Source: Acidobacteriota bacterium (GTDB lineage Bacteria; Acidobacteriota; Holophagae; Holophagales; Holophagaceae). Taken from it: 64,000 bases of DNA. Positions 1 through 64,000 of this stretch are shown one piece after another (positions within the stretch are counted from its first letter, which is position 1; every line of letters starts with the position of its first letter). The position numbers and the translations under genes are program-made. Below the pieces are notes generated by a model. It had not been told where the DNA came from. It did not search any database and was given only the letters and a program-made list of their open reading frames with translations. Where the stretch lies: the NCBI GenBank assembly GCA_016192145.1, contig JACPUT010000002.1, positions 558,001-622,000 of the forward strand, written 5' to 3'.

Positions 1-2
1 AG

Positions 3-59
3 GAAGTCGCGTATGAGGGGGTTCTGGCCTTCTTGGATCGCTATTTGAAAGCCCGATAG
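3..59 (+). CDS. C-terminal end of an unidentified protein (partial)
   Basis: The reading frame enters from outside the window and ends at TAG 57..59, giving the tail EVAYEGVLAFLDRYLKAR. A FLDRYLK-type ending is common in alpha/beta hydrolases, but 18 residues are too few to name a family. A strong terminator follows at 78..107, which supports this being the end of a real transcription unit of the host chromosome. Confidence 0.5.
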   Translation, partial: EVAYEGVLAFLDRYLKAR

Positions 60-77
60 GCGCATGTGTCTGAATGA

Positions 78-107
78 CAAAACGCCCCCAAATTCGGGGG
101 CGTTTTG
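78..107 (+). terminator. Rho-independent terminator
   Basis: Perfect 12-bp inverted repeat: the arm at 78..89 (CAAAACGCCCCC) pairs with 96..107 around the loop AAATTC. The 3' arm ends in TTTT and the 5' arm begins with AAAA, so the hairpin could terminate transcription in both directions. It follows the partial gene that stops at 59. Confidence 0.85.
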
Positions 108-273
108 CTAGTCCTTGAAAACGAATGAATTGAGCGATTGAATTCGAACTCGTGTAACCAAACGCTGACACAGGTGAAATTGATAATTTGATATAAGTCC
201 ATGTTTATTGGTTAGTTGCATGGTTGGCATTCCTGTCGCCCTTCCTCCTTCGCCTGTTCACCAAGGAGGAACC

Positions 274-466
274 ATGATCAAGGCTCATTTCCATACCTTC
301 CTGCTGGGTCTCGTGGCCCTGCCCCTGACGGCCGCCGCAGGCGGGGGCAAATCCAAGCCCAAGGGCCCCGTCCACCCCGTGAACCTCAACGCGGCCACGG
401 TCACGGAGCTCATGCAGCTGCCCAAGATCGGAGCGAAGACCGCCGAGCGCATCGTCTCCTGGCGGA
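274..466 (+). pseudogene. comEA: ComEA-like helix-hairpin-helix protein, 5' part, interrupted by a transposon
   Basis: ATG at 274 follows a good ribosome site (AAGGAGG). The product starts with a signal peptide (MIKAHFHTFLLGLVALPLTA) and then the first helix-hairpin-helix, with VNLNAATVTELMQLPKIGAK and AERIVSWR. ComEA-type proteins bind incoming double-stranded DNA in the periplasm during natural transformation. The frame is cut after 466 by the mobile element. The matching second half (RRPEEVMHVKGIGEKGYQRI) lies at 53036..53199; joining 466 to 53036 gives one uninterrupted frame with SWRKQHGGFRRPEEV across the junction. The hybrid tail after 466 is element sequence. The native protein would be about 118 residues, usual for short ComEA proteins. 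Without the element's excision the gene is inactive. Confidence 0.92.
462..466. repeat. Target-site duplication, left copy (GCGGA)
   Basis: GCGGA immediately outside the left end of the element; the identical 5-mer is at 53031..53035 immediately outside the right end. A 5-bp duplication is what Tn7- and Tn5053-family transposition makes. Confidence 0.93.
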
Positions 467-554
467 TGAAAACGTCAGTTCAGAATGCGAATTCGGGTAG
501 ATCTCTGCTAATTGGCAATTAGACGTGCGAATCTAAACGTTTCTTTGCGAATCG
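467..554. repeat. Left transposon end with 20-bp-spaced TnsB-type binding sites
   Basis: After the terminal TGAAAACGTCA, copies of TGCGAAT occur at 486 (TGCGAATTC), 526 (TGCGAATCT) and 546 (TGCGAATCG), with a weaker copy at 506 (TGCTAATTG). The pitch is exactly 20 bp, about two helical turns, the arrangement expected for TnsB sites in Tn7-like ends. The right end has the first two sites at the same distances from its tip. Confidence 0.88.
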
Positions 555-903
555 AAAGGAAAGCAGGCCGTTGAGGTTGGATTGGGATGAAAACCTGTTC
601 AAAATTTTTTTAAACTGCTGATTCAAAATGGTTTACCCAAATGGCCGCGAGCTCCTGATGCAACTTCTTCCTCGTTATTGACGCTACTTCTTGCAACATG
701 CAGATTTCAGGTGGCTTAACCTGGATCACTCATGCGTGAACGCCATGAGTCGAAAATACAGCTGGGATTTTCGGCTGAGAAAACTCCTCTCAATCTTTTC
801 TTGAAGGGGCGATTTGCGGGCCTATTCCTATCGGCCCCATCCGCCACTTGGAGTGTTGGCACCTCCTTTCGGGAGGAGGGCGTGCCCCATCCAGGGATTT
901 CTA
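555..903. other. Non-coding stretch inside the left end
   Basis: No credible gene on either strand. It holds the A+T-rich tract around 600..640 and a small hairpin near 860..890 downstream of the sensor kinase stop, which lacks a T-run. Open frames here have no start context and no recognisable product. Confidence 0.5.
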
Positions 904-2316
904 TTAACCCCGGCTGTTTCGAGGCTGATGGGGCAAACGCAAGGAGAAGCTACAGCCGTGGCCATCGATTCGATTTTCGACGGAAAGGGATCCTCCATGC
1001 GCCTCCACAATCCAGGCGGTGATGGATAGGCCCAGACCAGCTCCCTGCCCAGCGTCTCGGGTTCTGGCGGAGTCGGCTTGATAGAATCGTTCGAAAATTC
1101 GGGAGAGATGTTCCTTTGGGATGCCAGGGCCAGAATCTTTGACGGTGATCCGTACCCAGCTCGCCTCTTGGGCAAGGTCAACCCAAACTTGCCCGGCGGT
1201 TGGAGTGAACTTGATCGCGTTGTCGACGAGGTTGGCCAGGGCTTGCCGCAACCACCGTTCGTCGCCCAGCACGGCCATGTGCCCGGAAGTGGAGCTCTCC
1301 AATTGAACCTCTTTGGCATTAGCGAGGATTTGGAAGGCGTCCACTACCTCAGTCGCGAGCAAGCCTAGATTCAACGGAGTCAGCTCAAGTTCCAGCCTCC
1401 CTGAATCGGCGCGGGCTAGTAGGAGCAAGTCAGCGCTGATTTTCCGGATACGATCCACTTCCTCTCCCAGGCTCTCCAAGGAACATCGGTACTCTTCAGG
1501 AGTCCGCGGCCGATTCAAGGCCACATCTATGGTGCTTCGCATGATGGCAAGGGGGCTGCGAAGCTCGTGAGACGCGTCGGACGTGAAACGCTTCATCCCC
1601 TCGAAAGTTCGTTCTAGCCTTTCGAACATCCGGTTGAGTGTGTCCACAAGGCGGCCCAACTCATCGGAATTCCCGGGGTGGGGAATTCGCGAGGCCAGGT
1701 TCTGGGCTCCGATGGCTCGGGCCTGTTGGGTGATACGGTCCACTGGGGATAGGGCTCGGCTCGCCATCCAATAGCCCCCCAGGGCCGCGAAAAGAATGGC
1801 CACCGGCACCATGAACAACAGGGAAAGGGCCAAAGCATGGAGGGGCTCTTCTACGTCGCCCAGCCGATCCATCACGCGGATCAAGCCCTGGCGCCCCGCC
1901 TGAGACCTGTAGGGCAGAGAATGCACCCGAAGGGACTCTCCACCAGCCATCAGAGTCTCGAATGGAACCGTCGTGGTCATCGCCTCCAGAGAGGATGGGG
2001 TGGGAATCCCATCGGAATCGGGAGATCGGTAAAAGATTTGGCGCTCACCTCCCGTCTCATGGAAGAGGATCAGGTGATCCAACCGGTTGAGATCTTGGAT
2101 TTGAACGGGGTCCAAGCGAATGCAATCCTCTCTTCGGGAGAGGATTGCTTCCACCTTGGCGGCTGTGTCCTTCAAGGAGGGGTCGTGGTGCCGTAACAAC
2201 TGGTAACGGACCACACCGAAAAGCACCCCCCCGCAAACGACCAGCAGCAAGCCGACAAAAATCGCGTAAGTAAGGGTCAGGCGCGCTCGGATGCTAAATA
2301 TGGGCAGATCTATCAC
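904..2316 (-). CDS. Sensor histidine kinase of a CusS-like heavy-metal two-component system
   Basis: Membrane histidine kinase of 470 residues. Start chosen as GTG at 2316: it overlaps the regulator's stop and has AAGGAG upstream. Transmembrane segments are near residues 11-36 and 160-184, bracketing a sensor loop of about 125 residues; HAMP follows to about 235. The H box SDASHELRSPL has His250. The ATP-binding domain shows LANLVDNAIKF, VKDSGPGIP and GAGLGLSI. All catalytic motifs are present. Length and order match the CusS/PcoS/CopS group. It should phosphorylate the regulator encoded just upstream, and the nearby Cus-type efflux genes suggest copper or silver as the signal; the ligand is inferred. 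Confidence 0.93.
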   Translation of the reverse strand: MIDLPIFSIRARLTLTYAIFVGLLLVVCGGVLFGVVRYQLLRHHDPSLKDTAAKVEAILSRREDCIRLDPVQIQDLNRLDHLILFHETGGERQIFYRSPDSDGIPTPSSLEAMTTTVPFETLMAGGESLRVHSLPYRSQAGRQGLIRVMDRLGDVEEPLHALALSLLFMVPVAILFAALGGYWMASRALSPVDRITQQARAIGAQNLASRIPHPGNSDELGRLVDTLNRMFERLERTFEGMKRFTSDASHELRSPLAIMRSTIDVALNRPRTPEEYRCSLESLGEEVDRIRKISADLLLLARADSGRLELELTPLNLGLLATEVVDAFQILANAKEVQLESSTSGHMAVLGDERWLRQALANLVDNAIKFTPTAGQVWVDLAQEASWVRITVKDSGPGIPKEHLSRIFERFYQADSARTRDAGQGAGLGLSITAWIVEAHGGSLSVENRIDGHGCSFSLRLPHQPRNSRG

Positions 2317-2990
2317 CCATGCTCCTTCATGGAATAGCCCACTCCCCGGATGGTGTGAATGAGGCGGGTCTCTGGATCGTGGTCCACCTTGCGCCGGACG
2401 TAGTTGATGTAGACATCCACCAAATTCGAGATGCCCACGTAGTCCAAACCCCACACATGATCGAGGATCATGCTGCGCGTGACCACCATGCGTTTGTGCC
2501 GCAGGAGGTATTCGAGCAGGGCGAATTCTTTGGCGCTCAACTCCACCAAGGTGCCTCCTCGCTTTACCGTGTGGCTAACCGGATCTAACTCCAAATCGGC
2601 AAGGGCGAGAATCGATTGCGGGTTGGCTGCCGAGCGTCGAGAGATCGCCCGGACCCGTGCCACCAATTCGCGGAGGTCAAAAGGCTTTGGAAGGTAATCG
2701 TCGGCACCGAGATCCAAACCTTTGATCCGGTCTTCCACACCAGATCTTGCGGTCAGGATGAGGACGGGCACTGTCTTTCCCTTTCGCCTAAGATCCTTGA
2801 GGATCTCGAAGCCATTTTTCCCGGGGAGCATGAGGTCCAAGATGATGGCATCGAAATCCCTTTCGAGAGCCAGCCCGATACCTTCCAGACCCTCATGGGT
2901 GGCCTCGACGGTAAAACCGTGCTCACGGAGCCCTTGGCTGAGAAGCTGGGAGAGCTTCCGATCATCCTCGATGAGCAAAACAGCTTGCAT
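2313..2990 (-). CDS. OmpR/PhoB-family response regulator (CusR-like)
   Basis: A 225-residue receiver plus winged-helix regulator. The start is the ATG at 2990 (MQAVLLIEDD), where the receiver begins and a GAGG site lies upstream; an in-frame upstream extension has no homology-like features. Acidic pocket E8, D9, D10; phospho-acceptor D52 (LDLMLPGKNG); T80 and K102 complete the site. The C-terminal domain ends VYINYVRRKVD and IHTIRGVGYSM, typical of OmpR regulators. Coding overlaps the kinase by 4 bp, so the pair is co-translated. It probably activates the nearby metal-efflux operons; no binding site was identified. Confidence 0.95.
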   Translation of the reverse strand: MQAVLLIEDDRKLSQLLSQGLREHGFTVEATHEGLEGIGLALERDFDAIILDLMLPGKNGFEILKDLRRKGKTVPVLILTARSGVEDRIKGLDLGADDYLPKPFDLRELVARVRAISRRSAANPQSILALADLELDPVSHTVKRGGTLVELSAKEFALLEYLLRHKRMVVTRSMILDHVWGLDYVGISNLVDVYINYVRRKVDHDPETRLIHTIRGVGYSMKEHG

Positions 2991-3016
2991 GTAACCTCGG
3001 AATTCCGAGAACGCGT

Positions 3017-4111
3017 TCAGGCGTGTTCCGCTTCCTCGATCCTCTTCAACCAGATCTCTCGCCAGTATAGGGTGTTGTTTCGTGGGCAATTCTTTGTGCA
3101 AAGCCCTTCACAGGCTACTCCCTTTAATGCGACGGTATTTGCCAGGGGAATCATCTTGCCGGTTTGCTCCAGGATAATTTTCTGAATCGGGAATTCGACC
3201 TGGAACCGCCTTCCCGTGAAATCCACCATGTCGGGCTCAAAGGAAAGGCCGTGGTTTCTCCCATCAGAATCCAGGGTGGGCCTGATTTCGTCCGTCGACT
3301 TCACCTCAACCCATTCGCCAGCCTTGAGCTCCAAATTTCCACGTGAAGTTTCCTCTTTCGTTCCAACCACTGCATAGCGGGACTTGAGCCCCACAAGCCC
3401 ACGAACGCGATCGGAAAACGTGTTCAAGAGGATTTGTAGGAACCGCCCAAATGAAAGCTCGTCATCGCGAATCTCTGTGATGAAATGGGTGAAGTTCCAC
3501 CGTGAAAGGTGCTGAGTGGCGCCGAAGAGCTCGGTTGATTGGCAAACGTATCGATCATGGTTCTTGGTCGTGAGGTGGCTCGCCCAAGCCGACAGACCTC
3601 CAACTGGATTTGCTAGGTTGAGTCCCCCCGCATCGAGCCCTCCCTTCTCCAGTGGCTCCAGCCATGCTTCCTTCCAGAAGTAGAGGCAATTCCGCTGGCA
3701 GCCATCATGGAAAGCCCCGTCGCAACGGAGGCCCTCCAATAGCACAGTTGAATTCAGACGCCGAAGGCTGTGTCCTTCCACACAGGTTTTTCCAGTTCGC
3801 CGGTATACCCGGAAAGTCTGTCCACAATGCCTAACCATTTCTGGCATGAACGGCATCCCCTCCAGCTTCCCGTGTATATCCAAGGTGAAGGCGATCTCTT
3901 TCTCCGAGCGAACCCTTACGAGCTGCCCGCGATGGAATTGGGGAGAATGACCCTTTTTCAGCATGGCGTACCTGACAGAGGGGAGCGACAGAGCGAGTCG
4001 CTCCGCACGACCTGCAAACGAAGGGATGAGGGGAAGGGATATTGTGAAAAACCAAACAGTGGCCAGCAGTAGAGTGAGTTTCCAACCCACATGGGTGACG
4101 ATGGACTCCAA
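3017..4111 (-). CDS. Membrane-anchored protein with a duplicated Cys-containing domain
   Basis: About 364 residues with one N-terminal membrane segment (LTLLLATVWFFTISLPLI). Two copies of one roughly 95-residue domain are visible, near residues 62-155 and 265-360. Both run EI..TLD..G, then F.P.M, F.V, a long loop, L.G..C.G, C..NC, and YW(K/R)E.WL. Each copy keeps a Cys triplet that could hold metal. I do not recognise a named family with a known function. It lies 26 bp upstream of the response regulator in the same direction, so it is probably part of the same operon. The start is uncertain: TTG at 4111 has a weak ribosome site. Confidence 0.75.
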   Translation of the reverse strand: MESIVTHVGWKLTLLLATVWFFTISLPLIPSFAGRAERLALSLPSVRYAMLKKGHSPQFHRGQLVRVRSEKEIAFTLDIHGKLEGMPFMPEMVRHCGQTFRVYRRTGKTCVEGHSLRRLNSTVLLEGLRCDGAFHDGCQRNCLYFWKEAWLEPLEKGGLDAGGLNLANPVGGLSAWASHLTTKNHDRYVCQSTELFGATQHLSRWNFTHFITEIRDDELSFGRFLQILLNTFSDRVRGLVGLKSRYAVVGTKEETSRGNLELKAGEWVEVKSTDEIRPTLDSDGRNHGLSFEPDMVDFTGRRFQVEFPIQKIILEQTGKMIPLANTVALKGVACEGLCTKNCPRNNTLYWREIWLKRIEEAEHA

Positions 4112-4193
4112 CCATTAGAGATTGATTAGAGACCGACACATCCTCAGCCAGCATTCCAGTCTGGCGTCTTGGACCAACACCCTTTCCCCTGAT

Positions 4194-4919
4194 TTAGGTG
4201 GTTCGCCTCATTCGTTTCATGGCCATGGCAAGGCCCGTGGCGGAAAGCACAAGACCCAGGCCCACCACGGCCACCATCAGAATCCGTTTCGCTCCATCGG
4301 AGAGGAACTCAAGACTGTGAAGCCGAAAGGCAAAGTCGTAGATCCGCCAAATGCTACGGCGGCGGGCGCGGATCTCACCCGAAAGGGCGTCCATATAGAG
4401 GTGCATCCCCCCTCGCAGACGAAAACTGTAGGCAGGCAACGGACCCGCATATTCGCCAGGTAAAGCTAGGACCTCTGGCCCATTGCCCGCGACACGTCGC
4501 CCTTGGCCAGACTGGGAGAACAGGTAGACGGCATCCTCTTGGTAAATTCCCCCGAAGTCCCTGCGGGCCGCTTCCCGGGCCCAGGGAAGGGGTAGCACCG
4601 CGCCCAGGAGTTTCTGCTCCGAGAGATCCCATACTTCGGTTTCATTACCCCGGTGAACCAGCGCCAAGGGGTGATTTTCTACGCTCCTGAGTGCCACGGA
4701 GGTCGCCCCTTCCAGGGCTTCGTGAGGCGGAACCATCCATCCCTGGAGCGGAGCAGGCGCGAGAAAATGTCCCGTGCTCAGATTCTTACCTCGGACGGAA
4801 TCGATAGGCCAAATAGCGAAGACCAGGGCTGTTGCCAGCCAAAAGACGAGGGGCGTCAAGACTAGGACGCCAATCCACAAATGCCAGTTCCATACCTTCC
4901 GCCATGTCGTTGGTTGCAT
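4194..4919 (-). CDS. PepSY-type membrane protein
   Basis: 241 residues from ATG 4919, preceded by GGGGAG. The N-terminal membrane segment (WNWHLWIGVLVLTPLVFWL), an extracytoplasmic region ending RGGMHLYMDALSGEIRARRR, and a C-terminal segment after FRLHSLEFL (ILMVAVVGLGLVLSATGLAM) are the layout of PepSY-associated membrane proteins, often linked to iron, copper or redox handling in the periplasm. Both the W.WHLW.G start and the DALSGEI motif are characteristic. The neighbouring cytochrome c and metal sensors suggest a role in periplasmic metal or redox stress; the substrate is unknown. Confidence 0.75.
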   Translation of the reverse strand: MQPTTWRKVWNWHLWIGVLVLTPLVFWLATALVFAIWPIDSVRGKNLSTGHFLAPAPLQGWMVPPHEALEGATSVALRSVENHPLALVHRGNETEVWDLSEQKLLGAVLPLPWAREAARRDFGGIYQEDAVYLFSQSGQGRRVAGNGPEVLALPGEYAGPLPAYSFRLRGGMHLYMDALSGEIRARRRSIWRIYDFAFRLHSLEFLSDGAKRILMVAVVGLGLVLSATGLAMAMKRMRRTT

Positions 4920-5122
4920 GCTGCTCCCCATCCGAACGGGTTCCCAGAACACGGATCGAAACCCCGCGATTCAATCACCATGGTCTCGCGCCCAACCTTC
5001 TCCAGACCCCGAATGAGTGGAAGGAACCCCGCAAGGAATTGCTTTCCCCCTAATGGGGGAGCGAGATCCCAGACTCATGTTTGATGTAGGCCTTGGCGCC
5101 TGTTGAAAGCAGATTTCCTGGA

Positions 5123-5428
5123 TTACTTCTGCTTGAGGGCCGGGCCGAGTTTGACGGTTTCCGCGGTCTTATCGTCTTCCGCAAGGACCACTACCACCCG
5201 AAGGCCAGGCTGAACTTGGTCCGAGCCAACCATTTTCTTGCCTCGCATGAACATCGTGCTCTTGACCAAGGGAATCGAGAGAAGCTTGCCGTTCTTCGTC
5301 ATCAGCTCGATTCGCGAGGAGTCGATGGCTTTGACCGTGCCCATGACCTCCTTGTGAGTGTGGGCTGACACGATAGCTGGGGCGAAAATGAGGGCTGAAG
5401 TCAGAACCATGGACGAGGGACGATTCAT
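5123..5428 (-). CDS. Small exported protein with a DUF5666-like beta fold
   Basis: 101 residues. A signal peptide (MNRPSSMVLTSALIFAPAIVSA) is followed by HTHKEVMGTVKAID, then short alternating strands ending VETVKL-like (AETVKLG). Small proteins of this kind, with GTV..ID and V.L..DD motifs, occur beside copper genes as periplasmic accessory factors. ATG 5428 has AAAGGA upstream and overlaps the cytochrome stop by 4 bp, so the two genes are translationally coupled. Metal binding is only suggested by the HTH start and location. Confidence 0.7.
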   Translation of the reverse strand: MNRPSSMVLTSALIFAPAIVSAHTHKEVMGTVKAIDSSRIELMTKNGKLLSIPLVKSTMFMRGKKMVGSDQVQPGLRVVVVLAEDDKTAETVKLGPALKQK

Positions 5429-6138
5429 GGGATTTCCTTTCGGGAAGCCCGAGGGCGGGCTGGGTGGTGGGAAGGGGAGGCAGGCTCGGGCACATCTCCC
5501 CCGTTAAGGAAGTCATCAGCTTTTCGCTGCTCTTCAAGTTCCATGGGAGATACAGGGTTCATCGACTTCATCTGATCGAGTTCCTCTGGCGTCAGGTGCT
5601 GTAGGTTCCGGATGAAGAGGACGAGTTTCCAAGTCTGAGGATCCTCAGCGCTGCCAGGGCTACCCCAAGCGGGCATGCCTGTGAGGCGCACCCCGTTCTT
5701 GATGATGGCGTACAGCTCACCATCGGTGAGCGCCTGGGTCTTCGGAAGAGTCATGTCGGGCGCCTTCGGAAACAGATGCTGGCCGATTTCCGTATTTCCC
5801 CTTCCATCATTGCCATGGCAGCTCGCGCAATGATCCGCCCAGTGAGCCCTTCCTTCGGCCAAAGATTCGGGAGTCTGAGGAACAGGGTTAACTCGCCGCC
5901 GCTCTCCGGCTGGCACTGCGAGATGCCGCATTGCCCTGGCCGCCGTCTCTTCAAGCACCGTCGGATTGTCTCGGGTGCTCACCCCATGAAGGACGATCCA
6001 TCCCGCACACAGAAGGCCGATGCCCACCAGCGACGAAAACACGATGAGGCACGCCCCCGCGTATCGCTGGATCAAACCAGGATGGCGCTTGGAGGCGGGG
6101 TGAGGGATCGGCGCCTCAGCATTTTCCGGTTCGCTCAC
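5425..6138 (-). CDS. Membrane-anchored c-type cytochrome
   Basis: About 237 residues. GTG at 6138 is preferred because GAGGAG lies 8 bp upstream; TTG at 6144 is too close to it. One N-terminal membrane anchor (ACLIVFSSLVGIGLLCAGWIV) is followed by a single class I cytochrome domain with haem motif CASCH and the distal ligand region GVRLTGMPAWG. The C-terminal tail is polar. It would carry electrons in the periplasm or on the membrane. In a copper block it may feed oxidation of Cu(I) or report redox state, but this is inference from position. It opens the leftward metal-stress gene run. Confidence 0.88.
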   Translation of the reverse strand: MSEPENAEAPIPHPASKRHPGLIQRYAGACLIVFSSLVGIGLLCAGWIVLHGVSTRDNPTVLEETAARAMRHLAVPAGERRRVNPVPQTPESLAEGRAHWADHCASCHGNDGRGNTEIGQHLFPKAPDMTLPKTQALTDGELYAIIKNGVRLTGMPAWGSPGSAEDPQTWKLVLFIRNLQHLTPEELDQMKSMNPVSPMELEEQRKADDFLNGGDVPEPASPSHHPARPRASRKEIP

Positions 6139-6371
6139 GATCAAGTCTCCTCGCTTAGAAGGGCATCAGGGTTGAAGGCTCGAACCCAATCCATGGCCGA
6201 CTGCCAGTTAGAACCCCTCGCGGTGGGCTCAGATGAGGACCCAGTCTCGCCCCTGAAGATTAGAGGTAGATGAGAGCCGCCCCTCATGGCATGACATTTC
6301 CGATTTGTGACGTCCCCCACGGAATGGAATTCAAATCCTCCCATCTCCTCATTCAGAGAGAGGAGGGTTGA

Positions 6372-6593
6372 ATGTTCCCTCAACCACACCCAAAAGCAGA
6401 ACGCGAGACCAAAAAATGGAATCGGGCGCCTAGGGCCCTGAGATTAGGGCTCCTGGTGGCCGCCCGCGTTCAGGATCATCTCCATCAGATGGAGGCCCGG
6501 TTCCACCTCTGGATCGCCGTTCACACCCTCATTGGCATCTCCTGTCTGGTGGCGCTAACCCTCTATTTCCTATGGGGGAGGTGCTGCACGTGA
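6372..6593 (+). CDS. Small single-span membrane protein upstream of a sigma factor
   Basis: 73 residues with a very good ribosome site (GAGGAGGG, 6 bp before ATG 6372). A basic N-terminal half is followed by one membrane segment (LWIAVHTLIGISCLVALTLY) and a short WGRCC tail. It overlaps the start of the sigma-like gene by 22 bp, which suggests coupling, and so could act as a tiny anti-sigma or anchor. No family was recognised. It runs divergently from the cytochrome gene. Confidence 0.55.
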   Translation: MFPQPHPKAERETKKWNRAPRALRLGLLVAARVQDHLHQMEARFHLWIAVHTLIGISCLVALTLYFLWGRCCT

Positions 6594-7354
6594 AGCTGGG
6601 CCCAAGGTCCCGCTTCGGACGCAGGCCGGAGAGGAAGGTCTCAAATTCATTTTCTAGTCCGGCCGCTTGCGCCAGAGGACCGGAGGCAGGAGGTTCCGTG
6701 CATCCCATACATCCACATTCCGTTCCGGCCGAACGCCTATTCCAAGAGAAAGAGCGATTCCTATCTTTCATCATGGACGAGGTAGGTCCAATCTACGCCG
6801 CCGAGGATGTGCTTCAGTCAGCTCTCACAGAAGCACTCGCTTCCGATGTTCCTGCGGAGCCTAATGACACCTTGGGTCATTGGTTTCAGCCGTTCCTGGA
6901 TCGATCTATCAGGCGCCACGCAGATCTAACATCGGATCACCAACAGGTCCACCCGGAGATTGACGATGTGGAGGAATTACCCGACCCGGATGGACCTTGG
7001 GAGGAATCCCCCCGAAGCTGTGTCCTCGAATGCATGTTCGCGCTGAGGGAAACCGATGCGCACTTGATCCTTTGGTTGGATATCCAAGGGCACTCCCAAA
7101 AGGAGATGGTGAAGGTCATGGGGATCCCTTTATGCGCGGTTTCAGTTCGCCATGTCAGGGCCCGGGCCCGACTGCGCATCCTGCTTGAGGATCGATGCGG
7201 TGCTTGTCGAGCAGGAAAATGCAGCTATCGGCCCGATCGAACTTGGCATCAAGAGCAAGATGGCCCACAGGTCGGATCTCTCTCTATGGGCTATTTGCGC
7301 ATTCGCCAGATCAGTACAGCAATGACCAATGGGATGTCGCTGGCCGGAACATGA
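6572..7354 (+). CDS. ECF-type RNA polymerase sigma factor
   Basis: Up to 260 residues. Residues about 50-120 resemble sigma region 2 (ERFLSFIMDEVGPIYAAEDV, then LQSALTEAL). The later HLILWLDIQGHSQKEMVKVM with VSVRHVRARARLRILLEDRC is a sigma region 4 helix-turn-helix. A Cys pair group (CGACRAGKC) follows, as in several ECF groups where cysteines sense metal or redox state. The start is uncertain: ATG 6572, or GTG 6590 after GGGGGAG. The last 50 residues look unlike a sigma factor and may be an extension. It probably directs transcription of the following Cys-rich/efflux operon; no promoter motif was identified. Confidence 0.72.
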   Translation: MGEVLHVKLGPRSRFGRRPERKVSNSFSSPAACARGPEAGGSVHPIHPHSVPAERLFQEKERFLSFIMDEVGPIYAAEDVLQSALTEALASDVPAEPNDTLGHWFQPFLDRSIRRHADLTSDHQQVHPEIDDVEELPDPDGPWEESPRSCVLECMFALRETDAHLILWLDIQGHSQKEMVKVMGIPLCAVSVRHVRARARLRILLEDRCGACRAGKCSYRPDRTWHQEQDGPQVGSLSMGYLRIRQISTAMTNGMSLAGT

Positions 7355-7560
7355 GGTTCGTGGCCGACTCGACGGGCGAGGACTCCCGAAAGATCGAGTC
7401 CTTTCTGAAGTGAGGGAAATGGGTAGCTGTGCCCGGGATCACATAGGGATCCAAAAGTCCAAAATACGAGTGCATTCATCCAAAATCTAATCAAATTCTA
7501 AGAAACCCAGCCTAGGCTCCATCAGTAGGTTGAAGGCCAAAAGGGAAGAAACACAGTCCA

Positions 7561-8004
7561 ATGCGTTCCGCCATCCGCTTCATCGCGCTCCTTCTGCTGA
7601 CCTTTGTCGGGTCGGTGGAAGGCGTGCGAATGGCGACGGCGCCTTCGATCCAGGCCTGTGCTTGCGGATGCGGCGCACCGTCGGATGATCTCTGCGGGTG
7701 CAAAGGTCTGGCCCAGCCCTCAACCCCGGCTAATAATTCAAAACCCTGCTCAGAGCCATCTCGCGGGTGCTCAACGACGAGCAACACGATCACTAGCCTG
7801 ATCCCGGCCTCGAGAGAGACCGAGGAACGCAAGAAGGATCCTGAGCCCAGTCGGGAACCCCATCCGTGGGCCCTTCTACATTCTCGATACCAAGACGTAT
7901 CCACCACCTCCCTGCTTCGGCTCGGCTTTGGCACATTGGGCGAAACCCCGACGCCTTGGCGAAGTCTTCAGCGTCTAGCCTGGCTCTCTGTCTTCCGAAA
8001 TTGA
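7561..8004 (+). CDS. Exported Cys-rich protein preceding the cus operon
   Basis: 147 residues. A signal peptide (MRSAIRFIALLLLTFVGSVEG) precedes a Cys cluster (ACACGCGAPSDDLCGCKG), a likely soft-metal site. The rest is Ser/Thr/Pro-rich with no known fold. It lies 59 bp upstream of the TolC-type gene in the same direction. The position and cysteines suggest periplasmic Cu or Ag binding or sensing. It has no family name that I recognise. Confidence 0.65.
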   Translation: MRSAIRFIALLLLTFVGSVEGVRMATAPSIQACACGCGAPSDDLCGCKGLAQPSTPANNSKPCSEPSRGCSTTSNTITSLIPASRETEERKKDPEPSREPHPWALLHSRYQDVSTTSLLRLGFGTLGETPTPWRSLQRLAWLSVFRN

Positions 8005-8063
8005 GAGGCAATCTGCAAGTTTTCTAAGCAGATTCGCCACGTCTCTCAATTTTGGAGTTTGCC

Positions 8064-9482
8064 ATGCGCACAGTCCTGTGCCTGGCCTTGGGCCTCATGC
8101 CGGTTACCGGCAAGGCCCAGGCCCAGGAACCAACCGTCCCGGCCCGCCAAGAAACGGTCACGGCCGAGGATCCGGTCCTCGAGTCCCTCCTGCATGAGGC
8201 CCTTGATCGAAATCCCGACCTCGCCAAGTCCAAAGCCCTCGTAGAGGCCGAAAAGGAGCGGATTCCCCAGTCCAAGGCCCTTCCCGATCCTTCCCTCTCT
8301 GTAGGAATTCAGAACGATGGTTTCAAGAAACTCCAGATTGGAGAAATGGAGACTTCCTACTACCAGCTGATGCTCACTCAGCCGCTTCCATGGCCAGGTA
8401 AACGAGATCTGCGCGGGAAGATCGCAGGTCTTGGCGCGGGCATCTCGAAGCTGTCGGCGGATCGGACCCGGTTGAGCCTACAGGCTGACGTCAAGCGGGC
8501 GTACTTCGGGCTACTGCTCGTTCGAGGCCAACTTCGGCTTCTTGAAGACCAGGCCTTGTTCCTCGAAAAGGCCCAGGCTATCACCCAAGCGCGTTACGAG
8601 GTCGGGCAAGGGGCCCAAGCGGATTTGCTTCGGGCCCAGCTCGAACGCAATCGGTTAAATCAGACTCGCCTCACCCTGCAGTCCCAGGAAGAGGCTCTCA
8701 TAGCCGCGCTCAATCGGCTTCGTGGTGCCACTGAAGCGACCCCGATTCCGACGACTGCATCCATTGAGAACCTTAATTTTCAGCAGGTCCCGGTGGATGC
8801 GCTCATCGGCCAGGCGGAGGCCCAAAGCCCAGAACTGCAATCCGCCAAGCTGGGCATCCGGCAGGCGGAACGAAGCCTTGATCTCGCCCGGCTGGACCGG
8901 CGGCCAGATTTCGCGGTAAGCGCCGGGGTCATGCCTCGGGGTGCTCTCGAACCCATGTGGCAGGTGGGGTTTTCCATCTCCCTTCCGGTTTGGTCGCGCC
9001 AAAAGCAGCAACGGGCGGTCGCCGAACAGGAATGGCGCCGCAAGTCCCAGGGGTCGGAGGCGACGAGCGTACAGAACCAATTGAACCAACGCATCCGGGA
9101 ACGTAGCGCTCAGATGACTGGAACGCTTGGAACCCTCCAGATCTATCGAGATGGTCTATTGGTGCAAAGCCAAGCCAGTTTTCAGGCCACCCTGGCTCAA
9201 TATGAGTCTGGTCGGGCGCCCTTTTTGAGTGTCTTGGAAACGCTCAATGGGTGGGTCGCGGATCGGGGCGGACTTCTGCAGGCAGTGGCCCAGGCCAAAG
9301 CCATCGAGATCGCCCAGGAGGAGTTCAACCTGGGCGGCACCCCGTCCATCACGGCCCAGGGCCTCGGCACCTCAGCCATGGGTATGGGTGGCGCTCCCGG
9401 CGGATCGGGATCATCTCGGCCTTCACCTTCGAAGGCGGGAGGCTCGCCTCAGGGTGAGTCGAGCGCCATGAAGTCCATGTGA
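8064..9482 (+). CDS. cusC: TolC-family outer-membrane efflux protein (CusC/CzcC-like)
   Basis: 472 residues from ATG 8064 (GGAG upstream). Signal peptide, then two repeated helical-hairpin halves typical of outer-membrane efflux proteins: LLHEALDRNPDLAKSKALVE, QPLPWPGKRDL, RYEVGQGAQADLLRAQLE and later ISLPVWSRQKQQ and YESGRAPFLSVLE. It forms the outer-membrane channel of the tripartite pump with the adaptor and RND protein encoded downstream. The C-terminus is a low-complexity Gly/Ser/Pro/Met tail (SAMGMGGAPGG) that could bind Cu(I) through methionines. This is the first large gene of the cus-like operon. Confidence 0.9.
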   Translation: MRTVLCLALGLMPVTGKAQAQEPTVPARQETVTAEDPVLESLLHEALDRNPDLAKSKALVEAEKERIPQSKALPDPSLSVGIQNDGFKKLQIGEMETSYYQLMLTQPLPWPGKRDLRGKIAGLGAGISKLSADRTRLSLQADVKRAYFGLLLVRGQLRLLEDQALFLEKAQAITQARYEVGQGAQADLLRAQLERNRLNQTRLTLQSQEEALIAALNRLRGATEATPIPTTASIENLNFQQVPVDALIGQAEAQSPELQSAKLGIRQAERSLDLARLDRRPDFAVSAGVMPRGALEPMWQVGFSISLPVWSRQKQQRAVAEQEWRRKSQGSEATSVQNQLNQRIRERSAQMTGTLGTLQIYRDGLLVQSQASFQATLAQYESGRAPFLSVLETLNGWVADRGGLLQAVAQAKAIEIAQEEFNLGGTPSITAQGLGTSAMGMGGAPGGSGSSRPSPSKAGGSPQGESSAMKSM

Positions 9483-9495
9483 TGCGGAGGCACCC

Positions 9496-9792
9496 ATGAA
9501 TCCCGAAACGATTCCTTCGCCTTCAACGTCCCCTGCGAGCGGGCGTCGGCCCTTGTTCATCTTCATGGCGGTCCACCTAGGCCTCGCCACGGGCTTGTGC
9601 ATCCTCCATGGTGCGTATGGGGATGCGCCCCCCACTATTAGGGAATCACCAGCGCGGGCGCACGGACAACTTCCTTTCGAGTGCATACGAGACGTCTCCC
9701 CGGCCACCGGCTCGGGATGCTGCCACTCGCCTTCTGGCCCGAACGCCTGTCACGAACAGGATAAACCCGCCTCGCCCCCGGAGGCCTCATGA
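9496..9792 (+). CDS. Small membrane protein with Cys motif, first of a tandem pair
   Basis: 98 residues. The N-terminal cytoplasmic stretch RRPLFIFMAVHLGLATGL leads into one membrane segment, followed by a periplasmic tail with GSGCCHSPSG and CHEQ. It starts 13 bp after the cusC stop with GGAGG upstream and overlaps the next gene by 4 bp. The next gene product has the same layout (RRPL-hydrophobic span-GCC..PSG), so the two are paralogues. A role as a periplasmic metal chaperone is possible but untested. Confidence 0.65.
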   Translation: MNPETIPSPSTSPASGRRPLFIFMAVHLGLATGLCILHGAYGDAPPTIRESPARAHGQLPFECIRDVSPATGSGCCHSPSGPNACHEQDKPASPPEAS

Positions 9793-10160
9793 ACGTTGAG
9801 AGCAATCCCTCTCCTTCTGATCAACCACCGATTCCTAACGGTCATCGCCCCCTCCTCGGTTTTGTCGCAGTGGGCTTGGGCCTCGCCCTGACCCTGTTCG
9901 CCCTCCTTTGGCCTGGGCGCCCCCCCGCGCATGCAATCGCGCCAACGCTGACGGGGAACACGGCGGCCCTTCCCTCTGGATGCACGCGGACTCTCGCTTC
10001 CACCGGTGTGGCTACGCCCGCCCGCGCCACGGGGTGTTGCCCCACACCATCCGGGCATGTAGCCCCTGATGCTTGCGAGATACACGGCGGTTCTGTGAAA
10101 CAACTCGATCAATCCGCCCCACAGATCAAGACCCCACACACCGGAGTTCCACATGAATGA
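9789..10160 (+). CDS. Small membrane protein with Cys motif, second of a tandem pair
   Basis: 123 residues: polar N-terminus, HRPLLGFVAVGLGLALTLFA as the membrane span, then a periplasmic region with TGCCPTPSGHVAPDACEIHG. The arrangement matches the preceding 98-residue protein. The N-terminal part of the adaptor that follows (LRTLGLVALGLIAGAGG) is also alike, which points to duplication of a shared membrane anchor. Coupled to both neighbours by short overlaps (9789..9792 and 10153..10160). Confidence 0.65.
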   Translation: MNVESNPSPSDQPPIPNGHRPLLGFVAVGLGLALTLFALLWPGRPPAHAIAPTLTGNTAALPSGCTRTLASTGVATPARATGCCPTPSGHVAPDACEIHGGSVKQLDQSAPQIKTPHTGVPHE

Positions 10161-11613
10161 CGAGATGAATGAACAGATCCCAACCCGTGCCTCCGGCCTT
10201 CGGACTCTCGGCCTCGTGGCTCTCGGGCTCATCGCGGGCGCGGGTGGCTCCCTTCTCCTCCGCCCAACGCCACGTGACCAAGGTACCGCCGCCGTTCCCG
10301 CAGCGAAGAAGCAGATGTACCAGTGCCCCATGCATCCTCAGGTGATGCAAGACCATCCGGGGGATTGCCCCATCTGCGGCATGAAGTTGGTGCCCATCGA
10401 AGGCAGCGGGGACACCAAGGCTTCCGGCGATCGAGGCAAGATTGTCTTCTATCGCTCCCCGATGAATCCTTCCATGACGTCCCCGACCCCCATGAAGGAT
10501 GAGATGGGCATGGACTATGTGCCGGTCTACGACGGCGACCTCAAGGGCGAGGGCAGCTCAGTGGAGGGGCATGCGGCCATCACAATCGACCATGAGCGCC
10601 AACAGCTCATCGGCCTGAAGACCGCCCTAGTGGTGATGGGCCCGGTGAGCGGCGAACTTCGCACCACGGCGCGGTTAGCCGTGGACGAAACCCGAGTGCG
10701 CAAGGTGAACGTCAAGGTCGAAGGCTTCGTGGAAAAGCTCTTCGTGGATTTCATCGGCAAACCGGTCGCCAAGGGGCAACCCATCTTCAGCCTCTACAGC
10801 CCCGAATTTGTCAGCGCCCAACGGGAATACCTCCTCGCCATCAAGACTCAGAAGGCCTTGGCCGGGGGTTCCCTAAGCAGCAGTGGGGGGGACCTTCTCG
10901 AATCCGCCAAACGGCGTCTCGCCCTTTGGGACGTGCCGAGCGAGGTTCTGGAGCTCTTGGAGAAGACCGGAGAGGTTCAACGCGCCCTCACCCTTCGATC
11001 CCCCATCTCTGGGGTGGTGACGGTGAAAAACGTGGTGGAAGGCGCACGCATCACTCCTGCTGATATCCCCTTCGAGATCTCGGATTTAAGCCGTGTGTGG
11101 GCAATGGCCGACGTCTATGAACAAGAACTGGGTGGCGTGAAGGTGGGTCAGGCGGCAAGCCTATCCCTGCCGACCTTCCCGGGCAAAACCTTTAGCGGCA
11201 GGGTGGTATTCATCGACCCGGTTCTCGACCCTAAAAGCCGCACGGCCAAAGTGCGCATCGAGTTCCCCAATCCGAAGGGAGACCTCAGGCCCGAACTCTT
11301 CGGTGAAGCCATCTTGAAGGGCCCCGGGCACAAAGGCCTCTTGGTTCCGCTCGACTCGGTGTTGGATGCGGGGACTCAACAGGTCGTTTTCATTGCCCTT
11401 GGGGACGGCAAATTTGAGCCCCGGGAAGTCACCACAGGCAGCACCGTGGGGGAACAAGTTGAGATCCTCTCCGGCTTGACGCCAGGGGAGAGCGTGATCG
11501 TTCGAGCCAACTTCCTCGTGGATTCGGAATCCCGCTTGAAGGCCGCCCTCGCTCATTTGAGCCAGAAGGGTGAATCGAAATCCGACGCCGCGCCCAGCGG
11601 CCACCAGCACTGA
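10153..11613 (+). CDS. cusB: RND efflux periplasmic adaptor with two heavy-metal-binding domains (CusB-like)
   Basis: 486 residues. N-terminal anchor, then a heavy-metal-binding domain at about 56-83 (YQCPMHPQVMQDHPGDCPIC) and a second, Cys-less one at about 96-125 (YRSPMNPSMTSPTPMKDEMG). The rest is a membrane-fusion protein: VKVEGFVEKLFVDFIGKPV, SPISGVVTVKNVVEGARI, and a beta-barrel domain with GVKVGQAASLSLPTFPGKTF. It joins the RND pump to the outer-membrane channel and probably hands Cu(I)/Ag(I) to the pump. It ends SGHQH, a His tail also seen on nearby small proteins. Overlaps the upstream gene by 8 bp; the pump gene follows at 11624. Confidence 0.92.
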   Translation: MNDEMNEQIPTRASGLRTLGLVALGLIAGAGGSLLLRPTPRDQGTAAVPAAKKQMYQCPMHPQVMQDHPGDCPICGMKLVPIEGSGDTKASGDRGKIVFYRSPMNPSMTSPTPMKDEMGMDYVPVYDGDLKGEGSSVEGHAAITIDHERQQLIGLKTALVVMGPVSGELRTTARLAVDETRVRKVNVKVEGFVEKLFVDFIGKPVAKGQPIFSLYSPEFVSAQREYLLAIKTQKALAGGSLSSSGGDLLESAKRRLALWDVPSEVLELLEKTGEVQRALTLRSPISGVVTVKNVVEGARITPADIPFEISDLSRVWAMADVYEQELGGVKVGQAASLSLPTFPGKTFSGRVVFIDPVLDPKSRTAKVRIEFPNPKGDLRPELFGEAILKGPGHKGLLVPLDSVLDAGTQQVVFIALGDGKFEPREVTTGSTVGEQVEILSGLTPGESVIVRANFLVDSESRLKAALAHLSQKGESKSDAAPSGHQH

Positions 11614-11623
11614 GGGGGCCATC

Positions 11624-14600
11624 ATGAGCGGAAGCAGCGCCTACGATCCTGAACACCCGACATTCCTCCAAAAGATCATCCGGTTTTCCGCAGAGAACCG
11701 ATGGCTGGTGATGGCGGCGTCCACCCTATTGATCGCGTTGTCCTTCTGGACCATGCGGACCATCCCGATGGATGCCCTTCCAGACCTGTCGGACACGCAG
11801 GTCATCGTGTACTCCAAGTGGGATCGAAGCCCCGATATCGTCGAGGATCAGGTGACCTATCCCATCGTCACCAGCCTCTTGGGCGCCCCGAAGGTCAAGG
11901 CCGTTCGAGGGCTCTCGGATTTCGGGTTCTCCTACGTCTACGTCATCTTCGAGGATGGGACGGACATCTATTGGGCTAGATCCCGGGTCTTGGAGTATCT
12001 CAGCAAAATCACCTCGAACCTGCCCGCGGGTGTGAAGACGGAACTGGGCCCTGACGCCACGAGCGTCGGATGGGTATACCAGTACGCCCTCGTGGATCAC
12101 ACCGGCCAGCACACCACGGACGAACTCAGATCCCACCAGGATTGGTTCTTGCGGTACTCGCTTCAAAGCGTGCCGGGCGTGGCGGAGGTGGCCACGGTGG
12201 GTGGCCAGGCCCGCCAGTTCCAGGTAAGCGTCAATCCCAATAAGCTTGCGTCCTATCGCATCTCCATTGAAACGGTGATCCAGGCCGTCAAATCTTCAAA
12301 CTCCGAAGTAGGCGGGCGTCTGGTGGAATTCAGCGGACGTGAATACATGGTCCGGGGTCGGGGGTATGTCAAAACATCCAAAGACCTGGAGAGCGCGGTG
12401 CTCAGGGCTGAAAATGGCACTCCCGTGCGTCTTGGGGATGTCGCCACCGTAAGCCTCGGGCCCGAGATGCGCCGAGGCCTTTCGGATCTCGATGGCCACG
12501 GGGACGTGGTCGGCGGCATCGTCGTAATGCGTCAGGGAGAGAACGCCCTCAACGTGATCGAACGAGTGAAGGGGCGGCTCGAAGATCTGAAATCGAGTCT
12601 TCCCAGTGGAGTCGAAGTCGTTCCCGTCTACGACCGTTCGGAGTTAATCCACAGCGCCATCAAAACGGTGAAGCACAAGCTCATCGAGGAAATGATCGTC
12701 GTTTCGATCATCATACTGATCTTCCTGTGGCATGTGCCATCGGCCATCGTCCCCATCGTCACGATCCCTGTGAGCGTGGCGCTGGCCTTCATCCCCATGT
12801 ACGGGATCGGTCAGAACGCGAATCTGATGAGCCTGGCCGGTATCGCCATCTCCATCGGCGTGCTGGTCGACGGCGCCATCGTTGAAGTGGAGAATGCCTA
12901 TCGAAAAATCGAGAAATGGATCGAGGCTGGGAAGCCAGGGGACTTTTATCACGTCCGCCTGGAAGCACTCATGGAGGTAGGCCCCAGCGTCTTCTTCAGC
13001 CTTCTTGTAGTGGCGGTGAGCTTCTTGCCCATCTTCACCTTGCTGGACCAAGAAGGCCGCCTCTTCAAACCCCTCGCCTACTCCAAGAACCTGGCCATGG
13101 CCATCGCGGCCCTCCTCGCCCTGACCTTGGATCCGGCGATGCGAATGCTGTTCGCGCGGGTCGAGCCCTTCATGTTCAAGCCCCGTTGGCTGGCGTGGAC
13201 CGCAACCCAGATCGTGGTTGGCAAGTATTACTCCGAAGAGAAGCACCCGATCAGCGTGTTCCTCCACCGGATATATGAGCCGCCATGCCGCTTCGTCGTC
13301 AAGCACGCCAAGGCCACCATCGCGGTGTCCGCTCTGCTCGTGATCGCCACCATCCCGGCCTTTTTGAAGTTGGGTAGCGAATTCATGCCTCCTTTGAATG
13401 AAGGCACCTTGCTCTACATGCCCTCGACGCTTCCGGGCCTGAGCCAGACCGAGGCTCAGCGCATCCTTCAAGTGCAAGATCGATTGATCGGCACCATTCC
13501 AGAAGTGGCTCGGGTTTTCGGAAAGGCAGGCCGGGCCGATTCGGCCACCGATCCCGCCCCCTTCTCCATGATGGAGACTGTCATCGTCCTCAAGCCCGAG
13601 GACCAATGGCGCGAAAAGCCCCGGTGGTTCTCCTCCTGGGCTCCTGAGTGGACGAAGGCGATCCTGCGATCCTTCTGGCGGGATCGCATCACCCAGGAAG
13701 AGATCGTGGCGGAGTTGGATCGGGTGGTAAAACTGCCCGCCATCCCCAACGCCTGGACGATGCCCATCAAGGCCCGGCTCGACATGCTCTCCACGGGCAT
13801 CCGCACGCCCGTGGGCCTGAAGATCAACGGGGCGGATCTGGAGACCATCCAGAAGATCGCCGTGGAGGCCGAATCCATTCTCCAACGGGTTCAGGGAACT
13901 CGGAGCGCCTTCGCGGAACGCACGGCCCAAGGCTACTTCTTGGACTTCGTCCTGAAACGGGAATCCTTGGCCCGCTACGGGCTGAGCGTTGAACAGGCCA
14001 ACATGATGGTGATGACCGCCATCGGCGGGGATAACCAAAGCACCGTTTTCGACGGTCGAGCTCGCTACCCGGTCAACGTGCGCTATGCCCGCGATTATCG
14101 GGAATCTCCGGATGCCCTGGAGCGGGTTCTCATCACCACCCCAAGCGGTGCCTCCATCCCCATGAAGGAGATCGCGGACCTGAAATGGGCCCAGGGGCCA
14201 GCCATGATCCGGGATGAGAACGCCCTGCTCAACGGCTATGTGCTAGTGGACTTCGACACGTCGAAGATCGATGTGGGCACCTATGTTCATCACGCCAAAA
14301 CAGCCATCGAGAAGGAACTGAAGCTACCGGCCGGGTACAGCCTTACCTGGAGCGGCCAATACGAAAACATGCTCCGTGTGAAGGAGCGGCTCAAGTTGAT
14401 CCTCCCCATCACTCTGGTGCTGATTTTCGGCCTGCTCTACGCCAACACCAAAAGCGCCTTCAAGGCTTCGATCGTGATGCTGGCGGTGCCTTTTAGCGCC
14501 ATCGGAGCCTTCTGGTTCTTGTATGCCCTCGGTTACAACATGTCCATTGCCGTGTGGGTGGGCCTCATCGCCCTCATGGGCCTGGATGCCGAGACGGGCG

Positions 14601-14944
14601 TGTTCATGCTCCTGTTCTTGGACCTTTCCCATGACGAAGCCAAGCAGGCCGGGAAGCTGAACACCACGGGTGACCTCATCGAAGCCATCATCCACGGCGC
14701 CGTGAAGCGTGTGCGGCCCAAGGCCATGACCGTCTTTGCGGCCTTCATGGGCCTGCTCCCGATCATGTGGAGCACCGGCACCGGGGCGGACCTCATGAAG
14801 CGCATCGCCGCGCCCATGGTCGGGGGTCTCGCCACCAGTTTCATCCTCGAACTTCTCGTCTACCCCTCCATCTATTTCCTCTGGAAGAAGCGTGAGGTGG
14901 CGGAAGGCCCTGCCACCCCGGATCCCACGCTGGAACCGGCCTGA
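11624..14944 (+). CDS. cusA: CusA-type heavy-metal RND efflux pump
   Basis: 1106 residues; ATG 11624 follows GAGGGGG. Typical HME-RND sequence: IPMDALPDLSDTQVIVYSKW after TM1, the proton-relay segment AISIGVLVDGAIVEVENAYR in TM4, and the second-half start FLKLGSEFMPPLNEGTLLYM. The C-terminal membrane segments include GLIALMGLDAETGVFMLLFL, diagnostic of the CusA/SilA branch. It should export Cu(I)/Ag(I) from periplasm or cytoplasm through the CusC channel by proton antiport. Slightly longer than E. coli CusA, with an insertion near residues 520-545. Intact. Confidence 0.94.
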   Translation: MSGSSAYDPEHPTFLQKIIRFSAENRWLVMAASTLLIALSFWTMRTIPMDALPDLSDTQVIVYSKWDRSPDIVEDQVTYPIVTSLLGAPKVKAVRGLSDFGFSYVYVIFEDGTDIYWARSRVLEYLSKITSNLPAGVKTELGPDATSVGWVYQYALVDHTGQHTTDELRSHQDWFLRYSLQSVPGVAEVATVGGQARQFQVSVNPNKLASYRISIETVIQAVKSSNSEVGGRLVEFSGREYMVRGRGYVKTSKDLESAVLRAENGTPVRLGDVATVSLGPEMRRGLSDLDGHGDVVGGIVVMRQGENALNVIERVKGRLEDLKSSLPSGVEVVPVYDRSELIHSAIKTVKHKLIEEMIVVSIIILIFLWHVPSAIVPIVTIPVSVALAFIPMYGIGQNANLMSLAGIAISIGVLVDGAIVEVENAYRKIEKWIEAGKPGDFYHVRLEALMEVGPSVFFSLLVVAVSFLPIFTLLDQEGRLFKPLAYSKNLAMAIAALLALTLDPAMRMLFARVEPFMFKPRWLAWTATQIVVGKYYSEEKHPISVFLHRIYEPPCRFVVKHAKATIAVSALLVIATIPAFLKLGSEFMPPLNEGTLLYMPSTLPGLSQTEAQRILQVQDRLIGTIPEVARVFGKAGRADSATDPAPFSMMETVIVLKPEDQWREKPRWFSSWAPEWTKAILRSFWRDRITQEEIVAELDRVVKLPAIPNAWTMPIKARLDMLSTGIRTPVGLKINGADLETIQKIAVEAESILQRVQGTRSAFAERTAQGYFLDFVLKRESLARYGLSVEQANMMVMTAIGGDNQSTVFDGRARYPVNVRYARDYRESPDALERVLITTPSGASIPMKEIADLKWAQGPAMIRDENALLNGYVLVDFDTSKIDVGTYVHHAKTAIEKELKLPAGYSLTWSGQYENMLRVKERLKLILPITLVLIFGLLYANTKSAFKASIVMLAVPFSAIGAFWFLYALGYNMSIAVWVGLIALMGLDAETGVFMLLFLDLSHDEAKQAGKLNTTGDLIEAIIHGAVKRVRPKAMTVFAAFMGLLPIMWSTGTGADLMKRIAAPMVGGLATSFILELLVYPSIYFLWKKREVAEGPATPDPTLEPA

Positions 14945-14986
14945 TCCCCTTCGAGGCGCTGTGCCTCCATCCATAAGGAACACCCC

Positions 14987-15280
14987 ATGCTCACCACCCT
15001 CATCTTCGCCACCCTTACAGCCGTCGCGCCCTTAGGCGATTCCACGGCCAAGGCCGCCCCCACTAACACCATTTGCCCCGTTCGGGGCCATAGCGTGACC
15101 CCTGGGAAGAGCCCCATTGTCACCGTGAGGGGGCGCCAGTATTACCTCTGCTGCTCGGAGTGCGACGGAATGCTGACCAAGAACCCCGACCAATACCTTG
15201 GGAAGGACGGCACGCCAAAGAACGCCAAAGGAATGGCGGCCCCCAAGGCCGGCCACGACCACGGCACGCACCAGCACTAA
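14987..15280 (+). CDS. Exported YHS-like metal-binding protein with His tail
   Basis: 97 residues. Signal peptide, then TNTICPVRGHSVTPGKSPIV and YLCCSECDGMLTKNPDQYL, the Cys pattern of YHS-type and related metal-binding modules. The C-terminus is GHDHGTHQH. It lies 42 bp after cusA and is clearly homologous to the 132-residue protein at 15488 (NT.CPV.G..V.PG, CC..C, KYL.KDG.PKNA). Probably a periplasmic copper or silver store or chaperone. A perfect hairpin follows at 15292..15325. Confidence 0.75.
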   Translation: MLTTLIFATLTAVAPLGDSTAKAAPTNTICPVRGHSVTPGKSPIVTVRGRQYYLCCSECDGMLTKNPDQYLGKDGTPKNAKGMAAPKAGHDHGTHQH

Positions 15281-15291
15281 TCCTTTTCGCT

Positions 15292-15325
15292 GCTCCCGGG
15301 GGCTGGGTTTCCAGCCCCCGGGAGC
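15292..15325 (+). terminator. Strong hairpin, probable terminator or mRNA processing site
   Basis: Perfect 15-bp inverted repeat, GCTCCCGGGGGCTGG at 15292..15306 with its complement at 15311..15325 and a GTTT loop. It is followed by TCTCCCC rather than a clean T-run, so termination may be partial. It would separate the cusCBA transcript from the small-protein genes downstream. Confidence 0.6.
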
Positions 15326-15351
15326 TCTCCCCAACGAGCAGAGGCCTAAAC

Positions 15352-15459
15352 ATGTCGGGTCCTTGTTGTCCAAGAAGCCGCTCAGGGCCATGGCTCGTCC
15401 TTCTGGCTGCCGTAATCTTGGCCGCCATGGCGTACTCCCAATTTTTCGGGTCGCGATAG
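15352..15459 (+). CDS. Very small membrane protein (35 residues)
   Basis: ATG 15352 with AGAGG upstream. N-terminal SGPCCPRSRS is followed by one hydrophobic span (WLVLLAAVILAAMAYS) and a short basic end. The CC motif resembles the neighbouring small proteins. It is short and could be chance, but start context, composition and position between two related exported proteins support it. Confidence 0.45.
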   Translation: MSGPCCPRSRSGPWLVLLAAVILAAMAYSQFFGSR

Positions 15460-15487
15460 CGCTGCCCGTTCACCCCCAGGAGATTCG

Positions 15488-15886
15488 ATGCTAATCCTCG
15501 AAATGATGCTTGCGGCGGCCGCACTCACGATGCCGATCCCACAAAGCTGCGGCCACTCCGGCCAGTCCCATGGCGGGCATGGCGGACATGGCGGACACAA
15601 AGGCCCGGCCCAGCCAGAGCCGTCCCGGCCGAAAGTCCGAGCCACCAATACGGTCTGCCCGGTCATGGGACAGCCCGTCGTACCAGGCAGGGATCGCGAG
15701 GTGGTCTTACCTGAAGGCTATTACCTCGTGTGTTGCGATGGATGCGGTCCCGAATTGGCCGATCACAAGGATAAGTACCTCGACAAGGATGGGCGCCCCA
15801 AGAACGCCCCTAAGGGTTCGGATAAACCCAGGCCACAGGAGCCTGATGCCCCGGCTAAACCGGATCATTCGGAACACCAGCACTAA
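15488..15886 (+). CDS. Exported His-rich YHS-like metal-binding protein
   Basis: 132 residues. Signal peptide, then a His/Gly run (GHSGQSHGGHGGHGGHKG), then TNTVCPVMGQPVVPG and YYLVCCDGCGPELADHKDKYL, and the tail DHSEHQH. It is a longer paralogue of the protein at 14987, with an added His-rich N-terminal segment. Likely binds soft or transition metal in the periplasm. It is followed after 21 bp by another small gene in the same direction. Confidence 0.75.
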   Translation: MLILEMMLAAAALTMPIPQSCGHSGQSHGGHGGHGGHKGPAQPEPSRPKVRATNTVCPVMGQPVVPGRDREVVLPEGYYLVCCDGCGPELADHKDKYLDKDGRPKNAPKGSDKPRPQEPDAPAKPDHSEHQH

Positions 15887-15907
15887 CCCGAGTTCGAGAG
15901 GAACGCC

Positions 15908-16165
15908 ATGAACGTCATTGTGATGATTGGAATGATGGGGCTGATGCTGCTGCTCTTCCACGGACGAGGGCACCACCGTTCTGCGCCCGAACCGGGCCAC
16001 GATTCCAACAGGCCCGCTGTGGCTCCTACCGTGCCACCTAGCTCCCCCGAAGCAGTTCACCCCTCCGTAGGGACTCGCGCTGAGACCGAAGATGAGGTAG
16101 GTAGCGGCGCAAAGGCCAAGCCGAAGTCAAACCCCAAATCGCAGGTTGTCCCTCAGGGCGAGTAG
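15908..16165 (+). CDS. Small membrane protein, unknown
   Basis: 85 residues: a Met-rich N-terminal membrane span (MNVIVMIGMMGLMLLLFHGR), HH, then a Pro/Ser/Lys-rich disordered tail. Ribosome site GAGAGG precedes ATG 15908. No family recognised. Its Met-rich span and its place in the copper block suggest a minor metal-related role. Confidence 0.5.
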   Translation: MNVIVMIGMMGLMLLLFHGRGHHRSAPEPGHDSNRPAVAPTVPPSSPEAVHPSVGTRAETEDEVGSGAKAKPKSNPKSQVVPQGE

Positions 16166-16186
16166 GACATTTTGCAAGGAGGCACC

Positions 16187-17884
16187 ATGCGTGCCCTTGA
16201 AGCCATTCCATCGCCGGCCCAGCGTCGGTGGATCATTACCTTATGCCTGGTGCCCTTCGCACTGCTCTGCATCTGGTCCGCCGTCCTGATCCCCAGCACG
16301 AGGGCAGTTCATCACGAGATGGATCATTGCACGGCATGGAACCAAGAAATCGGGAGGCATAGGGATGTCTTCGAATCCCTTCATGCCCGAGCTTCATCCC
16401 TCTTGACCGCTCCCAATGTAGGCATCGAAGCGGCGGGCTTAGATGCAGCCTTCGCCGCCTTCGAACGATCCCGGGAAACCCTAGGGCAAAAAACCCATGG
16501 GGAGCCCGACCCGTCCTTAGCGGCAGTAGATCAAGCCGTGAGGGAATATGGCCGCCAGATGAACCTAGCCCGGGAAGAAGCTCTGGATTGGTTCCGCGCC
16601 TCCCCAGGAATCCAGAATGATGCGGCTCTTTCCGCCGCCCGCGAGGCCTTCGCCCACCTCGACCACCGTCGGCTCGATGTACTTGGGGCTTTCCAGGCAC
16701 TTGAGCGACGGCACCGAGCCCGCTTGGAAGGGGCCATCCAAGCCAACCAGCGAAACACCGCCCGGCTCTCCTGGTTTGCAGCGGTAGCCCTCCTCATCTC
16801 GCTTGGATTTGGGGCAGCCGCCACCTCGGCCTTATGGCTCAAACACAAGAGCGAATCCGCATCCCATTTCGCCCAGACCCTGGTGGATACCCTCCCCGAG
16901 GGCCTATTGGCCTGGGGAAGGAATGGGATCGTGCTCAGGGCAAACGCCGCTTTGGCCCGGATGACGGGGCACTCGGCCCAGGTCCTGGTTCCCGGCATCC
17001 TCGTAGACCGGATCCTTCCCTTGGATGTCCGCCGACAACTAGAGAAGGCAGATCCAGGAGGGCGTATCTCGTTCAATCTCAGCCATGCCGCAGGCCGCAT
17101 GTTGGCCGTGGAGGCCTCGATGGGCATCCTCCACGCCTCCGAGGGGTCCATTCATATCGCCGTGTTCCGTGATATTTCGAGGTCCACGGAGGCCGAGCGT
17201 CGACTCCTTGAAAACCGGAGGATGGCGGAGTTGGGCGAGAACATGGCCGGGTTTAGCCGGGATCTTCAACGCGTCTTCCACCCTGTCCTCCTCTCCATGG
17301 AGATGCTAAAACGCCCGGAGGGTGGTGGAGATTCGGGAAATCCCACTTGGGCTCAACTGGAACGAAGCGTTCAAGCCACCGCAGAACTCCTGGGCCAGAT
17401 CGTCAAGTTCGCGAATCAAGACCTGCACCCAGAACGGACCTCGACCTTTGACATGAACGCTTGCGTTCAAGAAGTGGTCGAGTCCTTTCAGGATCAGGGT
17501 ACCCCCATGGGCCGCCTGGACCTGGACCTCGCGAGCATCCCGGCCATGGTGGGTGGGCCCAGGGAGCGGTTCAAAGCCAGCCTGGAGCTGCTGATTCAAC
17601 GGGCCCTTGATGCCACGGGCGGTGGTCCGGCGGTAAAAATTCGAACCTGGGATGAGGACGGATTCAATTGCCTCGAGATTTTGGATTCGGGGGATTGCAT
17701 CCCAGCCTCCCAGATCCAGCACGTGTTCGAGCCCGTCTACCTCTCTACGCCGAACCCTTCGGAAAGCGCTTTCGCCCTCTTCAACGTGGCTTCCACCATC
17801 CAGGGAATGGGCGGGCAGATCCAAGCAGAACGCCGTGATGGTGGGTGGACCCGCTTCCTGATCTCCATACCCCAAGGGTGGTAG
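16187..17884 (+). CDS. PAS sensor kinase homologue that lacks the phospho-accepting histidine
   Basis: 565 residues; ATG 16187 follows AAGGAGG. Membrane spans near 15-35 and 194-218 enclose a helical extracytoplasmic domain. A PAS domain follows (about 228-335, with EGLLAWGRNGIVLRANAALA). The region matching the kinase H box reads ELGENMAGFSRDLQRVF; the usual His is Arg358. The ATPase part is also poor: LLIQRALDATGG for the N box and ILDSGDCIP for G1, and no clear G2. It is therefore unlikely to autophosphorylate and may be a sensor that works by protein contact. The frame is intact, so it looks maintained rather than decayed. Confidence 0.72.
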   Translation: MRALEAIPSPAQRRWIITLCLVPFALLCIWSAVLIPSTRAVHHEMDHCTAWNQEIGRHRDVFESLHARASSLLTAPNVGIEAAGLDAAFAAFERSRETLGQKTHGEPDPSLAAVDQAVREYGRQMNLAREEALDWFRASPGIQNDAALSAAREAFAHLDHRRLDVLGAFQALERRHRARLEGAIQANQRNTARLSWFAAVALLISLGFGAAATSALWLKHKSESASHFAQTLVDTLPEGLLAWGRNGIVLRANAALARMTGHSAQVLVPGILVDRILPLDVRRQLEKADPGGRISFNLSHAAGRMLAVEASMGILHASEGSIHIAVFRDISRSTEAERRLLENRRMAELGENMAGFSRDLQRVFHPVLLSMEMLKRPEGGGDSGNPTWAQLERSVQATAELLGQIVKFANQDLHPERTSTFDMNACVQEVVESFQDQGTPMGRLDLDLASIPAMVGGPRERFKASLELLIQRALDATGGGPAVKIRTWDEDGFNCLEILDSGDCIPASQIQHVFEPVYLSTPNPSESAFALFNVASTIQGMGGQIQAERRDGGWTRFLISIPQGW

Positions 17885-17886
17885 CC

Positions 17887-18213
17887 ATGGCTGCGAGCAA
17901 GGCCCGACCCTCTGACCATTATCCTCCGAAGAAGGCGCCCAAACGACACTTTGGAAACCTGATGATGCCCCGGATGGCGCATCCACCCGGTTCCATCCCC
18001 CTCGAGTACGAAACTCATTCGGATGTTCGGAGCCGACGGCTGGCCCTGCTTCTCATCGCCATCGCGGGGGGAGTGGTTTTGTGCGGGCTCCTAGCCCTGG
18101 CGTTTCGCAAAAAACCGAAGGTGCATAAGGGTCACGTACCGACTTGCGTCAGCAACCCCAGTCTTGCCAAACCGACTCCAACCCCCGAGCGAGATAAAGC
18201 TCATTCCAAGTGA
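17887..18213 (+). CDS. Small membrane protein, unknown
   Basis: 108 residues from ATG 17887, 3 bp after the preceding stop. Basic N-terminal half, then one span (RLALLLIAIAGGVVLCGLLAL), then KKPKVHKGHVPTC and a polar tail. No family recognised. It is probably co-translated with the degenerate kinase, since the spacing is minimal. Confidence 0.5.
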   Translation: MAASKARPSDHYPPKKAPKRHFGNLMMPRMAHPPGSIPLEYETHSDVRSRRLALLLIAIAGGVVLCGLLALAFRKKPKVHKGHVPTCVSNPSLAKPTPTPERDKAHSK

Positions 18214-18285
18214 GCGCTCCATCGCCCTGGCGACGGATATTCCCTCGCGACCGCCGTGCCCCACCCAGCATTAGGAGGGACCTCG

Positions 18286-18759
18286 ATGGCTGACACCCTC
18301 TTTCTTGAGGTCCTCACGCCCGAGAAGAAGGTGTTCTGTGGGCATGTCTCCGAGGTGCGCTTCACCACCCGACATCGGGGTCAATACGGCATACTCCCCG
18401 GGCATACGCCCTTGTACACACTCATCGGAAGTGGGCTTTTGCTTTTTTCGATCCACGGGAAGGAGCACTGGATGGCCCTATTCGGAGGTATCGCAGAGGT
18501 TCGCGGTGATCGCGTTGCGATCTTGGCCCGTGAGTCTGAAATCGTCGATTCGTTGGACATTGATGCCATCCGGTCCCAGAAGCAGATGGCTGAAAAGGCG
18601 CTACGAGAGGCTCGATCCGAACACGACATGGCCCTGGCTCAAGTGGCGATTGAACGATCTTTGGTGCGTATGGAATCCCTGGATCTCGCGAGACTGCTCG
18701 GGACTCCAAACCAGCCCCGATGCCCGGAATGCGGTTGTGAACCCTGCACGTGCTACTGA
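18286..18759 (+). CDS. Orphan ATP synthase epsilon-subunit homologue with a Cys-rich tail
   Basis: 157 residues from ATG 18286 (AGGAGGG upstream). The N-terminal beta domain is clear: LFLEVLTPEKKVFCGHVSEV, GQYGILPGHTPLYTLIGSG and FGGIAEVRGDRVAILAR, then two C-terminal helices. This is the AtpC fold that sits on the F1 rotor. No other ATP synthase gene is present; the chromosome should carry the real operon. About 20 residues are added at the end, RCPECGCEPCTCY, with five cysteines not found in normal AtpC. In this metal block it may be a metal-responsive brake on F1 or a reused fold; this is inference. Confidence 0.82.
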   Translation: MADTLFLEVLTPEKKVFCGHVSEVRFTTRHRGQYGILPGHTPLYTLIGSGLLLFSIHGKEHWMALFGGIAEVRGDRVAILARESEIVDSLDIDAIRSQKQMAEKALREARSEHDMALAQVAIERSLVRMESLDLARLLGTPNQPRCPECGCEPCTCY

Positions 18760-18805
18760 GGTTTGGCGCTCTAATCGTGCGGGCGCGGTATCAATCCGAT
18801 TCCAG

Positions 18806-19480
18806 CTAAATGCCGAGACCCCCTTTCAAGGCTTTGAAGAGCCCCAACGATCCATACACCGTGGCCACTCGGTGGGTCTCTTCGACAGCCAGGAATCCAG
18901 CCTTCCGGATAGCGGTAGGAAGAAGCCCGCGAACGTGGTCCTCCGTGGACTCGAATCCATCCAGAAATTGAACGGATAGGAATGCCAAGCGCATCGGCAG
19001 GTTTTGGGCCTTCGTCCAATCGACGATGTGCAGTTCTCCCCCCGGCCGGAGAAGGGACCACGCGCTTCGCAGCGCCTCGGCCTTGGCCAGAGGGGGGAGG
19101 TGGTGAAGCATCAGGCTGGATAGCACCCGATCGAAGGATTGGGGCTCGAAGGGAGCGTCCTGGGCCAATCCTCTGACGAATCTCAGGTCCATCCCCAATT
19201 TAGCCGCCTTGGCCTTGGCAAGATCCAAGGCCCGGGGATCCGCGTCGAGGCCCGATATGGTGGCTTCGGGGACCGCCTGTTTGATGAGTAGGGTCAGCGT
19301 GCCCGTCCCGCACCCAAGATCCAACACCCGGTGATCCGGCTGGATATCGGCCTGCGCGACAAGTCTCCGCTTGATGGCATCCTCGGGGAGGGTGAATCGG
19401 AGGAGAGAATCGTAAAGGTTCGTGAGCCTGTGGAAGCGAAGAGCCGGAATGAAATCTCTTTCTGACGGGGTTGTAGCCAT
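18806..19480 (-). CDS. Class I SAM-dependent methyltransferase
   Basis: 224 residues. Motif I is VLDLGCGTGTLTLLI, followed by GLDADPRALDLAKAKA, then LSSLMLHHLPPLAKAEAL and LLRPGGELHIVDW, the UbiE/ArsM-like small-molecule methyltransferase pattern. No extra cysteines typical of arsenite methyltransferase (ArsM) are present, so the substrate is unknown. Transcribed leftward after an AraC-type regulator and a possible nuclease; probably one operon with a 58-bp gap. Confidence 0.85.
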   Translation of the reverse strand: MATTPSERDFIPALRFHRLTNLYDSLLRFTLPEDAIKRRLVAQADIQPDHRVLDLGCGTGTLTLLIKQAVPEATISGLDADPRALDLAKAKAAKLGMDLRFVRGLAQDAPFEPQSFDRVLSSLMLHHLPPLAKAEALRSAWSLLRPGGELHIVDWTKAQNLPMRLAFLSVQFLDGFESTEDHVRGLLPTAIRKAGFLAVEETHRVATVYGSLGLFKALKGGLGI

Positions 19481-19538
19481 GGATGCCTCTCCGACCCCAT
19501 GTTGCCGTTTCGAGGTGAACGGCGCTTGAATGAACTGG

Positions 19539-20339
19539 CTACAGGCCGCCTTGTGAATCCGAGAACTGGGACTGAATCAATCGGCTCGAACGGATCAGTT
19601 CGATGGGCGAGATCCCGAACATTCGTTTGAAACTTCGCGAGAAATGGGCTGAATCCGAGAAGCCCGCGTGGTGGGCCGCTGTCGTGAGATTCATTCCTTC
19701 TGAAAGATGGCGAAGGGCCCCTTGGAGGCGAAGCCAAAGGCCGTAGGATCGGAAGGGGAGGCCCACGTTTTCGCTGAAGAGGTGGCCCAAACGGCTGGGA
19801 GAGAGCTGAACCGCCTTCGCGAGCGCCTCCAAAGACCTGGGATCCCGCTTCATCAAGACCAAGGCTTTGCGGACCCTGGGATCGAGGAAGGGCGGCGGGC
19901 TCGCGATCGGGATGAGTACCCTAAGAGTCGCTTCCATCAGGCCCTTCGCCAGGTGCTCGTCCGTTCCTGCCATCGCTGCCTTGAACAATAGCGGCGTAAG
20001 ATCCTTGAGCAAATCCGCGGGCCAGCAACGGTGTAATTGCCCTTCCCAGGTCCCAGCCAACTGGCGCGCTGGGCCCGATTCCGGATCAAGGTACAGGATC
20101 GCCAGAGGCCCCCCAGAGGTCTCCATTTGGTGCACCACGTCGGGAGGTATCGCAATCGCACCGGTCACGGAGACTTCAACTCCCGCAACACGGAGACCCA
20201 CGGGACCGGCCAACGCCACGGCGATCTGCACCGCGTGGTGGGCGTGAGGCGCGGTATCCGCCGCGAATCCAAGGGAAAGGGCCCATCCTTCCCCGAGGAA
20301 TACCTGGCCGGTCCAGTTGGCCTTGGGGCTCGATCCCAT
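19539..20339 (-). CDS. AraC-family transcriptional regulator
   Basis: 266 residues from ATG 20339 (MGSSPKANW), 7 bp after the upstream gene's stop. N-terminal cupin-like region (HAHHAVQIAVALAGPVGLRV) and C-terminal double helix-turn-helix: SLEALAKAVQLSPSRLGHLF and LTTAAHHAGFSDSAHFSRSF followed by RMFGISPIELI. The latter is the AraC signature. The His-rich cupin start could bind a metal or small ligand. It probably controls its own operon with the methyltransferase. Confidence 0.88.
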   Translation of the reverse strand: MGSSPKANWTGQVFLGEGWALSLGFAADTAPHAHHAVQIAVALAGPVGLRVAGVEVSVTGAIAIPPDVVHQMETSGGPLAILYLDPESGPARQLAGTWEGQLHRCWPADLLKDLTPLLFKAAMAGTDEHLAKGLMEATLRVLIPIASPPPFLDPRVRKALVLMKRDPRSLEALAKAVQLSPSRLGHLFSENVGLPFRSYGLWLRLQGALRHLSEGMNLTTAAHHAGFSDSAHFSRSFKRMFGISPIELIRSSRLIQSQFSDSQGGL

Positions 20340-20346
20340 GGGGTCC

Positions 20347-21603
20347 TCACACCGCCTTGGCGATTTTGGCGATTGCCTCAGGCGTCGCGCCGAATCGGCA
20401 GAGGGCCTCGCAGTGCGTCTCCAGGTCCGAGAAGACCAGCAGGGCCGGACGGAGGGCGAGATCCCGGAAGGAAGGGCGGGATAGCTGGGCCCTGACCTCC
20501 CCCTCTCGGCCATCCGGCGCCACCAAATAGAGCGAGAGACCTCCTGGACGGAGAGAAAGGCTGAGATCGAGCAATCTCAGGATGCCGGAATAGATGGAAG
20601 TACTCTTCTCCACCTCAAAGGCGGCCACGACTTTCCCTTCCCTGAGCCAAAGCACGTCGATCAGTTCCACGGTGCTGCGAACCTCAGCCGGCAGGGCGGC
20701 CAGGGGAAGAGTTGCCAACGCCCCTTCGCTGAGTGTGCCTCCATGGCAATTCACTTGGGTTCGATCATTCTTGGCCACCCAAACATCGCAACCCAGGCAC
20801 CGGCCAATTTTCAAAAGATGAGCCTGCATCCTGGAGTGAAGGGACGCTTCCTTCGCATCCGCCAGCACCTCCTCATGTCGCCTGCGAAGAGTCTTCTCCA
20901 ACCTCTGGGCCTCGAACGAGAGCGCCCGATCGACATTCCCCTCGAAGGCGATTTTCCCGATGCCCACATCGAAGAGCAGTCCCCCGAGGGCACCCAAATC
21001 TTTGGATAGAAGGGCGGCAAATTGAGAGTTAAGTGCGAGCACGCCTTCGCGCATGCGCAGGTAGTCCTCCCAAGAACCGAGCTTCAGCTTGGAACCTGTG
21101 ACCGCGTTGTACCCCTGAAGGATGGCCGTATTGAAGGGCGGAACGAGGGAGGGGTGAAGAAAGTAGAGGATGTTGGCCGCCGCAGGTCCCAAACCCTTGA
21201 TTCCAGCGAGATGGATGCGGGCGATCGCAGCAAGGATCTGTTCCTCCCGAGTGGCCTTTAAACATTCATCCAGGAGGCGGCCAAAAGCGATTTGGTTCTC
21301 CCGATGCTCGTAGATGTCAGGGATTCGAAGCTTTGGCTTCCAATAGAAGGCGTGGGCCGCCCCCTCAAACACCTGCTTCTGCTCCGTAATGGCCGTCAGG
21401 ACCACTTCCAGACTCGAGCCTCGGAAGTCCGCCGGGAACGTGCCTTGCTGGATGTCCTCCACCACCTGTTGGACACCCCGACGAATCGTCCGGAATGCCT
21501 TCAGGCGATCCTCTCCAAGGAACCATGTGTGGTAGACGGACTCCGCGTCAGTCCGATAGCGGTGGATCAATGCGTCCAGGCTGATAGGCGCCATCGTGGT
21601 CAT
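20347..21603 (-). CDS. Possible PD-(D/E)XK-type nuclease, unknown role
   Basis: 418 residues from ATG 21603 (GGGGGAG upstream). The middle has IHLAGIKGLGPAAANILYFL, a helix-hairpin-helix-like DNA contact. The C-terminal part carries VELIDVLWLREGKVVAAFEV followed at once by EKSTS, a pattern like a restriction-type catalytic core (D then ExE/K). The last third looks like alpha/beta folding (LYLVAPDGREGEVRAQL). This suggests a DNA-acting enzyme, perhaps a defence nuclease, but no DNA methyltransferase partner is present; the nearby methyltransferase is of the small-molecule type. The family assignment is tentative. Confidence 0.5.
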   Translation of the reverse strand: MTTMAPISLDALIHRYRTDAESVYHTWFLGEDRLKAFRTIRRGVQQVVEDIQQGTFPADFRGSSLEVVLTAITEQKQVFEGAAHAFYWKPKLRIPDIYEHRENQIAFGRLLDECLKATREEQILAAIARIHLAGIKGLGPAAANILYFLHPSLVPPFNTAILQGYNAVTGSKLKLGSWEDYLRMREGVLALNSQFAALLSKDLGALGGLLFDVGIGKIAFEGNVDRALSFEAQRLEKTLRRRHEEVLADAKEASLHSRMQAHLLKIGRCLGCDVWVAKNDRTQVNCHGGTLSEGALATLPLAALPAEVRSTVELIDVLWLREGKVVAAFEVEKSTSIYSGILRLLDLSLSLRPGGLSLYLVAPDGREGEVRAQLSRPSFRDLALRPALLVFSDLETHCEALCRFGATPEAIAKIAKAV

Positions 21604-21699
21604 CGGGACTCCCCCTACTGAGCCTAACGAACATGCAACCAGCCGCCATTTCTCCTCTTGGAGGAGGATGGGGCAAAAGTAGTAGACCCACCCCTTGAG

Positions 21700-21717
21700 C
21701 TTGTACCTGGGTATAAG
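21700..21717. promoter_or_regulatory. MerR-type operator
   Basis: CTTGTACC-TG-GGTATAAG is an imperfect 18-bp palindrome (one mismatch) centred 37 bp before the merR-like start. A TTGAGC box (21695..21700) and TAACCT (21721..21726) are 20 bp apart, the long spacing usual for MerR-controlled promoters. It lies between two divergent genes and would control the rightward one. Confidence 0.62.
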
Positions 21718-21744
21718 CCTTAACCTTTTCTCAAGGAGGGGGTC

Positions 21745-22209
21745 ATGAGCCAAACACACCTGAAGATCGGCGAACTGGCCAAGGCCTGCGGGGTGAGCGA
21801 CCAGGCGGTGCGGCTCTATGAGCGGCTGGGACTACTGAAGCCCGTCGCCAAGACTTCCAAGGGTTACCGCCTCTATGACGCGGCCTCGGTGGAGGCCCTG
21901 CGCTTCATCAAGCAGGCCCAGCGAAGCGGCTTCACCCTGGAAGAGATCGGGGCTCTGCTCCACACGGACATCCGGGACGAGGGAGCCTGCGCCGCCGTGA
22001 AGGCCCTGCTTGACCGGAAGCTCTACGCCCTGACGGAGCGGTTGGTGGAACTCCAGGGGGTAAAAGATGTCCTCCACGGCCTGCGCCAGGCTTGCGACGG
22101 GGAGCCGGGGCCCGTGTGTCCGGCCTTCCTGAGGCTCTGCACGCCCCACTGCGCCGTTCCAGATCCCAACGGGGCACGTCTCCTCCATGAGGTGAACCAT
22201 GAGGATTGA
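21745..22209 (+). CDS. MerR-family metal-responsive regulator
   Basis: 154 residues from ATG 21745 (AAGGAGGGGG upstream). Winged-helix start LKIGELAKACGVSDQAVRLY followed by ERLGLLKP, then the coiled-coil dimer helix. The metal-loop region has Cys residues (GACAAVK, then CPAFLRLCTPHC). The extra C-terminal cysteines resemble mercury/lead/cadmium sensors. Overlaps the fusion transporter gene by 11 bp, so it controls that gene and itself through the operator at 21700. Confidence 0.87.
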   Translation: MSQTHLKIGELAKACGVSDQAVRLYERLGLLKPVAKTSKGYRLYDAASVEALRFIKQAQRSGFTLEEIGALLHTDIRDEGACAAVKALLDRKLYALTERLVELQGVKDVLHGLRQACDGEPGPVCPAFLRLCTPHCAVPDPNGARLLHEVNHED

Positions 22210-23686
22210 ATTGCTCATCTTCGAGGGCTGCCCCAACCGTGAACCGGCCCGGGTTCTGTTCCAGGAGGCCATGGCCGCCCTGGGCATCGCCGGGGAGGTC
22301 CAGGAGATCCAGGTGGATTCCCTGGATAAGGCCCGGGCCCTCCGCTTTCCCGGCTCCCCCACCCTGCGGGTGGACGGGGAGGATGTGGCGCCTCTTCCGG
22401 AAAGCTTCGAGCCGGCGCTCGGATGCCGGAGCTATGTGGTCCAGGGGCGCCGCCAGGGCCTGCCTGACCCGGCGCAAGTCTTTTCGGCCCTGCGCAGCGC
22501 CCAGGACGCCGAGGCCCACAGCTGCTGCACCCCCCTGGCCAAGCCCAAGGCAGCCTCCGCCTGTCCGGCCTGCGGGACGGAGGGCAAGCCCGTGAAGCCG
22601 GTCACCCTCCGCGCGCTCCTCCAGTCCCATCTACAAGGGGCGGTTCGGGACGAGGTATACCGCTTCTGCGCGCACCCCGACTGCGCCCTCGTGTACTTCA
22701 GCGCGGGAGGGGATCAGACCTTCGCCCGGGCCGACCTCACGGTGCGCGTAGGCGTGAAGGAACGGAGCGAACCGCGCCCCCTCTGCTACTGCTTCGGCCA
22801 CAGCGCGGAGAGCATGCGGGAGGAGTGGAGCCGCACCGGGAAGAGCACCGTCCTGGAGGCCATCAAGGCCGAGGTCAAGGCCGGGACCTGCCATTGCGAG
22901 GTGACCAACCCCGGCGGCGGCTGCTGCCTGGGGGACATCACCAAGGCGGTGAAGGCCCTGACGACGGAGCCCGCCTCCCCCGTTCCTGCCCATGACTGCT
23001 GCCCGCCCCAGGGACCTCAGACCGGGGCGTGCCCCACCAACCCCCTGGACTTGAGCCCCAAGGCTGGACGCCGGACGGCCTTATCCGCCGTGCTGCTCGG
23101 CGTCGTGGCCTCCGCCTGTTGCTGGCTGCCCCTCGCCCTGGCGGGCCTGGGCGTGGCCACAGGCACCCTGGGCGCCAGGATCGCCTGGATCCGGCCCTGG
23201 GCGTTTGGCGCCCTAGCAGTGCTCATGGTCGGCGTAATCGGTTGGTGGGCGCTGAAGCGCTACGGCGGGCCCGGCGAGAAGGACAACTGTTGCACGGAAT
23301 CGCCACGCTTTCCCAAGCTGCCCGTCGTCATCCTGAGCCTCTCCTTCCTCGGGGCCGCGGCCGCGCCGAGCCTACTCCATCCGGGGCGGAACACCCCCCT
23401 CACGGCGGTCGCGCCGCCCGCACGTTCCGGAGGAATGCTCGTCGTGCTCTCTACCCCCCAGTTCGATTGCCCGCCCTGCGTCGGGACCCTTCCTCAGACC
23501 CTGGCAAAGACCCCCGGAGTGGCCTCCGTCCAGATGGACTTCGACAAGCGGGAAACCCGCATTGCCTTTCAGCCCGGCACCGCTGTGGACGCGGCCTTGG
23601 CGCGGTGGAAAAGGGAACTGGGATTCGAGGGGAAGGAGGTCCGGCGCGAGCCAATGGCAACCGATGGAACTACAGCGGTCCAATAG
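22199..23686 (+). CDS. Four-part fusion: thioredoxin-like, CopZ-like, MerT-like and MerP-like domains
   Basis: 495 residues. Residues 1-100 form a thioredoxin-like domain (LLIFEGCPNREPARVLF). Residues 121-252 match the N-terminal Zn/[2Fe-2S] domain of Archaeoglobus-type CopZ, with CPAC, RFCAHPDC, CYC, CHC and GCC cysteines. Residues 293-353 are a MerT-like membrane part (VASACCWLPLALAGLG). Residues 412-475 are a MerP/HMA-like module with FDCPPC. Together these could capture, reduce or relay and import soft metal (mercury or copper). No mercuric reductase gene is present. Each part has its key cysteines. The role in uptake or detoxification is inferred. Confidence 0.85.
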   Translation: MRIELLIFEGCPNREPARVLFQEAMAALGIAGEVQEIQVDSLDKARALRFPGSPTLRVDGEDVAPLPESFEPALGCRSYVVQGRRQGLPDPAQVFSALRSAQDAEAHSCCTPLAKPKAASACPACGTEGKPVKPVTLRALLQSHLQGAVRDEVYRFCAHPDCALVYFSAGGDQTFARADLTVRVGVKERSEPRPLCYCFGHSAESMREEWSRTGKSTVLEAIKAEVKAGTCHCEVTNPGGGCCLGDITKAVKALTTEPASPVPAHDCCPPQGPQTGACPTNPLDLSPKAGRRTALSAVLLGVVASACCWLPLALAGLGVATGTLGARIAWIRPWAFGALAVLMVGVIGWWALKRYGGPGEKDNCCTESPRFPKLPVVILSLSFLGAAAAPSLLHPGRNTPLTAVAPPARSGGMLVVLSTPQFDCPPCVGTLPQTLAKTPGVASVQMDFDKRETRIAFQPGTAVDAALARWKRELGFEGKEVRREPMATDGTTAVQ

Positions 23687-23737
23687 GGGCTTCGCTCATT
23701 ACCCACAGCGCTGCGTGGGGACCTGAAGACACCGGGA

Positions 23738-24000
23738 TCAGGCCTCTATCTCAACATTCGCCTCTAGGCCCAGTTCGAAGTGCCCGTAGGGATTGATGTG
23801 CTGGGCCAGGAGGGGGCTCGCCGAGTTCCCTGGGCGTCATTCGTTCGGATCCTCCCTCGCCCGCAAGCGCTCGCTGGAATGCCAGCGCTTTGATGTAGAC
23901 CAGGCTGAACTGGAGCAGGTGGAGGCAGGGCAGACCCCCATTTCCTGGTCTTCCCGCCGGTTTGTGAAGATTTCCGGCTCTTCCCCTTTGATCGAAATCA
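23738..24000 (-). pseudogene. tnpA: 3' remnant of a Tn3-family transposase
   Basis: On the minus strand, LLQFSLVYIKALAFQRALAG and RMTPREL are followed, after a frameshift, by LLAQHINPYGHFELGL and a stop at 23738..23740. This matches the end of one group of Tn3-family TnpA proteins (SLVYINTLMLQ...HVNPYGRFELDL). Only the last 80 or so codons remain. It sits right after the merR-fusion pair, so that cassette may have arrived on a Tn3-type transposon. The region 23687..24013 holds no other gene. Confidence 0.6.
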
Positions 24001-24013
24001 CCAGAAAGACGCG

Positions 24014-24041
24014 TTGACGGGGGTATAAAATTCATTACACT
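24014..24041 (+). promoter_or_regulatory. Promoter of the arsR-led czc operon
   Basis: TTGACG (24014..24019) and TACACT (24036..24041) separated by 16 bp, just upstream of the first gene. The near-palindrome around CATGTATCCATATGG (24046..24060) overlaps the start region and could be the ArsR operator. Confidence 0.5.
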
Positions 24042-24056
24042 CCTTCATGTATCCAT

Positions 24057-24440
24057 ATGGCCGCTATGCCCCCACGAAAGCCCATCGCTTGCTCCCCGAA
24101 GGCGCCCCTCACTGAGCGCCCGCTGCTTAGCGCTCCTAAGGCGACCGAGCTGGCGCGCATCTTCGACGTCCTTGGCTCGGATACGCGTCTACGCCTGCTT
24201 CACGCCCTGATCTTAAAGGGTGATCCTTGCATGACGGATCTTGCAGATGCCGTGGGCATGAAGCCCCAGGCCGTCTCCAACCAGCTGCGCCGATTGGTGG
24301 ACATGGGGATCCTCGATACGCGGCGCCATGGGAACCACGTCCACTACCGCATCGTGGACCCCTGCATCGCCAAGCTGATGTACCACGGCCTGTGCCTCCA
24401 TGAAGAAACCCAAGCTCACGCCCATGTGAGTGCCGGATGA
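24057..24440 (+). CDS. ArsR/SmtB-family metal-responsive repressor
   Basis: 127 residues (ATG 24057, or 24066). Winged helix-turn-helix: IFDVLGSDTRLRLLHALILK, then MTDLADAVGMKPQAVSNQLR and ILDTRRHGNHVHYRI. A Cys lies before the recognition helix (GDPCMTD) and at the end (DPCIAKLMYHGLCLHEETQA), plus His; this resembles the Cd/Pb sensor CmtR/CadC-like layouts. It probably represses the operon running to 33139 and is released by Zn, Cd or Pb. Overlaps the next gene by 4 bp. Confidence 0.88.
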   Translation: MAAMPPRKPIACSPKAPLTERPLLSAPKATELARIFDVLGSDTRLRLLHALILKGDPCMTDLADAVGMKPQAVSNQLRRLVDMGILDTRRHGNHVHYRIVDPCIAKLMYHGLCLHEETQAHAHVSAG

Positions 24441-24703
24441 GGCGCTGGGTCGCGGCGCTCTTCCTGATCCTCGTGGCTTTCTACATGGGAGCCTCAATTC
24501 AAGATCGCTGCGCTGAAGGTCCTTCGGACTGCGGGCAGGTTTGCCACATCCTATGCGTTGACGGCTGTGCGACGGCACCGATTCCAGAACCGCCTATTCC
24601 GCCACCTCACGACCCCTTGCCTGGCCCGAGCTTCGAAACTGAGAGGGTGGAGCACCTTGTCTGCCTCGAACCCGAACCGGAGAAGGATCCGCCTCGGGCT
24701 TGA
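24437..24703 (+). CDS. Small exported or anchored Cys-rich protein
   Basis: 88 residues: hydrophobic start (WVAALFLILVAFYMGASIQ), then CAEGPSDCGQVCHILCVDGC, a dense Cys cluster, then a Pro-rich tail with another Cys. ATGA overlap with arsR. A periplasmic binder of Cd, Zn or Pb is plausible; no family recognised. Confidence 0.65.
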   Translation: MRRWVAALFLILVAFYMGASIQDRCAEGPSDCGQVCHILCVDGCATAPIPEPPIPPPHDPLPGPSFETERVEHLVCLEPEPEKDPPRA

Positions 24704-24774
24704 TCTAGGACCGCGTTGAATCGCGGCGGGCTTCGCCCTGCCGTGCCGTCCTTCGTTCATTTATCGAGGCATGT

Positions 24775-25950
24775 ATGAGACTCCTCCTTCTGGGGGCATT
24801 GCCCTGGGCCTTGATGGCCCAGGCGCCACCTCTATCCTTTAGCGACATCCAAGGCCGGGCCCGGATGAGCCCAGACCAGTACCGCACTCAGGCGCTGTTG
24901 GCGGAGCGGCAGCGCGCCCTCGCATCTTCCAGGGGATTCCTACGAGACGGCCCCTCCCTTGGGTTATCGGCCGGACCCCGCACCAACCCGGGCGGGCCCG
25001 CCACCACCGACCAGGCCCTAGATTTCGACCTGCCTCTCTTTCTTGCGGGTGGGACGCGAAACAGGCTGGAGGCGGCCCTTGGCAAGGCAGACCCGACCCT
25101 CCGGAAGGGCGCGGGCATTGAGGCGAAATTCCGTCTCCGCCAGGCCTACCTAGATGCCTGGCTGGCCGAGCAACTTTTATCCCTCCGAGAGGCGGATCTC
25201 GTGACCGTTCAGTCCTGGAGGAAGGCCGCCCAAACTCGTTTGGATGCAGGTGCCGACCCGGCCTTCCAGGTGAGCCTCGTGGACGGAGAAGTGCTCAAGA
25301 CCCAGCTGGAGCTGGAGGAGGCCCGCAAGCAGCGCGTGTTGGCCTGGGCTGGCCTCCAGTCCCTGGCCGAAGTGCCTAGCCAGCCCGTGCCCCTTGATCA
25401 ACCCGGGGATCTGCCCCCCGCCGAAAGCGCTGACCTCGCCCCTCGGTTCGAAAGGGGGGCTATCCGCCAGGCGCTCCAAGCCCGTCTGGACCTGGAGCAG
25501 CAGGCGCTTCGCCATCAGGAGGCGCTGGCCACCAGTCGATGGAGCCTTCGCGCCAACTACTCCAAGGAGGAACCCGGAGTCAGCATCGCCAAGTTCGGGC
25601 TGGCCTATCGCTTCGCCCGACCGGGTGAAGGGAGAGCCCTCCGGCAGGAGACGGAAGCCAACCTCCAGGTCGTAAAGCGAGAACTGGAGATCGCCCTGGT
25701 GGAATTGGACGCCCGGTTCCAGTCCGCCTTGCAGCGGTTCCAAGCCCTTCCGGCGCCCAGTCCCTCCCCCGATTTCGAGTCGTCACTGCGCGCAGTGGGG
25801 CTCCGTTTGACGGAAGGCAAGGAGCGCCCTTCCGAGGCTCTTCCCATTCGACGCCAGCTTCTGGAGGCGCAGGTGGCCCGCCTGCGCCGCCTCCACGCCA
25901 ACCATCTCCTCATCGCCGAACTACAGGCCCTCACCGAAGGGGTGAACTGA
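24775..25950 (+). CDS. czcC: TolC-family outer-membrane efflux protein (CzcC-like)
   Basis: 391 residues with signal peptide (MRLLLLGALPWALMAQ). Helical repeats of outer-membrane efflux proteins are visible (FRLRQAYLDAWLAEQLLSLR, VSLVDGEVLKTQLELEEAR). Overlaps the adaptor gene by one base. It supplies the outer channel for the second RND system. Somewhat short, with typical hairpins retained. Confidence 0.83.
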   Translation: MRLLLLGALPWALMAQAPPLSFSDIQGRARMSPDQYRTQALLAERQRALASSRGFLRDGPSLGLSAGPRTNPGGPATTDQALDFDLPLFLAGGTRNRLEAALGKADPTLRKGAGIEAKFRLRQAYLDAWLAEQLLSLREADLVTVQSWRKAAQTRLDAGADPAFQVSLVDGEVLKTQLELEEARKQRVLAWAGLQSLAEVPSQPVPLDQPGDLPPAESADLAPRFERGAIRQALQARLDLEQQALRHQEALATSRWSLRANYSKEEPGVSIAKFGLAYRFARPGEGRALRQETEANLQVVKRELEIALVELDARFQSALQRFQALPAPSPSPDFESSLRAVGLRLTEGKERPSEALPIRRQLLEAQVARLRRLHANHLLIAELQALTEGVN

Positions 25951-27083
25951 TGACTCTCCCGATCAAGCATGCCCTCTTGGCCGTGGCCCTCGCGTCCGTA
26001 GTCGGGTGCAACAAGAAGGACGCTCCTCCCAAACCCGAAGGGGAAGCCCATGAGGCCGAACGAGGGGAGGCGGAGTCCAGCCGGATCCCATTGAAGGATG
26101 TCCGGGGCCTTCGATTCATGGAGGTCCCGGAACCCAAAGCCGAAGGAGCCTGGTATCCGGCCGAGGCCATTGGAGATGAATCGGCGCAGGCCCTCCTAAC
26201 CTCACCTGTGAAGGGCATTGTTTCAAACATCCTCGTGCCCCCGGGGCGTCATGTGGGCGCGGGAACGCCATTGCTCGTGATCCAAAGCCCCGAGCTGGCT
26301 CGCCTCAAGGCGGACTGGTTGTCCGCCAAGGCCAAGCGCGAACGGGCAGAAGCAGAAATGGCTCGGGAGCAGCGCCTTTTTGAGGCGCAGGCCGGATCCC
26401 GAAGAGAGTTGGAACAGGCTAGAAGCGAGGCGGCCACCGCCAAGGCCGATGAAGAGGCGGCAAGGCTGGCCCTCGAAGCCAGAGGCGTAGTCCCCGAAAA
26501 CGCAGGGGCGACCTTTACGGTAAAAGCCCCCAAGGGCGGATCCGTCGTCACTGCCTATAAGGTCCAACTTGGCCAAGGCGTGGAGGCCGCCCAGGAGCTC
26601 GGTAGCTTCCAGGCCGCCTCCGCCGCCCTGGCCCGCCTGGAGCTGCCGCTCCCCGCGCCGGATCCTTGGCGGCCTGGGGCCCTTACCGAGGTGCGCAAGG
26701 GGGATGGCCAGCATTGGAAAGCCCGGTTGGAAGGCACTCCCGCCACTTTGACCTCGGATACCCGCCGTTTGAGCTACCGGCTACGCCTTCTTGGTGGATC
26801 GTTGCCATTTCCCGGCACGCCACTGGAGGTCCACGTGCCCCTGGCCAAGACCGTCGTGCTCCCCCAGAGCGCCCTTCAGCAGATCGAGGGTACATGGGGG
26901 GTGTTCGTGAGGGAGGGTGAGCACGCCGAGTTCCGACCCGTCCGCCGGGGCGCCGAGCTAGGCGGCGACGTGATGGTGCTCTCCGGACTCAAGCCGGGAG
27001 AGACGGTGGTAGGCGAGGGCGCCTACCTCCTGAAGTCCCTTGTCATCAAGCGCAAGAGCGGAGGTGAGGATCATGACCACTGA
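25950..27083 (+). CDS. czcB: RND efflux periplasmic adaptor lipoprotein (CzcB-like)
   Basis: 377 residues. Lipobox ASVVGC near residue 20 predicts a lipid anchor. Membrane-fusion features: SPVKGIVSNILVPPGRHVGA, a coiled-coil hairpin (AKRERAEAEMAREQRLFEAQ), and KAPKGGSVVTAYKVQLGQGV. The C-terminus is GGEDHDH, a metal-binding tail. Overlaps the pump gene by 11 bp. Confidence 0.88.
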   Translation: MTLPIKHALLAVALASVVGCNKKDAPPKPEGEAHEAERGEAESSRIPLKDVRGLRFMEVPEPKAEGAWYPAEAIGDESAQALLTSPVKGIVSNILVPPGRHVGAGTPLLVIQSPELARLKADWLSAKAKRERAEAEMAREQRLFEAQAGSRRELEQARSEAATAKADEEAARLALEARGVVPENAGATFTVKAPKGGSVVTAYKVQLGQGVEAAQELGSFQAASAALARLELPLPAPDPWRPGALTEVRKGDGQHWKARLEGTPATLTSDTRRLSYRLRLLGGSLPFPGTPLEVHVPLAKTVVLPQSALQQIEGTWGVFVREGEHAEFRPVRRGAELGGDVMVLSGLKPGETVVGEGAYLLKSLVIKRKSGGEDHDH

Positions 27084-30000
27084 GCCGAACTTCCCGAACT
27101 GGAACGAGCCCGACATTCCCCTCGACCCGGCAATGCCGGATGACCCCTACAAGGTCTACGTCGCTCAGCACCGCACCCTCATTCGCCGCTGGTTCGACTG
27201 GCTGCTTCCCCGCAAGGGCTGGGTCTTTGCCCTAGGCCTTCTCTGGGGCGTGGCGGGCCTCGCGGCCTTCTTCGGACTCAAGCGGGATCTCTTCCCGGAT
27301 CTGACCCTACCTTCCCTCAGCCTCCTCATCCAAAGCCCCGGGCGGGCGGCCTCGGAACTGGAGCTGACCGTGGCCCAACCTGTGGAACAAGCCGTGGGCG
27401 GCCTCCCCGGCGTCAAACGGGTGGTGACGACCGTCCAGGCGGAGGTGATCCAAGTGGTCATCGCCTTCGAGGGCGACACGGATCCATGGCGCGCTCGCCA
27501 GCTCGTGGCTGAGCGGCTCTCCGGGGTCGTCGGAGCCTTTCCGGAGGGTACCCGGCCACCCCTCATGTCCAGCGCGGCAGGACGCCTCCAGGAGATCCAG
27601 GAGATCGTCCTGGAGGGCCCGTCCGTGGACCCCATGCGACTTCGGGACCACACGGAGAAGGTGCTCGTGCCGCGCCTTCAGGCCGTGCCCGGTGTAGCCC
27701 GGGTCGAGCGCCTGGGCGGCGAGGAACGCCAGCTCCAGGTGACCCTCAGCCCCGAATCCATGCGCCTACACGGCGTGAGCCTGGAGGAAGTGGCCCTGGC
27801 ACTCAAGGGCAGCGCCCAGGATCAGGCTGCCGGCGTGATGGAGATCCAGGACAAGGGCTGGTTCATGACCGTGGGGAGCCTCGCGGCGTCCCCCGAGGAA
27901 GTGCGGCACTTGCCCCTCAAAACCCAGCGCGGCCAAGTCCAGCTTGGCGACGTGGCCGAGATTCGGGAGGGCACGGGTTTCCGTCGCGGTCTCGCCAGGC
28001 ACCAGGGGCACGAGGATGTAAGCCTTCGCGTGGTCAAACAACCCACGGCGGAGACGCTCGCCACCGCGAAGGAAGTTCGCAAGGCCTTGGAGGAGCTGAG
28101 GGGGAGCCTGCCAGAGGGGATGGCCCTCACGTTGATGTATGACCAAGGAAACCTTGTAACCCACGCCCTGGGTGGCGTGACGAACGCACTTATGCTTGGT
28201 GGGTTCTTCGTGGCCCTCGTGCTGGTGCTACTCCTCGGCAACGTACGGGGCGCGCTGCTCGTCATCGTGGTCCTTCCCCTCGCCACCTTTGGGGCGGCCA
28301 TCCCCTTGCGGCTGGCCGGGCTCGGCCTCAATGCCATGACCCTCGGGGGCCTCGCCATCTCCGTGGGGCTCCTTGTGGACGCCGCCGTCATCATGGTGGA
28401 GAACCTGGCCCACCGGCTCCACGAGCATCGTGAACATGTCGAGCCACGACGAGTGGCCCTTGTCCGCGCGGCAGCCGAAGTCGGCATGCCTATCCTCACG
28501 GCGGTGCTGGTAATCCTGGCGGTCTTCATCCCGCTGCTCGCCATCGGCGGCGTGGCGGGCCGGCTCTACGCCCCCCTGTCTATGGCCGTGGCATCCGCCA
28601 TGACCATTAGCCTGGTGCTCAGCTTCACCCTCGTGCCCGCCCTGGTGGAAAAGTTCTTGCCGCCGGGAGCTTCACTGGAGGAGCCCCGCTTCGTGCTGGC
28701 GATCAAGTCCTTCTACAAGCCTGGCCTGGAGTGGGCCATGCGCCATGGAGTGATCGTGCGCGTCCTAGCCCTGGGTCTCACGATTCCTAGCTTGTGGCTT
28801 GCCGCCCATCTCGGGAGCAACTTCCTGCCCAAGCTGGATGAAGGCGCGCTGATGCTCAACTCCAAGCTGCCTTCCGAAACCAGCCTAGCCGCCGTGGACG
28901 AAGCAAACCTCCAGATGGAAGACAAGTTGACGCGAATTCCCGGAGTGGCATCCGTCTACCGCCGAACGGGACGGGCTGAGCTGACCGAGGACCCCATGCC
29001 TCACACCATCAGCGATGTGCTAGTCGTGATGGACGGAACCCGGACCAGCAAGGCCGTCGAACATGAGGTTAGCGAGGCCATCGAGGAACTTCCATACCCC
29101 GTGGAACTCACGACCCCCATGCAGATGCGCATCGCCGAAGGCATCGGCGGCACCCCCGCCGACCTCCAGGTGAAGCTATTCCATCCTGACCTCGCCGCGC
29201 TCCAAGACAAGCTCCCAGAGATCCAGGAACGGTTGTCCAAGGTCGCAGGAGTGGCCTCCGTGAGCCCTGATAGCGGGGGGCCCCTGCCGAGGTGGCGCAT
29301 CATTCCGGATGACGATGCCCTTCGTCGCCTCGGGGTGCCTCGAAGCCTTGTGGTCCAGACTCTGAGAACGGGCCTCCAAGGCCTGGAAACGGAACCGCGG
29401 TTCGATGGTCCCCAGCGGATCGAGCGGATGATCCGCTTCCCCAACGACGGCCGCATCAGCCCAGAAACCTTGAAGCGGCTGCCCATCATCCTAGAAGGCG
29501 GGCGCATCATCGACCTCGGGCAGGTCACCCGATTCGAAGAAGCCAGCACCCCCAGCATGATCCGGCGGGAGGCGGCTCAGCGGCGTTTGGCGCTTAATAT
29601 CCGTACCACTGGGGACCTGGGAGGCACTGCCAACCGGGTAGAGCAGGCGATGGCCGGCATGGACCTCCCGAAGGGCGCCGTCGTCAAGATTGGCGGCCAG
29701 ATCGAGGAGGCCCGGGAAACCCAAAAGCGGCTGTCCGGGGCCATCGCCGTGGCCCTGGCCCTCGTTGTGGGTCTCCTCTACATGGCCCTGGGCCGGTGGC
29801 GGGAAGTGCTTGTGGTCATCGCCACGCTTCCCGATGCCTTCGCCGGAGGCCTCTTCGCGCTGTGGCTCGCGGGCGAAACCTGGAACATCAGCTCCATCGT
29901 CGGCATGATCGGCCTCTTCGGCGTGGCCGTGCAGAACAGTCTCGTGCTCATCACCCAGGCCAAGCACCTCATGGATGAAGGCAGGCCCTTCGCCGAAGCC

Positions 30001-30237
30001 CTTCAGGAGGCCTCCCTGGGCCGTGTCCGTCCCAAGCTCATGACGGCCGGAAGCGCCATCCTGGGCCTGATGCCCATGCTTTTCGGCATCGGCGGCAGCG
30101 AATTGGAACGGCCCCTCGCCATCGTCATGGTGGGCGGGCTCGTCACGAGCACGCTCTTCACCCTCCTGGCCCTTCCGAGCTTTTATGCCTGGGTCGGTCA
30201 GCCCAAGCCTTCCCTCGAACCCAACGTGGAGTCCTAG
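27073..30237 (+). CDS. czcA: Heavy-metal RND efflux pump (CzcA-like)
   Basis: 1054 residues from ATG 27073. HME-RND-like sequence: LKRDLFPDLTLPSLSLLIQS, TM4 motif AISVGLLVDAAVIMVENLAH, and the second-half LGSNFLPKLDEGALMLNSKL. The C-terminal membrane part includes SSIVGMIGLFGVAVQNSLVL. The VDAAVIMVEN relay sequence differs from the CusA-type one in this window, so this is a separate branch, probably Zn, Co, Cd or Ni export. Three genes of the tripartite pump overlap or abut. Confidence 0.9.
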   Translation: MTTEPNFPNWNEPDIPLDPAMPDDPYKVYVAQHRTLIRRWFDWLLPRKGWVFALGLLWGVAGLAAFFGLKRDLFPDLTLPSLSLLIQSPGRAASELELTVAQPVEQAVGGLPGVKRVVTTVQAEVIQVVIAFEGDTDPWRARQLVAERLSGVVGAFPEGTRPPLMSSAAGRLQEIQEIVLEGPSVDPMRLRDHTEKVLVPRLQAVPGVARVERLGGEERQLQVTLSPESMRLHGVSLEEVALALKGSAQDQAAGVMEIQDKGWFMTVGSLAASPEEVRHLPLKTQRGQVQLGDVAEIREGTGFRRGLARHQGHEDVSLRVVKQPTAETLATAKEVRKALEELRGSLPEGMALTLMYDQGNLVTHALGGVTNALMLGGFFVALVLVLLLGNVRGALLVIVVLPLATFGAAIPLRLAGLGLNAMTLGGLAISVGLLVDAAVIMVENLAHRLHEHREHVEPRRVALVRAAAEVGMPILTAVLVILAVFIPLLAIGGVAGRLYAPLSMAVASAMTISLVLSFTLVPALVEKFLPPGASLEEPRFVLAIKSFYKPGLEWAMRHGVIVRVLALGLTIPSLWLAAHLGSNFLPKLDEGALMLNSKLPSETSLAAVDEANLQMEDKLTRIPGVASVYRRTGRAELTEDPMPHTISDVLVVMDGTRTSKAVEHEVSEAIEELPYPVELTTPMQMRIAEGIGGTPADLQVKLFHPDLAALQDKLPEIQERLSKVAGVASVSPDSGGPLPRWRIIPDDDALRRLGVPRSLVVQTLRTGLQGLETEPRFDGPQRIERMIRFPNDGRISPETLKRLPIILEGGRIIDLGQVTRFEEASTPSMIRREAAQRRLALNIRTTGDLGGTANRVEQAMAGMDLPKGAVVKIGGQIEEARETQKRLSGAIAVALALVVGLLYMALGRWREVLVVIATLPDAFAGGLFALWLAGETWNISSIVGMIGLFGVAVQNSLVLITQAKHLMDEGRPFAEALQEASLGRVRPKLMTAGSAILGLMPMLFGIGGSELERPLAIVMVGGLVTSTLFTLLALPSFYAWVGQPKPSLEPNVES

Positions 30238-30239
30238 CC

Positions 30240-30983
30240 ATGGCCTCAGCGATCGTAATGCTTGCAGCCGCACTATGCAGTCCTGGGTTCTCCCAGGATC
30301 TCGCCTCCTTCAAATCCTTCCTGGCCTCGCACGCCCTGCAGGATGCGAGGTCCGCACCCATAGCCTACAAGGTTGACTACCGAGCCTACTCAGACGGAAA
30401 ACCCAAGGGTCGGTTTCAACATTCAGGGACCCTGGTCATTGGCCTGGGCCTAGATGGGGTCACCTATGTGGGCACGCCATGGGCTCCGAAGTCCCTTGAT
30501 CTTGGAGAGCCAGCCCCCTCTTCCGAAGGAGAAGCCTGGTTCAGGCGGTTCAGCGACCCCGCCCGGATGGCTCCCTGGGCCGATCCGGCCGCCGTTTTGG
30601 GTGCATTGGCTGACATGGGCCCAGCCAAAGCGATCGAGCCGCCCCAAGAAGAGGCGGCGACCGAGGGGCCGCGGATCCTGATCTTCTCCATGGAGGCTCC
30701 GCGTCCGAATGCCAATTTCTGGACCTTTCAGGTCAAGGCTGGCGAAGCGCGCCTGCACATTCAAAAGGACGGAACGCCACTCCGCCTCGACGTGATCCAG
30801 GGGTATAGGGGACGCCTTTCTCCCCACTTCGGAAGGTACGGCCTGGATCGCCGAGAGACTTGGACCTTCAACATGGACAAGGGGCGACTGCGGACCACGA
30901 GCTATCACCTCGTCCTCCATCGGCAAGACTGGAAGCATTCCTTCCAAGTGGAAGTTGAAATGACCGCTGGAGGTAGCCAATGA
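30240..30983 (+). CDS. Exported protein of unknown function in the czc operon
   Basis: 247 residues with signal peptide (MASAIVMLAAALCSPGFSQ). Mostly beta-strand-like sequence (TLVIGLGLDGVTYVG, ARLHIQKDGTPLRLDVIQGY). Starts 3 bp after the pump stop and overlaps the ATPase gene by 4 bp, so it is tightly coupled to metal export. No named family recognised. Confidence 0.7.
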   Translation: MASAIVMLAAALCSPGFSQDLASFKSFLASHALQDARSAPIAYKVDYRAYSDGKPKGRFQHSGTLVIGLGLDGVTYVGTPWAPKSLDLGEPAPSSEGEAWFRRFSDPARMAPWADPAAVLGALADMGPAKAIEPPQEEAATEGPRILIFSMEAPRPNANFWTFQVKAGEARLHIQKDGTPLRLDVIQGYRGRLSPHFGRYGLDRRETWTFNMDKGRLRTTSYHLVLHRQDWKHSFQVEVEMTAGGSQ

Positions 30984-33139
30984 GCTCCGTCCGGAGGGCC
31001 TTCAAGATCCATGGCATGGATTGCGGCGAGGAAGTGGCCGTGCTCAAACGGGAAGTAGGGTCTTTGGTGGGAGGCGAAGACTACCTCGCCTTCGACCTCG
31101 TTAACGGCAAGATGATCGTCTCGGAAGGAAAGGCCTCCTCTGAGGCCATCCTGGCCGCTGTCGCCAGGACGGGCATGCGAGCCGAACCATGGGTGGATCT
31201 CGCCCCCGAGGCGCGAAGCGGGAAATCAAAGCGCCAAAAGCTGCAGCTCGCGCTGATGATCGCAAGCGGAGTGCTGACGGCCCTGGGTTTCGCCCTCCAT
31301 GTCCTGGAGGCTGGAGGCGTTTTGGAGGCCCTGGGATCCGAGGGCGCGGGACACGCGCACGGGATCCCTGCTTCCGCGCGCGCCGCATACCTTCTCGGAA
31401 TCATCTCCGCCTGCTGGTTCATCGCCCCCAAGGCCTGGCTGTCCGCACGGCGACTGCGCCCGGATATGAACCTGTTGGAGATCGTGGCCGTGACCGGCGC
31501 TGTGGTCATCGGCGAGTGGTTCGAGGCCGCCACTGTGTCCTTCCTCTTCGCGGTGTCCTTTGTATTGGAGGCCTGGAGTATCAGTCGTGCCCGGCGGGCC
31601 GTAGAAGCCCTCATGAACCTCACGCCGCCCACCGCCCATTTAGTGGAGGGTGGCGAGTCCCGGGAGGTTCCCGCAGAAGCCGTGCCCTTGGGAGGAATTT
31701 TTGTCGTAAAGCCTGGTGAACGTGTGCCGTTGGATGGCCGGATTCTCCAGGGGGAGAGCGCCCTGAATCAGGCACCCATTACGGGTGAGAGCCTGCCAGT
31801 GCCAAAGGAACCAGGTCAGGAGATCTTCGCGGGCAGCATCAATGGCGATGGAACCCTGACGGTGGAGAGCACCAAGGTGGCCAGCGACACAGTACTCGCC
31901 CGCATCATTCGCCTCATCGGGGAGGCCCAAAGCAAGCGGGCCCCCTCTGAGCAGTGGGTGGACCGCTTCGCCCGGATCTACACTCCCGCGGTCATGGGCT
32001 TGGCCCTTCTGGTGGCCCTGGCGCCGATCCTCACGGGGGCGGCATGGACGCCATGGGTATACCGGGCCCTCGTACTCCTTGTGATCGCGTGCCCCTGTGC
32101 CCTTGTCATCTCCACCCCCGTGAGCATCGTGGCGGGCCTCGCCTCGGCCGCCCGCCACGGCGTGCTTATCAAGGGCGGCATGTACTTGGAGGCCCCGGCG
32201 CGTCTTCGCGCCATCGCCTTCGACAAAACCGGCACCCTCACGGAAGGGCGGCCCAGGGTCGTAGGAACCTTCCTCCTCGGAACCCACTCTGAGGGCGAAC
32301 TCCTGCGCGTGGCCAGCGCCCTTGAATCCCAAAGCAACCATCCTTTGGCCCAGGCCATCGTGACCTTTGTCCGATCCCGGGGCATCACCTTCGCCCCGGC
32401 CGAAAGGTTCCAGGCACTCCAAGGCAGAGGGGCGAGTGGGATGGTGGAAGGCCGTGCCTATTGGCTGGGCTCCCATCGACTTCTGGAAGAGCGCGGGCTG
32501 GAGACACCAGAAATTCACGCGCTTCTGACCAGCCACGAGGCGGAAGGTCGCACTCTCGTCGCCATCGGGACCGGGGACGAGGTGGCGGGATTCGTTGCCC
32601 TCGCGGACGCGGTTCGCCAGGAGACACCTCAAACGCTAGTGGATCTACAGGAAGCGGGGGTTGCTCACCTCGTAATGCTCACGGGGGATAACCTGGGCAC
32701 GGCCCAAGCCGCGGCCCGTCAAGCGAGCATTAAGGAGTTCCAGGCGAACCTGCTTCCCGAGGACAAGGTGGCGGCAGTGGAGGCCCTAGTGGCCCAGTAT
32801 GGCTCCGTTGCCATGGTTGGCGATGGCGTGAACGATGCTCCAGCCATGGCCCGCGCCACCTTGGGCATCGCCATGGGCGCCATGGGTTCGGATGCCGCCA
32901 TTGAAACTGCCGACATCGCCCTGATGAATGACGACCTCGCCCGCCTCCCTTGGCTCGTCCACCACTCCCGCAGAACACTTCGCGTCATCCGTCAAAACAT
33001 CGCCTTCGCGCTGGGAGTGAAGGTCGTGTTCGTGACGCTCACGCTTGTGGGGCACGCCTCGCTCTGGTCCGCCATTGCGGCGGACATGGGGGCATCTCTC
33101 CTGGTGATTTTGAATGGGCTGAGGCTGCTGAGGGATTGA
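30980..33139 (+). CDS. zntA: P1B-type metal-exporting ATPase (ZntA/CadA-like)
   Basis: 719 residues. The N-terminal HMA-like domain has only one Cys (HGMDCGEEVAVLKREVG). The core is intact: TGES loop ITGESLPV, membrane metal site VIACPCALVISTPV, phosphorylation site DKTGTLTEG, and GDGVNDAPAMA. The CPC motif and HMA type point to Zn/Cd/Pb export from the cytoplasm, fitting the ArsR sensor that heads the operon. The missing second Cys of the HMA domain is common in this branch. Confidence 0.92.
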   Translation: MSSVRRAFKIHGMDCGEEVAVLKREVGSLVGGEDYLAFDLVNGKMIVSEGKASSEAILAAVARTGMRAEPWVDLAPEARSGKSKRQKLQLALMIASGVLTALGFALHVLEAGGVLEALGSEGAGHAHGIPASARAAYLLGIISACWFIAPKAWLSARRLRPDMNLLEIVAVTGAVVIGEWFEAATVSFLFAVSFVLEAWSISRARRAVEALMNLTPPTAHLVEGGESREVPAEAVPLGGIFVVKPGERVPLDGRILQGESALNQAPITGESLPVPKEPGQEIFAGSINGDGTLTVESTKVASDTVLARIIRLIGEAQSKRAPSEQWVDRFARIYTPAVMGLALLVALAPILTGAAWTPWVYRALVLLVIACPCALVISTPVSIVAGLASAARHGVLIKGGMYLEAPARLRAIAFDKTGTLTEGRPRVVGTFLLGTHSEGELLRVASALESQSNHPLAQAIVTFVRSRGITFAPAERFQALQGRGASGMVEGRAYWLGSHRLLEERGLETPEIHALLTSHEAEGRTLVAIGTGDEVAGFVALADAVRQETPQTLVDLQEAGVAHLVMLTGDNLGTAQAAARQASIKEFQANLLPEDKVAAVEALVAQYGSVAMVGDGVNDAPAMARATLGIAMGAMGSDAAIETADIALMNDDLARLPWLVHHSRRTLRVIRQNIAFALGVKVVFVTLTLVGHASLWSAIAADMGASLLVILNGLRLLRD

Positions 33140-33322
33140 TTCGATTCCCACCGTTACCCAGCAGCCATCTTCCCCTACAGATCAGGAGCCCATTTTTCGG
33201 ACTGCTGAATCACCCACCACTCAACAGGCTCAAAGACCAGAGGCGTAGCTCAAGCAGTTTCTTCGTATCGGTTATTCATGTCCCACTGCCTCTCCGCCAT
33301 CCGAGCTCGCTCATCCAGAGGG

Positions 33323-33976
33323 CTATGTTTCGAGGTCAACGACAACCGGGTGATTTATCGCTTGGTAAGCCTCTGTGCAAATAGAGGCGTTGATGAAGAG
33401 CGTTCCGTCCCGTTGGAACTTGCCCGCCCCGTCGTGGATGTGGCCGAAAACATGCAGGCGCGGCTTCAGGTCTTGAAGCCGCTCTGCGAGTCGTTCGCAG
33501 CCCAGGTGCTCAGAGGTAATAGCTCCGGTGTGCCGGGGATGTACTTCATCAAGCGTCCCATGGGGTGGCCCATGAGTTATTAGTACTGTTGTGTCCGATG
33601 GAATTTGGCTCCATTTCCTTGCGAGCTCTTCCCCGCAGCGTGGAAGGTTGAAAGCCCAGTCGTTGAACGCCGGTTGCCAAGGTGAACCCCAAAACCGAAC
33701 CCCCTCAATTTCGCATCCAGAATCCTCGAGATAGATTGCAATCCCTTCAAGATGTCGGCGCGCCCACTTTGGCTTCCGCTGGAAGTACCAGTCATGATTC
33801 CCAGCAACTACAATCTTCCACGGATGTGGAAGGGTCTTGAGCCATTTCGCGAACCGCTCTACGTCACCCTCGGACCCAGTGTTGCTGAAGTCACCTGCAT
33901 GGATCAGTACGTCTCCATTCGGAACAAAAACCTGGCCATGAAGCCCGTGGGTGTCTGAGATGCAGACGATTCTCAT
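33323..33976 (-). CDS. Calcineurin-like metallophosphoesterase
   Basis: 217 residues. All five metal motifs are present: ISDTHG, HAGDFSNTG, AGNHDW, ITHGPPHG and FGHIHDGAG. This resembles small MPPED-like cyclic-nucleotide or general phosphodiesterases. It faces away from the Wadjet-like operon and converges on zntA. Its part in metal or defence cargo is unclear. Confidence 0.87.
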   Translation of the reverse strand: MRIVCISDTHGLHGQVFVPNGDVLIHAGDFSNTGSEGDVERFAKWLKTLPHPWKIVVAGNHDWYFQRKPKWARRHLEGIAIYLEDSGCEIEGVRFWGSPWQPAFNDWAFNLPRCGEELARKWSQIPSDTTVLITHGPPHGTLDEVHPRHTGAITSEHLGCERLAERLQDLKPRLHVFGHIHDGAGKFQRDGTLFINASICTEAYQAINHPVVVDLET

Positions 33977-34180
33977 GAACTAGAAACCCTTAAGGTTGTT
34001 CTTGAAAGCATCAGAGGGAAAGGTCCGTGGGGGCAATGTTCCAACTTCGAACTCGTACAGGATATCCCTTCGGGGTACGCCCGGCCTGCCCAAGGAGCGC
34101 ACCAAGGGCCCTCATCAGGCGCACGGGTCGACAATGTAAGGTGCGCCCATTGTGCGGTTCAATCAAATTGGAATCTACCT

Positions 34181-35404
34181 ATGCGGATCGACCCGAAGGC
34201 TCACTTCCAGTTTCTGGCTAAGCAAATTGCCCTGGTAGAGTCCCTCTGCCGCCGGGAGACACCACTGCGCGAAGGTGAAGTACTTGATCTGATCGATTTC
34301 TACGGCGAAGGCCAACCATCGATCGAAGAATTGAAGATTAAGGGAATCCTGGAGTATCGGTCTCAGTCCGACGAGTATGCAATCCGTTACTCGCTAGGCG
34401 AGTACGTCCGCGAGATGGTCAATGCCCGTCGCATGATCGGTACCGAGTGGACCCAACAGCAGCTTCAGAGCCTTCGATACCTTCTCGGGTACCTTGAGCA
34501 GATGGTGGGCGGCAGGCGCGGGAGCCGGTCGGATTGGACCGGGTTCAAGCAGCACCTGCGGGACCTTGAGCGGCAGGCAGAGTCCATCCGAAGCGCGTTT
34601 ACAGGCAACCTGGAGGTGATTCGGGAGCAGGTTGGCGAGTTCCGCAAACAGAAGCCTGGGACCTCCCGGGAACGGTTCATCTGGATCTCTCGAATTTGGG
34701 ACGAACACCTTGCGCCCATGGCGGACGTATTCAGCCCGGATGGAGAGTGGGAGAAACTCATCGTGGGCTTCGAAAAGGTCCTGAACGCGGTGAATGAGAC
34801 CGCGCCGGATGAGGTGCAGGACCAGGTCCGCTGGGTGAGCATGAGCCTCACCGAGATGGTGCGAGCCGCGAGTCACACGCACCTCGAAGGGACACGTGAG
34901 GTCTGGCCAATTTACAATTCCGAGAAGCGCGATGGCTCCATCGCCCGCGACGCCTCCAGGCTCCTGGAGGCCGCCCGCAAGCGGACTCAAGGTTGGAACA
35001 ATCTCCATCTTGATTCCTACTTTGGGCTGGAGGATTCACGGGGGGGCGGCGAACGTTTTATCAGGCCCTTCGACGATTCGAAGCTTGCAGGCGACCTTGC
35101 CGAGAAGCTGACTCACACCCCGGCCCCACTGCCAGTGTTGGAGGCCCGGCCCAAGATTAAGGTTCGCTTCCCACTCTCGGACAACGAGATCCACGCGAAG
35201 CTCAGGGCGAGCGGCGGACGCACAGACGCCACGCTCTCCTGGATGGTCCAGACATTCCCGGATGCCTCCCTGAACGAAGTGATTCGCGCCTATGGTCGCT
35301 TCGTGCTTGAGCATGGCCTGAAGCGGGTCAGTGGTGGGCGTCAGACAGTGAAGCACCCCGAAGGCACTCTCACGGCCTACCCACTTGTGCTGGAGTTGAA
35401 ATGA
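34181..35404 (+). CDS. jetA: Wadjet component JetA (MukF-like kleisin)
   Basis: 407 residues; ATG 34181, weak ribosome site. Helical, with a winged-helix-like start and an N-terminal FLAKQIALVESLCRRETPL segment. The four-gene order A-B-C-D with 4-bp overlaps and an SMC-type JetC identifies it. JetA is the kleisin-like subunit that bridges the JetC heads. Shorter than the 480 or so residues of many JetA proteins. The Wadjet subtype was not assigned. The operon starts after about 200 bp without a gene (33977..34180). Confidence 0.8.
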   Translation: MRIDPKAHFQFLAKQIALVESLCRRETPLREGEVLDLIDFYGEGQPSIEELKIKGILEYRSQSDEYAIRYSLGEYVREMVNARRMIGTEWTQQQLQSLRYLLGYLEQMVGGRRGSRSDWTGFKQHLRDLERQAESIRSAFTGNLEVIREQVGEFRKQKPGTSRERFIWISRIWDEHLAPMADVFSPDGEWEKLIVGFEKVLNAVNETAPDEVQDQVRWVSMSLTEMVRAASHTHLEGTREVWPIYNSEKRDGSIARDASRLLEAARKRTQGWNNLHLDSYFGLEDSRGGGERFIRPFDDSKLAGDLAEKLTHTPAPLPVLEARPKIKVRFPLSDNEIHAKLRASGGRTDATLSWMVQTFPDASLNEVIRAYGRFVLEHGLKRVSGGRQTVKHPEGTLTAYPLVLELK

Positions 35405-36045
35405 ATATACAGGTCGCGCCCTCGTTGGATCAGCTTCCCTATCTAAAGGACATCTTTACGGCCCTTCGCCGCGGCAAGCACATCTGCATGGAGGACACGC
35501 TTCTCTATGGGGCGCTGGAGAAGCACTACGAGCACTTCAAGAGCCTGTTTGACGCTCTGGGCCTTCAGCTCGTGCATCACCAACGGGGGATCTTCTATAT
35601 GGTGGATGACTCGGCACCGTCGGCCGCCGAGAGCATCGTCTACTTCATGGCGATCCTGATCGAGTCCATGGATGACCGAGGGGCTTCGATCCAGGACGCG
35701 ATCGAGCGGTCGCCCCGGAAAGTCTTCCTGATCGAAGACCTTCCGCACCTTACGATGCCGAAGTACCAAGACCTCATGAGAGGAGTATTGGACGTGAAGG
35801 ATCGCCAGGGCGTACAACGCATTATTGCCAGCATGACCCGATACGGGTTTGTGGAGGCGCTCGATGGTGGCGCCTTCCGGTTCCGCCAGTCGGCGTTCAG
35901 GCTCCTTGACGTGTGTGCCCTGGCGGGTGTCGAGGCCGACTCCAATGCTCGCGCCGCTGTGGATGAGGAGGCTCCCGCCGAAGATGCCAAGGACATGCCG
36001 GGCAGCTGCGGCATGGGCCGGGATGCAGCCGGAGTCGAAGCATGA
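35401..36045 (+). CDS. jetB: Wadjet component JetB (MukE-like)
   Basis: 214 residues with winged-helix-like sequence (FTALRRGKHICMEDTLLYGA, LHTLTMPKYQ-like stretch). Between jetA and jetC with 4-bp overlaps, the normal JetB place. The last 30 residues are acidic and low-complexity. MukE-like subunits tie the kleisin to the SMC dimer. Confidence 0.8.
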   Translation: MNIQVAPSLDQLPYLKDIFTALRRGKHICMEDTLLYGALEKHYEHFKSLFDALGLQLVHHQRGIFYMVDDSAPSAAESIVYFMAILIESMDDRGASIQDAIERSPRKVFLIEDLPHLTMPKYQDLMRGVLDVKDRQGVQRIIASMTRYGFVEALDGGAFRFRQSAFRLLDVCALAGVEADSNARAAVDEEAPAEDAKDMPGSCGMGRDAAGVEA

Positions 36046-38888
36046 GTGCGCTGCATAACGCGGTTGGACCGCGCAAGGTCATCCTTATCAACTCAGCGGT
36101 CTACACCTATGCCGAGATCGTGCTCGGCGAGAGCACCCATCTCGCCGGGGACAATAACGTTGGCAAGACTTCCCTCATAAACGTCCTCCAGTTTCTCTAT
36201 CTTGATCCTTCCAGCCAACGGTTTCCGAAGAGCAGACAGGAGACAATTCGGTACTACTTCAAACAGCACTCGTATGTGCTTTTCGAAGTGGACACCCCGA
36301 CTGGCATTAAGACGGTGGGCATCCGGGGCTTGGGGCCTGCGCGCGGCTACGATATCCAACACTTTATCTTCGATGGCCCGTTCGATAAGGCACTCTTCTA
36401 TGGGGCTGTCGGTGACGGGAAGGAGCAGCTGCGGGAGTGGGATGATGTCTGGGGTGGGCTCGCGGCGACCCAGGGCGGGCGGCTGCTGGAGTCCAGCCAG
36501 CTACGGAGCATCCTGATAGGCAAGGCCGAGAAGGGACTGCCTCGGCTTGACCTCGTTCCCACGTCGAATTTCGGGGCCTTCGCCCGTGTCTTTCGGCACC
36601 TGATTTCCCTGCGGGCCACGACCGACAAGGAACTCAGAGAGATGGTTCTCGACAGTATTGCGAACCTGAAAACAGAGAATCGGGTGCTCGACCTCCCGCG
36701 TGTTTGTGGTGAGGAGTTCGCTAGCACGAAGATCGAGGAGGCACGGATCCTGAGGCTCCGCCGGGCAACATCCTTGTGGGATGCCCTCAAGGGTAAGGTT
36801 GAGGAGCGCCGGGCCCTCCTGCGGGAGTTGCCGACAATTCACGCGGTCCTGCGAGAGTCGTGCAACCGTCAGGTCCACACCCTGCAAGGTCAGGAATCCT
36901 CGGTTTTGATGGAACTCGAACACCTGGACCTTCAGCAACGGACCTTGCGAGAAAGGAAGATCACCCTGGCGAAGACCCGAGACGCCGCTGTCTCCCGAGA
37001 GAGCCAGCTGGGGCAGGAGGTAGACCGTCTGGAAAAGCTCCAAAACAAGGTTGCCGAGATGTTGACCGAGGAGCTGTTGGGCGAGGCTGTTGCTAGTGCG
37101 AGCCGCGAACTCGGTGAGATCGAATTGGAGATGCGTGTCGCCACCGAAGGCGAGCCCCGGAAAGCGATCGAGAGCCGCATCAGCGCTGCCAATCAGACTC
37201 TGGGGCGCCTGCGAGCGCAGCTCGCCAACCCGGCGAATTCCTGGATCAGCCCGGTGCTCAGTGAGTACCCAGCGGACGAGCAATTGAAGGTGCTCCGGCT
37301 CATCAATCGCGACCTGTTGGACCTGCCGGAGGGCAAGGAGGGCGTCGAGGTCAAGGACTCGCAGGCCCTGCACGCCCTTGTCGGGACGATCTTGGCCTCC
37401 GGGGACCTGGAGACCTACGAATCCAAGGCCCTGCGCGTCAACCTCAAGGGCGTGATGGCGCCGACGGTGTCCATCACCGATCCCCTCCTGATCGAGCAGA
37501 AGATCGAAAAAGTGGTCGCCACGCTCGAAAAGGACACGGCCCTGCTGCAGGGCGCCAAGAACCTTGAGCACCTGGGGCGCGAAAAGGTGCGGCTGGAGCG
37601 CCAACGCGACGAGCTTCTCCGCGACCTTGCAACGAAACGCAATGCCCAGGAAGAAATACAGCGCCTGCCGGGGCTTCGCGCCGATTTGGAGGAGGCTGAG
37701 ATTGCGGCCACCCGCGTGAAGAAGGAGGCTGCCCAGGTCGAAGGGGAACTTGAGGACGCGACGAACAACCGCCAGGAGATTGAATCCCAGCTCAATCACC
37801 TCCGTCGGTCGCTAAACACCCTTCGAGACTCCTCGCTCCAGGCACTTGAGCTCCTCGGAGAGAATCTGGGCTTTGATGAGGTCCCCGTCCCCGAAGGGAC
37901 GCACTTTCCAGTCGGGGGCGAGCTGGATGGTCGGCTCGTTGACTTTTCCGAGGCAGCGAGGCGGGTCCATTCCCTCCATGGCGCCGTCCGGGAAGGCCTG
38001 GAAGGCATCGACAAGGTCCTGGACGGTCTCCTGTCGGGGACGGAGGAGCAGCAGCTCTCCGCCCTCGAGATAGAGATGGATGCCCTCCCCGGCATGGAGG
38101 ACAAGCTCTCCAAGCAGTGGGAGGTCATGGTAAAACACGCGGGTCGCGGCTTCTACGACCTCGGGAAGGACTTGGAGCGGGTCCAGTCCCGGGTGAATGA
38201 GATTAACCGGCGTCTGGGCAAGGTTCGGGTGAGCAATCTCCGAAGAGTCTCAATCCAGTTGGTCGAAGTTCCGGGTCTAGTGGAACCGATCCGCCGCTGG
38301 ACAGAGCTCTTCGAAGTGGAAGGGCTAGCGGAGGAGAGCCTTTCCACGATTCGGCCGCAGCTCGCCAAGTACATTGAGGACAATCGCCAGTTCGACCTCC
38401 TGGATATGTTTAACCTCCACATGGAGGTGGAGCGCGCCGACTCCAGCAAGGAGGTCTATGCATCCCTGTCGGCTGAGAGCACCGGCACGGGCATCACGCT
38501 TAAGGTCGTGCTGCTGTCCATGCTGCTGCGTGATCTTATTAAGGCCAAGGCTAACGTAACCCTTCCTCTCTTCGTGGACGAGGTGGACACCCTCGACCAG
38601 AAGAACCGAGAGGCGATCCTTGCCGTGGCCCGGGCCCTCGAATTCCGCGTCATCATGGCGAGCCCCAATGCCGTTCGGGCCTCTCGCACCTACTTCCTTC
38701 ATGAGACCGAAAAGGGCCGCACCTACATCCACGAGTGGGAGGTCCTTGAGGTGGAGCAGGCTCCCGCTGGCGCCGAGGAAACGGACTTCGATACTGCGCT
38801 CGACGAAGTCGTGCCTGAAGGGGAAGAACTCCTCGTGATTGATAGTGCCTCAGAAGAGGCTGGAGTGCTGATCGATGGCCAGCCCTAG
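36042..38888 (+). CDS. jetC: Wadjet component JetC (SMC/MukB-like ATPase)
   Basis: 948 residues. Walker A is GDNNVGKTS at residues 36-44. Two long coiled-coil arms (about 250-420 and 500-640) flank a hinge-like region. The C-terminal head has Walker B LPLFVDEVDTLDQKN near residue 842. It would extrude DNA loops in the Wadjet system and restrict plasmids. Smaller than the roughly 1100-residue JetC of well-studied systems. Overlaps jetB and jetD. Confidence 0.9.
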   Translation: MSALHNAVGPRKVILINSAVYTYAEIVLGESTHLAGDNNVGKTSLINVLQFLYLDPSSQRFPKSRQETIRYYFKQHSYVLFEVDTPTGIKTVGIRGLGPARGYDIQHFIFDGPFDKALFYGAVGDGKEQLREWDDVWGGLAATQGGRLLESSQLRSILIGKAEKGLPRLDLVPTSNFGAFARVFRHLISLRATTDKELREMVLDSIANLKTENRVLDLPRVCGEEFASTKIEEARILRLRRATSLWDALKGKVEERRALLRELPTIHAVLRESCNRQVHTLQGQESSVLMELEHLDLQQRTLRERKITLAKTRDAAVSRESQLGQEVDRLEKLQNKVAEMLTEELLGEAVASASRELGEIELEMRVATEGEPRKAIESRISAANQTLGRLRAQLANPANSWISPVLSEYPADEQLKVLRLINRDLLDLPEGKEGVEVKDSQALHALVGTILASGDLETYESKALRVNLKGVMAPTVSITDPLLIEQKIEKVVATLEKDTALLQGAKNLEHLGREKVRLERQRDELLRDLATKRNAQEEIQRLPGLRADLEEAEIAATRVKKEAAQVEGELEDATNNRQEIESQLNHLRRSLNTLRDSSLQALELLGENLGFDEVPVPEGTHFPVGGELDGRLVDFSEAARRVHSLHGAVREGLEGIDKVLDGLLSGTEEQQLSALEIEMDALPGMEDKLSKQWEVMVKHAGRGFYDLGKDLERVQSRVNEINRRLGKVRVSNLRRVSIQLVEVPGLVEPIRRWTELFEVEGLAEESLSTIRPQLAKYIEDNRQFDLLDMFNLHMEVERADSSKEVYASLSAESTGTGITLKVVLLSMLLRDLIKAKANVTLPLFVDEVDTLDQKNREAILAVARALEFRVIMASPNAVRASRTYFLHETEKGRTYIHEWEVLEVEQAPAGAEETDFDTALDEVVPEGEELLVIDSASEEAGVLIDGQP

Positions 38889-39795
38889 CCTCCTGCAAGA
38901 GCTGCTCGGCCAGGGCACCGTCCGGGTTAGCCGCCTCGGGGCAGTAGCCTTGGCAGAGTTCCGCCCCCTCCTGGACGCAGGAATCCTGCTCCTAGAGCGG
39001 AGGGGGGCTGGGGAGCGCCTCTGTGTCGCACGCCCCGCCGACTTCGCGGCGTTCGTTCGAAAGGCCTACCCTGGCCTGAGCGATTCCGGGCCCGCCCCCG
39101 CCTCGCCCCGAGCCAGGGGGCTCCTTGCCTCCCGCAATACAAAGGCTACCAAGGGAACCCTCGGTGAGCCGGTGCTCGTTCGTGGAGTATCTGGGGCTCG
39201 CGTGGTGGGCCTTGATGGCCTCCACGACCTCGGTGCCTCGGAACGCTTCGGGGCCTTCACCTTCATCTTGCGAGAAGGAGCCTCCTGGCGCCTTGAGGGC
39301 GAGCGGGCTGCCGTGGGCCTTGTGGAGAACCTTGATGCTTTCCTGGGGCTCAACATTGAGGCTCTGGGCCCATCTCTGGGGGTGGACGCGGTCATCTACA
39401 CACAGGGCAAGCTCAGTGGCCGGGTGCTCGACTGGCTATCGTCGAACACCATGGCGGACATCCAAGTGCTCCACTTGGGGGACTACGATCCCGTGGGCCT
39501 CCGGGAGTACATCCGCTTGCGGGCGGCGCTTGGCGCCCGGGCTCGGATCTTCCTGCCCCCGGGGCTCGGCAAGCTCTTTGATGACTTCGCCAGCTCGAAG
39601 ATCATGGCCAAGGATGGGAACCAGCGCGAGTTGATGACCCTCGTTCGCATGGCGATGAAGCTCCCTGCAGATGCCCAGGAGGTCCTAGAGCACATCCGTC
39701 GGACCAACTGCGGCCTTGAACAGGAGGCATTCTTCTTGATGTCTTGGCCTGGGTTGGGTCCCCACCCGTGGCGGCGATCCGAAGCCATTTTTTGA
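38875..39795 (+). CDS. jetD: Wadjet component JetD (TOPRIM nuclease subunit)
   Basis: 306 residues. TOPRIM-like motifs VENLDAFLGL (catalytic Glu) and LHLGDYDPVGLREYI (DxD). It cuts DNA after loop extrusion by JetABC. The usual JetD is longer; the N-terminal DUF3322-like part here is short. Overlaps jetC by 14 bp. Confidence 0.85.
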   Translation: MASPSLLQELLGQGTVRVSRLGAVALAEFRPLLDAGILLLERRGAGERLCVARPADFAAFVRKAYPGLSDSGPAPASPRARGLLASRNTKATKGTLGEPVLVRGVSGARVVGLDGLHDLGASERFGAFTFILREGASWRLEGERAAVGLVENLDAFLGLNIEALGPSLGVDAVIYTQGKLSGRVLDWLSSNTMADIQVLHLGDYDPVGLREYIRLRAALGARARIFLPPGLGKLFDDFASSKIMAKDGNQRELMTLVRMAMKLPADAQEVLEHIRRTNCGLEQEAFFLMSWPGLGPHPWRRSEAIF

Positions 39796-39900
39796 GGTGA
39801 ATTTATAGCTAATGGAATGGTTTCTCGGCTTCGAGGTCCTTCACCAGGGCCCTAAGATGAGTGTCGGTGGCGGAGCGGGCCACAATCTGGAGACGTATCT

Positions 39901-40335
39901 ATGCCAAACCTCGCATCCGTCCTGAAGGTCGAAATCTTGCGTCTTGCCCGAAAGGAAGTAAGGAAAGAACTCGATGGGCTGCGAAAGGCCTCAGCGCAAT
40001 ACCGAAGCGAGATCGCCGAATTGAAACGTCGAGTAGCTTCACTTGAAAAGGAACCGACTTCTTCAGTGAGGAGGAGATCGAGCCAATCCAGCTCTGTTGA
40101 TGCGGGAGATGTAGATTCTGCTGTGAGATTCAGTGCAAAGGGATTTGCATCCCATCGAAATCGATTGGGGGTATCTGCTTCAGAGGCTGGGAGGATCCTG
40201 CACGTATCGGCGCAGACGATCTATGGTTGGGAGAGCGGCACCAAACCCCGCCGTCAGCATCAGAACGCTATCGCGGCCTTCAGAAAGATGGGGAAACGCG
40301 ATGTAAAATCGATTCTGGCAAGTTCAGAAGCCTAG
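39901..40335 (+). CDS. Helix-turn-helix regulator with coiled coil
   Basis: 144 residues. The N-terminal half is a charged coiled coil (KVEILRLARKEVRKELDGLR). The C-terminal half is an XRE-type helix-turn-helix (RLGVSASEAGRILHVSAQTI followed by YGWESGTKPR). It is 105 bp downstream of jetD in the same direction. May regulate the jet or tns operons; the palindrome at 40444 is a candidate site. Confidence 0.7.
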   Translation: MPNLASVLKVEILRLARKEVRKELDGLRKASAQYRSEIAELKRRVASLEKEPTSSVRRRSSQSSSVDAGDVDSAVRFSAKGFASHRNRLGVSASEAGRILHVSAQTIYGWESGTKPRRQHQNAIAAFRKMGKRDVKSILASSEA

Positions 40336-40443
40336 GCTTGGTTTTATCTTTGCAGTTTTGTGTAAAGAGCATTCAAGGGGTAGCCTGAGCTTGACCCATA
40401 GAAGCATCGTATCTTCCTCTCAATGGAATGATCGTATGTGCTC

Positions 40444-40472
40444 TGAACCGGTCGCAATTTGCGACCGGTTCA
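40444..40472. repeat. Perfect 29-bp palindrome, candidate operator
   Basis: TGAACCGGTCGCAA and its exact complement flank a single central base. No T-run follows, so it is not a typical terminator. It is the main feature in the 377-bp gap 40336..40711 between two regulator genes, and is likely a protein-binding site. Confidence 0.65.
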
Positions 40473-40711
40473 ATCTGTACAGATGGCAGCGGTGTTTGCA
40501 GTATGCGTGGCAGCTCGATTGAATTGTCTACCTGACAACGACGCCATTCCCAATGTGGCAACTGATCCGAATTGCTCTACCGCGGCCTCTGTCATCGTCT
40601 GGCAAAACCGGCACAAGGGACGGATTTAGCGCGTAACAGAGTCGCTCATAATTTTTCGTCCAAGCGACCAGGATTAAGTGAAAGAGGCGATCATAGAAGA
40701 GGAGGAACTTC

Positions 40712-41098
40712 ATGCAGAGTCACTCGGGGTCAGCGGAAACCGATGCCCGAAACATCAAAACCACATTCGAGGCTTTGATGAAGCATGCTGACGAACTCAA
40801 TCTAACGGTGAGAGAAAAATGTGCTTTGCTTGCGCTCCATAAATCGTCCTATTACCGCTGGTTGGAGCACGGTCCAAAAGTCGATCCCGATAAGCGGGAG
40901 CGGATGTCCATATTGCTTTCCATTTTTGAACGATCAGACACAAAATTTGAAGCATCTGGTGGTTCGAAATGGTGGCTACTGCAACCAAACCACGATCAAC
41001 TTTGCAATGGTTCACGCCCAATTGACCTTTTACTCAGTGGCGGATTCAGAGAGGTTGTTCTCGTCGAGCAACTTCTAACCCTGAAACGTACGCCGTAA
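40712..41098 (+). CDS. MbcA/ParS/Xre-family antitoxin-like regulator
   Basis: 128 residues (GGAGGA upstream of ATG 40712). N-terminal HTH-like REKCALLALHKSSYYRWLEH; C-terminal DUF2384-like end (GSRPIDLLLSGGFREVVLVE). This pattern belongs to Xre/MbcA/ParS antitoxins, but no RES toxin partner is adjacent. It lies just before tnsA and may be a solo regulator of the transposition genes. Confidence 0.65.
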   Translation: MQSHSGSAETDARNIKTTFEALMKHADELNLTVREKCALLALHKSSYYRWLEHGPKVDPDKRERMSILLSIFERSDTKFEASGGSKWWLLQPNHDQLCNGSRPIDLLLSGGFREVVLVEQLLTLKRTP

Positions 41099-41474
41099 GG
41101 CAAGGAATGGCTCTGGTCAGTGGACAACCATCGCCATCGCCATCTCTATCGTCCACACCAATCCTACCAAATAACAGTTTGATGGAGAGCTCGCCACTTA
41201 GGCGTAACCCACGGGTCGCAATTTTAGGGAGGGCTAGAAATCGCTAATATTTTTATTTTGGTAAGAGTTTAATGCTGAAAAATAGGTTAGTTAGCTATTG
41301 ACGTGGCTTTTTGGGGCGGTACCCTCGGAGTGTCTCAGCTGAGACTTTCGGAGGCCAGCATGTAGCCAGATCCATTCCAGGAAGAGAAGCGGATCAATTG
41401 ATCCGCCCCCTACAACCCCATTTCACTTGCGGCGCCCAGGGCTGGAATCCAATGCGCCGCAAGAAGGAGTCCTT
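41099..41474. other. Upstream region of the tns operon
   Basis: No gene. A+T-rich around 41240..41290, with a TTGACG box at 41298..41303 and a 14-bp palindrome GTCTCAGCTGAGAC at 41332..41345, candidate control elements for tnsA. A clear -10 box was not found. Confidence 0.45.
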
Positions 41475-42245
41475 ATGTCTACAGATCCTAAGCCATACAA
41501 GGGGTGTTGGCAAGACCCTCATGTCCACAAAACTGAGGGGTACGAGCCTGCACGCAACCTCCCGAGAAGTGCCTGTGCTATCACAGGGCTTTACTATTCC
41601 ATACGCAATGGGAGACAGGTTGCTCATGAGAGCTATATGGAGAGGAATGTAATTGATTGTCTTGAGCAAGCAGACTTAACTTGGCGTTATTATGAACAAC
41701 CGGTTTCTATAATTTTCAAAGATGAAAGATTTAAAAGTAGAGAATTTACCCCCGATTTGCTGTGGTATGGGAAACCTCCAACAGAGAAATACAAGCGAAT
41801 CAGGCCGGTGCTAATTGAAGTTAAGCCCGTTCGGCAACTCTTCGCTTGGGGCGCAATGAATCGAGAGCGGGTTGACGCCGCAAAGTTGGAAGCGGATCGC
41901 CAAGGCTGGCAGTTCGTCTTCGTTACCGACGGCGAGATTCGCCCGCCCGAAGCCTTGATCCATTGGCTTAACTCGCAAGTGCCGGTCGATATGGATCCGT
42001 TACAGGTGCGGCTGATCGACTTCCTTGATCAGGTTGGCCCCACAAACCTGATGAGTGCTGCGATGCATTTGAAGGGATTGGTTGGTGGGCTTGAGCCTGC
42101 GAGTGACGTAGTCGGTCGGTTGATAAGCGAAGGGATCATCGAGTACATCGATCGAGAGCCGGTCACCTGGTGGAGCAAGATTCAACTTCGAGGGCAGACC
42201 TTGGCGGAGCTCGCCACCGCCGCGGGGAAGGTGAGCCATGATTAG
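41475..42245 (+). CDS. tnsA: TnsA-type transposon end-cleaving endonuclease
   Basis: 256 residues from ATG 41475 (AAGGAG upstream). Restriction-like catalytic residues: E56 (SYMERN), D94 (FTPDLLWYG) and E115/K117 (VLIEVKP). TnsA cuts the 5' ends so that the element moves by cut-and-paste, together with TnsB. The C-terminal half resembles TnsA's winged helix. Overlaps the next small gene by 8 bp. Confidence 0.9.
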   Translation: MSTDPKPYKGCWQDPHVHKTEGYEPARNLPRSACAITGLYYSIRNGRQVAHESYMERNVIDCLEQADLTWRYYEQPVSIIFKDERFKSREFTPDLLWYGKPPTEKYKRIRPVLIEVKPVRQLFAWGAMNRERVDAAKLEADRQGWQFVFVTDGEIRPPEALIHWLNSQVPVDMDPLQVRLIDFLDQVGPTNLMSAAMHLKGLVGGLEPASDVVGRLISEGIIEYIDREPVTWWSKIQLRGQTLAELATAAGKVSHD

Positions 42246-42525
42246 CAAGGGCTCCCTCTCCCCCAGCCCTCAGGAGTCGAGAAACCATCCAAGGTGGGGT
42301 CTTCTTGGATTGGGCTCACTCTCTAATGCCTATCAAGGGCTATTTGAGGTGGATCACAGCACTCTCAACGTCATTGTCATCGATGAACTCGATGGGGCAG
42401 TGCTGAGAAGGCCGAAGATTTTCTTACTCTACGATCGTGCAACCGGGAGGGTGCTTGGTAGTTACCTAGCGTGTGAAGACCTGGAGGCGGGAAATGGGCA
42501 TCAGGTCGGAAGGCGGAGGAGGTGA
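42238..42525 (+). CDS. TnsB-like mini-protein (catalytic-core fragment)
   Basis: 95 residues. Residues 36-80 (FEVDHSTLNVIVIDELDGAV, then LLYDRATGRVLGSYLA) line up with TnsB's first RNase H strand of this operon (VQIDHTKLDVMVLDEESRKA, then LDVATRMVLGLLVT). It has the first catalytic Asp (D39) but no second Asp or Glu. It overlaps tnsA and ends 3 bp before tnsB, so it is co-translated. It may be a decayed duplication or a regulator of TnsB. Confidence 0.7.
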   Translation: MISKGSLSPSPQESRNHPRWGLLGLGSLSNAYQGLFEVDHSTLNVIVIDELDGAVLRRPKIFLLYDRATGRVLGSYLACEDLEAGNGHQVGRRRR

Positions 42526-42528
42526 GCC

Positions 42529-44400
42529 ATGGGACCTACTCCAGCGGAAGAATCATTCCGGATTGAGATTGATAGCTTGCGGGCGCAAGTTCGAACTACA
42601 CCTGGCATGGGGGAGTGCCCCCCGGCTCTGAACAAGCATCAGGCGAGAATTCAAAATATCCTCGCTGCCCAGACCGAACCGGGGCGTCCAGAAATCCGAG
42701 ACCTGTCCGAGTTCGCGGACCGGGAATGGATGTATGCAAAGAGGCGTTACAAGGCGGTGCAGGCCGTAATAGATGATCCAGCCCCAACTCCCAACATCCG
42801 CAAGCATGCAGAGAAAGCAGGGTGCCATGTCGCGACCCTCTATCGATGGCTCCATCTCTACGAGGAGAGCGGCGGAGAGTTTGTTTCACTCATCACCAGC
42901 AAGGCGATAGAGCGAATGACTCGCTTCAGTCCTCGTGTCGAAGAAATCATCCGGAAGGCGATCGACGAGAAGTACATGTCTGCAGAAAGACCGTCGCTGG
43001 CTGCAACCCATGCCGAGGCCGAAACGAACTGCTTATTAGAAGGCTTCACCTGCCCAGGGAAAGCCACGATCAGGAGTCGAATTCAAAGGATCGAACTGAA
43101 GGCCCGTGTGAGAGCTCGGTTCGGGCCGAAGGAGGCACGCAAGCTTTCCCTTCATGGACCAGGGCTAATGGCCGAGGGCCCGCTGTCGATGGTTCAAATC
43201 GACCACACAAAATTGGATGTGATGGTGCTTGACGAGGAGTCCCGAAAGGCAATCGGCCGCCCCTACCTAAGCGTGGTTCTCGACGTCGCGACACGGATGG
43301 TCCTTGGCCTACTTGTCACGTTGGATGCTCCAAGCGTCCTGACACTCGGCCTGGCTTTAGCAAACGCAATACTGCCGAAGGATGCTTGGCTCGCGGAGTT
43401 GGAGATCCTTGCCGAGTGGCCCTGCTTTGGAATCCCCGGAACAGTCGCCTGCGACAACGCCTATGAATTCCACAGTGAGGCTTTGGTAAGGGCCTGCGAG
43501 AAATACAAAATGAATCTGCAGTGGCGCCCACTTGGACGACCTGAATTTGGTGGGCACATCGAACGATTCATGCGGACGATCAGTTCCGCGGTTCATGAAA
43601 TCCCGGGGACGACATTCAGCAATACCAGGGACAAAGGTGATTACAAACCACATGAACATGCCTGCATGACACTGCGAGAGCTTGAATCTTGGCTCGTTCA
43701 GTGGGTTGTAGGTGTTTACCACATCCGGCCGCACGGGGGGTTAGATGGGAAAAGCCCACTCAACGCCTGGAAGGATTGGTTCTTAGAAATGAGCCCAGTC
43801 ACTGGGCGAGAGGAGCCGGAAACAATCCGGAACCCACTCCACCTACGAATCGACTTCTTGCCAATGGTAAAGCGGAGCATCCAGCAGTATGGAGTGAAAT
43901 TGTTCGGCGTGACCTACCACCATGATGTGTTGAGAAGGCATGTCCGGGCAGATAACGAAAAAGGTAAGACCGAGGAGTTCATCTTTAGATATGACCCTCG
44001 GGATATTTCGATCATATATTTTTGGGAACCTAAGACAAAGTTGTATTTCCCGATTCCATGGCGTGATACGTCTCGGAAGCCATGCAGCATATGGGAACAC
44101 CGTGAAGCTGGGAGCGCCCAGCGAGAGATGAATCAAGCAAGAATCCCGCATCAAACGATCGCAGAGAATCGGAAGGCCCTCTCTGAAAAGGCCAAAGCCG
44201 CACGAAAAACTACGCTCAGTGAACGCCGAGTTCAAACCCGAAAACGACACCACGAAGCGGACAATATTCACCAGCTAATGCCTGGATTGGATCGACCTAA
44301 GAGTCAACCAGCTCCAGCTCTTGAAGCACCTCCGAAACCACGTGTGGAGGCTACTGCGATTGTGTGGGAAGCCCTACGTCCCTTCGACGACATGGAATAA
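42529..44400 (+). CDS. tnsB: TnsB/TniA-type DDE transposase
   Basis: 623 residues (GGAGGAGG upstream of ATG 42529). N-terminal DNA-binding helix-turn-helix region, then an RNase H fold with D225 (QIDHTKLDV), D309 (ACDNAYEF) and E345 (GHIERF). The C-terminal beta-barrel part contains IDFLPMVKRSIQQYGVKLFG. It binds the 20-bp-spaced TGCGAAT sites at the ends and joins the element to target DNA. Intact. Confidence 0.94.
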   Translation: MGPTPAEESFRIEIDSLRAQVRTTPGMGECPPALNKHQARIQNILAAQTEPGRPEIRDLSEFADREWMYAKRRYKAVQAVIDDPAPTPNIRKHAEKAGCHVATLYRWLHLYEESGGEFVSLITSKAIERMTRFSPRVEEIIRKAIDEKYMSAERPSLAATHAEAETNCLLEGFTCPGKATIRSRIQRIELKARVRARFGPKEARKLSLHGPGLMAEGPLSMVQIDHTKLDVMVLDEESRKAIGRPYLSVVLDVATRMVLGLLVTLDAPSVLTLGLALANAILPKDAWLAELEILAEWPCFGIPGTVACDNAYEFHSEALVRACEKYKMNLQWRPLGRPEFGGHIERFMRTISSAVHEIPGTTFSNTRDKGDYKPHEHACMTLRELESWLVQWVVGVYHIRPHGGLDGKSPLNAWKDWFLEMSPVTGREEPETIRNPLHLRIDFLPMVKRSIQQYGVKLFGVTYHHDVLRRHVRADNEKGKTEEFIFRYDPRDISIIYFWEPKTKLYFPIPWRDTSRKPCSIWEHREAGSAQREMNQARIPHQTIAENRKALSEKAKAARKTTLSERRVQTRKRHHEADNIHQLMPGLDRPKSQPAPALEAPPKPRVEATAIVWEALRPFDDME

Positions 44401-44412
44401 CAAGGAGTCGCT

Positions 44413-45330
44413 ATGACTGAACAACTGCTTGAGAAAACGTACGAACATCTAGGAGAACTGGCCTCGCAAGTAATCGAGGCTGAACCAGAGGCCCGAAAGG
44501 CATTCATACGCCAAACGAGGTGGGTCGGGTACAGCGCTGCTCGCAAAGCCCTCGGCCGGATGGAAGAGATCCTTCAGGGACCTCGGGTAGATCGAATGGA
44601 ATGCATGCTCATCATTGGCGACACCAATAATGGGAAGACCCGTCTCATTAAACATTTCCTTGAGAAACACCCCCCGAAGGAGCGGGCGGACGGTGGCTCA
44701 ACGGAAAGCCCGGTTCTCTTCATTCAAGCTCCTCCATCGCCAGATGAGAAGCGCCTCTACGCATCGATTCTAAGTCGTCTCGGAAGCCCCGTGTCGGGGA
44801 ATCAATCCGCAGGGAGTCAGTACAGTGTCCTTGAGAAAGCGATTCGCGGGTCAAATCTCAAAATGCTCATCATCGATGAGATTCAGCACTTGGTTTGCGG
44901 TAGTACGAATAAGCATCGAGAGTGCATGACCGCTCTGAAATTCATCGCGAACGACCTGAGAATCTCCATCGTTGCAGCCGGGATTCGTACAGCACATTAC
45001 GCGATTGCGAGCTTCGACACCCAAATCGAGAATCGCTTCAAGGGGATCTTGCTACCTCGTTGGACCTACGGCGAAGAACTGACCAGACTCTTATTGAGTA
45101 TTGAGAAACTGCTTCCTTTGCGGGCCCCATCACATCTAGGAGATCCAAAATTGGCTCGCCTGATCGCGGAGCTAGGAGATGGAAAGATCGGAGAAATTTG
45201 GACGCTCCTGCGCCTCGCCGCGATTGAGGCGATAGACAGTGGCAAGGAATGTATCGACATGGATGGAATCAAATCGGTTGAGGGAATCGCCCCTGCACAT
45301 CGAAGAGCTCTGCTCCATGGAACCGATTGA
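44413..45330 (+). CDS. tnsC: TnsC/TniB-type AAA+ transposition regulator
   Basis: 305 residues. Walker A GDTNNGKT (69-76) and Walker B MLIIDEIQHL (D155/E156), sensor regions ISIVAAGI and a C-terminal lid. The length fits TniB rather than the longer Tn7 TnsC. It passes target choice from TniQ to TnsB. Overlaps the tniQ start by 14 bp. Confidence 0.92.
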   Translation: MTEQLLEKTYEHLGELASQVIEAEPEARKAFIRQTRWVGYSAARKALGRMEEILQGPRVDRMECMLIIGDTNNGKTRLIKHFLEKHPPKERADGGSTESPVLFIQAPPSPDEKRLYASILSRLGSPVSGNQSAGSQYSVLEKAIRGSNLKMLIIDEIQHLVCGSTNKHRECMTALKFIANDLRISIVAAGIRTAHYAIASFDTQIENRFKGILLPRWTYGEELTRLLLSIEKLLPLRAPSHLGDPKLARLIAELGDGKIGEIWTLLRLAAIEAIDSGKECIDMDGIKSVEGIAPAHRRALLHGTD

Positions 45331-46747
45331 GTCCATCTCAATCCAAGAGACGAGACCAGAGGGCCCCGTAGGGGCCCTCTGGCTTTTCCATCCCAAACCT
45401 GAGGTTGGTGAATCGCTCTTCTCTTGGGTGAGTCGAATCGCGGAATGTCATGGAGTAAGCCTAGAGTGCTTCTGCCGAGAGGTATGGCCGGGTGAGGACC
45501 TTTTGTTTAGTGACCTTGAGCGAAAGCCGCCGTCACAGGTCTTGGAGGCCCTGGAAGGCGGAACGGGCATTTCACGCGAACGCTTGCTGGAGATGTCTTT
45601 GGTTGGCCTCACAAAGCTGGTTCTAGGGGTTGAGCTCTCGACTAAGGGTTGGGTCCCATGGGTTGTTCCCGCCATGGCCCGACGCAAGGAGGAGTTTGGG
45701 CTTCAGTTTTGCCCGGATTGCCTGGCCATGGGGGACCCACCGGTATTCGACCTTTCATGGCGACTCGCCTTCGTGACCATATGCCCGATACACAACCGCC
45801 TGCTTGTAGACCAGTGCCCAAGATGCAAATTGGCGCTGAACCCGAGAAGGCCGGATAGGAAGAAGAGGGCGATAGACGACGCAGTCCCAACCTACATGTG
45901 CCACTACTGCGGGTGGGATTTGAGGAAGCGAGCTGGGGACCCAAAGAGCCAGAGGCCCATGCGAGGGGTGAAGTCACTTCAGGGGAGCCTTCTCGCTGCA
46001 GCAAGAAATGGGTGGTTCGAGTCTCGGTGGGGAGAGACGATCCATTCGATCCCATTCTTCAAAGGGCTACAGAGAATTCTTCGGCCCCTAGTCTCTAAAG
46101 GCGCGATCGGCCGTTTCCGTGGGGAGGCTGTCGGAGAGAGTGGGTTGATAGACCCATCAGATAGAATCCGGTCTGGTGCACGTGGGACGTTGTTCGAGCG
46201 TCAAGACGTGCTATGTCGCCACCAGGTTCTGGCACTTGTGAACTGGGTGCTCGACTCCTGGCCCGACCGATTTGTCTTGGCTTGCCAGCGATGTGGGGTG
46301 AGATGTGCGCGCCTGACGCAGGATTGCCATGAGGAGGCCCCGTACTGGATATGGAAGGTCGCTCATGAGCATCTTCGGTACTATCAATCGAGGTGGAGGC
46401 GTGAATTCCTACCTACGGGTTTGGTGGTTTCGTATCTTGCTTTGGGGGAAAGGATGACGAGCCCTGGCCTCGCACGAATTCGAGATCGGATTGTGTTTAC
46501 GCAGGAACATCCAGAGCTGTGGGATGACCCCTTCATGCTCGCTGCCGCGATGAGAGCAGCTGGACTGTATAGCCAAAAATCTGCGATTTCAGTCTTAGGG
46601 CAGCACTGTTCTTGGCTGATTGACGCTGTTCAAGCCACAAAATCTGCCGTTCAGCTCCCTGGGGGACTTGTCGCGGTGAACCTGAATGGGAAGGTGAAAA
46701 TCTTGAGGCGCGCCAGAAAGCTGACTTCCAATCCAACGGTGTACTAG
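45317..46747 (+). CDS. tniQ: TniQ/TnsD-family target-selection protein
   Basis: 476 residues from ATG 45317, inside the end of tnsC. N-terminal PEVGESLFSWVSRIAECHGV and a zinc-ribbon region with CPDC, CPIH, CPRCKL, CHYCGW. Such proteins pick the target; as no guide RNA system is present, this one is the best candidate for choosing comEA. The C-terminal half is unlike known domains and could bind DNA. Its early coding part contains a strong hairpin (45356..45382). Confidence 0.9.
   Translation: MEPIESISIQETRPEGPVGALWLFHPKPEVGESLFSWVSRIAECHGVSLECFCREVWPGEDLLFSDLERKPPSQVLEALEGGTGISRERLLEMSLVGLTKLVLGVELSTKGWVPWVVPAMARRKEEFGLQFCPDCLAMGDPPVFDLSWRLAFVTICPIHNRLLVDQCPRCKLALNPRRPDRKKRAIDDAVPTYMCHYCGWDLRKRAGDPKSQRPMRGVKSLQGSLLAAARNGWFESRWGETIHSIPFFKGLQRILRPLVSKGAIGRFRGEAVGESGLIDPSDRIRSGARGTLFERQDVLCRHQVLALVNWVLDSWPDRFVLACQRCGVRCARLTQDCHEEAPYWIWKVAHEHLRYYQSRWRREFLPTGLVVSYLALGERMTSPGLARIRDRIVFTQEHPELWDDPFMLAAAMRAAGLYSQKSAISVLGQHCSWLIDAVQATKSAVQLPGGLVAVNLNGKVKILRRARKLTSNPTVY
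45356..45382 (+). promoter_or_regulatory. Strong hairpin at the tnsC-tniQ junction
   Basis: 12-bp perfect stem, CCAGAGGGCCCC and its complement around a GTA loop, followed by CTTTTCC. It looks like a terminator but lies 40 bp inside the tniQ coding region, so it may reduce tniQ expression. Confidence 0.6.
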
Positions 46748-46780
46748 GATCATTGCTTTCCGATGAACCATCGGGTAAAT

Positions 46781-48283
46781 AGTCGGCCCTGACAAACCCC
46801 TCTGATGGTTTCATGCGATCCCTGGGGTGGGCTGAGAGGCCCCCAGGGCTTCGAGTCGGTCGAGCATGGCCTGCACGGCCGCCCTGGCTTCACCCGAAAG
46901 CAGGCACAAAAGGGCCCTGATACGGGCCAGGATCTTCCGGATATTGTGGCCGGCACCGCAGAGCAGGGCATTCATGGCGTCGCCCTTCATGCCCTTGAGG
47001 AAGTTCCGCCCGAGCATTCCGTCTGCCTTCATGTGTCCGATCTCGGGTTCGATGGCGGATCGTCGTCGGAGCTGGCGTTTGAGCGTATCGCCGAGTTTCC
47101 GGGTTCCGCTGATGAGGACTCGACTGCGCTCCAGGGGAATGCCGTGCCCCTGGTATCCCTTGTCCACAAAGGTCAGGCTTGGCGTCTTACCGGTGAGGCG
47201 CTGCACCTGGTCGAGCTGGCCTTCGAGGGTGTGGCCATCGTGGGGGTTGCCGGGGCAGCTGTGGATACCGATCGCGAATCCTTCCTTGTGGGTCACCGCG
47301 AGGCTGACCTTCACGCCGAACTCGTAGGGGCGATGCGCCTTCCCCTTGGCGATGCATTCCACTTCCGGCGCGTGCAGGCTGTAGACCTTGCCCTTCGTCT
47401 TGCGCTTCTGGGTGAGGATCAGATCCGACAGGATGAACGTCCATCGGTGCTTGGCATAGGCCTCGTCGCTGATCTTCCGCTCCGCATCCCGCATCACCCG
47501 ACCCGCGAGGGTGTTCAGGCGCTTCTGCTCCCGCCGGGCTCGCTTGAACTGCTTGGCCTTGGCGTAGCGGGCATGCTTCAGGAACGAATGCTTCACGGTG
47601 CGCGTGTAGGACTGGCGCAGTTCCACGCCTCCGACTTGGCGATGCGCACCATGGCCGCGTGTACCTTCCGGTACAACCGGGCATCCGTGGGATGGGCCAC
47701 GGCCTTGGGCATCACCGTCGTGTCCACGATGACCTTGTCGAGGCTCCGTTCCGTGATCGTCTTCGTGCGCTTGCCCGCCTCGATCGTGATCTGGAGGAGC
47801 TTCTCACAGCCCTGGGCGCCGATGCGCTTCCGCCACTTCGTCATCTGGCTTGGGTTGATCGGCAGCTCGTGCTGGAAGTACTCCTCGCCGCAGAAGAACT
47901 GGTAGTAGGGGTTCTGGACTCACTTCTGCACGACCTCCTCGTCCGAGTGGCCGAAGGTGTGTTTGAGAAGGTGGAGGCCGGCCATCAGCCTGATCGGCAC
48001 GCCGGGGCGCCCGTTGTTGGGGCAGTACAGGCCGCCGAATTCCGCCTCCAGGGCGGCCCAATCGAAGACGCCCGCAAGCCGGTACAACTCCTGGCGGGGA
48101 TCGAGCACCATGCCCAGGCTCCAGCCGATCATCGGCTGCTCATGGGTCGTCCGCTTGGTCATCGGCTTCATAAAAATCCACCAGGAATCGGGGGGTCTCC
48201 CCTGCATTTCTGGTGGATTTTATAGGCGAAAAGTTCCGCGAACGCTTGATGCTACTGGATCTATGGGTTCGTCAGGGCCGACT
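46781..48283 (-). mobile_element. IS5-family insertion sequence, 1503 bp, inactive
   Basis: Terminal inverted repeats AGTCGGCCCTGAC at both ends and a 4-bp duplication AAAT (46777..46780 and 48284..48287). The transposase gene inside is broken. It was inserted after tniQ, close to another remnant of the same family. Confidence 0.85.
46811..48171 (-). pseudogene. IS5-family transposase with an in-frame stop and a frameshift
   Basis: Three pieces: a first part (FDWAALEAEFGGLYCPNNGR to EEVVQK), an in-frame TGA at 47920..47922 where Trp is expected, a middle piece (VQNPYYQFFCGEEYF to VRIAKSEAWN), and, after a frameshift near 47640, the last part (ELRQSYTRTVKHS to the end). The last piece has FVDKGYQGHGIP and HMKADGMLGRNFLKGMKGDA. 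No active protein can be made without repair. Confidence 0.85.
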
Positions 48284-48287
48284 AAAT

Positions 48288-48547
48288 ACCCTTGAGCCGA
48301 AGGATGAGGTCGCCTCTGCTAAGCCGAGCCCAAGCCCACTCGTAGTGCAGGGCTGCTGGGACTGAACTTCCTCAAGGGCATGAACGGCGATGCGATGAAT
48401 ACCCTGTTTTGAGGCGCCGGCCACAAAATGCGGAAGATCATGGCCAGGCTCAGGCTTCTTTGGCTCTGGTATGCCTGGCTGCTGGCCGGGCTGGAAGAAC
48501 CAGAGTCGTGTCCTCAATCGACGTAGAGGGGTTATTTTGGGCCGACT
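48288..48547 (+). mobile_element. Remnant of a second IS5-family element
   Basis: On the plus strand, LNFLKGMNGDAMNTLF, a stop, then GAGHKMRKIMARLRLL matches the transposase end (NFLKGMKGDAMNALL). A right-end inverted repeat GGGCCGACT ends at 48547. It is in the opposite orientation to the complete IS next to it and has decayed further. Confidence 0.7.
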
Positions 48548-48609
48548 AGCTGGTCCGGCTCCGATTACCATGAACAACCTTGTTGGCCCCAACAACTAGG
48601 CCTTAGCTA

Positions 48610-50007
48610 TTAAATATCCCTTTTAAGATGTTTAGTGCGTGTACGTTTGGTTGAGGTCTTTTCGTCAAAAAGGGCGGGTTGCTCAGAAATTCCTTTATTG
48701 ACACGCTTAAATTTCGAAGCAATGGAATTGATCTGGGATAACGCATTTTGAAGCTCTTCTAAGCGGTCATTCTCATTTGAGGTAGATTGGCTTTGGAATG
48801 GACGTTCTTGATTGTCATCGAGTATTCGCAACGGAATTGAAATTCCGGGAAGTAGAGCTAAGCGATAACCCCATTGGGAGAATCTAATCGATTCAGTAGT
48901 AGTGATTTTTAGTCGCTGGGTTTTTATCAAGAATTCAATCAAAGATAATTCCAATGACCCTCTATATGGAAAGGGGGTATGTTCTCTGATGTTCATAAGG
49001 AGTGATAAACCGAGAGAATTGAAAGTTGTTTCAATTTTATTATTTGGGTCAATTGCTGTAAACAGGATAAACCAGATAGCGGTTTTAGCTTCTTCAATCT
49101 TCCTAATGCCAATTTGCTCTAAGAAGGCAAAATTTCCTTTAGCTAACGATGCATACAGGTATCCAAAAATTGGAGATAGATCTTCGCTCCCATATGATCT
49201 AAACCCAGTATTCCGAACTAAATCCTCAAGAGATCTAAGGCGTTGTTCTTTTGTTCCAGCAGTCGAGCGATCTATGATTTCCCTTAATTCATCATATTCA
49301 AGGTTGGATACCTTTGAAAGAAACAAAAGTAGGTCTTCAAATCTTGTTGATGCTTCTATCAAATCCTTAATTGGATTATTTATCTTATGGTCAGTGCTGC
49401 GTTGGGGAAGTAGGTCATGAAAAGCATTCAATAAATCTTGTAAAAAAGTTTGGATTGGAGGAAGTGGCAGATTTGAAGATACCTTAACTGTCTCGAGAGC
49501 GTTAAGTGCGTACGTGATCTTTTGTTTAGAGTACCCAACTGTGTACCCGCGAAGGATCGTGTAGGCCAAAGTTCGTTGAGCTTGGCGTAAACTTGGGCTG
49601 AATTGAGAGTTTCGGGATTGGGTTGAGATTAACAGCTCACTAAAAATTAGTCCAAGGCCGATGCGAAATTCCGCCGGTTTTAATTCTTTTTGATCGAGGT
49701 GAATCCATTCAAGAGTTACATCATGTGGTTCAACAGCACAAATGTTTGTGAATTGAGGGATCGTCGAGACAAAGGTTGAGACCCACGCCAATAGATCTTC
49801 ATGCGCATCGGCCGATGGCGTTGAAATCACCAGCGGAAGTTCACTGATCGGATCCTTGATGTCGGGCCAAATTCCGTAGTATCTGGTCTTGTCGGACTCG
49901 ATTTCTTGTGCGACGTCCGTTGCAGACATTGCTCGCAACCCATCTGGAAGACAGGGGTTTTGCAAGAGCTTGAGTAGATCGTTCCGATCGAATGGGTGGA
50001 TCCTCAT
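48610..50007 (-). CDS. Unknown protein, third gene of kinase-helicase operon
   Basis: 465 residues, mainly helical. N-terminal MRIHPFDRNDLLKLLQNPCL, long helical stretches (LRSLEDLVRNTGFRSYG), and a basic C-terminus (KRTRTKHLKRDI). No catalytic motif or known family seen. It starts 12 bp after the helicase stop and is A+T-rich like its two partners and unlike the rest of the element. It could be the effector or DNA-binding part of the system. Confidence 0.75.
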   Translation of the reverse strand: MRIHPFDRNDLLKLLQNPCLPDGLRAMSATDVAQEIESDKTRYYGIWPDIKDPISELPLVISTPSADAHEDLLAWVSTFVSTIPQFTNICAVEPHDVTLEWIHLDQKELKPAEFRIGLGLIFSELLISTQSRNSQFSPSLRQAQRTLAYTILRGYTVGYSKQKITYALNALETVKVSSNLPLPPIQTFLQDLLNAFHDLLPQRSTDHKINNPIKDLIEASTRFEDLLLFLSKVSNLEYDELREIIDRSTAGTKEQRLRSLEDLVRNTGFRSYGSEDLSPIFGYLYASLAKGNFAFLEQIGIRKIEEAKTAIWFILFTAIDPNNKIETTFNSLGLSLLMNIREHTPFPYRGSLELSLIEFLIKTQRLKITTTESIRFSQWGYRLALLPGISIPLRILDDNQERPFQSQSTSNENDRLEELQNALSQINSIASKFKRVNKGISEQPALFDEKTSTKRTRTKHLKRDI

Positions 50008-50019
50008 TTTGGTCTGGCC

Positions 50020-51174
50020 TCAAAACAGATCTGCGAGCTGGGGGGGTGGGGTGTCCTCTGAGTCAAGGTCGAGGATTCCTTGATGCAAGTATCGCGGGAG
50101 CTCGGCTTCATGGTAGATGGTGAGAGATGTTTTTGCCCTAGTAATCGCTGTATAGGCGACATTTCTTTGAAGCTTCCCAAAATGACGAATCTCCTCGGCC
50201 GCTAGTAGGTGAACGGCACGAAATTCCATTCCTTTCGCAGAGTGAATAGTGGACAGTACAATTTGTTTATCTGGAGAGAATTCGCCATGGCCTTGGCGGC
50301 CATGATATATAATCTCTTCACCGTATTCTGTGCTATTTGCAAGATTCATTACAAACTCAGCCGAGTCATTGGTTGGGATTAGGATGCCGATTAATTCATC
50401 GGGGAAGGCCCTTCGTTGGAGGTTTATTGCTTCCATAGCCTTTGAAAACTGTAAGGCCAGGCCCCCTTGGACAAGGTTCACCGACGATGGGTTTTCCTCC
50501 TCATCGTAATTATTTCCAGGGAGCATGGGCTTATAGTCTTCTCGATTTTGTGCAATATTATCGGCTAACTTGGCGATGGAGTGGCCGTTTCGGAAATTAT
50601 GAACCAACTCAATTCGCTTGGGCGCTAATTCCCGTAGCGTACTAATTGGGTCCTCTGTTCTGTAAATTTTTTGACTAGAGTCTGCAGTTGCAAATATTTG
50701 TTTTGAAATCTTACCAAATATCTTTATTTCATCGGGTGTTAAATCATGAGCCTCATCGAGAAGGACACATTCAAAGAGGTTCGATAATTTATATTTATTT
50801 ATAACTTCAAATACTTGTTCAGTAAGTGCCTGCCGGCGTCCCATAAATGAGATATCGCCAGGCAAGTCCGGATAACTTTCATATTCATTTAGAAAATCCG
50901 TTTTCCATTTTTCAACTGTTGAGAAAAGTTCTGAATGAATTGAATATTGATTGATTCCAGTTTGTAAAAAATCGCATAATCCCTTGCCCATCATCATTAC
51001 GCGAATGTTCGTTTGTTTTGAAGTAATCAAAAATTTTGCCCTAAGGAGCAAGAGATTTGTTTTTCCAGAACCCGGAGGACCTGTAAGGAGTACGCTTTCT
51101 CCTAGGGGTAGCCTGGGAACCTGGCGCTGCTCTCCTTTGAGCTGCTTTTCGTTAGTCCACCAGATTCCATTCAC
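50020..51174 (-). CDS. Compact UvrD/Rep-like SF1 helicase
   Basis: 384 residues from GTG 51174 (AGGAG upstream). Walker A TGPPGSGKTN (31-40), Walker B CVLLDEAHDL, motif III ATADSSQKIY, IV HNFRNGHS, V VLSTIHSAKGMEF and VI AYTAITRAKTSL. All core motifs are present in a protein about half the length of UvrD, without large 1B/2B insertions. It overlaps the kinase stop by 4 bp. An unwinding or DNA-sensing role in a defence module is likely. Confidence 0.88.
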   Translation of the reverse strand: MNGIWWTNEKQLKGEQRQVPRLPLGESVLLTGPPGSGKTNLLLLRAKFLITSKQTNIRVMMMGKGLCDFLQTGINQYSIHSELFSTVEKWKTDFLNEYESYPDLPGDISFMGRRQALTEQVFEVINKYKLSNLFECVLLDEAHDLTPDEIKIFGKISKQIFATADSSQKIYRTEDPISTLRELAPKRIELVHNFRNGHSIAKLADNIAQNREDYKPMLPGNNYDEEENPSSVNLVQGGLALQFSKAMEAINLQRRAFPDELIGILIPTNDSAEFVMNLANSTEYGEEIIYHGRQGHGEFSPDKQIVLSTIHSAKGMEFRAVHLLAAEEIRHFGKLQRNVAYTAITRAKTSLTIYHEAELPRYLHQGILDLDSEDTPPPQLADLF

Positions 51175-52577
51175 GACACACTCCTATTTAGTAAATCAAC
51201 CAGATCCACCCATCCTTTAGATTCTGCAGTCATTATTCTTTCATCTGAAATGGCAAGGGACCAAATATTGATTAATGATCGCATGAAGGCTGTTTTGAAA
51301 AGACTAGCCTCAAAGTGACCTTTGTAGATAGTTGTCAAGGTAAGTTCACCCAAAAGAATCTTGACCTTTTGGTTATCTATCACCCCAAGTAGGGACCCCA
51401 CTGAGACATGAATTACGTTGAGCTCAATTCCGAGGAGTTCTACTCGGAGGAATATTCGAAGGTCGCCATCAAAGCCAATAGAAGGTGAGCCAGAAAATGA
51501 GAGCATCAATACATTGCTTGTGACGCTATTCTTAATTGTTTCAAAAATTGCAGGTGGTAAAAATTCTTCTTTGCTGATTTGGCTTCTCGTAATGGAATCA
51601 ATTTTTTCAACTGCCCCATTTAACCGATTTCTCATTAGGATCTCAGCGTTAACCCGGTTGTCACCCTCTGAGGTGAGGCGCGCTGAGATCTTTTTTAGGG
51701 CTCTCTCTGTATCATGATTTGGAGGTGCTAGCAGGAAGTCGTCCCACTTCACAATGTCAAGCCTTACCAATGGGTCCTTCTCTAGGCAGTTCTTCGTAAG
51801 GGCGATTAAATCACTTGATACATCATCGGCTATAACGCTAGGTTCCTCGTATAAAATAGCCTCGACTAGTCTTGGGTAAGGAGATCTATTATTAAATAAC
51901 GGCTGCCTCATTATCATGTCGTGAAGGACTCCACCGAGCTGATAAAAGGTAATAGCCCGCCATCCTTCAATTGTTTGCTGCTCGGTTCGTCGCAAAAACT
52001 CTGGTGATCCGTACCTCAAAGTACCGATGAAGTGCGGCTCTTGGGTGTCAGTCACGTTCCCAGCATCATGCGGGCGTATCACACCAAAATCCAGAAGAAC
52101 TAGTGTCTTTTCATCGGAAGTAATCATGATATTGCTTGGTTTAATATCTCGATGTGTGAAACCGTTTTTTTCCAAAAATAACGCGGCTTCTGCGAGTTGT
52201 GAAATTAGTGGTTTTATTTTTGCTCTTGCTAGAGTTGGAATTCTCTTTTCGAGTTCTGTCCCATCAATCAGTTCCATTTTTATGTAAAAAACTTGAAGAT
52301 CGTCCTCATAGCCAGCATCAAAAACCTGAATAAGGTTTGGATGACGTAGGTTCTTCAATTTCATCTCGCGCTGGATCCGCTCTTCCTGCACAGACCTTCC
52401 ATGTGCCTCTACTATGTCTTTGTCAAATATCTTTAATGCGTATGAGATCCCTGCTGGGTCCACTGCCCGAAATACAGCGGCCGATTTCCCGTTTCCGACC
52501 AATGACTGGATAGTCAGGTCCCGAAATGCCTTGCCTTGGAATCTATGCAACCACTCTGCAGCTAACGCCTGATCCAT
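51171..52577 (-). CDS. Ser/Thr protein kinase with a unique C-terminal domain
   Basis: 468 residues (AGGTG upstream of ATG 52577). Intact Hanks-type kinase: K49 (YALKIFDK), E71, catalytic loop HRDIKPSN (142-149) and DFG (163-165), activation segment ending GTLRYGSPE. The Gly-rich loop is atypical (VGNGKSAAV). Residues about 290-468 have no known domain. It heads a leftward three-gene A+T-rich operon. It probably senses or signals infection to its partner proteins. Confidence 0.88.
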   Translation of the reverse strand: MDQALAAEWLHRFQGKAFRDLTIQSLVGNGKSAAVFRAVDPAGISYALKIFDKDIVEAHGRSVQEERIQREMKLKNLRHPNLIQVFDAGYEDDLQVFYIKMELIDGTELEKRIPTLARAKIKPLISQLAEAALFLEKNGFTHRDIKPSNIMITSDEKTLVLLDFGVIRPHDAGNVTDTQEPHFIGTLRYGSPEFLRRTEQQTIEGWRAITFYQLGGVLHDMIMRQPLFNNRSPYPRLVEAILYEEPSVIADDVSSDLIALTKNCLEKDPLVRLDIVKWDDFLLAPPNHDTERALKKISARLTSEGDNRVNAEILMRNRLNGAVEKIDSITRSQISKEEFLPPAIFETIKNSVTSNVLMLSFSGSPSIGFDGDLRIFLRVELLGIELNVIHVSVGSLLGVIDNQKVKILLGELTLTTIYKGHFEASLFKTAFMRSLINIWSLAISDERIMTAESKGWVDLVDLLNRSVS

Positions 52578-52970
52578 TATTTCACCTGGGACAAGTGATT
52601 TCCCGCAGCCTTATTTCGCGGAGGCCTTATGTGCTGCGTCGTTGTCGGAAGTGGGGCTATGAATTTTGGCATCTGACTCGTACTCAGGTGTTGCTTGTCA
52701 TGTTTGTTTATTGCTTTGTGAAGGATGACCGACAACCTATTCCTTGGCGAGTGGATTTCCGATCAAACCTCAGGCCACGGGTGTGGCGCCTTCGTTCACT
52801 GGCCTGCCGGGACCGATCCCTTTTCGATGCCCGCCGGCTGAGGAAACCTAACCTGCCAACCTTGGGTATCGAACTTTCGATCCGAAACTTGAAGCCGGCT
52901 TCCCCTCAGACCGACTCCACAGGAAGGGCTAGCTCCTAAAAATTGAGTGCGAGACCCTTTGTGTAAATCC
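52578..52970. other. Non-coding region between kinase start and right end
   Basis: No convincing gene. It holds the promoter region of the kinase operon, though clear -35/-10 boxes were not picked out, and G+C-rich sequence around 52770..52930 that may be a relic of earlier cargo. Confidence 0.45.
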
Positions 52971-53030
52971 AAATATTGCAATTGAATCGCATAAACCATC
53001 TCGAATTCGCATTGTTAAATGACGTTAACA
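52971..53030. repeat. Right transposon end with TnsB-type sites
   Basis: Read leftward from 53030: TGTTAACGTCAT, then TGCGAATTC (starting at 53011) and TGCGATTCA (starting at 52991), i.e. the same first-site offset and 20-bp pitch as the left end, but with fewer sites. Confidence 0.87.
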
Positions 53031-53199
53031 GCGGAAGCAACACGGTGGCTTTCGGCGGCCGGAAGAAGTGATGCACGTGAAGGGCATCGGCGAGAAGGGC
53101 TACCAACGGATCAAGGCCTACCTGCGCGTGGCGGGTGCCGCCGCGCCGGCTTCAGGCTCCCCCAAGACACCCGCCGCCATTTCCGGCGCGAAGCGGTAG
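53031..53199 (+). pseudogene. comEA: ComEA-like protein, 3' part
   Basis: The first 5 bp are the right copy of the GCGGA duplication. From 53036 the frame reads QHGGFRRPEEVMHVKGIGEK, then the second helix-hairpin-helix (GYQRIKAYLRV) and an Ala/Pro tail to TAG 53197..53199. It has no start of its own. It continues the frame cut at 466. Confidence 0.92.
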
Positions 53200-53210
53200 G
53201 GGGGCCGACC

Positions 53211-53717
53211 ATGCTGCGCATCCCGGGAATCCCGTCCCACCGCCAGAAGGGAACCACCCTGGCCGAGGTCATGGCCGTCACGGGCATCCTCGGGGTGCTC
53301 GCGGCCGCGGGGGTCTCCACCACCCGCTTCAATGGGTGCGATCTCGCCGTGGCCCAGATGGAGTTGAAGGGCAGCCTGGATCAGGCCTTCAATGAAGCCC
53401 GGGCCCGGGGCCGCAACATCACCGTCTCCATGTCCAACGACAAGAAGATGGATGTGCTGCCCGTGCGCCTGCCCCGCACCATCCGGTTCGGCAAGCCCGC
53501 CCACATCCCCCTGCCGCCAGGTGTGGCGGCACCCAAGGTGGCCGCCAAGACCGGAGAGGCCCACCCCAGCATCACGGTGACGCCCCGCCGCACGGCCACG
53601 GCGGCGCTCTGGTTCCTGAACGATGGCCAGGAGGCGATCTGCATGCGCCTCAACGGCCATGGGAGCGTCCTGATGTACCGTTGGCGCGTGAGCCTCAACC
53701 GCTGGGTGAGGGTCTGA
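53211..53717 (+). CDS. Type IV pilin-like pseudopilin (GspH/FimT)
   Basis: 168 residues. Prepilin site KG-TTLAE with Glu5 and a hydrophobic helix (VMAVTGILGVLAAAG), then a beta-rich FimT/GspH-like domain. It starts 11 bp after the comEA stop and its stop overlaps the radC start, so comEA, this pilin and radC form a host operon. Minor pilins of this kind act in DNA uptake or secretion. Confidence 0.82.
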   Translation: MLRIPGIPSHRQKGTTLAEVMAVTGILGVLAAAGVSTTRFNGCDLAVAQMELKGSLDQAFNEARARGRNITVSMSNDKKMDVLPVRLPRTIRFGKPAHIPLPPGVAAPKVAAKTGEAHPSITVTPRRTATAALWFLNDGQEAICMRLNGHGSVLMYRWRVSLNRWVRV

Positions 53718-54292
53718 TGCGCATGCTCGATCTCTCGCCCGACCAGCGCCCCCGCGAACGCCTGATGGCGGGGCAGGGGGAATCCCTCTCGGATGCGGAA
53801 CTCCTGGCCCTGCTCTTGGGCAGTGGCACCCGCGGGGCCAATGCCGTGGAAACGGGGCAGGAGCTCCTGGGTGCCTGCGGCGGGCTCGCGGGCCTGTTCA
53901 AGCTCGGCTTTCCGGAGTGGACGGCCCTTCCCGGGGTGGGGCCCGCCCGGGCCGCCAAGCTCTGGGCCGCCCTGGAGGTGGCCCGCCGGGCCACCCGCGC
54001 CCAGGCGCGCCCCCGCATCACGAGCCCCAGGGCCGCCGGGGACTACCTCCTTCCGAAGGCCCAGGGGTGGACCGAGGAGCGCTTCGGACTCCTGGCCCTC
54101 AATGCCAAGGGGGACCTCCTGGCGGAGCGCATCCTCAGCCAGGGCACGGCCACCGCCACCCTCATCAGCCCCCGCGAGTTCTTCCGGGAGGCCCTCCGGT
54201 ACGGCGCCACCTCCGCCCTCGCCTGGCACAACCATCCCAGCGGGGACCCCACCCCCTCCCGGGAGGACATCCAACTCACCCGCCGGCTCCAG
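53717..54292 (+). pseudogene. radC: RadC homologue, truncated by a second transposon
   Basis: 192 codons kept: the N-terminal HhH part (LLALLLGSGTRGANAVETGQ, LPGVGPARAAKLWAAL) and the JAB/MPN core up to AWHNHPSGDPTPSREDIQLT-RRLQ. The last 30 or so residues, including the DHLV(I/L)G region, are lost at 54292. No 3' part is found in the rest of the window. ATG 53717 overlaps the pilin stop. Confidence 0.88.
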
Positions 54293-54327
54293 TGTCAATT
54301 CCACAAGCCAATGATAATTTCCACAAG
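54293..54327. repeat. Left end of the second transposon with repeated sites
   Basis: After TGT, two copies of a TTCCACAAG motif (54297..54307, AATTCCACAAG; 54316..54327, AATTTCCACAAG) with 20-bp pitch, the same phasing as TnsB sites but another sequence than in the first element. Confidence 0.75.
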
Positions 54328-54532
54328 TCGACGAGACTGGTCCGCCCTAGGAAATCAGAGGGTTAACGGGCGATGCAAGCAGCATTGGCCTCAAAACCGG
54401 GAATCCTAAGGAGCGCTCTAGCGCGCTTGGATCCGCATTGGAAGTGCCTTCGGGCGAGAAAGCAAAACGGGCGCAGATCCACTCTTGGAGCGGATCCGCG
54501 TCGGACACCATGCAACAAGCATGGAGGTCTTT

Positions 54533-55000
54533 ATGGCAAGCAGGAAATCACCGAGGTCGCTTCGGCCAGCGGTCAGCGAAGTCGCAAGTGTGGCCGCAGT
54601 GGCATCGGTCTTTGGTGAGCCGGAAATTGCGCCAAAGCCATTGGACGCGGATCTGCTCCGATTCCACCCTGATCAAATCCCTGTCCCAGAAGCTGACGAC
54701 TTGGCTGGAGCGCTGACACTGGCTCTAGGCATTGCCCTGTCCATTCACCAAGTTCCCCGCGACAAGGATGATTACTGGGCGTTATCGAGTGGGATTGCTT
54801 CGGTGCTCCTGCGGTTGGCGGAAGTTCATCCCGAGATGGCGATTAAGGCAATGGCCAGCGCCAGGGATGCATGCCAGGTGACTGGCCCTGGATCGAGGCA
54901 GGAGGGCCCCGGAAGGAACCTATTTGTCCCGGTCAACGTCAAGGTATGTTCGGTGCCTGGTTTTGGGGATCTGGTGGCCCGTACATATGGGGTGGACTGA
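54533..55000 (+). CDS. Unknown protein between transposon end and tniQ
   Basis: 155 residues (GGAGG before ATG 54533). Disordered start, then helical sequence (DDLAGALTLALGIALSIHQV, SGIASVLLRLAEVHPEMAIK). Convergent with tniQ, 6 bp apart. No family recognised. Confidence 0.5.
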   Translation: MASRKSPRSLRPAVSEVASVAAVASVFGEPEIAPKPLDADLLRFHPDQIPVPEADDLAGALTLALGIALSIHQVPRDKDDYWALSSGIASVLLRLAEVHPEMAIKAMASARDACQVTGPGSRQEGPGRNLFVPVNVKVCSVPGFGDLVARTYGVD

Positions 55001-55006
55001 CGGATC

Positions 55007-56575
55007 TTAGGCGACCTTCCCCAGTTTCGGTTTTGGCTTCCATCCATGACGCATCAGGAACCGGTACACCGCGGATTCGGTGATGGACTTCCCCGTGTGA
55101 TCACTGATTGCACGGCGAACTTCGCGCGCAGTGATCGGGATTCCGTTCCTTTCGCCTTCCCAGAATGCTTCCATGAGGCGCCCTTCTTCTTCGATGGACA
55201 TGAATGCACGCCCACGCGGGTGGTTGTAATCAAGGTCTTTGACCGCTGGGATGAATGGGATCCCGTGGATATTAGTCAGTGCTGCTGGATCGTTGGCCAT
55301 TGAAACCAGCTTGGGGAGCCCGGGCAGAATGTTGCTTCGCTGAGTTCCGGCGGAATAGAAACCCGCATCGCGCATTGCCAGCGCAAGTGCATCCAGATCC
55401 GATGTGAGATTTGAATTCCTTCGGATGAATTCGATCTTCCGGGCGAGGTCGCCCAACCGGGCGCTTTGGACGCGCTTCGCCAACCTTGCATAGGAATCCA
55501 CCGAGCGCTTTTGCTTGCCGGTGGCGGGGTCCCTCCATTGGGCGTATTCGACCTTCAGTTCCCCATCTGCGACCTTGGCTAGCCAGTAAGGCGTTTCGCC
55601 CCGTCGGTCTTGGTGAATGCAATTGGACCAAACGCGGGCCTGCTTGCAGACCCGGATGAACCGGATCGGCCATTCCTCCATCAGCCACGCCGTAAACCCC
55701 AAGAGTTCGGCCCTAGTCGCGGCGGGCAGGAATTCAAAGCTACGCCCCTTAGGCCATTGGCTGACCGGCAGCGGGACCGCGTGCCTACCTAAAACCCCAG
55801 TGATCGCTTGGTTCAACTTGTCGGCAGAAGCTTTCGCCCCCAGCATCTTGGTGATTTGGTGAATCCCATCGAACGCCAGGCGGGAATAGGTCATGCCATG
55901 GCCTTTGATATCCATGCACCCTGCTTCAAGCGCCTCCTCCATTCGGCCTTGGAGCTTAATGGATAAGCGGTCGAGGTGGGTTTCTCGCTTTGCGACCTTT
56001 AGTTCCCCTTTCGGGATGTCCCGAAAATCCATGCCGCACTTTCCACAAACCGTGAGCCAGTGGTTGGCAGGATCAGGCCGTGGCGAGGTTAGGTCAATGG
56101 GGTGTCCGCAGCTTGGGCAGGAGTCGATGAGTTGGATTCCATGCTTGGTGCAGGTGTTCACGAAGGCCAGCCGCCACTTGAGGCGGAAGTGGGGGGTTTT
56201 CCCGTGTTCATCAAGGCAGATGGGGCAGCACTGCTGGCCTCCTTCGGCTTCGGGGAGAGCCCAGCGCATCCTGCCCGGGAGCCCTTGGGAATTCAGGTGA
56301 TCATCAAGTCCTTCCAACGTAAGGGCGCGAAGGGCTTCGGGCGATTGCCGGGTCTTCGTTACCAGTACTTCCAACACCCATTCGGGGATTGATCTGTCCA
56401 AGGCCAGCTGCCAGACCCTTTTCCCTTCCCAACCCACTTTCAGCAGATCGTGAAAGCTGATTCCATTGGCCCCGGCGATCCGGTACAGCCATGAAATCAG
56501 TGACTCTCCCTTGACCGGGATCGGGTGGGCCGGCCAAGGACGGTCTGGGACTGGGGCGCGGTCGACCTTCGACAT
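55007..56575 (-). CDS. tniQ: TniQ/TnsD-family protein with C-terminal HTH
   Basis: 522 residues. N-terminal PVKGESLISWLYRIAGANGI and zinc-ribbon cysteines (CCPICL, CTKHG, CPSCGH, CGKCGMDF). The C-terminal 45 residues (AREVRRAISDHTGKSITESA then VYRFLMRHGWKPKP) look like a helix-turn-helix/winged helix of the IS630 type, an added DNA-binding unit that could direct insertion to radC. 2 bp after the tniB stop. Confidence 0.9.
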   Translation of the reverse strand: MSKVDRAPVPDRPWPAHPIPVKGESLISWLYRIAGANGISFHDLLKVGWEGKRVWQLALDRSIPEWVLEVLVTKTRQSPEALRALTLEGLDDHLNSQGLPGRMRWALPEAEGGQQCCPICLDEHGKTPHFRLKWRLAFVNTCTKHGIQLIDSCPSCGHPIDLTSPRPDPANHWLTVCGKCGMDFRDIPKGELKVAKRETHLDRLSIKLQGRMEEALEAGCMDIKGHGMTYSRLAFDGIHQITKMLGAKASADKLNQAITGVLGRHAVPLPVSQWPKGRSFEFLPAATRAELLGFTAWLMEEWPIRFIRVCKQARVWSNCIHQDRRGETPYWLAKVADGELKVEYAQWRDPATGKQKRSVDSYARLAKRVQSARLGDLARKIEFIRRNSNLTSDLDALALAMRDAGFYSAGTQRSNILPGLPKLVSMANDPAALTNIHGIPFIPAVKDLDYNHPRGRAFMSIEEEGRLMEAFWEGERNGIPITAREVRRAISDHTGKSITESAVYRFLMRHGWKPKPKLGKVA

Positions 56576-56577
56576 GG

Positions 56578-57513
56578 TTAGGCCGCCGGAATGGCGATGG
56601 GCGAAGGGGTCTCGGGATCAGGAAGGTCGGCCGTGGCGAGATTGCTTGGGTCGTAACCACATCCCCCAATCACCTTCGCGTCGATGCGTTCCCTTTTTGT
56701 CCTAATGGCGTGGATCGTGGCCCGCCGCATCAGCTTCGTCACCCGGCCCGTTCGACCACTGCACAGGTTGTGGATCAGCCCCGCCAGTTCAGGCTCGACG
56801 AGCCCCGATGGGTGCTTTAAGGGGAGGACTGATTCCAGGCCCGCAAGGAAACCCTGGAATTGTTCGTTGGGTTCCCAAAGGGGCAGTTCCCATGGCTCAA
56901 ACCGATCGATCATCTGCTCGTCAATCAAAATGGCATTTTGCGCCTTAGGCACACCGGCACCCACAATGGACACCCCAAGGGTGTTGGTGAGATTCTTGAG
57001 GACGTTCAGGAACTGATGATGGTTCTTGCTACCTCCCGCGATGGAATGGTGGACTTCATCCACACAAAGAACTTTCAGTCCGATGGTCTGGACTACCTTC
57101 TCCAAGGTGGATTCCATCTGTCGGATGGAATAGGTTTCCCTGAAGGGCGCATTGATGGCCCGAAGAATGTTCGCCAGAAACCGCGCTTCGTGGGGTGTAG
57201 GCGGGGCAACGACATAGGCTACCGGGATGGTCGATCCACACCCATCGGACCGTTCGACGGACGGGTGCATCATGGCCACCCGCTTTAGAACCCTGGTCTT
57301 TCCATGGTTCGCGGGAGCGACTAGGAGCATGCATTCGGGCCTGGCAACGTAAGGGGATTCGACTAGTTCCTTTACCCGATCCAGCACCCTTAGCGCAGTG
57401 GGATAGGGGATCCATCGGTCTTCCTGGACGAATTGGATTCGGGTTTCGTCGTCTTGGGCCATGAGCGGCTGGGCAAGCCCGCCAAGATGGGAATATGTGA
57501 GGGGGTCCTTCAT
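56578..57513 (-). CDS. tniB: TniB-type AAA+ ATPase
   Basis: 311 residues from ATG 57513 (AAGGAG upstream); an upstream TTG start is less likely. Walker A APANHGKT (66-73), Walker B VLCVDEVHH, and C-terminal regulatory helices. Same role as tnsC of the first element; sequence clearly different. Confidence 0.92.
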   Translation of the reverse strand: MKDPLTYSHLGGLAQPLMAQDDETRIQFVQEDRWIPYPTALRVLDRVKELVESPYVARPECMLLVAPANHGKTRVLKRVAMMHPSVERSDGCGSTIPVAYVVAPPTPHEARFLANILRAINAPFRETYSIRQMESTLEKVVQTIGLKVLCVDEVHHSIAGGSKNHHQFLNVLKNLTNTLGVSIVGAGVPKAQNAILIDEQMIDRFEPWELPLWEPNEQFQGFLAGLESVLPLKHPSGLVEPELAGLIHNLCSGRTGRVTKLMRRATIHAIRTKRERIDAKVIGGCGYDPSNLATADLPDPETPSPIAIPAA

Positions 57514-57544
57514 GTAAGTACTCCTTGGCGTCCGATTGACGCAA

Positions 57545-60361
57545 TCATTCGATCCCAACGCAGGGGAGGATCTCGCCCGCGGGTTTCAGGGATTCCAAGG
57601 CCTTGGGTCGCGCGGCGGGCTTAGAGATCGCCTTGGGGTGTTTCACGGCTCGTTTCTGATCGCGGTTCCGGCGAACTTCATTGCGACGTGCCTGAGAGGA
57701 CTTTTCCCGCGCTGCGGCTTCGATCTTTCGATTCGCCAAGATGGCGGCGAAGCGAATCTCTTCATTCTTTTCATCGCTGCAGTTCTTTCGCTTCAGTTTC
57801 TGGGTAGCCTTCCATTCCCAGAGGGTGATCCCCTTGGGATGAGCGGTATTCCGCATGGGGATCACCAGGTAGTTGTTGGTTTTCGGGTCCAACAGGTACA
57901 CCTGAGAAATGTCTGCAGGGTCCCGGCGGATGACAAAGTCACGCTTTTCCTTCGGATTTTTGGGGCACTTGGCGTTGTAGAAGGCCACGAGGATGTCGTC
58001 GTGGTACTGCAGGTCATCAATCTGGACTCCGTATGAGGGATTGACCTTCCGTTTGAAGAAGGGCAGGAAATCCATCCGCGTGCGGGGGGTATCCGGAAGG
58101 ATGTCGGGGAGGCCGCATGGCGGCGTGTTTTCATCACCGTTGATTCCCCGCTCCCAACGTTCAAGGGGAGTCTCGCCATCCAATTTGTCGTGGGGCCGGT
58201 TGTGGTAATTGCCTACGATCAGATTGGCGGTCCATTGCTCAAGCTCTTCGATTGTGAGGTAGGCATACTTGCGCGAATTGTAGTCACCGCGTTCCGCGAT
58301 GGACGCGAAGGTCGTTCCGTCCAATTCGCGCAAAGCTATGCTAAGGGTGCCCATGAAGCGTTCGATGTGGGCCCCATACCGGGGCTTCTTCACCGCGCGC
58401 CATTCGATGTTGAACCCGTAATCTTGTCCAAGGGCGATGAAGAAATCGCCTCGGAATTCCTTGGCGTTGTCGCCATGGATCGAACCGGGGACCCCCCAAC
58501 ACGGCCAATCGGCCTTGCATTGATATTCCGCAAGCAACTTTTCCTTCGTCATGAAGGCCTTGTACAAGCACGAGCCCAATGAATCGTTGCCAGGGGCTTC
58601 GTAGGAAATGTGGAACCCCACCACCATTCGGCTGTAGACGTCGATCATCACGGTGATCCAAGCGCGGCCGAGGTGCTTGCGGGTTTCCGGATCCACGAGG
58701 ATGACGTTCATCTTCGTGTGGTCGATCTGGACATAGGCGAGAGGGTAGTTAGCCCCAGGGAATTCGCCTTTCACGACCCGGAAAGCCTGATTCGCCGCCG
58801 CCTTCCCCTCACGCCTACGAATCCGGGTTTCATCGTCGACCCACTTGATCCGATTCCGGATGGTGTTTGTGGATGGCCATGGCTTGGGAAGGTTCTGTTT
58901 TTTGCATTCATCGTGAAACCAACGGGCAGTAGCCGCTGGGGTCGGCTTTTTTCGCGACAGGAATACGCGGTCGATCGCTTCAGCAATGAGGGATTCGAAT
59001 CTCTGAACGGTTTGATCACTATGGTGGTCGGCGACGCCTTTGCTTTTGCTTAGGCGGGGCTTGCCACGACCACCTCCGGATTTGCCTGGGGCAAGGGCGG
59101 TCGTCAGTTCACCGCAGTCGGCAAACCTACGCAGCAACCGGTAAATCGTAGTGATGCTGGTGTCGAGTTCCTTTGCGGCCGCAGCGACCATGGCATTGTC
59201 CCGTTGGACCCCCAGCAGGGGGCGAAGGATCGCGGCCCTCTGGATAGCCTTCTTCGCGTCTTCCTCGTCCAGTTCCATAAAATGTGGGAGCGTCGGGGCG
59301 AGGGGTTCCGTGGGAACGTAGGGTTTGAGGGACGAGATGCTGACCCGTTCCTGCATTCCGTTTGCTTGGTACTGAACACGGACTTCTTTTGAACCGCAGA
59401 CGCGTTGGATGTGAGCTCGCTTGCCATCCACTACGACCTCGAAGCCCGGTTTGAGACGGAGCCGCGGGGTAGAAACGGATGCAATCACCACTTCTTTGGG
59501 TGGCATCGGCACGGCTCGGGTTCGCAGCGGTGGTCCCGCAGGCCCCCAGTTGAACCTCAGGTCGGGTTCGGTGGCATGGTGAATCACTGAAGCGTTGGTC
59601 AAGGGGATCGCAAGGTCCGTCCAGACTTGGCGCGTCCCGATCAGGTGCCACAGATTGTGGACGATCTGGGGGTGGAATTCTTTGTCCTTGCAGACCATGC
59701 CCATGAGTTGGTCAACCGTGCATTCGCGTTTTCGAAGCAAGGTGTCCAACATCGCCATCCCCCATTGGGGGGCCAATCCTCGACGGAGGTGCGGACGCAG
59801 GAATTTGAGGTTGTCCAGGAATCCATCGACCCGAATTTCCTGTTCCGTAAGGAGCCTAAACGTCCAACCTTTATGGGCTGCGTAACGGCGGGCGGCGTGG
59901 AAGCGTGCCTTGAACTTGGCGAAGTCCCTGATGAGGATGGCGCGGGGCTTCACTTCCACAAGCCACGGGCGGGGGGTAATGCCAGTGAAGCGATCTGGCT
60001 TGAAGGTGATGAGGAGGTCGGGGGTGTAAACCCGGGCCCGGGGCTTCCCCTTCTGGGTAGCCGTGTAGGTGATGGAAACGGGTTGTCCCACGAAGGACTT
60101 CACCGTGGGGTCCATCTCCGCCAGGATCATGGCGTCACGTTCGAGGGTGCTTTCGAACCCTTGGGAGAATTTTCCCTTCAGGGTGTAAAGCATTCCGGTG
60201 ACGCTGTTGTGGTTCTTCGGGATCTTCCGGACTCCACGTTCAAGCTCACCCGGGAGGGACAGCAGCACCGTCTTCCGCTGGGGGCGTACGTGGGTGGATT
60301 GTAGGGGGCTGGGGTCCGCGACCTGGTGGTCGGCGCCCCGGGTGGAAACTTGGAAGCTCAT
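57545..60361 (-). CDS. tnsAB: TnsA-TnsB fusion transposase
   Basis: 938 residues from ATG 60361 (GAGG upstream). The N-terminal 200 residues are TnsA-like with E74 (STLERD), D115 (YTPDLLI) and E136/K138 (LVEVKP). The rest is TnsB-like with D547 (QIDHTKMNV), D631 (HGDNAKEF) and E667 (AHIERF). The single chain performs both strand cleavages, allowing cut-and-paste movement. Unlike the separate tnsA/tnsB of the first element. Confidence 0.93.
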   Translation of the reverse strand: MSFQVSTRGADHQVADPSPLQSTHVRPQRKTVLLSLPGELERGVRKIPKNHNSVTGMLYTLKGKFSQGFESTLERDAMILAEMDPTVKSFVGQPVSITYTATQKGKPRARVYTPDLLITFKPDRFTGITPRPWLVEVKPRAILIRDFAKFKARFHAARRYAAHKGWTFRLLTEQEIRVDGFLDNLKFLRPHLRRGLAPQWGMAMLDTLLRKRECTVDQLMGMVCKDKEFHPQIVHNLWHLIGTRQVWTDLAIPLTNASVIHHATEPDLRFNWGPAGPPLRTRAVPMPPKEVVIASVSTPRLRLKPGFEVVVDGKRAHIQRVCGSKEVRVQYQANGMQERVSISSLKPYVPTEPLAPTLPHFMELDEEDAKKAIQRAAILRPLLGVQRDNAMVAAAAKELDTSITTIYRLLRRFADCGELTTALAPGKSGGGRGKPRLSKSKGVADHHSDQTVQRFESLIAEAIDRVFLSRKKPTPAATARWFHDECKKQNLPKPWPSTNTIRNRIKWVDDETRIRRREGKAAANQAFRVVKGEFPGANYPLAYVQIDHTKMNVILVDPETRKHLGRAWITVMIDVYSRMVVGFHISYEAPGNDSLGSCLYKAFMTKEKLLAEYQCKADWPCWGVPGSIHGDNAKEFRGDFFIALGQDYGFNIEWRAVKKPRYGAHIERFMGTLSIALRELDGTTFASIAERGDYNSRKYAYLTIEELEQWTANLIVGNYHNRPHDKLDGETPLERWERGINGDENTPPCGLPDILPDTPRTRMDFLPFFKRKVNPSYGVQIDDLQYHDDILVAFYNAKCPKNPKEKRDFVIRRDPADISQVYLLDPKTNNYLVIPMRNTAHPKGITLWEWKATQKLKRKNCSDEKNEEIRFAAILANRKIEAAAREKSSQARRNEVRRNRDQKRAVKHPKAISKPAARPKALESLKPAGEILPCVGIE

Positions 60362-60713
60362 GGCGACCTCGTGTCTTCGGCGACACAAGAAACGTGGCAT
60401 GGCCCTCACAAGTGCTCGAATTCTGAGAATTTAGGAAATAAGAAGCTCGGTTTCCCAGAAATGGCTGTCAACCCCCCTACGAATAATTTTGAACAGACGA
60501 CCTTTGGAAAGGCCGCTAGAAGATGCGAAATAGCCCTGAATTGGACTTCTGGGGCAGATGATTTAACACCACCACACCACTTCTCAAAGGCGCCTACTGC
60601 GTCGATTTTGAAATCGAGTCTCTAAGCCACCCCCAAGGCGTTGTGCTGGTTCCGCCAGGTTCAACGCCTTCAATAGGGGCCGGGTAGCGCCTTCAGTGGT
60701 AGGACTGTTGGTC
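60362..60713. other. Non-coding region between tnsAB and HEPN gene
   Basis: No gene. It probably contains the divergent promoters of tnsAB and the HEPN gene; A+T-rich around 60420..60500. No copy of the TTCCACAAG end motif was seen here. Confidence 0.45.
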
Positions 60714-61322
60714 ATGCGAAATGACATCCGCGGCAGCTTCGAAGCCAACCTAAAACGGGTCGAACACCTGGTTGGCCTGTACCAGATGCTCACCACCGGT
60801 GGCCCTGGCCGTCGTCCCGTCCATTCGACAGACATCCTCCGGGCGGCCACGGTACTTCTGCACGCCTCCTTCGAAGAGCTGCTACGAAGGCTCATCGTTC
60901 TGAAGTACCCGAATGCGGACGAAGGCGTGTTGAACGATGTACCGCTCGCTGGAATGAGCACCACTTCGCGGCCAGAGAAGTTCTTTCTTGGGAAGCTTGT
61001 CGCTTACCGGGGCAAGTCCGTTGATGAAGTCATCCAGTTATCTGTCGCCCAACACGTGAACACGTTCAGCGCCTCCAGCGTGAACGAGGTTTGTGGGGTG
61101 CTGACAAGGCTAAAATTCGATATCACCTACGTTCAGAATGAGCTTCCCGCGTTGGCCGATCTCATTTCTCGTAGGCACGCCATCGTGCATCAGGCAGATC
61201 GGAACGAACGCGAAGGAAGTGGCCACCATCGCACGCGATCTCTGAGCGAAGAGACCGTCCTTGAATGGCACAAGGCTGTGTGGACCCTTGGGACCATCGC
61301 GATTGACCACCTGGAGCCCTGA
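60714..61322 (+). CDS. HEPN-domain protein, probable ribonuclease-like
   Basis: 202 residues from ATG 60714. All-helical; the RRHAIVHQAD stretch fits the Rx4-6H HEPN motif, and HASFEELLRRLIVLKY fits the first helix. Such RiboL-PSP-HEPN-like proteins cut RNA in defence and toxin systems. No obvious partner next to it except the RHH-HTH gene 790 bp away. Confidence 0.65.
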   Translation: MRNDIRGSFEANLKRVEHLVGLYQMLTTGGPGRRPVHSTDILRAATVLLHASFEELLRRLIVLKYPNADEGVLNDVPLAGMSTTSRPEKFFLGKLVAYRGKSVDEVIQLSVAQHVNTFSASSVNEVCGVLTRLKFDITYVQNELPALADLISRRHAIVHQADRNEREGSGHHRTRSLSEETVLEWHKAVWTLGTIAIDHLEP

Positions 61323-61355
61323 CTGCAAATGGCAGCCAATTGGGCGCAGGAGGGG

Positions 61356-61655
61356 CTAGTGCGGGTGGTGTTTCTTGGTCCGCTTTGAACCTGGACCACC
61401 ACCAGTAGCGGGCCCTGCCAGCTTGATTGAACCAGGATTTGGGATGGGCAGCACCCCACGCTTCGTCTTTTGGGCACTGTCCCTATAGGAAGCCGCGGTT
61501 GCCTCCAAGTTGAATCGTTCCGCCTGGTCGGCGTACCAAAGGCAGGCTCGGGCTACCTGAGCACGATTCAATCCCTCGCGTTCGACAAATTCACAGAACA
61601 GGCGGTGGGCGCCTTCAATTGAATTTGGTTCTGGGAAGCTGACCGCCTTCGTCAT
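61356..61655 (-). CDS. Unknown small protein downstream of RHH-HTH gene
   Basis: 99 residues from ATG 61655. Helical centre (AHRLFCEFVEREGLNRAQVA, LWYADQAERFNLEATAASY) and a basic Gly/Lys/His tail. Probably co-transcribed with the RHH-HTH gene ending at 61693. No family recognised. Confidence 0.5.
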   Translation of the reverse strand: MTKAVSFPEPNSIEGAHRLFCEFVEREGLNRAQVARACLWYADQAERFNLEATAASYRDSAQKTKRGVLPIPNPGSIKLAGPATGGGPGSKRTKKHHPH

Positions 61656-61692
61656 GGTTTCTGATCCTACCCACGAAGAACCTCCGGGGGGC

Positions 61693-62112
61693 TTAGCCCT
61701 TCTTGGATCGAAGCTTTGAAAGGGCCTTGGACAAGTCCTTCTGCTTCCCATCAGGAATGCCCCGGTGGCCAAGCCACAAGGAGATTGTGGGCTGACTGAT
61801 CCCCATCAGTCCAGCTAGTTCGGATTGCTTGGCCCCGATGTCGGAGAGTTCGGCCCGAACCATTTCGGACGTCCAAACATCGCCACGGTTCGGCAGCTTC
61901 GGCGCCTTGCTTCCTTGGGTAGCGCCCTTCAAACCAAGTTGAGCCCATGCCGATTCGGCCATCGGCAGGCAGGCTTTGATCATCTCCTCGACCACCGCGC
62001 TTTCCGATCGCTTCTGCCGTGCCGCTAGCACCCGAATGCGTTCGCTGAGCTTCGGATCGATCCGAAGCGTCATCCGGTCGGCCTTTTTTGGTGAGTGGAG
62101 GGGGCGCCCCAT
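61693..62112 (-). CDS. Regulator with RHH N-terminus and HTH C-terminus
   Basis: 139 residues (AAGGA before ATG 62112). Ribbon-helix-helix-like MTLRIDPKLSERIRVLAARQ, and a C-terminal XRE-like ELAGLMGISQPTISLWLGHR. The combination suggests a repressor that uses the palindrome at 62190..62215. Confidence 0.65.
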   Translation of the reverse strand: MGRPLHSPKKADRMTLRIDPKLSERIRVLAARQKRSESAVVEEMIKACLPMAESAWAQLGLKGATQGSKAPKLPNRGDVWTSEMVRAELSDIGAKQSELAGLMGISQPTISLWLGHRGIPDGKQKDLSKALSKLRSKKG

Positions 62113-62189
62113 GAATTACGTCCTTCCGTCGTTATGCAGGCGCCGAGGGACTTGGGTCAACAAGCAAAGTTAATGTTTTCAATAATTTG

Positions 62190-62215
62190 CGTTTTGACGG
62201 ATTTGCGTCAAAACG
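62190..62215. promoter_or_regulatory. Candidate operator of the RHH-HTH regulator
   Basis: CGTTTTGAC and GTCAAAACG in inverted orientation, 8 bp apart, in the gap between divergent genes at 62112 and 62276. Its size and place fit an autoregulatory site. Confidence 0.5.
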
Positions 62216-62275
62216 AAATGCAAATTAGCATTGGCACAGATTCATCTCTGCCTGGACCTACGTTTGGAGATTCCC

Positions 62276-62899
62276 ATGCCTGTTTCTCGCTTCCCCCTTC
62301 TCCCCACCCTCGTCCTGACGATGGGGGCCATTTTGAACTGCAAACCGGCAGGCGATCCGGTCGCGGCCAAGGGCGACAAGGTCCAGGCGATCTTCGCTGA
62401 ATTCATTCAAAGGAAGTACGAACTCATCCGCGCAGCGCGGACGGAGCTGAAAAGCGATCCGGATGTCGCCAGGATCCTGTCGTACAAGACGATCGAAGGT
62501 GTTGAGCCCTTGGATGCCCGGGATGCCGAACTGGCCCGCGCCCAATCCGAGGAAGAAGCCAATCTGAAAATCTGGCGGACGAACCTGACCAAGGGCGCTG
62601 AAGTCATCCAGAAACTGAATGCGTCAGCAAAGGACAAGTCCAAAGGCATGGCCGATTACGTTCGGCGGAAGTCCATTGGCGACGCGAATATGAAATTCTT
62701 CGGCATTCTGAACGAAGAACGGAATGCGGATCAGTGGCGGGCGAAGCGCATCGCGCGGTTCGAGCAGGACGCTGCCAGCGATCCCGGGAACGTATTCGGG
62801 AATGCGTCGTTGACCGCCCTGCGTGCCACGCGGGATTACCGCGCTGATCTACAGAAACTGGCTGAAGCCCAGTTCCAAAAGATCCAAGACCTGTTTTAG
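62276..62899 (+). CDS. Exported, possibly lipid-anchored, helical protein
   Basis: 207 residues (TTGGAG before ATG 62276). Hydrophobic start FPLLPTLVLTMGAILNC: Cys after ILN is a poor lipobox but possible. The rest is charged and helical (ARAQSEEEANLKIWRTNLTK). No family recognised. Confidence 0.55.
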   Translation: MPVSRFPLLPTLVLTMGAILNCKPAGDPVAAKGDKVQAIFAEFIQRKYELIRAARTELKSDPDVARILSYKTIEGVEPLDARDAELARAQSEEEANLKIWRTNLTKGAEVIQKLNASAKDKSKGMADYVRRKSIGDANMKFFGILNEERNADQWRAKRIARFEQDAASDPGNVFGNASLTALRATRDYRADLQKLAEAQFQKIQDLF

Positions 62900-63184
62900 G
62901 GCTGATCGTGACGCGGTTCCACTTCGTCCCTGCGGAATGGGCTTGGCGAAGACTCACCCATGGGCGACTGCAACCATTCCGAAAAACGCGATCTCGCCCA
63001 CCCCTTTGCCTGATGCGGTTCTCACCGAATAGTGCGGCGAAGGAACGATTCCCCTTTGCTGTGTCCACACCTTCGTTCTTTCCAGGAAGGAATCCACTGT
63101 CGCCCTGCGGCCCATCTTGGTGGCCCTTCCGATCCACTGGCGATTCCCCAAGCCGCTGCAGGGCCTTTCCGAAATGGTGCTTCT

Positions 63185-64000
63185 TTGACTTCCAAATTGA
63201 CTGACCCCAACCAAGGAGCCCAGCCGTCCAAATGGAAGCCGCTGGGTCTCTTCCTGACGTTCTTGGTGCTTTTGACAGCCCTACCCCAGGGGATTGCCAT
63301 TGCCCACACCAAAGGGTTCATCCACCTCGGCCCGACGGTTCAGGGGGCCCGATTGGCCTTTTTCATGTGGGCCCCGGGCCATGCGGCGATCTTTACTCGG
63401 CTCATCTGCGGGGAAAGCCTTCGTGGCCCCGAATGGAAGTTGGGCGAGGCACGCCACCAGTGGGCGGCCTACCTGATTCCCCTGGGCTATTCCTTCGCGG
63501 CCTACATCGTCATCTGGGGTTTGGGATTGGGTGGGTTTCCCGATCCTGATTTCACAGGACGCGTGGTCACTGCGTTCGGCATGAAGCAAGGCCACACCTT
63601 CCTGGCCTTGGGCATTTACTTCGTCACGGTGGCCACGGTCCACATTTTGGGTAGTTTCCACTTGGCCCTCGGGGAAGAGGTCGGGTGGCGCGGCTTCCTG
63701 TTGCCGGAACTCATGAAGGTCGTGTCACTTCGTTCCGCCAGCCTGCTGGTGGGGGTGATCTGGTTTGCGTGGCACGTGCCATCGATCCTTTGGAACAACT
63801 ACAACAATGGCGCGCCGATGGCCTTTACGTTGACGGCCTTCTTTGTGGTTGTCATGTCCGCCAGCGTCATCATGGCCAACTTGTTCGCCAAGTGGGGAAG
63901 CGTGTGGGCCATGGCTTTGTTTCATGCATCGCACAATGCCTTCCTGCAGAACTTCTTTGATCCGGTGACGGCAGGGAAGGGCGAATCGGCCAAATACCTG
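63185..64000 (+). CDS. CPBP-family intramembrane metalloprotease (partial)
   Basis: Reads through the window end with no stop (272 codons seen). Several membrane helices and the CPBP/Abi motifs EEVGWRGFLLPEL, WFAWHVPSILW and FHASHNAFL give the Glu/His active site. The start is uncertain: no ATG in a suitable place; TTG 63185 or 63197 is assumed. The gap 62900..63184 shows no other gene. Confidence 0.82.
   Translation, partial: MTSKLTDPNQGAQPSKWKPLGLFLTFLVLLTALPQGIAIAHTKGFIHLGPTVQGARLAFFMWAPGHAAIFTRLICGESLRGPEWKLGEARHQWAAYLIPLGYSFAAYIVIWGLGLGGFPDPDFTGRVVTAFGMKQGHTFLALGIYFVTVATVHILGSFHLALGEEVGWRGFLLPELMKVVSLRSASLLVGVIWFAWHVPSILWNNYNNGAPMAFTLTAFFVVVMSASVIMANLFAKWGSVWAMALFHASHNAFLQNFFDPVTAGKGESAKYL

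Follow-up and report, generated by a model that had tools for sequence, protein, structure and literature searches.

Background

Tn7 (TnsABCD) lands downstream of glmS, at attTn7, where its TnsD reads codons of this gene, and glmS is left whole. Insertion inside a gene is known from Tn6022/AbaR, a Tn7-like island that sits at a conserved motif within the transformation gene comM, inactivates it and carries an extra selector, TnsF (Orf3), besides TnsABC and TniQ. For comM it has been argued that blocked transformation protects the island (PMC11472951, PMC10293859). Other Tn7-like elements (with sites at yhiN, parE, tRNA genes, glmS and comM) resemble the elements described below in having one TniQ/TnsD lineage per attachment site (PMC11406308). 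Site-specific insertion into radC beside a conserved motif is likewise a property of the Tn554 family (Tn6188, Tn558; PMC3788773), but these elements use unrelated enzymes, tyrosine recombinases, and make no target duplication.

Here we describe two Tn7-like elements that split comEA and radC, apparently two landing sites of Tn7-like elements that were not reported before. Neither gene was found among the attachment sites tabulated in the available part of PMC11406308 or is mentioned in the main text of PMC10293859 and PMC8649781, and no report of either as a Tn7-like target was found in the open-access literature, on which basis their newness is provisional. In common with Tn7, the elements have a TniQ of TnsD length, a target site duplication of 5 bp, TG...CA ends in which TnsB-type sites are repeated and, to judge from the sequence, a probable recognition site in the codons of a conserved motif that lies tens of bp away from the point of insertion. 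Unlike Tn7, they insert inside the gene and break it, and unlike Tn6022/AbaR they are found in comEA and radC and not in comM, with a long TniQ alone as the probable selector and no TnsF among the genes that were identified. Tn7-like elements are thereby again seen to dock in genes linked to the uptake of foreign DNA. Otherwise comM was the only competence-related gene for which we found a record of attachment by Tn7-like elements. Two more sites, probably chosen by a TniQ lineage of another phylum and situated in an operon to which a core uptake gene belongs, make purposeful targeting of transformation genes a testable idea.

Two Tn7-like elements in one host locus

The window, i.e. the whole stretch of 64,000 bp that was analysed, corresponds to positions 558001-622000 of contig C1 of genome G000 (3.8 Mb in 19 contigs), which its relatives, among them Geothrix limicola, Holophaga and MAGs of the family, identify as a member of the Holophagaceae. 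The preliminary description had the order comEA, pilin, radC cut twice by Tn7-like elements, and we indeed found both junctions with their 5-bp duplications. The host DNA between the two element ends lies within positions 53031-54327; this interval is flanked by two ends as described, but the left end of the first element (element A) is located 52 kb further upstream. The 5' part of comEA (274..466, plus strand) encodes a signal peptide and the first helix-hairpin-helix (HhH), matches amino acids 1-66 of ComEA in relatives with an intact gene and ends with the duplicated GCGGA, whereas the 3' part (53031..53199, plus strand) opens with the same 5 bp and encodes the second HhH (amino acids 62-118). 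An intact pilin-like ORF follows (53211..53717, plus strand), with a prepilin-type N terminus (KGTTLAEV...) and no Pfam match, and then the 5' part of radC (53717..54292, plus strand; amino acids 1-192, Pfam RadC), of which the final 5 bp, TCCAG, are the second target duplication. The remainder of radC (amino acids 182-226 of the joined query) was found on contig C16 of the same genome, beside the far end of the second element (element B). ComEA is encoded by a core DNA-uptake gene; we know of no established role of radC as a transformation gene.

Element A spans 52,564 bp (467-53030) and splits comEA, with TGGCGGA followed by TGAAAACGTCAGTTCAGAATGCGAAT at the left junction and ...GACGTTAACA followed by GCGGAAGCAAC at the right one, and it is from the sequences at these two junctions that the span and the duplication, GCGGA at both ends, follow. 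Its left end (467..560, plus strand) starts with TGAAAACGTC and carries the TnsB-type motif TGCGAAT at offsets 19, 59 and 79, and its right end (52970..53030, minus strand; TGTTAACGTC...) carries TGCGAAT at offset 19 and TGCGATT at offset 39. The ends are of the TG...CA type, with the repeated motifs about 20 bp apart. TGCGAAT also occupies offset 19 in the element of Geothrix limicola and in that of genome G368, there at the tns end, and in all six ends of the family to which element A belongs (clade A, see below) the first copy of a TGCGAAT-type motif is at this offset. All four expected genes were identified by Pfam and lie on the plus strand: tnsA (41427..42245; Tn7_TnsA-like_N), tnsB (42529..44400; Mu-transpos_C), tnsC (44413..45330; TniB, 1.3e-58) and tniQ/tnsD (45239..46747; TniQ, 502 aa, clade A on the tree), the product of which is the probable selector of comEA. 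The cargo comprises two RND/Cus-type efflux operons, a P-type ATPase and a CopZ-like protein (8052..33139; Pfam), a Wadjet-like operon with MksE/JetB and JetC- and JetD-like genes (34181..39795, plus strand; Pfam MksE, with weak PADLOC matches to JetC/JetD at E ~1e-4) and, on the minus strand, genes for a protein of unknown function, a UvrD-like helicase and a Ser/Thr kinase (48610..52577).

Element B, the second Tn7-like element, starts at 54293 with TGTCAATTCCACAAG and splits radC after position 54292. The motif TTCCACAAG is found at offsets 6 and 26 of this end (54293..54335, plus strand); the motifs at the ends of both elements, TGCGAAT in element A and this one in element B, are as they had been claimed. 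The tns-proximal half of element B fills the window to its end (54293..64000) and runs off contig C1. The far end was found on C16 as ...TAGAAATGACA followed by TCCAG, adjoining the 3' part of radC and with copies of a TTCTACTAG-type motif, such that the duplication TCCAG is present at both ends, one on each contig. As C1 ends at 622816, the element measures at least 10,524 + 7,602 bp (at least 18.1 kb), with its middle unassembled. On the minus strand it carries tniQ/tnsD (55007..56575; 522 aa, Pfam TniQ at 9.2e-23 and a C-terminal HTH, HTH_33; clade B, the probable selector of radC), tnsC (56578..57558; TniB, 4.2e-52) and a gene of 954 codons (57545..60409) in which TnsA-like_N and Mu-transpos_C occur in one ORF, i.e. 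a TnsAB fusion. The two elements had been described as having unlike tns genes, which is true of the layout (TnsA and TnsB separate in element A, fused in element B), but they belong to sister families and are not unrelated, the TniQs being 31% and the TnsB parts 32% identical.

Contigs C1 (window coordinates 64216-64816) and C3 (L008:2-601) both end inside copies of one gene, with 96% identical proteins, so that the break in the assembly may be due to a repeat located in element B or close to it. A gene for a XerC/D-like integrase is located at the end of C16 (82415-83455). The distribution of element B over two contigs could raise the suspicion of an assembly artefact or of chimeric contigs. 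We consider this hardly credible, given that each element lies between perfect 5-bp duplications (which for element B are on two different contigs), that the split halves add up to a normal gene and that the same junctions recur in independent genomes, including the assembly of Geothrix limicola strain Red804.

Conservation of the association between TniQ family and target gene

All 77 available Holophagaceae genomes were scanned with the TniQ profile and for host ComEA and RadC, which yielded 17 TniQ proteins. Strong relatives of the two TniQs were confined to genomes of the same family among 396 genomes of the phylum, with the one exception of G278, a genome of another family that encodes a relative with 30% identity to the TniQ of element A. 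In a maximum-likelihood tree of the 17 proteins, clades A and B were separate and sisters, with moderate support for clade A (81/92) and high support for clade B (95/94). Clade A contains the TniQs of element A, of G368 and of Geothrix limicola (G242, tniQ2), all three located in elements in comEA, and clade B contains those of element B, G281 and G437, from three genera and all three associated with radC, although the G437 element is visible at one end only and its TniQ gene sits on another contig.

The counts for the target genes, read by eye from the result tables and including several genomes that are fragmented MAGs, were as follows. An intact comEA was present in 61 of the 77 genomes, while it was split by an element in three (G000, G242 and G368), fused by a deletion in one (G428) and not found in 12. 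For radC, 57 genomes had an intact gene, four a gene split by an element (G000, G281, G437 and G242) and one a partly deleted gene (G428), with two more cut by contig ends and 13 in which it was not found. The site was empty in G001, a relative from the same genus, and in most other genomes. In several well-covered genomes of the family, e.g. G304, G375 and G011, comEC was present and both comEA and radC were not found. A clade A TniQ and an element-split comEA were found in the same three genomes and in no others (hypergeometric ~2e-5), and the same holds for a clade B TniQ and a radC split by a Tn7-like element (~3e-5). Only three independent insertions per family enter into this correlation.

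Eight further TniQs form the other main clade. None of these is located in comEA or radC, and except in G000 the genomes that carry them have both genes intact. One belongs to a third Tn7-like element of G000 (L008:9566-15330, contig C3) that adjoins tRNA-Leu(CAA). A shared target nadE was considered for this third clade and rejected, since the G000 member abuts the tRNA-Leu gene and the other members are without nadE in the stretches examined. The remaining proteins, G242 tniQ1, G427a and G427b, have long branches and no firm placement. The first of these lies in tandem with tniQ2 in the comEA element of Geothrix limicola (L091:13804-16304), where the two genes encode 370 and 464 aa; the shorter one may serve a second target pathway.

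Because clade A is found exclusively in comEA and clade B exclusively in radC, insertion is non-random and the TniQ family predicts the target gene. The comparison of tniQ family with target gene in relatives, as proposed in the preliminary description, had this clear outcome, and the random spread over many genes that would speak against it was not seen in the 77 genomes. Outside the family, no fragment of comEA or radC was seen up to 10 kb from distant TniQs (Proteobacteria, Bacteroidota and elsewhere; 23-39% identity), whose element ends may lie further out, and the neighbouring ORFs included no recognisable target. The TniQs in plasmid records were all distant, and their matches fell short of 80% of the query.

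Insertion sites and targeting

Clade B elements were found at the same radC nucleotide in three genera. TCCAG is duplicated at both ends in G000 and in G281, in elements of at least 18 kb and of 60,174 bp, respectively, and the insertion point is 42-66 bp past the JAMM-motif codons (HNHPSGDP), which in both genomes are on the side towards which tniQ points. Clade A insertions are within ~17 bp of one another, with the duplications GCGGA, GCAAG and GCGCA. Those of G000 and G242 are 2 bp apart, with the codons of the second HhH 30-60 bp away on the tniQ side, whereas the element of G368 (L099:1-3203, contig C129) has the opposite orientation and is located 15-17 bp upstream of the other two. Given this difference in orientation and position, recognition of comEA is not identical across clade A, which suggests that the diverged TniQ of G368 reads the same gene differently.

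Very probably, then, these are two sister Tn7-like families of which the TnsD-like TniQs home to comEA (family A) and to radC (family B). The long TniQ of clade A would direct its element into comEA and that of clade B into radC, two neighbouring, conserved and apparently dispensable host genes. Each would bind within the gene at the codons of a conserved motif, which in comEA are the HhH repeats and in radC is JAMM, and recruit TnsC and TnsA/B for insertion a few tens of bp away with a 5-bp duplication. The insertion falls inside the target gene and breaks it. The TniQs match solved TniQ and TnsD chains by sequence, but AlphaFold predictions for six of them were too poor to use (mean pLDDT 51) and DNA binding is therefore put forward from knowledge of the family. 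The elements are presumably still active today. As two diverged sister selectors with short, mapped and differing sites, they should help to explain how DNA is read by proteins of the TnsD type.

Some CRISPR-associated transposons (CASTs) home to comM by means of a guide RNA (PMC11406308), and the element of Geothrix limicola has two tandem tniQ genes. Homing by a guide that encodes the target is nevertheless very improbable here. Neither a cas effector nor a target-matching guide was found in element A or the sequenced parts of element B: no cas gene was present among the ORFs examined, and no target shared a longer match with its element than shuffled sequences did. Short-spaced direct repeats as in a CRISPR array were absent from element A, and the length of the TniQs (456-559 aa) is TnsD-like.

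Other lesions in radC and comEA

The locus had also been considered as a possible hotspot. A passive hotspot would be accessible and dispensable DNA, open to any mobile element. In Geothrix limicola, which has a clade A element in comEA, radC is split at another position than in clade B, near amino acid 156, by an unrelated 14.5-kb island (L092:5064-19610, equal to C9:65064-79610) with three consecutive tyrosine recombinase genes and a CBASS system (patatin, DncV-like cyclase, E1/E2, JAB). Around this island no clear target duplication was found. Its three recombinases have no relative at the second radC copies, themselves incomplete, of G423, G214 and G426. In the literature, radC is a site for Tn554-like elements (Tn6188, Tn558; PMC3788773), phage phi105 (PMC3764409) and the RIT element RIT6 (PMC3414803). 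The notion of a hotspot holds to the extent that radC is also hit by such unrelated elements, but as regards the Tn7-like elements, comEA and radC are each reserved for a single TniQ family. Knowing the family, one can predict the gene and, in the case of radC, even the nucleotide; in the 77 genomes radC was free of clade A elements and comEA of clade B elements, and elements with other TniQs leave both genes untouched. A passive hotspot is accordingly an unlikely explanation.

In G428 (L250; C251:17116-17560) a deletion between a short shared sequence (GAGCGCATC) has removed most of both genes, so that the beginning of comEA continues in frame into radC at about codon 139; this genome is a MAG, and an assembly error is possible.

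Breakage of target genes and transformation

Loss of comEA should stop transformation, and otherwise recombination with uninserted DNA could delete the island. It is possible, although we would put it forward only tentatively, that the elements evolved to target this locus since breaking comEA, and perhaps radC, stops transformation; this would be an extra layer on homing by TniQ and no alternative to it. That comEA is a core DNA-uptake gene speaks for this. A full-length comEC ORF was retained in all three genomes with a split comEA (789, 778 and 830 aa), and it is for this reason that the uptake pathway looks recently interrupted. Both genes are broken in G000 and in G242, by different means, and parts of both are gone in G428. 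The comM islands offer a parallel, as a Tn7-like island that breaks a transformation gene (PMC11472951, PMC10293859). On the other hand, according to PMC3788773 radC is non-essential and its function unclear, and any gene that is conserved and dispensable makes a good landing site, irrespective of what it does. The overlap between comEA and radC lesions has p ~0.01 (0.009) with G000 and 0.10 without it, and their co-occurrence is suggestive only.

For comEA, selection of breakage because it blocks transformation, and a possible benefit of disruption to the element, are plausible in view of comM. For radC, the simple argument of a conserved, dispensable and easily recognised landing site fits better, as Tn554-like elements, phi105, RIT6 and the island of Geothrix limicola use this gene as well. 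A still wider reading, also rather doubtful, is that two sister selectors arose from a single TniQ lineage and came to use different genes of one competence-linked operon, comEA and radC, where both can be present in a single cell, in convergence with the targeting of comM, and that transposons repeatedly evolve a shut-off of DNA uptake or of the steps that follow it for their own persistence. The inserted and empty relatives, including the named species Geothrix limicola, are natural experiments.

A separate lesion was seen in G281, a genome with a relative of element B in radC. Its comEC ORF (L245:6845-8032, contig C40) is only 396 aa long, with an in-frame internal deletion that joins the Competence domain to the beta-lactamase-like domain.

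Follow-up and report, generated by a model that had tools for sequence, protein, structure and literature searches.

A Tn7-Like Transposition Module with a Winged-Helix TniQ in the radC Gene of an Acidobacteriota Bacterium

An Element Inserted in radC

The window is a stretch of 64,000 nucleotides from a bacterium of the family Holophagaceae (Acidobacteriota). Near one end of it, the radC gene is interrupted by an element whose tns operon lies directly beside the 5' part of the gene. The following features can be read there:

53717..54292, + strand: 5' part of radC, from its ATG start to the cut after the Q codon of ..LTRRLQ (PF04002 positions 1-92)
54288..54292, + strand: target-site duplication TCCAG, 5 bp; the second copy lies on contig C16, ahead of GCCGCC
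54293..54362, + strand: element end in the window, TGTCAATTCCACAAG.., containing two TnsB-site-like repeats TTCCACAAG, one from 54299 and one from 54319
54533..55000, + strand: small convergent gene, 155 aa, with an all-helical model and without a known family; it adjoins tniQ in 3/3 radC-type elements
55007..56575, - strand: tniQ, TnsD-type target selector, 522 aa (PF06527 in Pfam, 9.2e-23; model core matches TniQ/TnsD structures)
55031..55216, - strand: C-terminal winged helix of TniQ, residues ~454-515, like that of IS630 transposases (from HTH_33, NF033545 and likeness to a protein of relative G026)
56578..57558, - strand: tnsC, TniB-type AAA ATPase (PF05621, 4.2e-52, and PF13401 in Pfam)
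57545..60361, - strand: tnsAB fusion, 938 aa from the ATG at 60361 or 954 aa from a GTG at 60409

In the window, radC runs to ..CGGCTCCAG and is followed, from 54293, by TGTCAATTCC... The remaining PF04002 positions (89-118) are found on the separate contig C16, where the junction reads ..GAAATGACA, then TCCAG, then GCCGCC. The far end of the element begins TGTCATTTCTACTAG on this contig, where ..GTAGAAATGACA is followed by TCCAG and the remainder of radC. The two ends are mirrored (TGTCA...TGACA), that is, of the TGT/ACA type. The element was originally predicted to sit in radC, and it does: the gene is split between the window and C16, and TCCAG is duplicated. The element comprises at least 10,524 bp on contig C1 plus 7,627 bp on C16, with an assembly gap between them. 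A candidate element end near the tnsAB start (~60.6 kb) was rejected, as there is no end-like repeat at that place and the other radC part is on C16.

Repeats of the type TTCYACNAG lie close to both ends and are predicted TnsB sites from their pattern and position. Across the whole window, a similar pattern is not enriched over chance: it has 21 matches against 15.65 expected, a number reached by 11 of 100 shuffles.

Conservation of the radC DNA was compared over three cut genes and 25 motif-matching intact ones of 33 loci, giving 28 rows on the 5' side and 27 rows on the 3' side. On the 5' side it is lowest in the ten bases beside the insertion point (0.81, vs 0.84-0.94 farther out); on the 3' side, an even lower value, 0.71, is reached in block 51-60. 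Such a pattern would agree with recognition of DNA away from the insertion base, on either side.

Transposition Genes

The operon is arranged in the order tnsAB-tnsC-tniQ on the minus strand. The genes tnsA, tnsB, tnsC and tniQ occur together, so that the Tn7-like gene set is present. The predicted fusion of TnsA and TnsB is borne out by one uninterrupted frame, whose longest form runs from 60409 to 57545 (954 aa). It contains the TnsA-like nuclease domain PF08722 at residues 100-189 (4.3e-18), a weak rve match, under its cut-off, at residues 578-672, and Mu-transpos_C at residues 781-848 (all Pfam). The ATG at 60361 is the better start, because the fusions of two relatives begin close to that point. 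Across the three fusions, the acidic residues E90, D131 and E152-V-K, which we take to be TnsA-type, and D563, D647 and E683, which we take to be DDE-type, are invariant.

By sequence, the nearest TnsAB of solved structure belongs to PseCAST, which the abstract of its report assigns to the type I-F CASTs. It had also been proposed that the fusion makes heteromeric TnsA/TnsB unnecessary. This is a fair point, but natural TnsAB fusions are already known (PMC8188705, PMC11406308, in excerpt), and a fusion says nothing about targeting.

TniQ and Its C-Terminal Winged Helix

Like a TnsD-type selector, TniQ has a core and a long C-terminal region with a helix-turn-helix (HTH); the sequence supports one HTH only. 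The predicted C-terminal HTH can be recognized by HTH_33 at residues 482-515 (1.7e-4). The whole protein scores 21.6 bits against a curated cut-off of 25, and the C-terminal fragment alone 25.4 bits. The same domain is found, under the cut-off, in the fragments of both relatives that share this type of TniQ (E 0.0095 and 0.049; 13.7 and 16.0 bits).

Several matches relate the domain to IS630 transposases. Positions 50-113 of NF033545 (IS630 transposase) match residues 454-515 with E 0.0012, at 18.4 bits where 100 are set for a whole transposase. An IS630 origin was first suggested by a protein of relative G026 that is 37% identical to the TniQ tail over 67 columns (BLAST). This protein has 167 aa, carries HTH_33 (2.1e-12) and HTH_29 without a TniQ domain, and matched only the C-terminus of TniQ, weakly. 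It is taken as a piece of an IS630-type transposase, a name given by inference.

The AlphaFold model of TniQ has a mean pLDDT of 77 and shows three helices between residues 461 and 509; right before the winged helix it is poor, with pLDDT below 50 at residues 436-457. The model core aligns with solved TniQ/TnsD structures with Z up to 14.9. The top Foldseek match, TnsD chain 8v32_J, which we take to come from the type I-B2 / I-D CAST subfamily, reaches Z 14.6 over residues 5-516, but with an rmsd of 21.7. The winged helix alone matches solved structures weakly, with a best Z of 4.8.

All three radC-type TniQs retain the winged helix. The C-terminal fragments of the two relatives are 59% and 49% identical to that of the window, compared with 48% and 44% for the whole proteins.

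Relatives at the Same Target

TniQ homologues were searched for in 100 relatives, in 396 phylum genomes under a strict threshold, and in 77 genomes of the family. Matches were found in 5, 2 and 7 genomes, respectively, counting the window genome each time. The type with the winged helix is present in 3 of the 77 family genomes, namely the window genome, G029 and G048. The proteins of G029 (48% identity) and G048 (44%) match through the C-terminus, and each of these genomes also has a TnsAB fusion, a TnsC and the same small convergent gene. When a profile of four TniQs was run against the genome contigs, 14 loci were obtained, among which only those of G029 and G048 match to the query end; the other 12 show 26-32% identity and none matches past residue 370. 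Close relatives were not found in viral contigs. Among plasmids, 289 records have TniQ matches, all below 60% identity and all with a query coverage short of 80%.

In G048, radC is cut at the identical base: ..CGCCTCCAG is followed by TGTCAC.. at one end, and ..GTGACA by TCCAG and GCC at the other. Both radC parts are on a single contig, separated by a 60,174-bp element that contains the tns operon and has the same orientation as in the window. The window genome and G048 share the TCCAG duplication, and their elements carry different cargo. In G029, radC is again cut at the identical base (..TTGCGT, then TGTCAC.., with element end TGTCACTTCC), and the local DNA, TTGCGT, differs. There the cut radC and the tns operon are on different contigs, and the insertion is read at one end. 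The same radC base is thus used in 3/3 elements, and the orientation is readable and shared in two of them.

A radC gene is detectable in 63 of the 77 family genomes; the other 14 showed none. Among the 63, only the three genomes with the winged-helix TniQ have a match that stops at model position 92. The probability of this agreement by chance is 2.5e-5 as a bare count that ignores kinship. Other partial radC matches occur in ten genomes (G023, G031, G035, G042, G044, G051, G054, G429, G433 and G438), seven of them alongside a full-length match. Full-length radC is found in same-genus genomes of the window genome (G001), of G029 (G008 and G016) and, many times over, of G048. Because radC is intact in these genomes, the three insertions look like separate events.

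A Sister Clade in comEA

A second Tn7-like element lies beside the first. It is inserted in comEA, two genes upstream of radC:

340-466: 5' part of comEA, upstream of the neighbouring element
467..53030: the neighbouring Tn7-like element, an insertion of 52.6 kb in comEA with the duplication GCGGA
41427..46747, + strand: separate tnsA, tnsB and tnsC and a tniQ without HTH (tnsA and tniQ recognized by Pfam; tnsB and tnsC by BLAST likeness to their radC-type counterparts)
53031..53199, + strand: 3' part of comEA, cut by the neighbouring element
53211..53717, + strand: gene separating comEA from radC, pilin-like as judged by eye from its translation

The span of the neighbouring element follows from the positions of the two comEA parts. 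This element was said to be a different solution, and the description holds: TnsA and TnsB are separate, the target is comEA, and no HTH was found in its TniQ up to E = 10, in a search whose HMMER filters drop most matches above ~0.1.

TniQs of this sister type occur in three genomes: in the neighbouring element of the window, in G044 and in G025. They are 41-43% identical among themselves, compared with 30-34% to the winged-helix type. Both types align to about residue 435, and beyond it only the radC type has the winged helix. comEA is detectable in 65 of the 77 family genomes. It is cut in 3/3 sister-clade genomes and whole in G029 and G048. The duplication is GCAAG in G044 and GCGCA in G025. 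The insertions in the window and in G044 lie within 2 bp of each other in the same orientation. The insertion in G025 goes against this simple picture, being 15-17 bp upstream in the opposite orientation with TGGAAC ends.

TniQ type and target gene agree in 6/6 elements, for G029 across contigs, as had been expected if the HTH type follows the target gene. Winged-helix TniQs at unrelated places were sought as well and were not found; radC is cut in all three genomes that have this type. A more distant TniQ in G437 (29% identity, residues 15-187) falls in neither clade as far as tested, and both radC and comEA matches of that genome are full. So far as can be read from sequence, genes, ends and duplication, the shared base (at both ends in two elements, at one radC end in the third) and the association of TniQ type with target are in place.

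Other observations were made at these loci. The comEA-type element of G044 has two TniQ genes of 370 and 464 aa (L015:8805-11308), which could represent two targeting pathways. In G438, a single open frame of 146 aa joins comEA residues 7-55 to radC positions 35-118 (C251:17140-17517); it may be the deletion scar of elements at the comEA/radC locus. Within the neighbouring element, an IS-type transposase insertion with an apparently broken frame is seen by eye at 46811-48225, between the tns and cargo genes. The cargo itself, judged by eye, presumably includes metal-efflux-type genes and a Wadjet-like four-gene set at 34181-39795.

Cargo and Other Inserts

The radC element of the window carries a gene for a HEPN (RiboL-PSP) domain protein at 60696-61322, and near it, on the other strand, one for a ribbon-helix-helix protein at 61693-62112. 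Ten cargo frames of this element compared with PADLOC gave one weak match, to PDC-S14.

At the end of C16 lies a gene for a XerC/XerD-like integrase of 341 aa (L003:16434-17482) that scores under the XerC and XerD cut-offs. It ends right before ATGAAGGATAACAAAAGGTTATC, a sequence at the contig end that contains an inverted repeat. The palindromic site of 23 bases next to the integrase was initially interpreted as a cassette site, and no copy turned up in viral contigs. The identical 23-mer recurs in the G029 element, at the start of a cargo gene (L013:10589), and nowhere else among 60 genomes searched; two matches with three mismatches elsewhere in the phylum look like chance. The site may be a recombination site for cargo.

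In G044, radC has an insert of ~14.5 kb at another position (L047:3100-17600), with three tyrosine-recombinase-like frames seen by eye. It also holds genes that, by eye, presumably resemble a CBASS-type defence set.

Mechanism and Alternative Explanations

The operon can be read as the transposition module of a protein-guided Tn7-like transposon whose TniQ works as a TnsD and homes, chiefly by means of its winged helix, to a fixed base in radC. We put the probability of this reading at about 0.6. In the simplest, Tn7-like account, TniQ would bind the target, TnsC would bridge, and TnsAB would insert. The N-terminal core of TniQ would recruit the TnsC ATPase, and the radC DNA would be bound by the C-terminal region of TniQ, mainly through the IS630-related winged helix. 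TnsC would then activate the TnsAB fusion, which would cut and join the element ends in a simple cut-and-paste insertion that leaves the 5-bp duplication. What we infer here is that TniQ binds DNA, that the winged helix plays the main part in this, and that the transposase is active.

The agreement of TniQ type and target in all six elements is as expected of protein-guided homing. It is likely that the winged helix itself reads radC. The added HTH had been offered as an explanation for targeting radC without RNA guides. The part about guides is supported, with a fixed base in 3/3 elements and no cas gene, known RNA family or tandem array in the part scanned. The role of the HTH as reader of radC is less secure. 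Since the sister clade homes to comEA without an added HTH, TniQ can home without one, and the winged helix is not isolated as the cause because the TniQs of the two clades diverge along their full length and the small gene likewise goes with the radC clade. The sample of winged-helix elements has three members.

One alternative is that both clades read their target through the shared helical core of TniQ (~residues 200-435), whose specificity would have changed by ordinary divergence, and that the winged helix merely adds non-specific DNA affinity or a contact to TnsC/TnsAB. TniQs of the comEA clade end just past this core and yet home to one gene in 3/3 genomes. That the winged helix is kept in every radC-type TniQ, is more alike than the whole proteins, and has no counterpart found in the comEA clade makes this unlikely, though it is to be taken seriously. 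Another candidate for the true selector or co-selector is the small convergent protein, acting like TnsF of Tn6022 while TniQ only bridges to TnsC. Its gene is present in 3/3 radC-type elements, and tblastn at E 0.01 finds no copy in the comEA-type loci examined. However, the gene is convergent to tniQ and outside its operon, and the all-helical protein has no Pfam or NCBIfam family match and, with Foldseek, no solved-structure match below E = 1. An arrangement of the TnsF type with a short tniQ is not what is seen in the window, where tniQ is long and the adjacent gene small and convergent; partner-dependent TniQs tend to be short, according to excerpts of PMC10293859. A selector role for this protein is improbable.

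RNA-guided insertion, as in a CAST whose effector acts in trans or lies in the unassembled middle of the element, might be suspected from the likeness of TnsAB to that of PseCAST and from the gap between the two contigs of the window element. It is very unlikely: Rfam gives no match in window positions 54000-64000, a search of 40000-64000 shows no tandem array, and none of 20 repeat families, out of 44 in 52500-63000, is evenly spaced, the last two by methods other than a dedicated CRISPR finder. Nor was a cas or TnsE domain found in the 21 of 52 frames of at least 130 aa scanned from the assembled G048 element, or in the cargo frames scanned from the window element, which is split by the assembly gap. 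Just as hard to sustain is a single ancestral insertion inherited by three hosts, which would leave the shared site uninformative on targeting. All hosts do belong to one family, but their same-genus relatives have full-length radC, the relatives' TniQs are only 44-48% identical to that of the window, cargo differs between the window and G048 elements, and the local target sequence of G029 differs as well. Protein-guided homing by TniQ, chiefly through its winged helix, is the reading preferred here.

Evolution of Target Choice

A wider interpretation is possible, if doubtful. A Tn7-like selector might have changed its home by taking up an IS630-type DNA-binding domain, going to comEA without it and to radC with it. 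Taken with the comM elements already known, competence and recombination genes might then be a recurring home of Tn7-like elements; natural transformation of the host would be switched off, and the element would in this way escape removal by recombination. A domain gain that goes together with a switch of homing gene from one sister clade to the other would help in understanding the evolution of target choice. The selectors of Tn7-like elements are modular, and two sister types 1.3 kb apart in one genome invite domain swaps.

Both radC and comEA would be new integration sites for Tn7-like elements, and with comEA the competence-linked targets, such as comM, would come to include a DNA-uptake gene. 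The excerpted text of a 2024 review names glmS, tRNA genes, parE, yhiN and comM as Tn7-like sites (PMC11406308). A text count finds no mention of radC in that review or in Faure et al. 2023 (PMC10293859). The excerpts of the latter describe TnsD-like proteins with long C-termini that fold into HTH domains and map TnsAB fusions on a tree. Tn7-like transposons are reported from four Acidobacteria species in excerpts of Benler et al. 2021 (PMC8649781), and the interruption of comM is treated in connection with transformation in those of PMC11472951. From sources likewise available in excerpt, Tn558 and Tn559 are known to reside in radC (PMC9616846), and a recombinase trio was met there once (PMC3414803); in the excerpt of PMC3401170, RadC appears as island cargo only. 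Neither radC nor comEA is given as a Tn7-like target among the matches listed from the open-licence literature, which covered titles and the starts of abstracts. Within this literature, the radC target, the IS630-like module and the comEA sister clade look new; TnsAB fusions and TniQ/TnsD proteins with C-terminal HTHs are already known.

Comparison with Known Systems

Tn7 with TnsD, which homes to glmS, resembles the radC element in TnsA, TnsB, TnsC, a selector with a TniQ core, the 5-bp duplication, one fixed site and, in the two members where it is readable, one orientation. Tn7 inserts downstream of a gene, whereas the radC element interrupts a coding gene. It further differs in its fused TnsA-TnsB, its IS630-like C-terminal domain and the lack of a TnsE domain in the frames tested.

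The type I-B2 / I-D CAST subfamily, as excerpted from PMC11406308, is alike in its fused TnsAB and long TniQ/TnsD. Its TnsD homes to tRNA genes instead of radC, and no Cascade was found here. In sequence, the TnsAB of the radC element lies closer to the TnsAB and TnsB chains of type I-F.

Tn6022 / AbaR elements home to comM with TniQ and TnsF. Like them, the elements described here interrupt a transformation-linked gene: comEA in the sister clade, with radC at the same locus. Here, however, TniQ is long and its operon has no TnsF-like gene.

The Tn554 family (Tn558, Tn559) and tyrosine-recombinase trios share the target radC, according to excerpts of PMC9616846 and PMC3414803, but their recombinases are unrelated. 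IS630-family transposases (HTH_33) have a winged helix probably homologous to that of TniQ, which here, without the IS630 catalytic domain, is an appendage of the selector.
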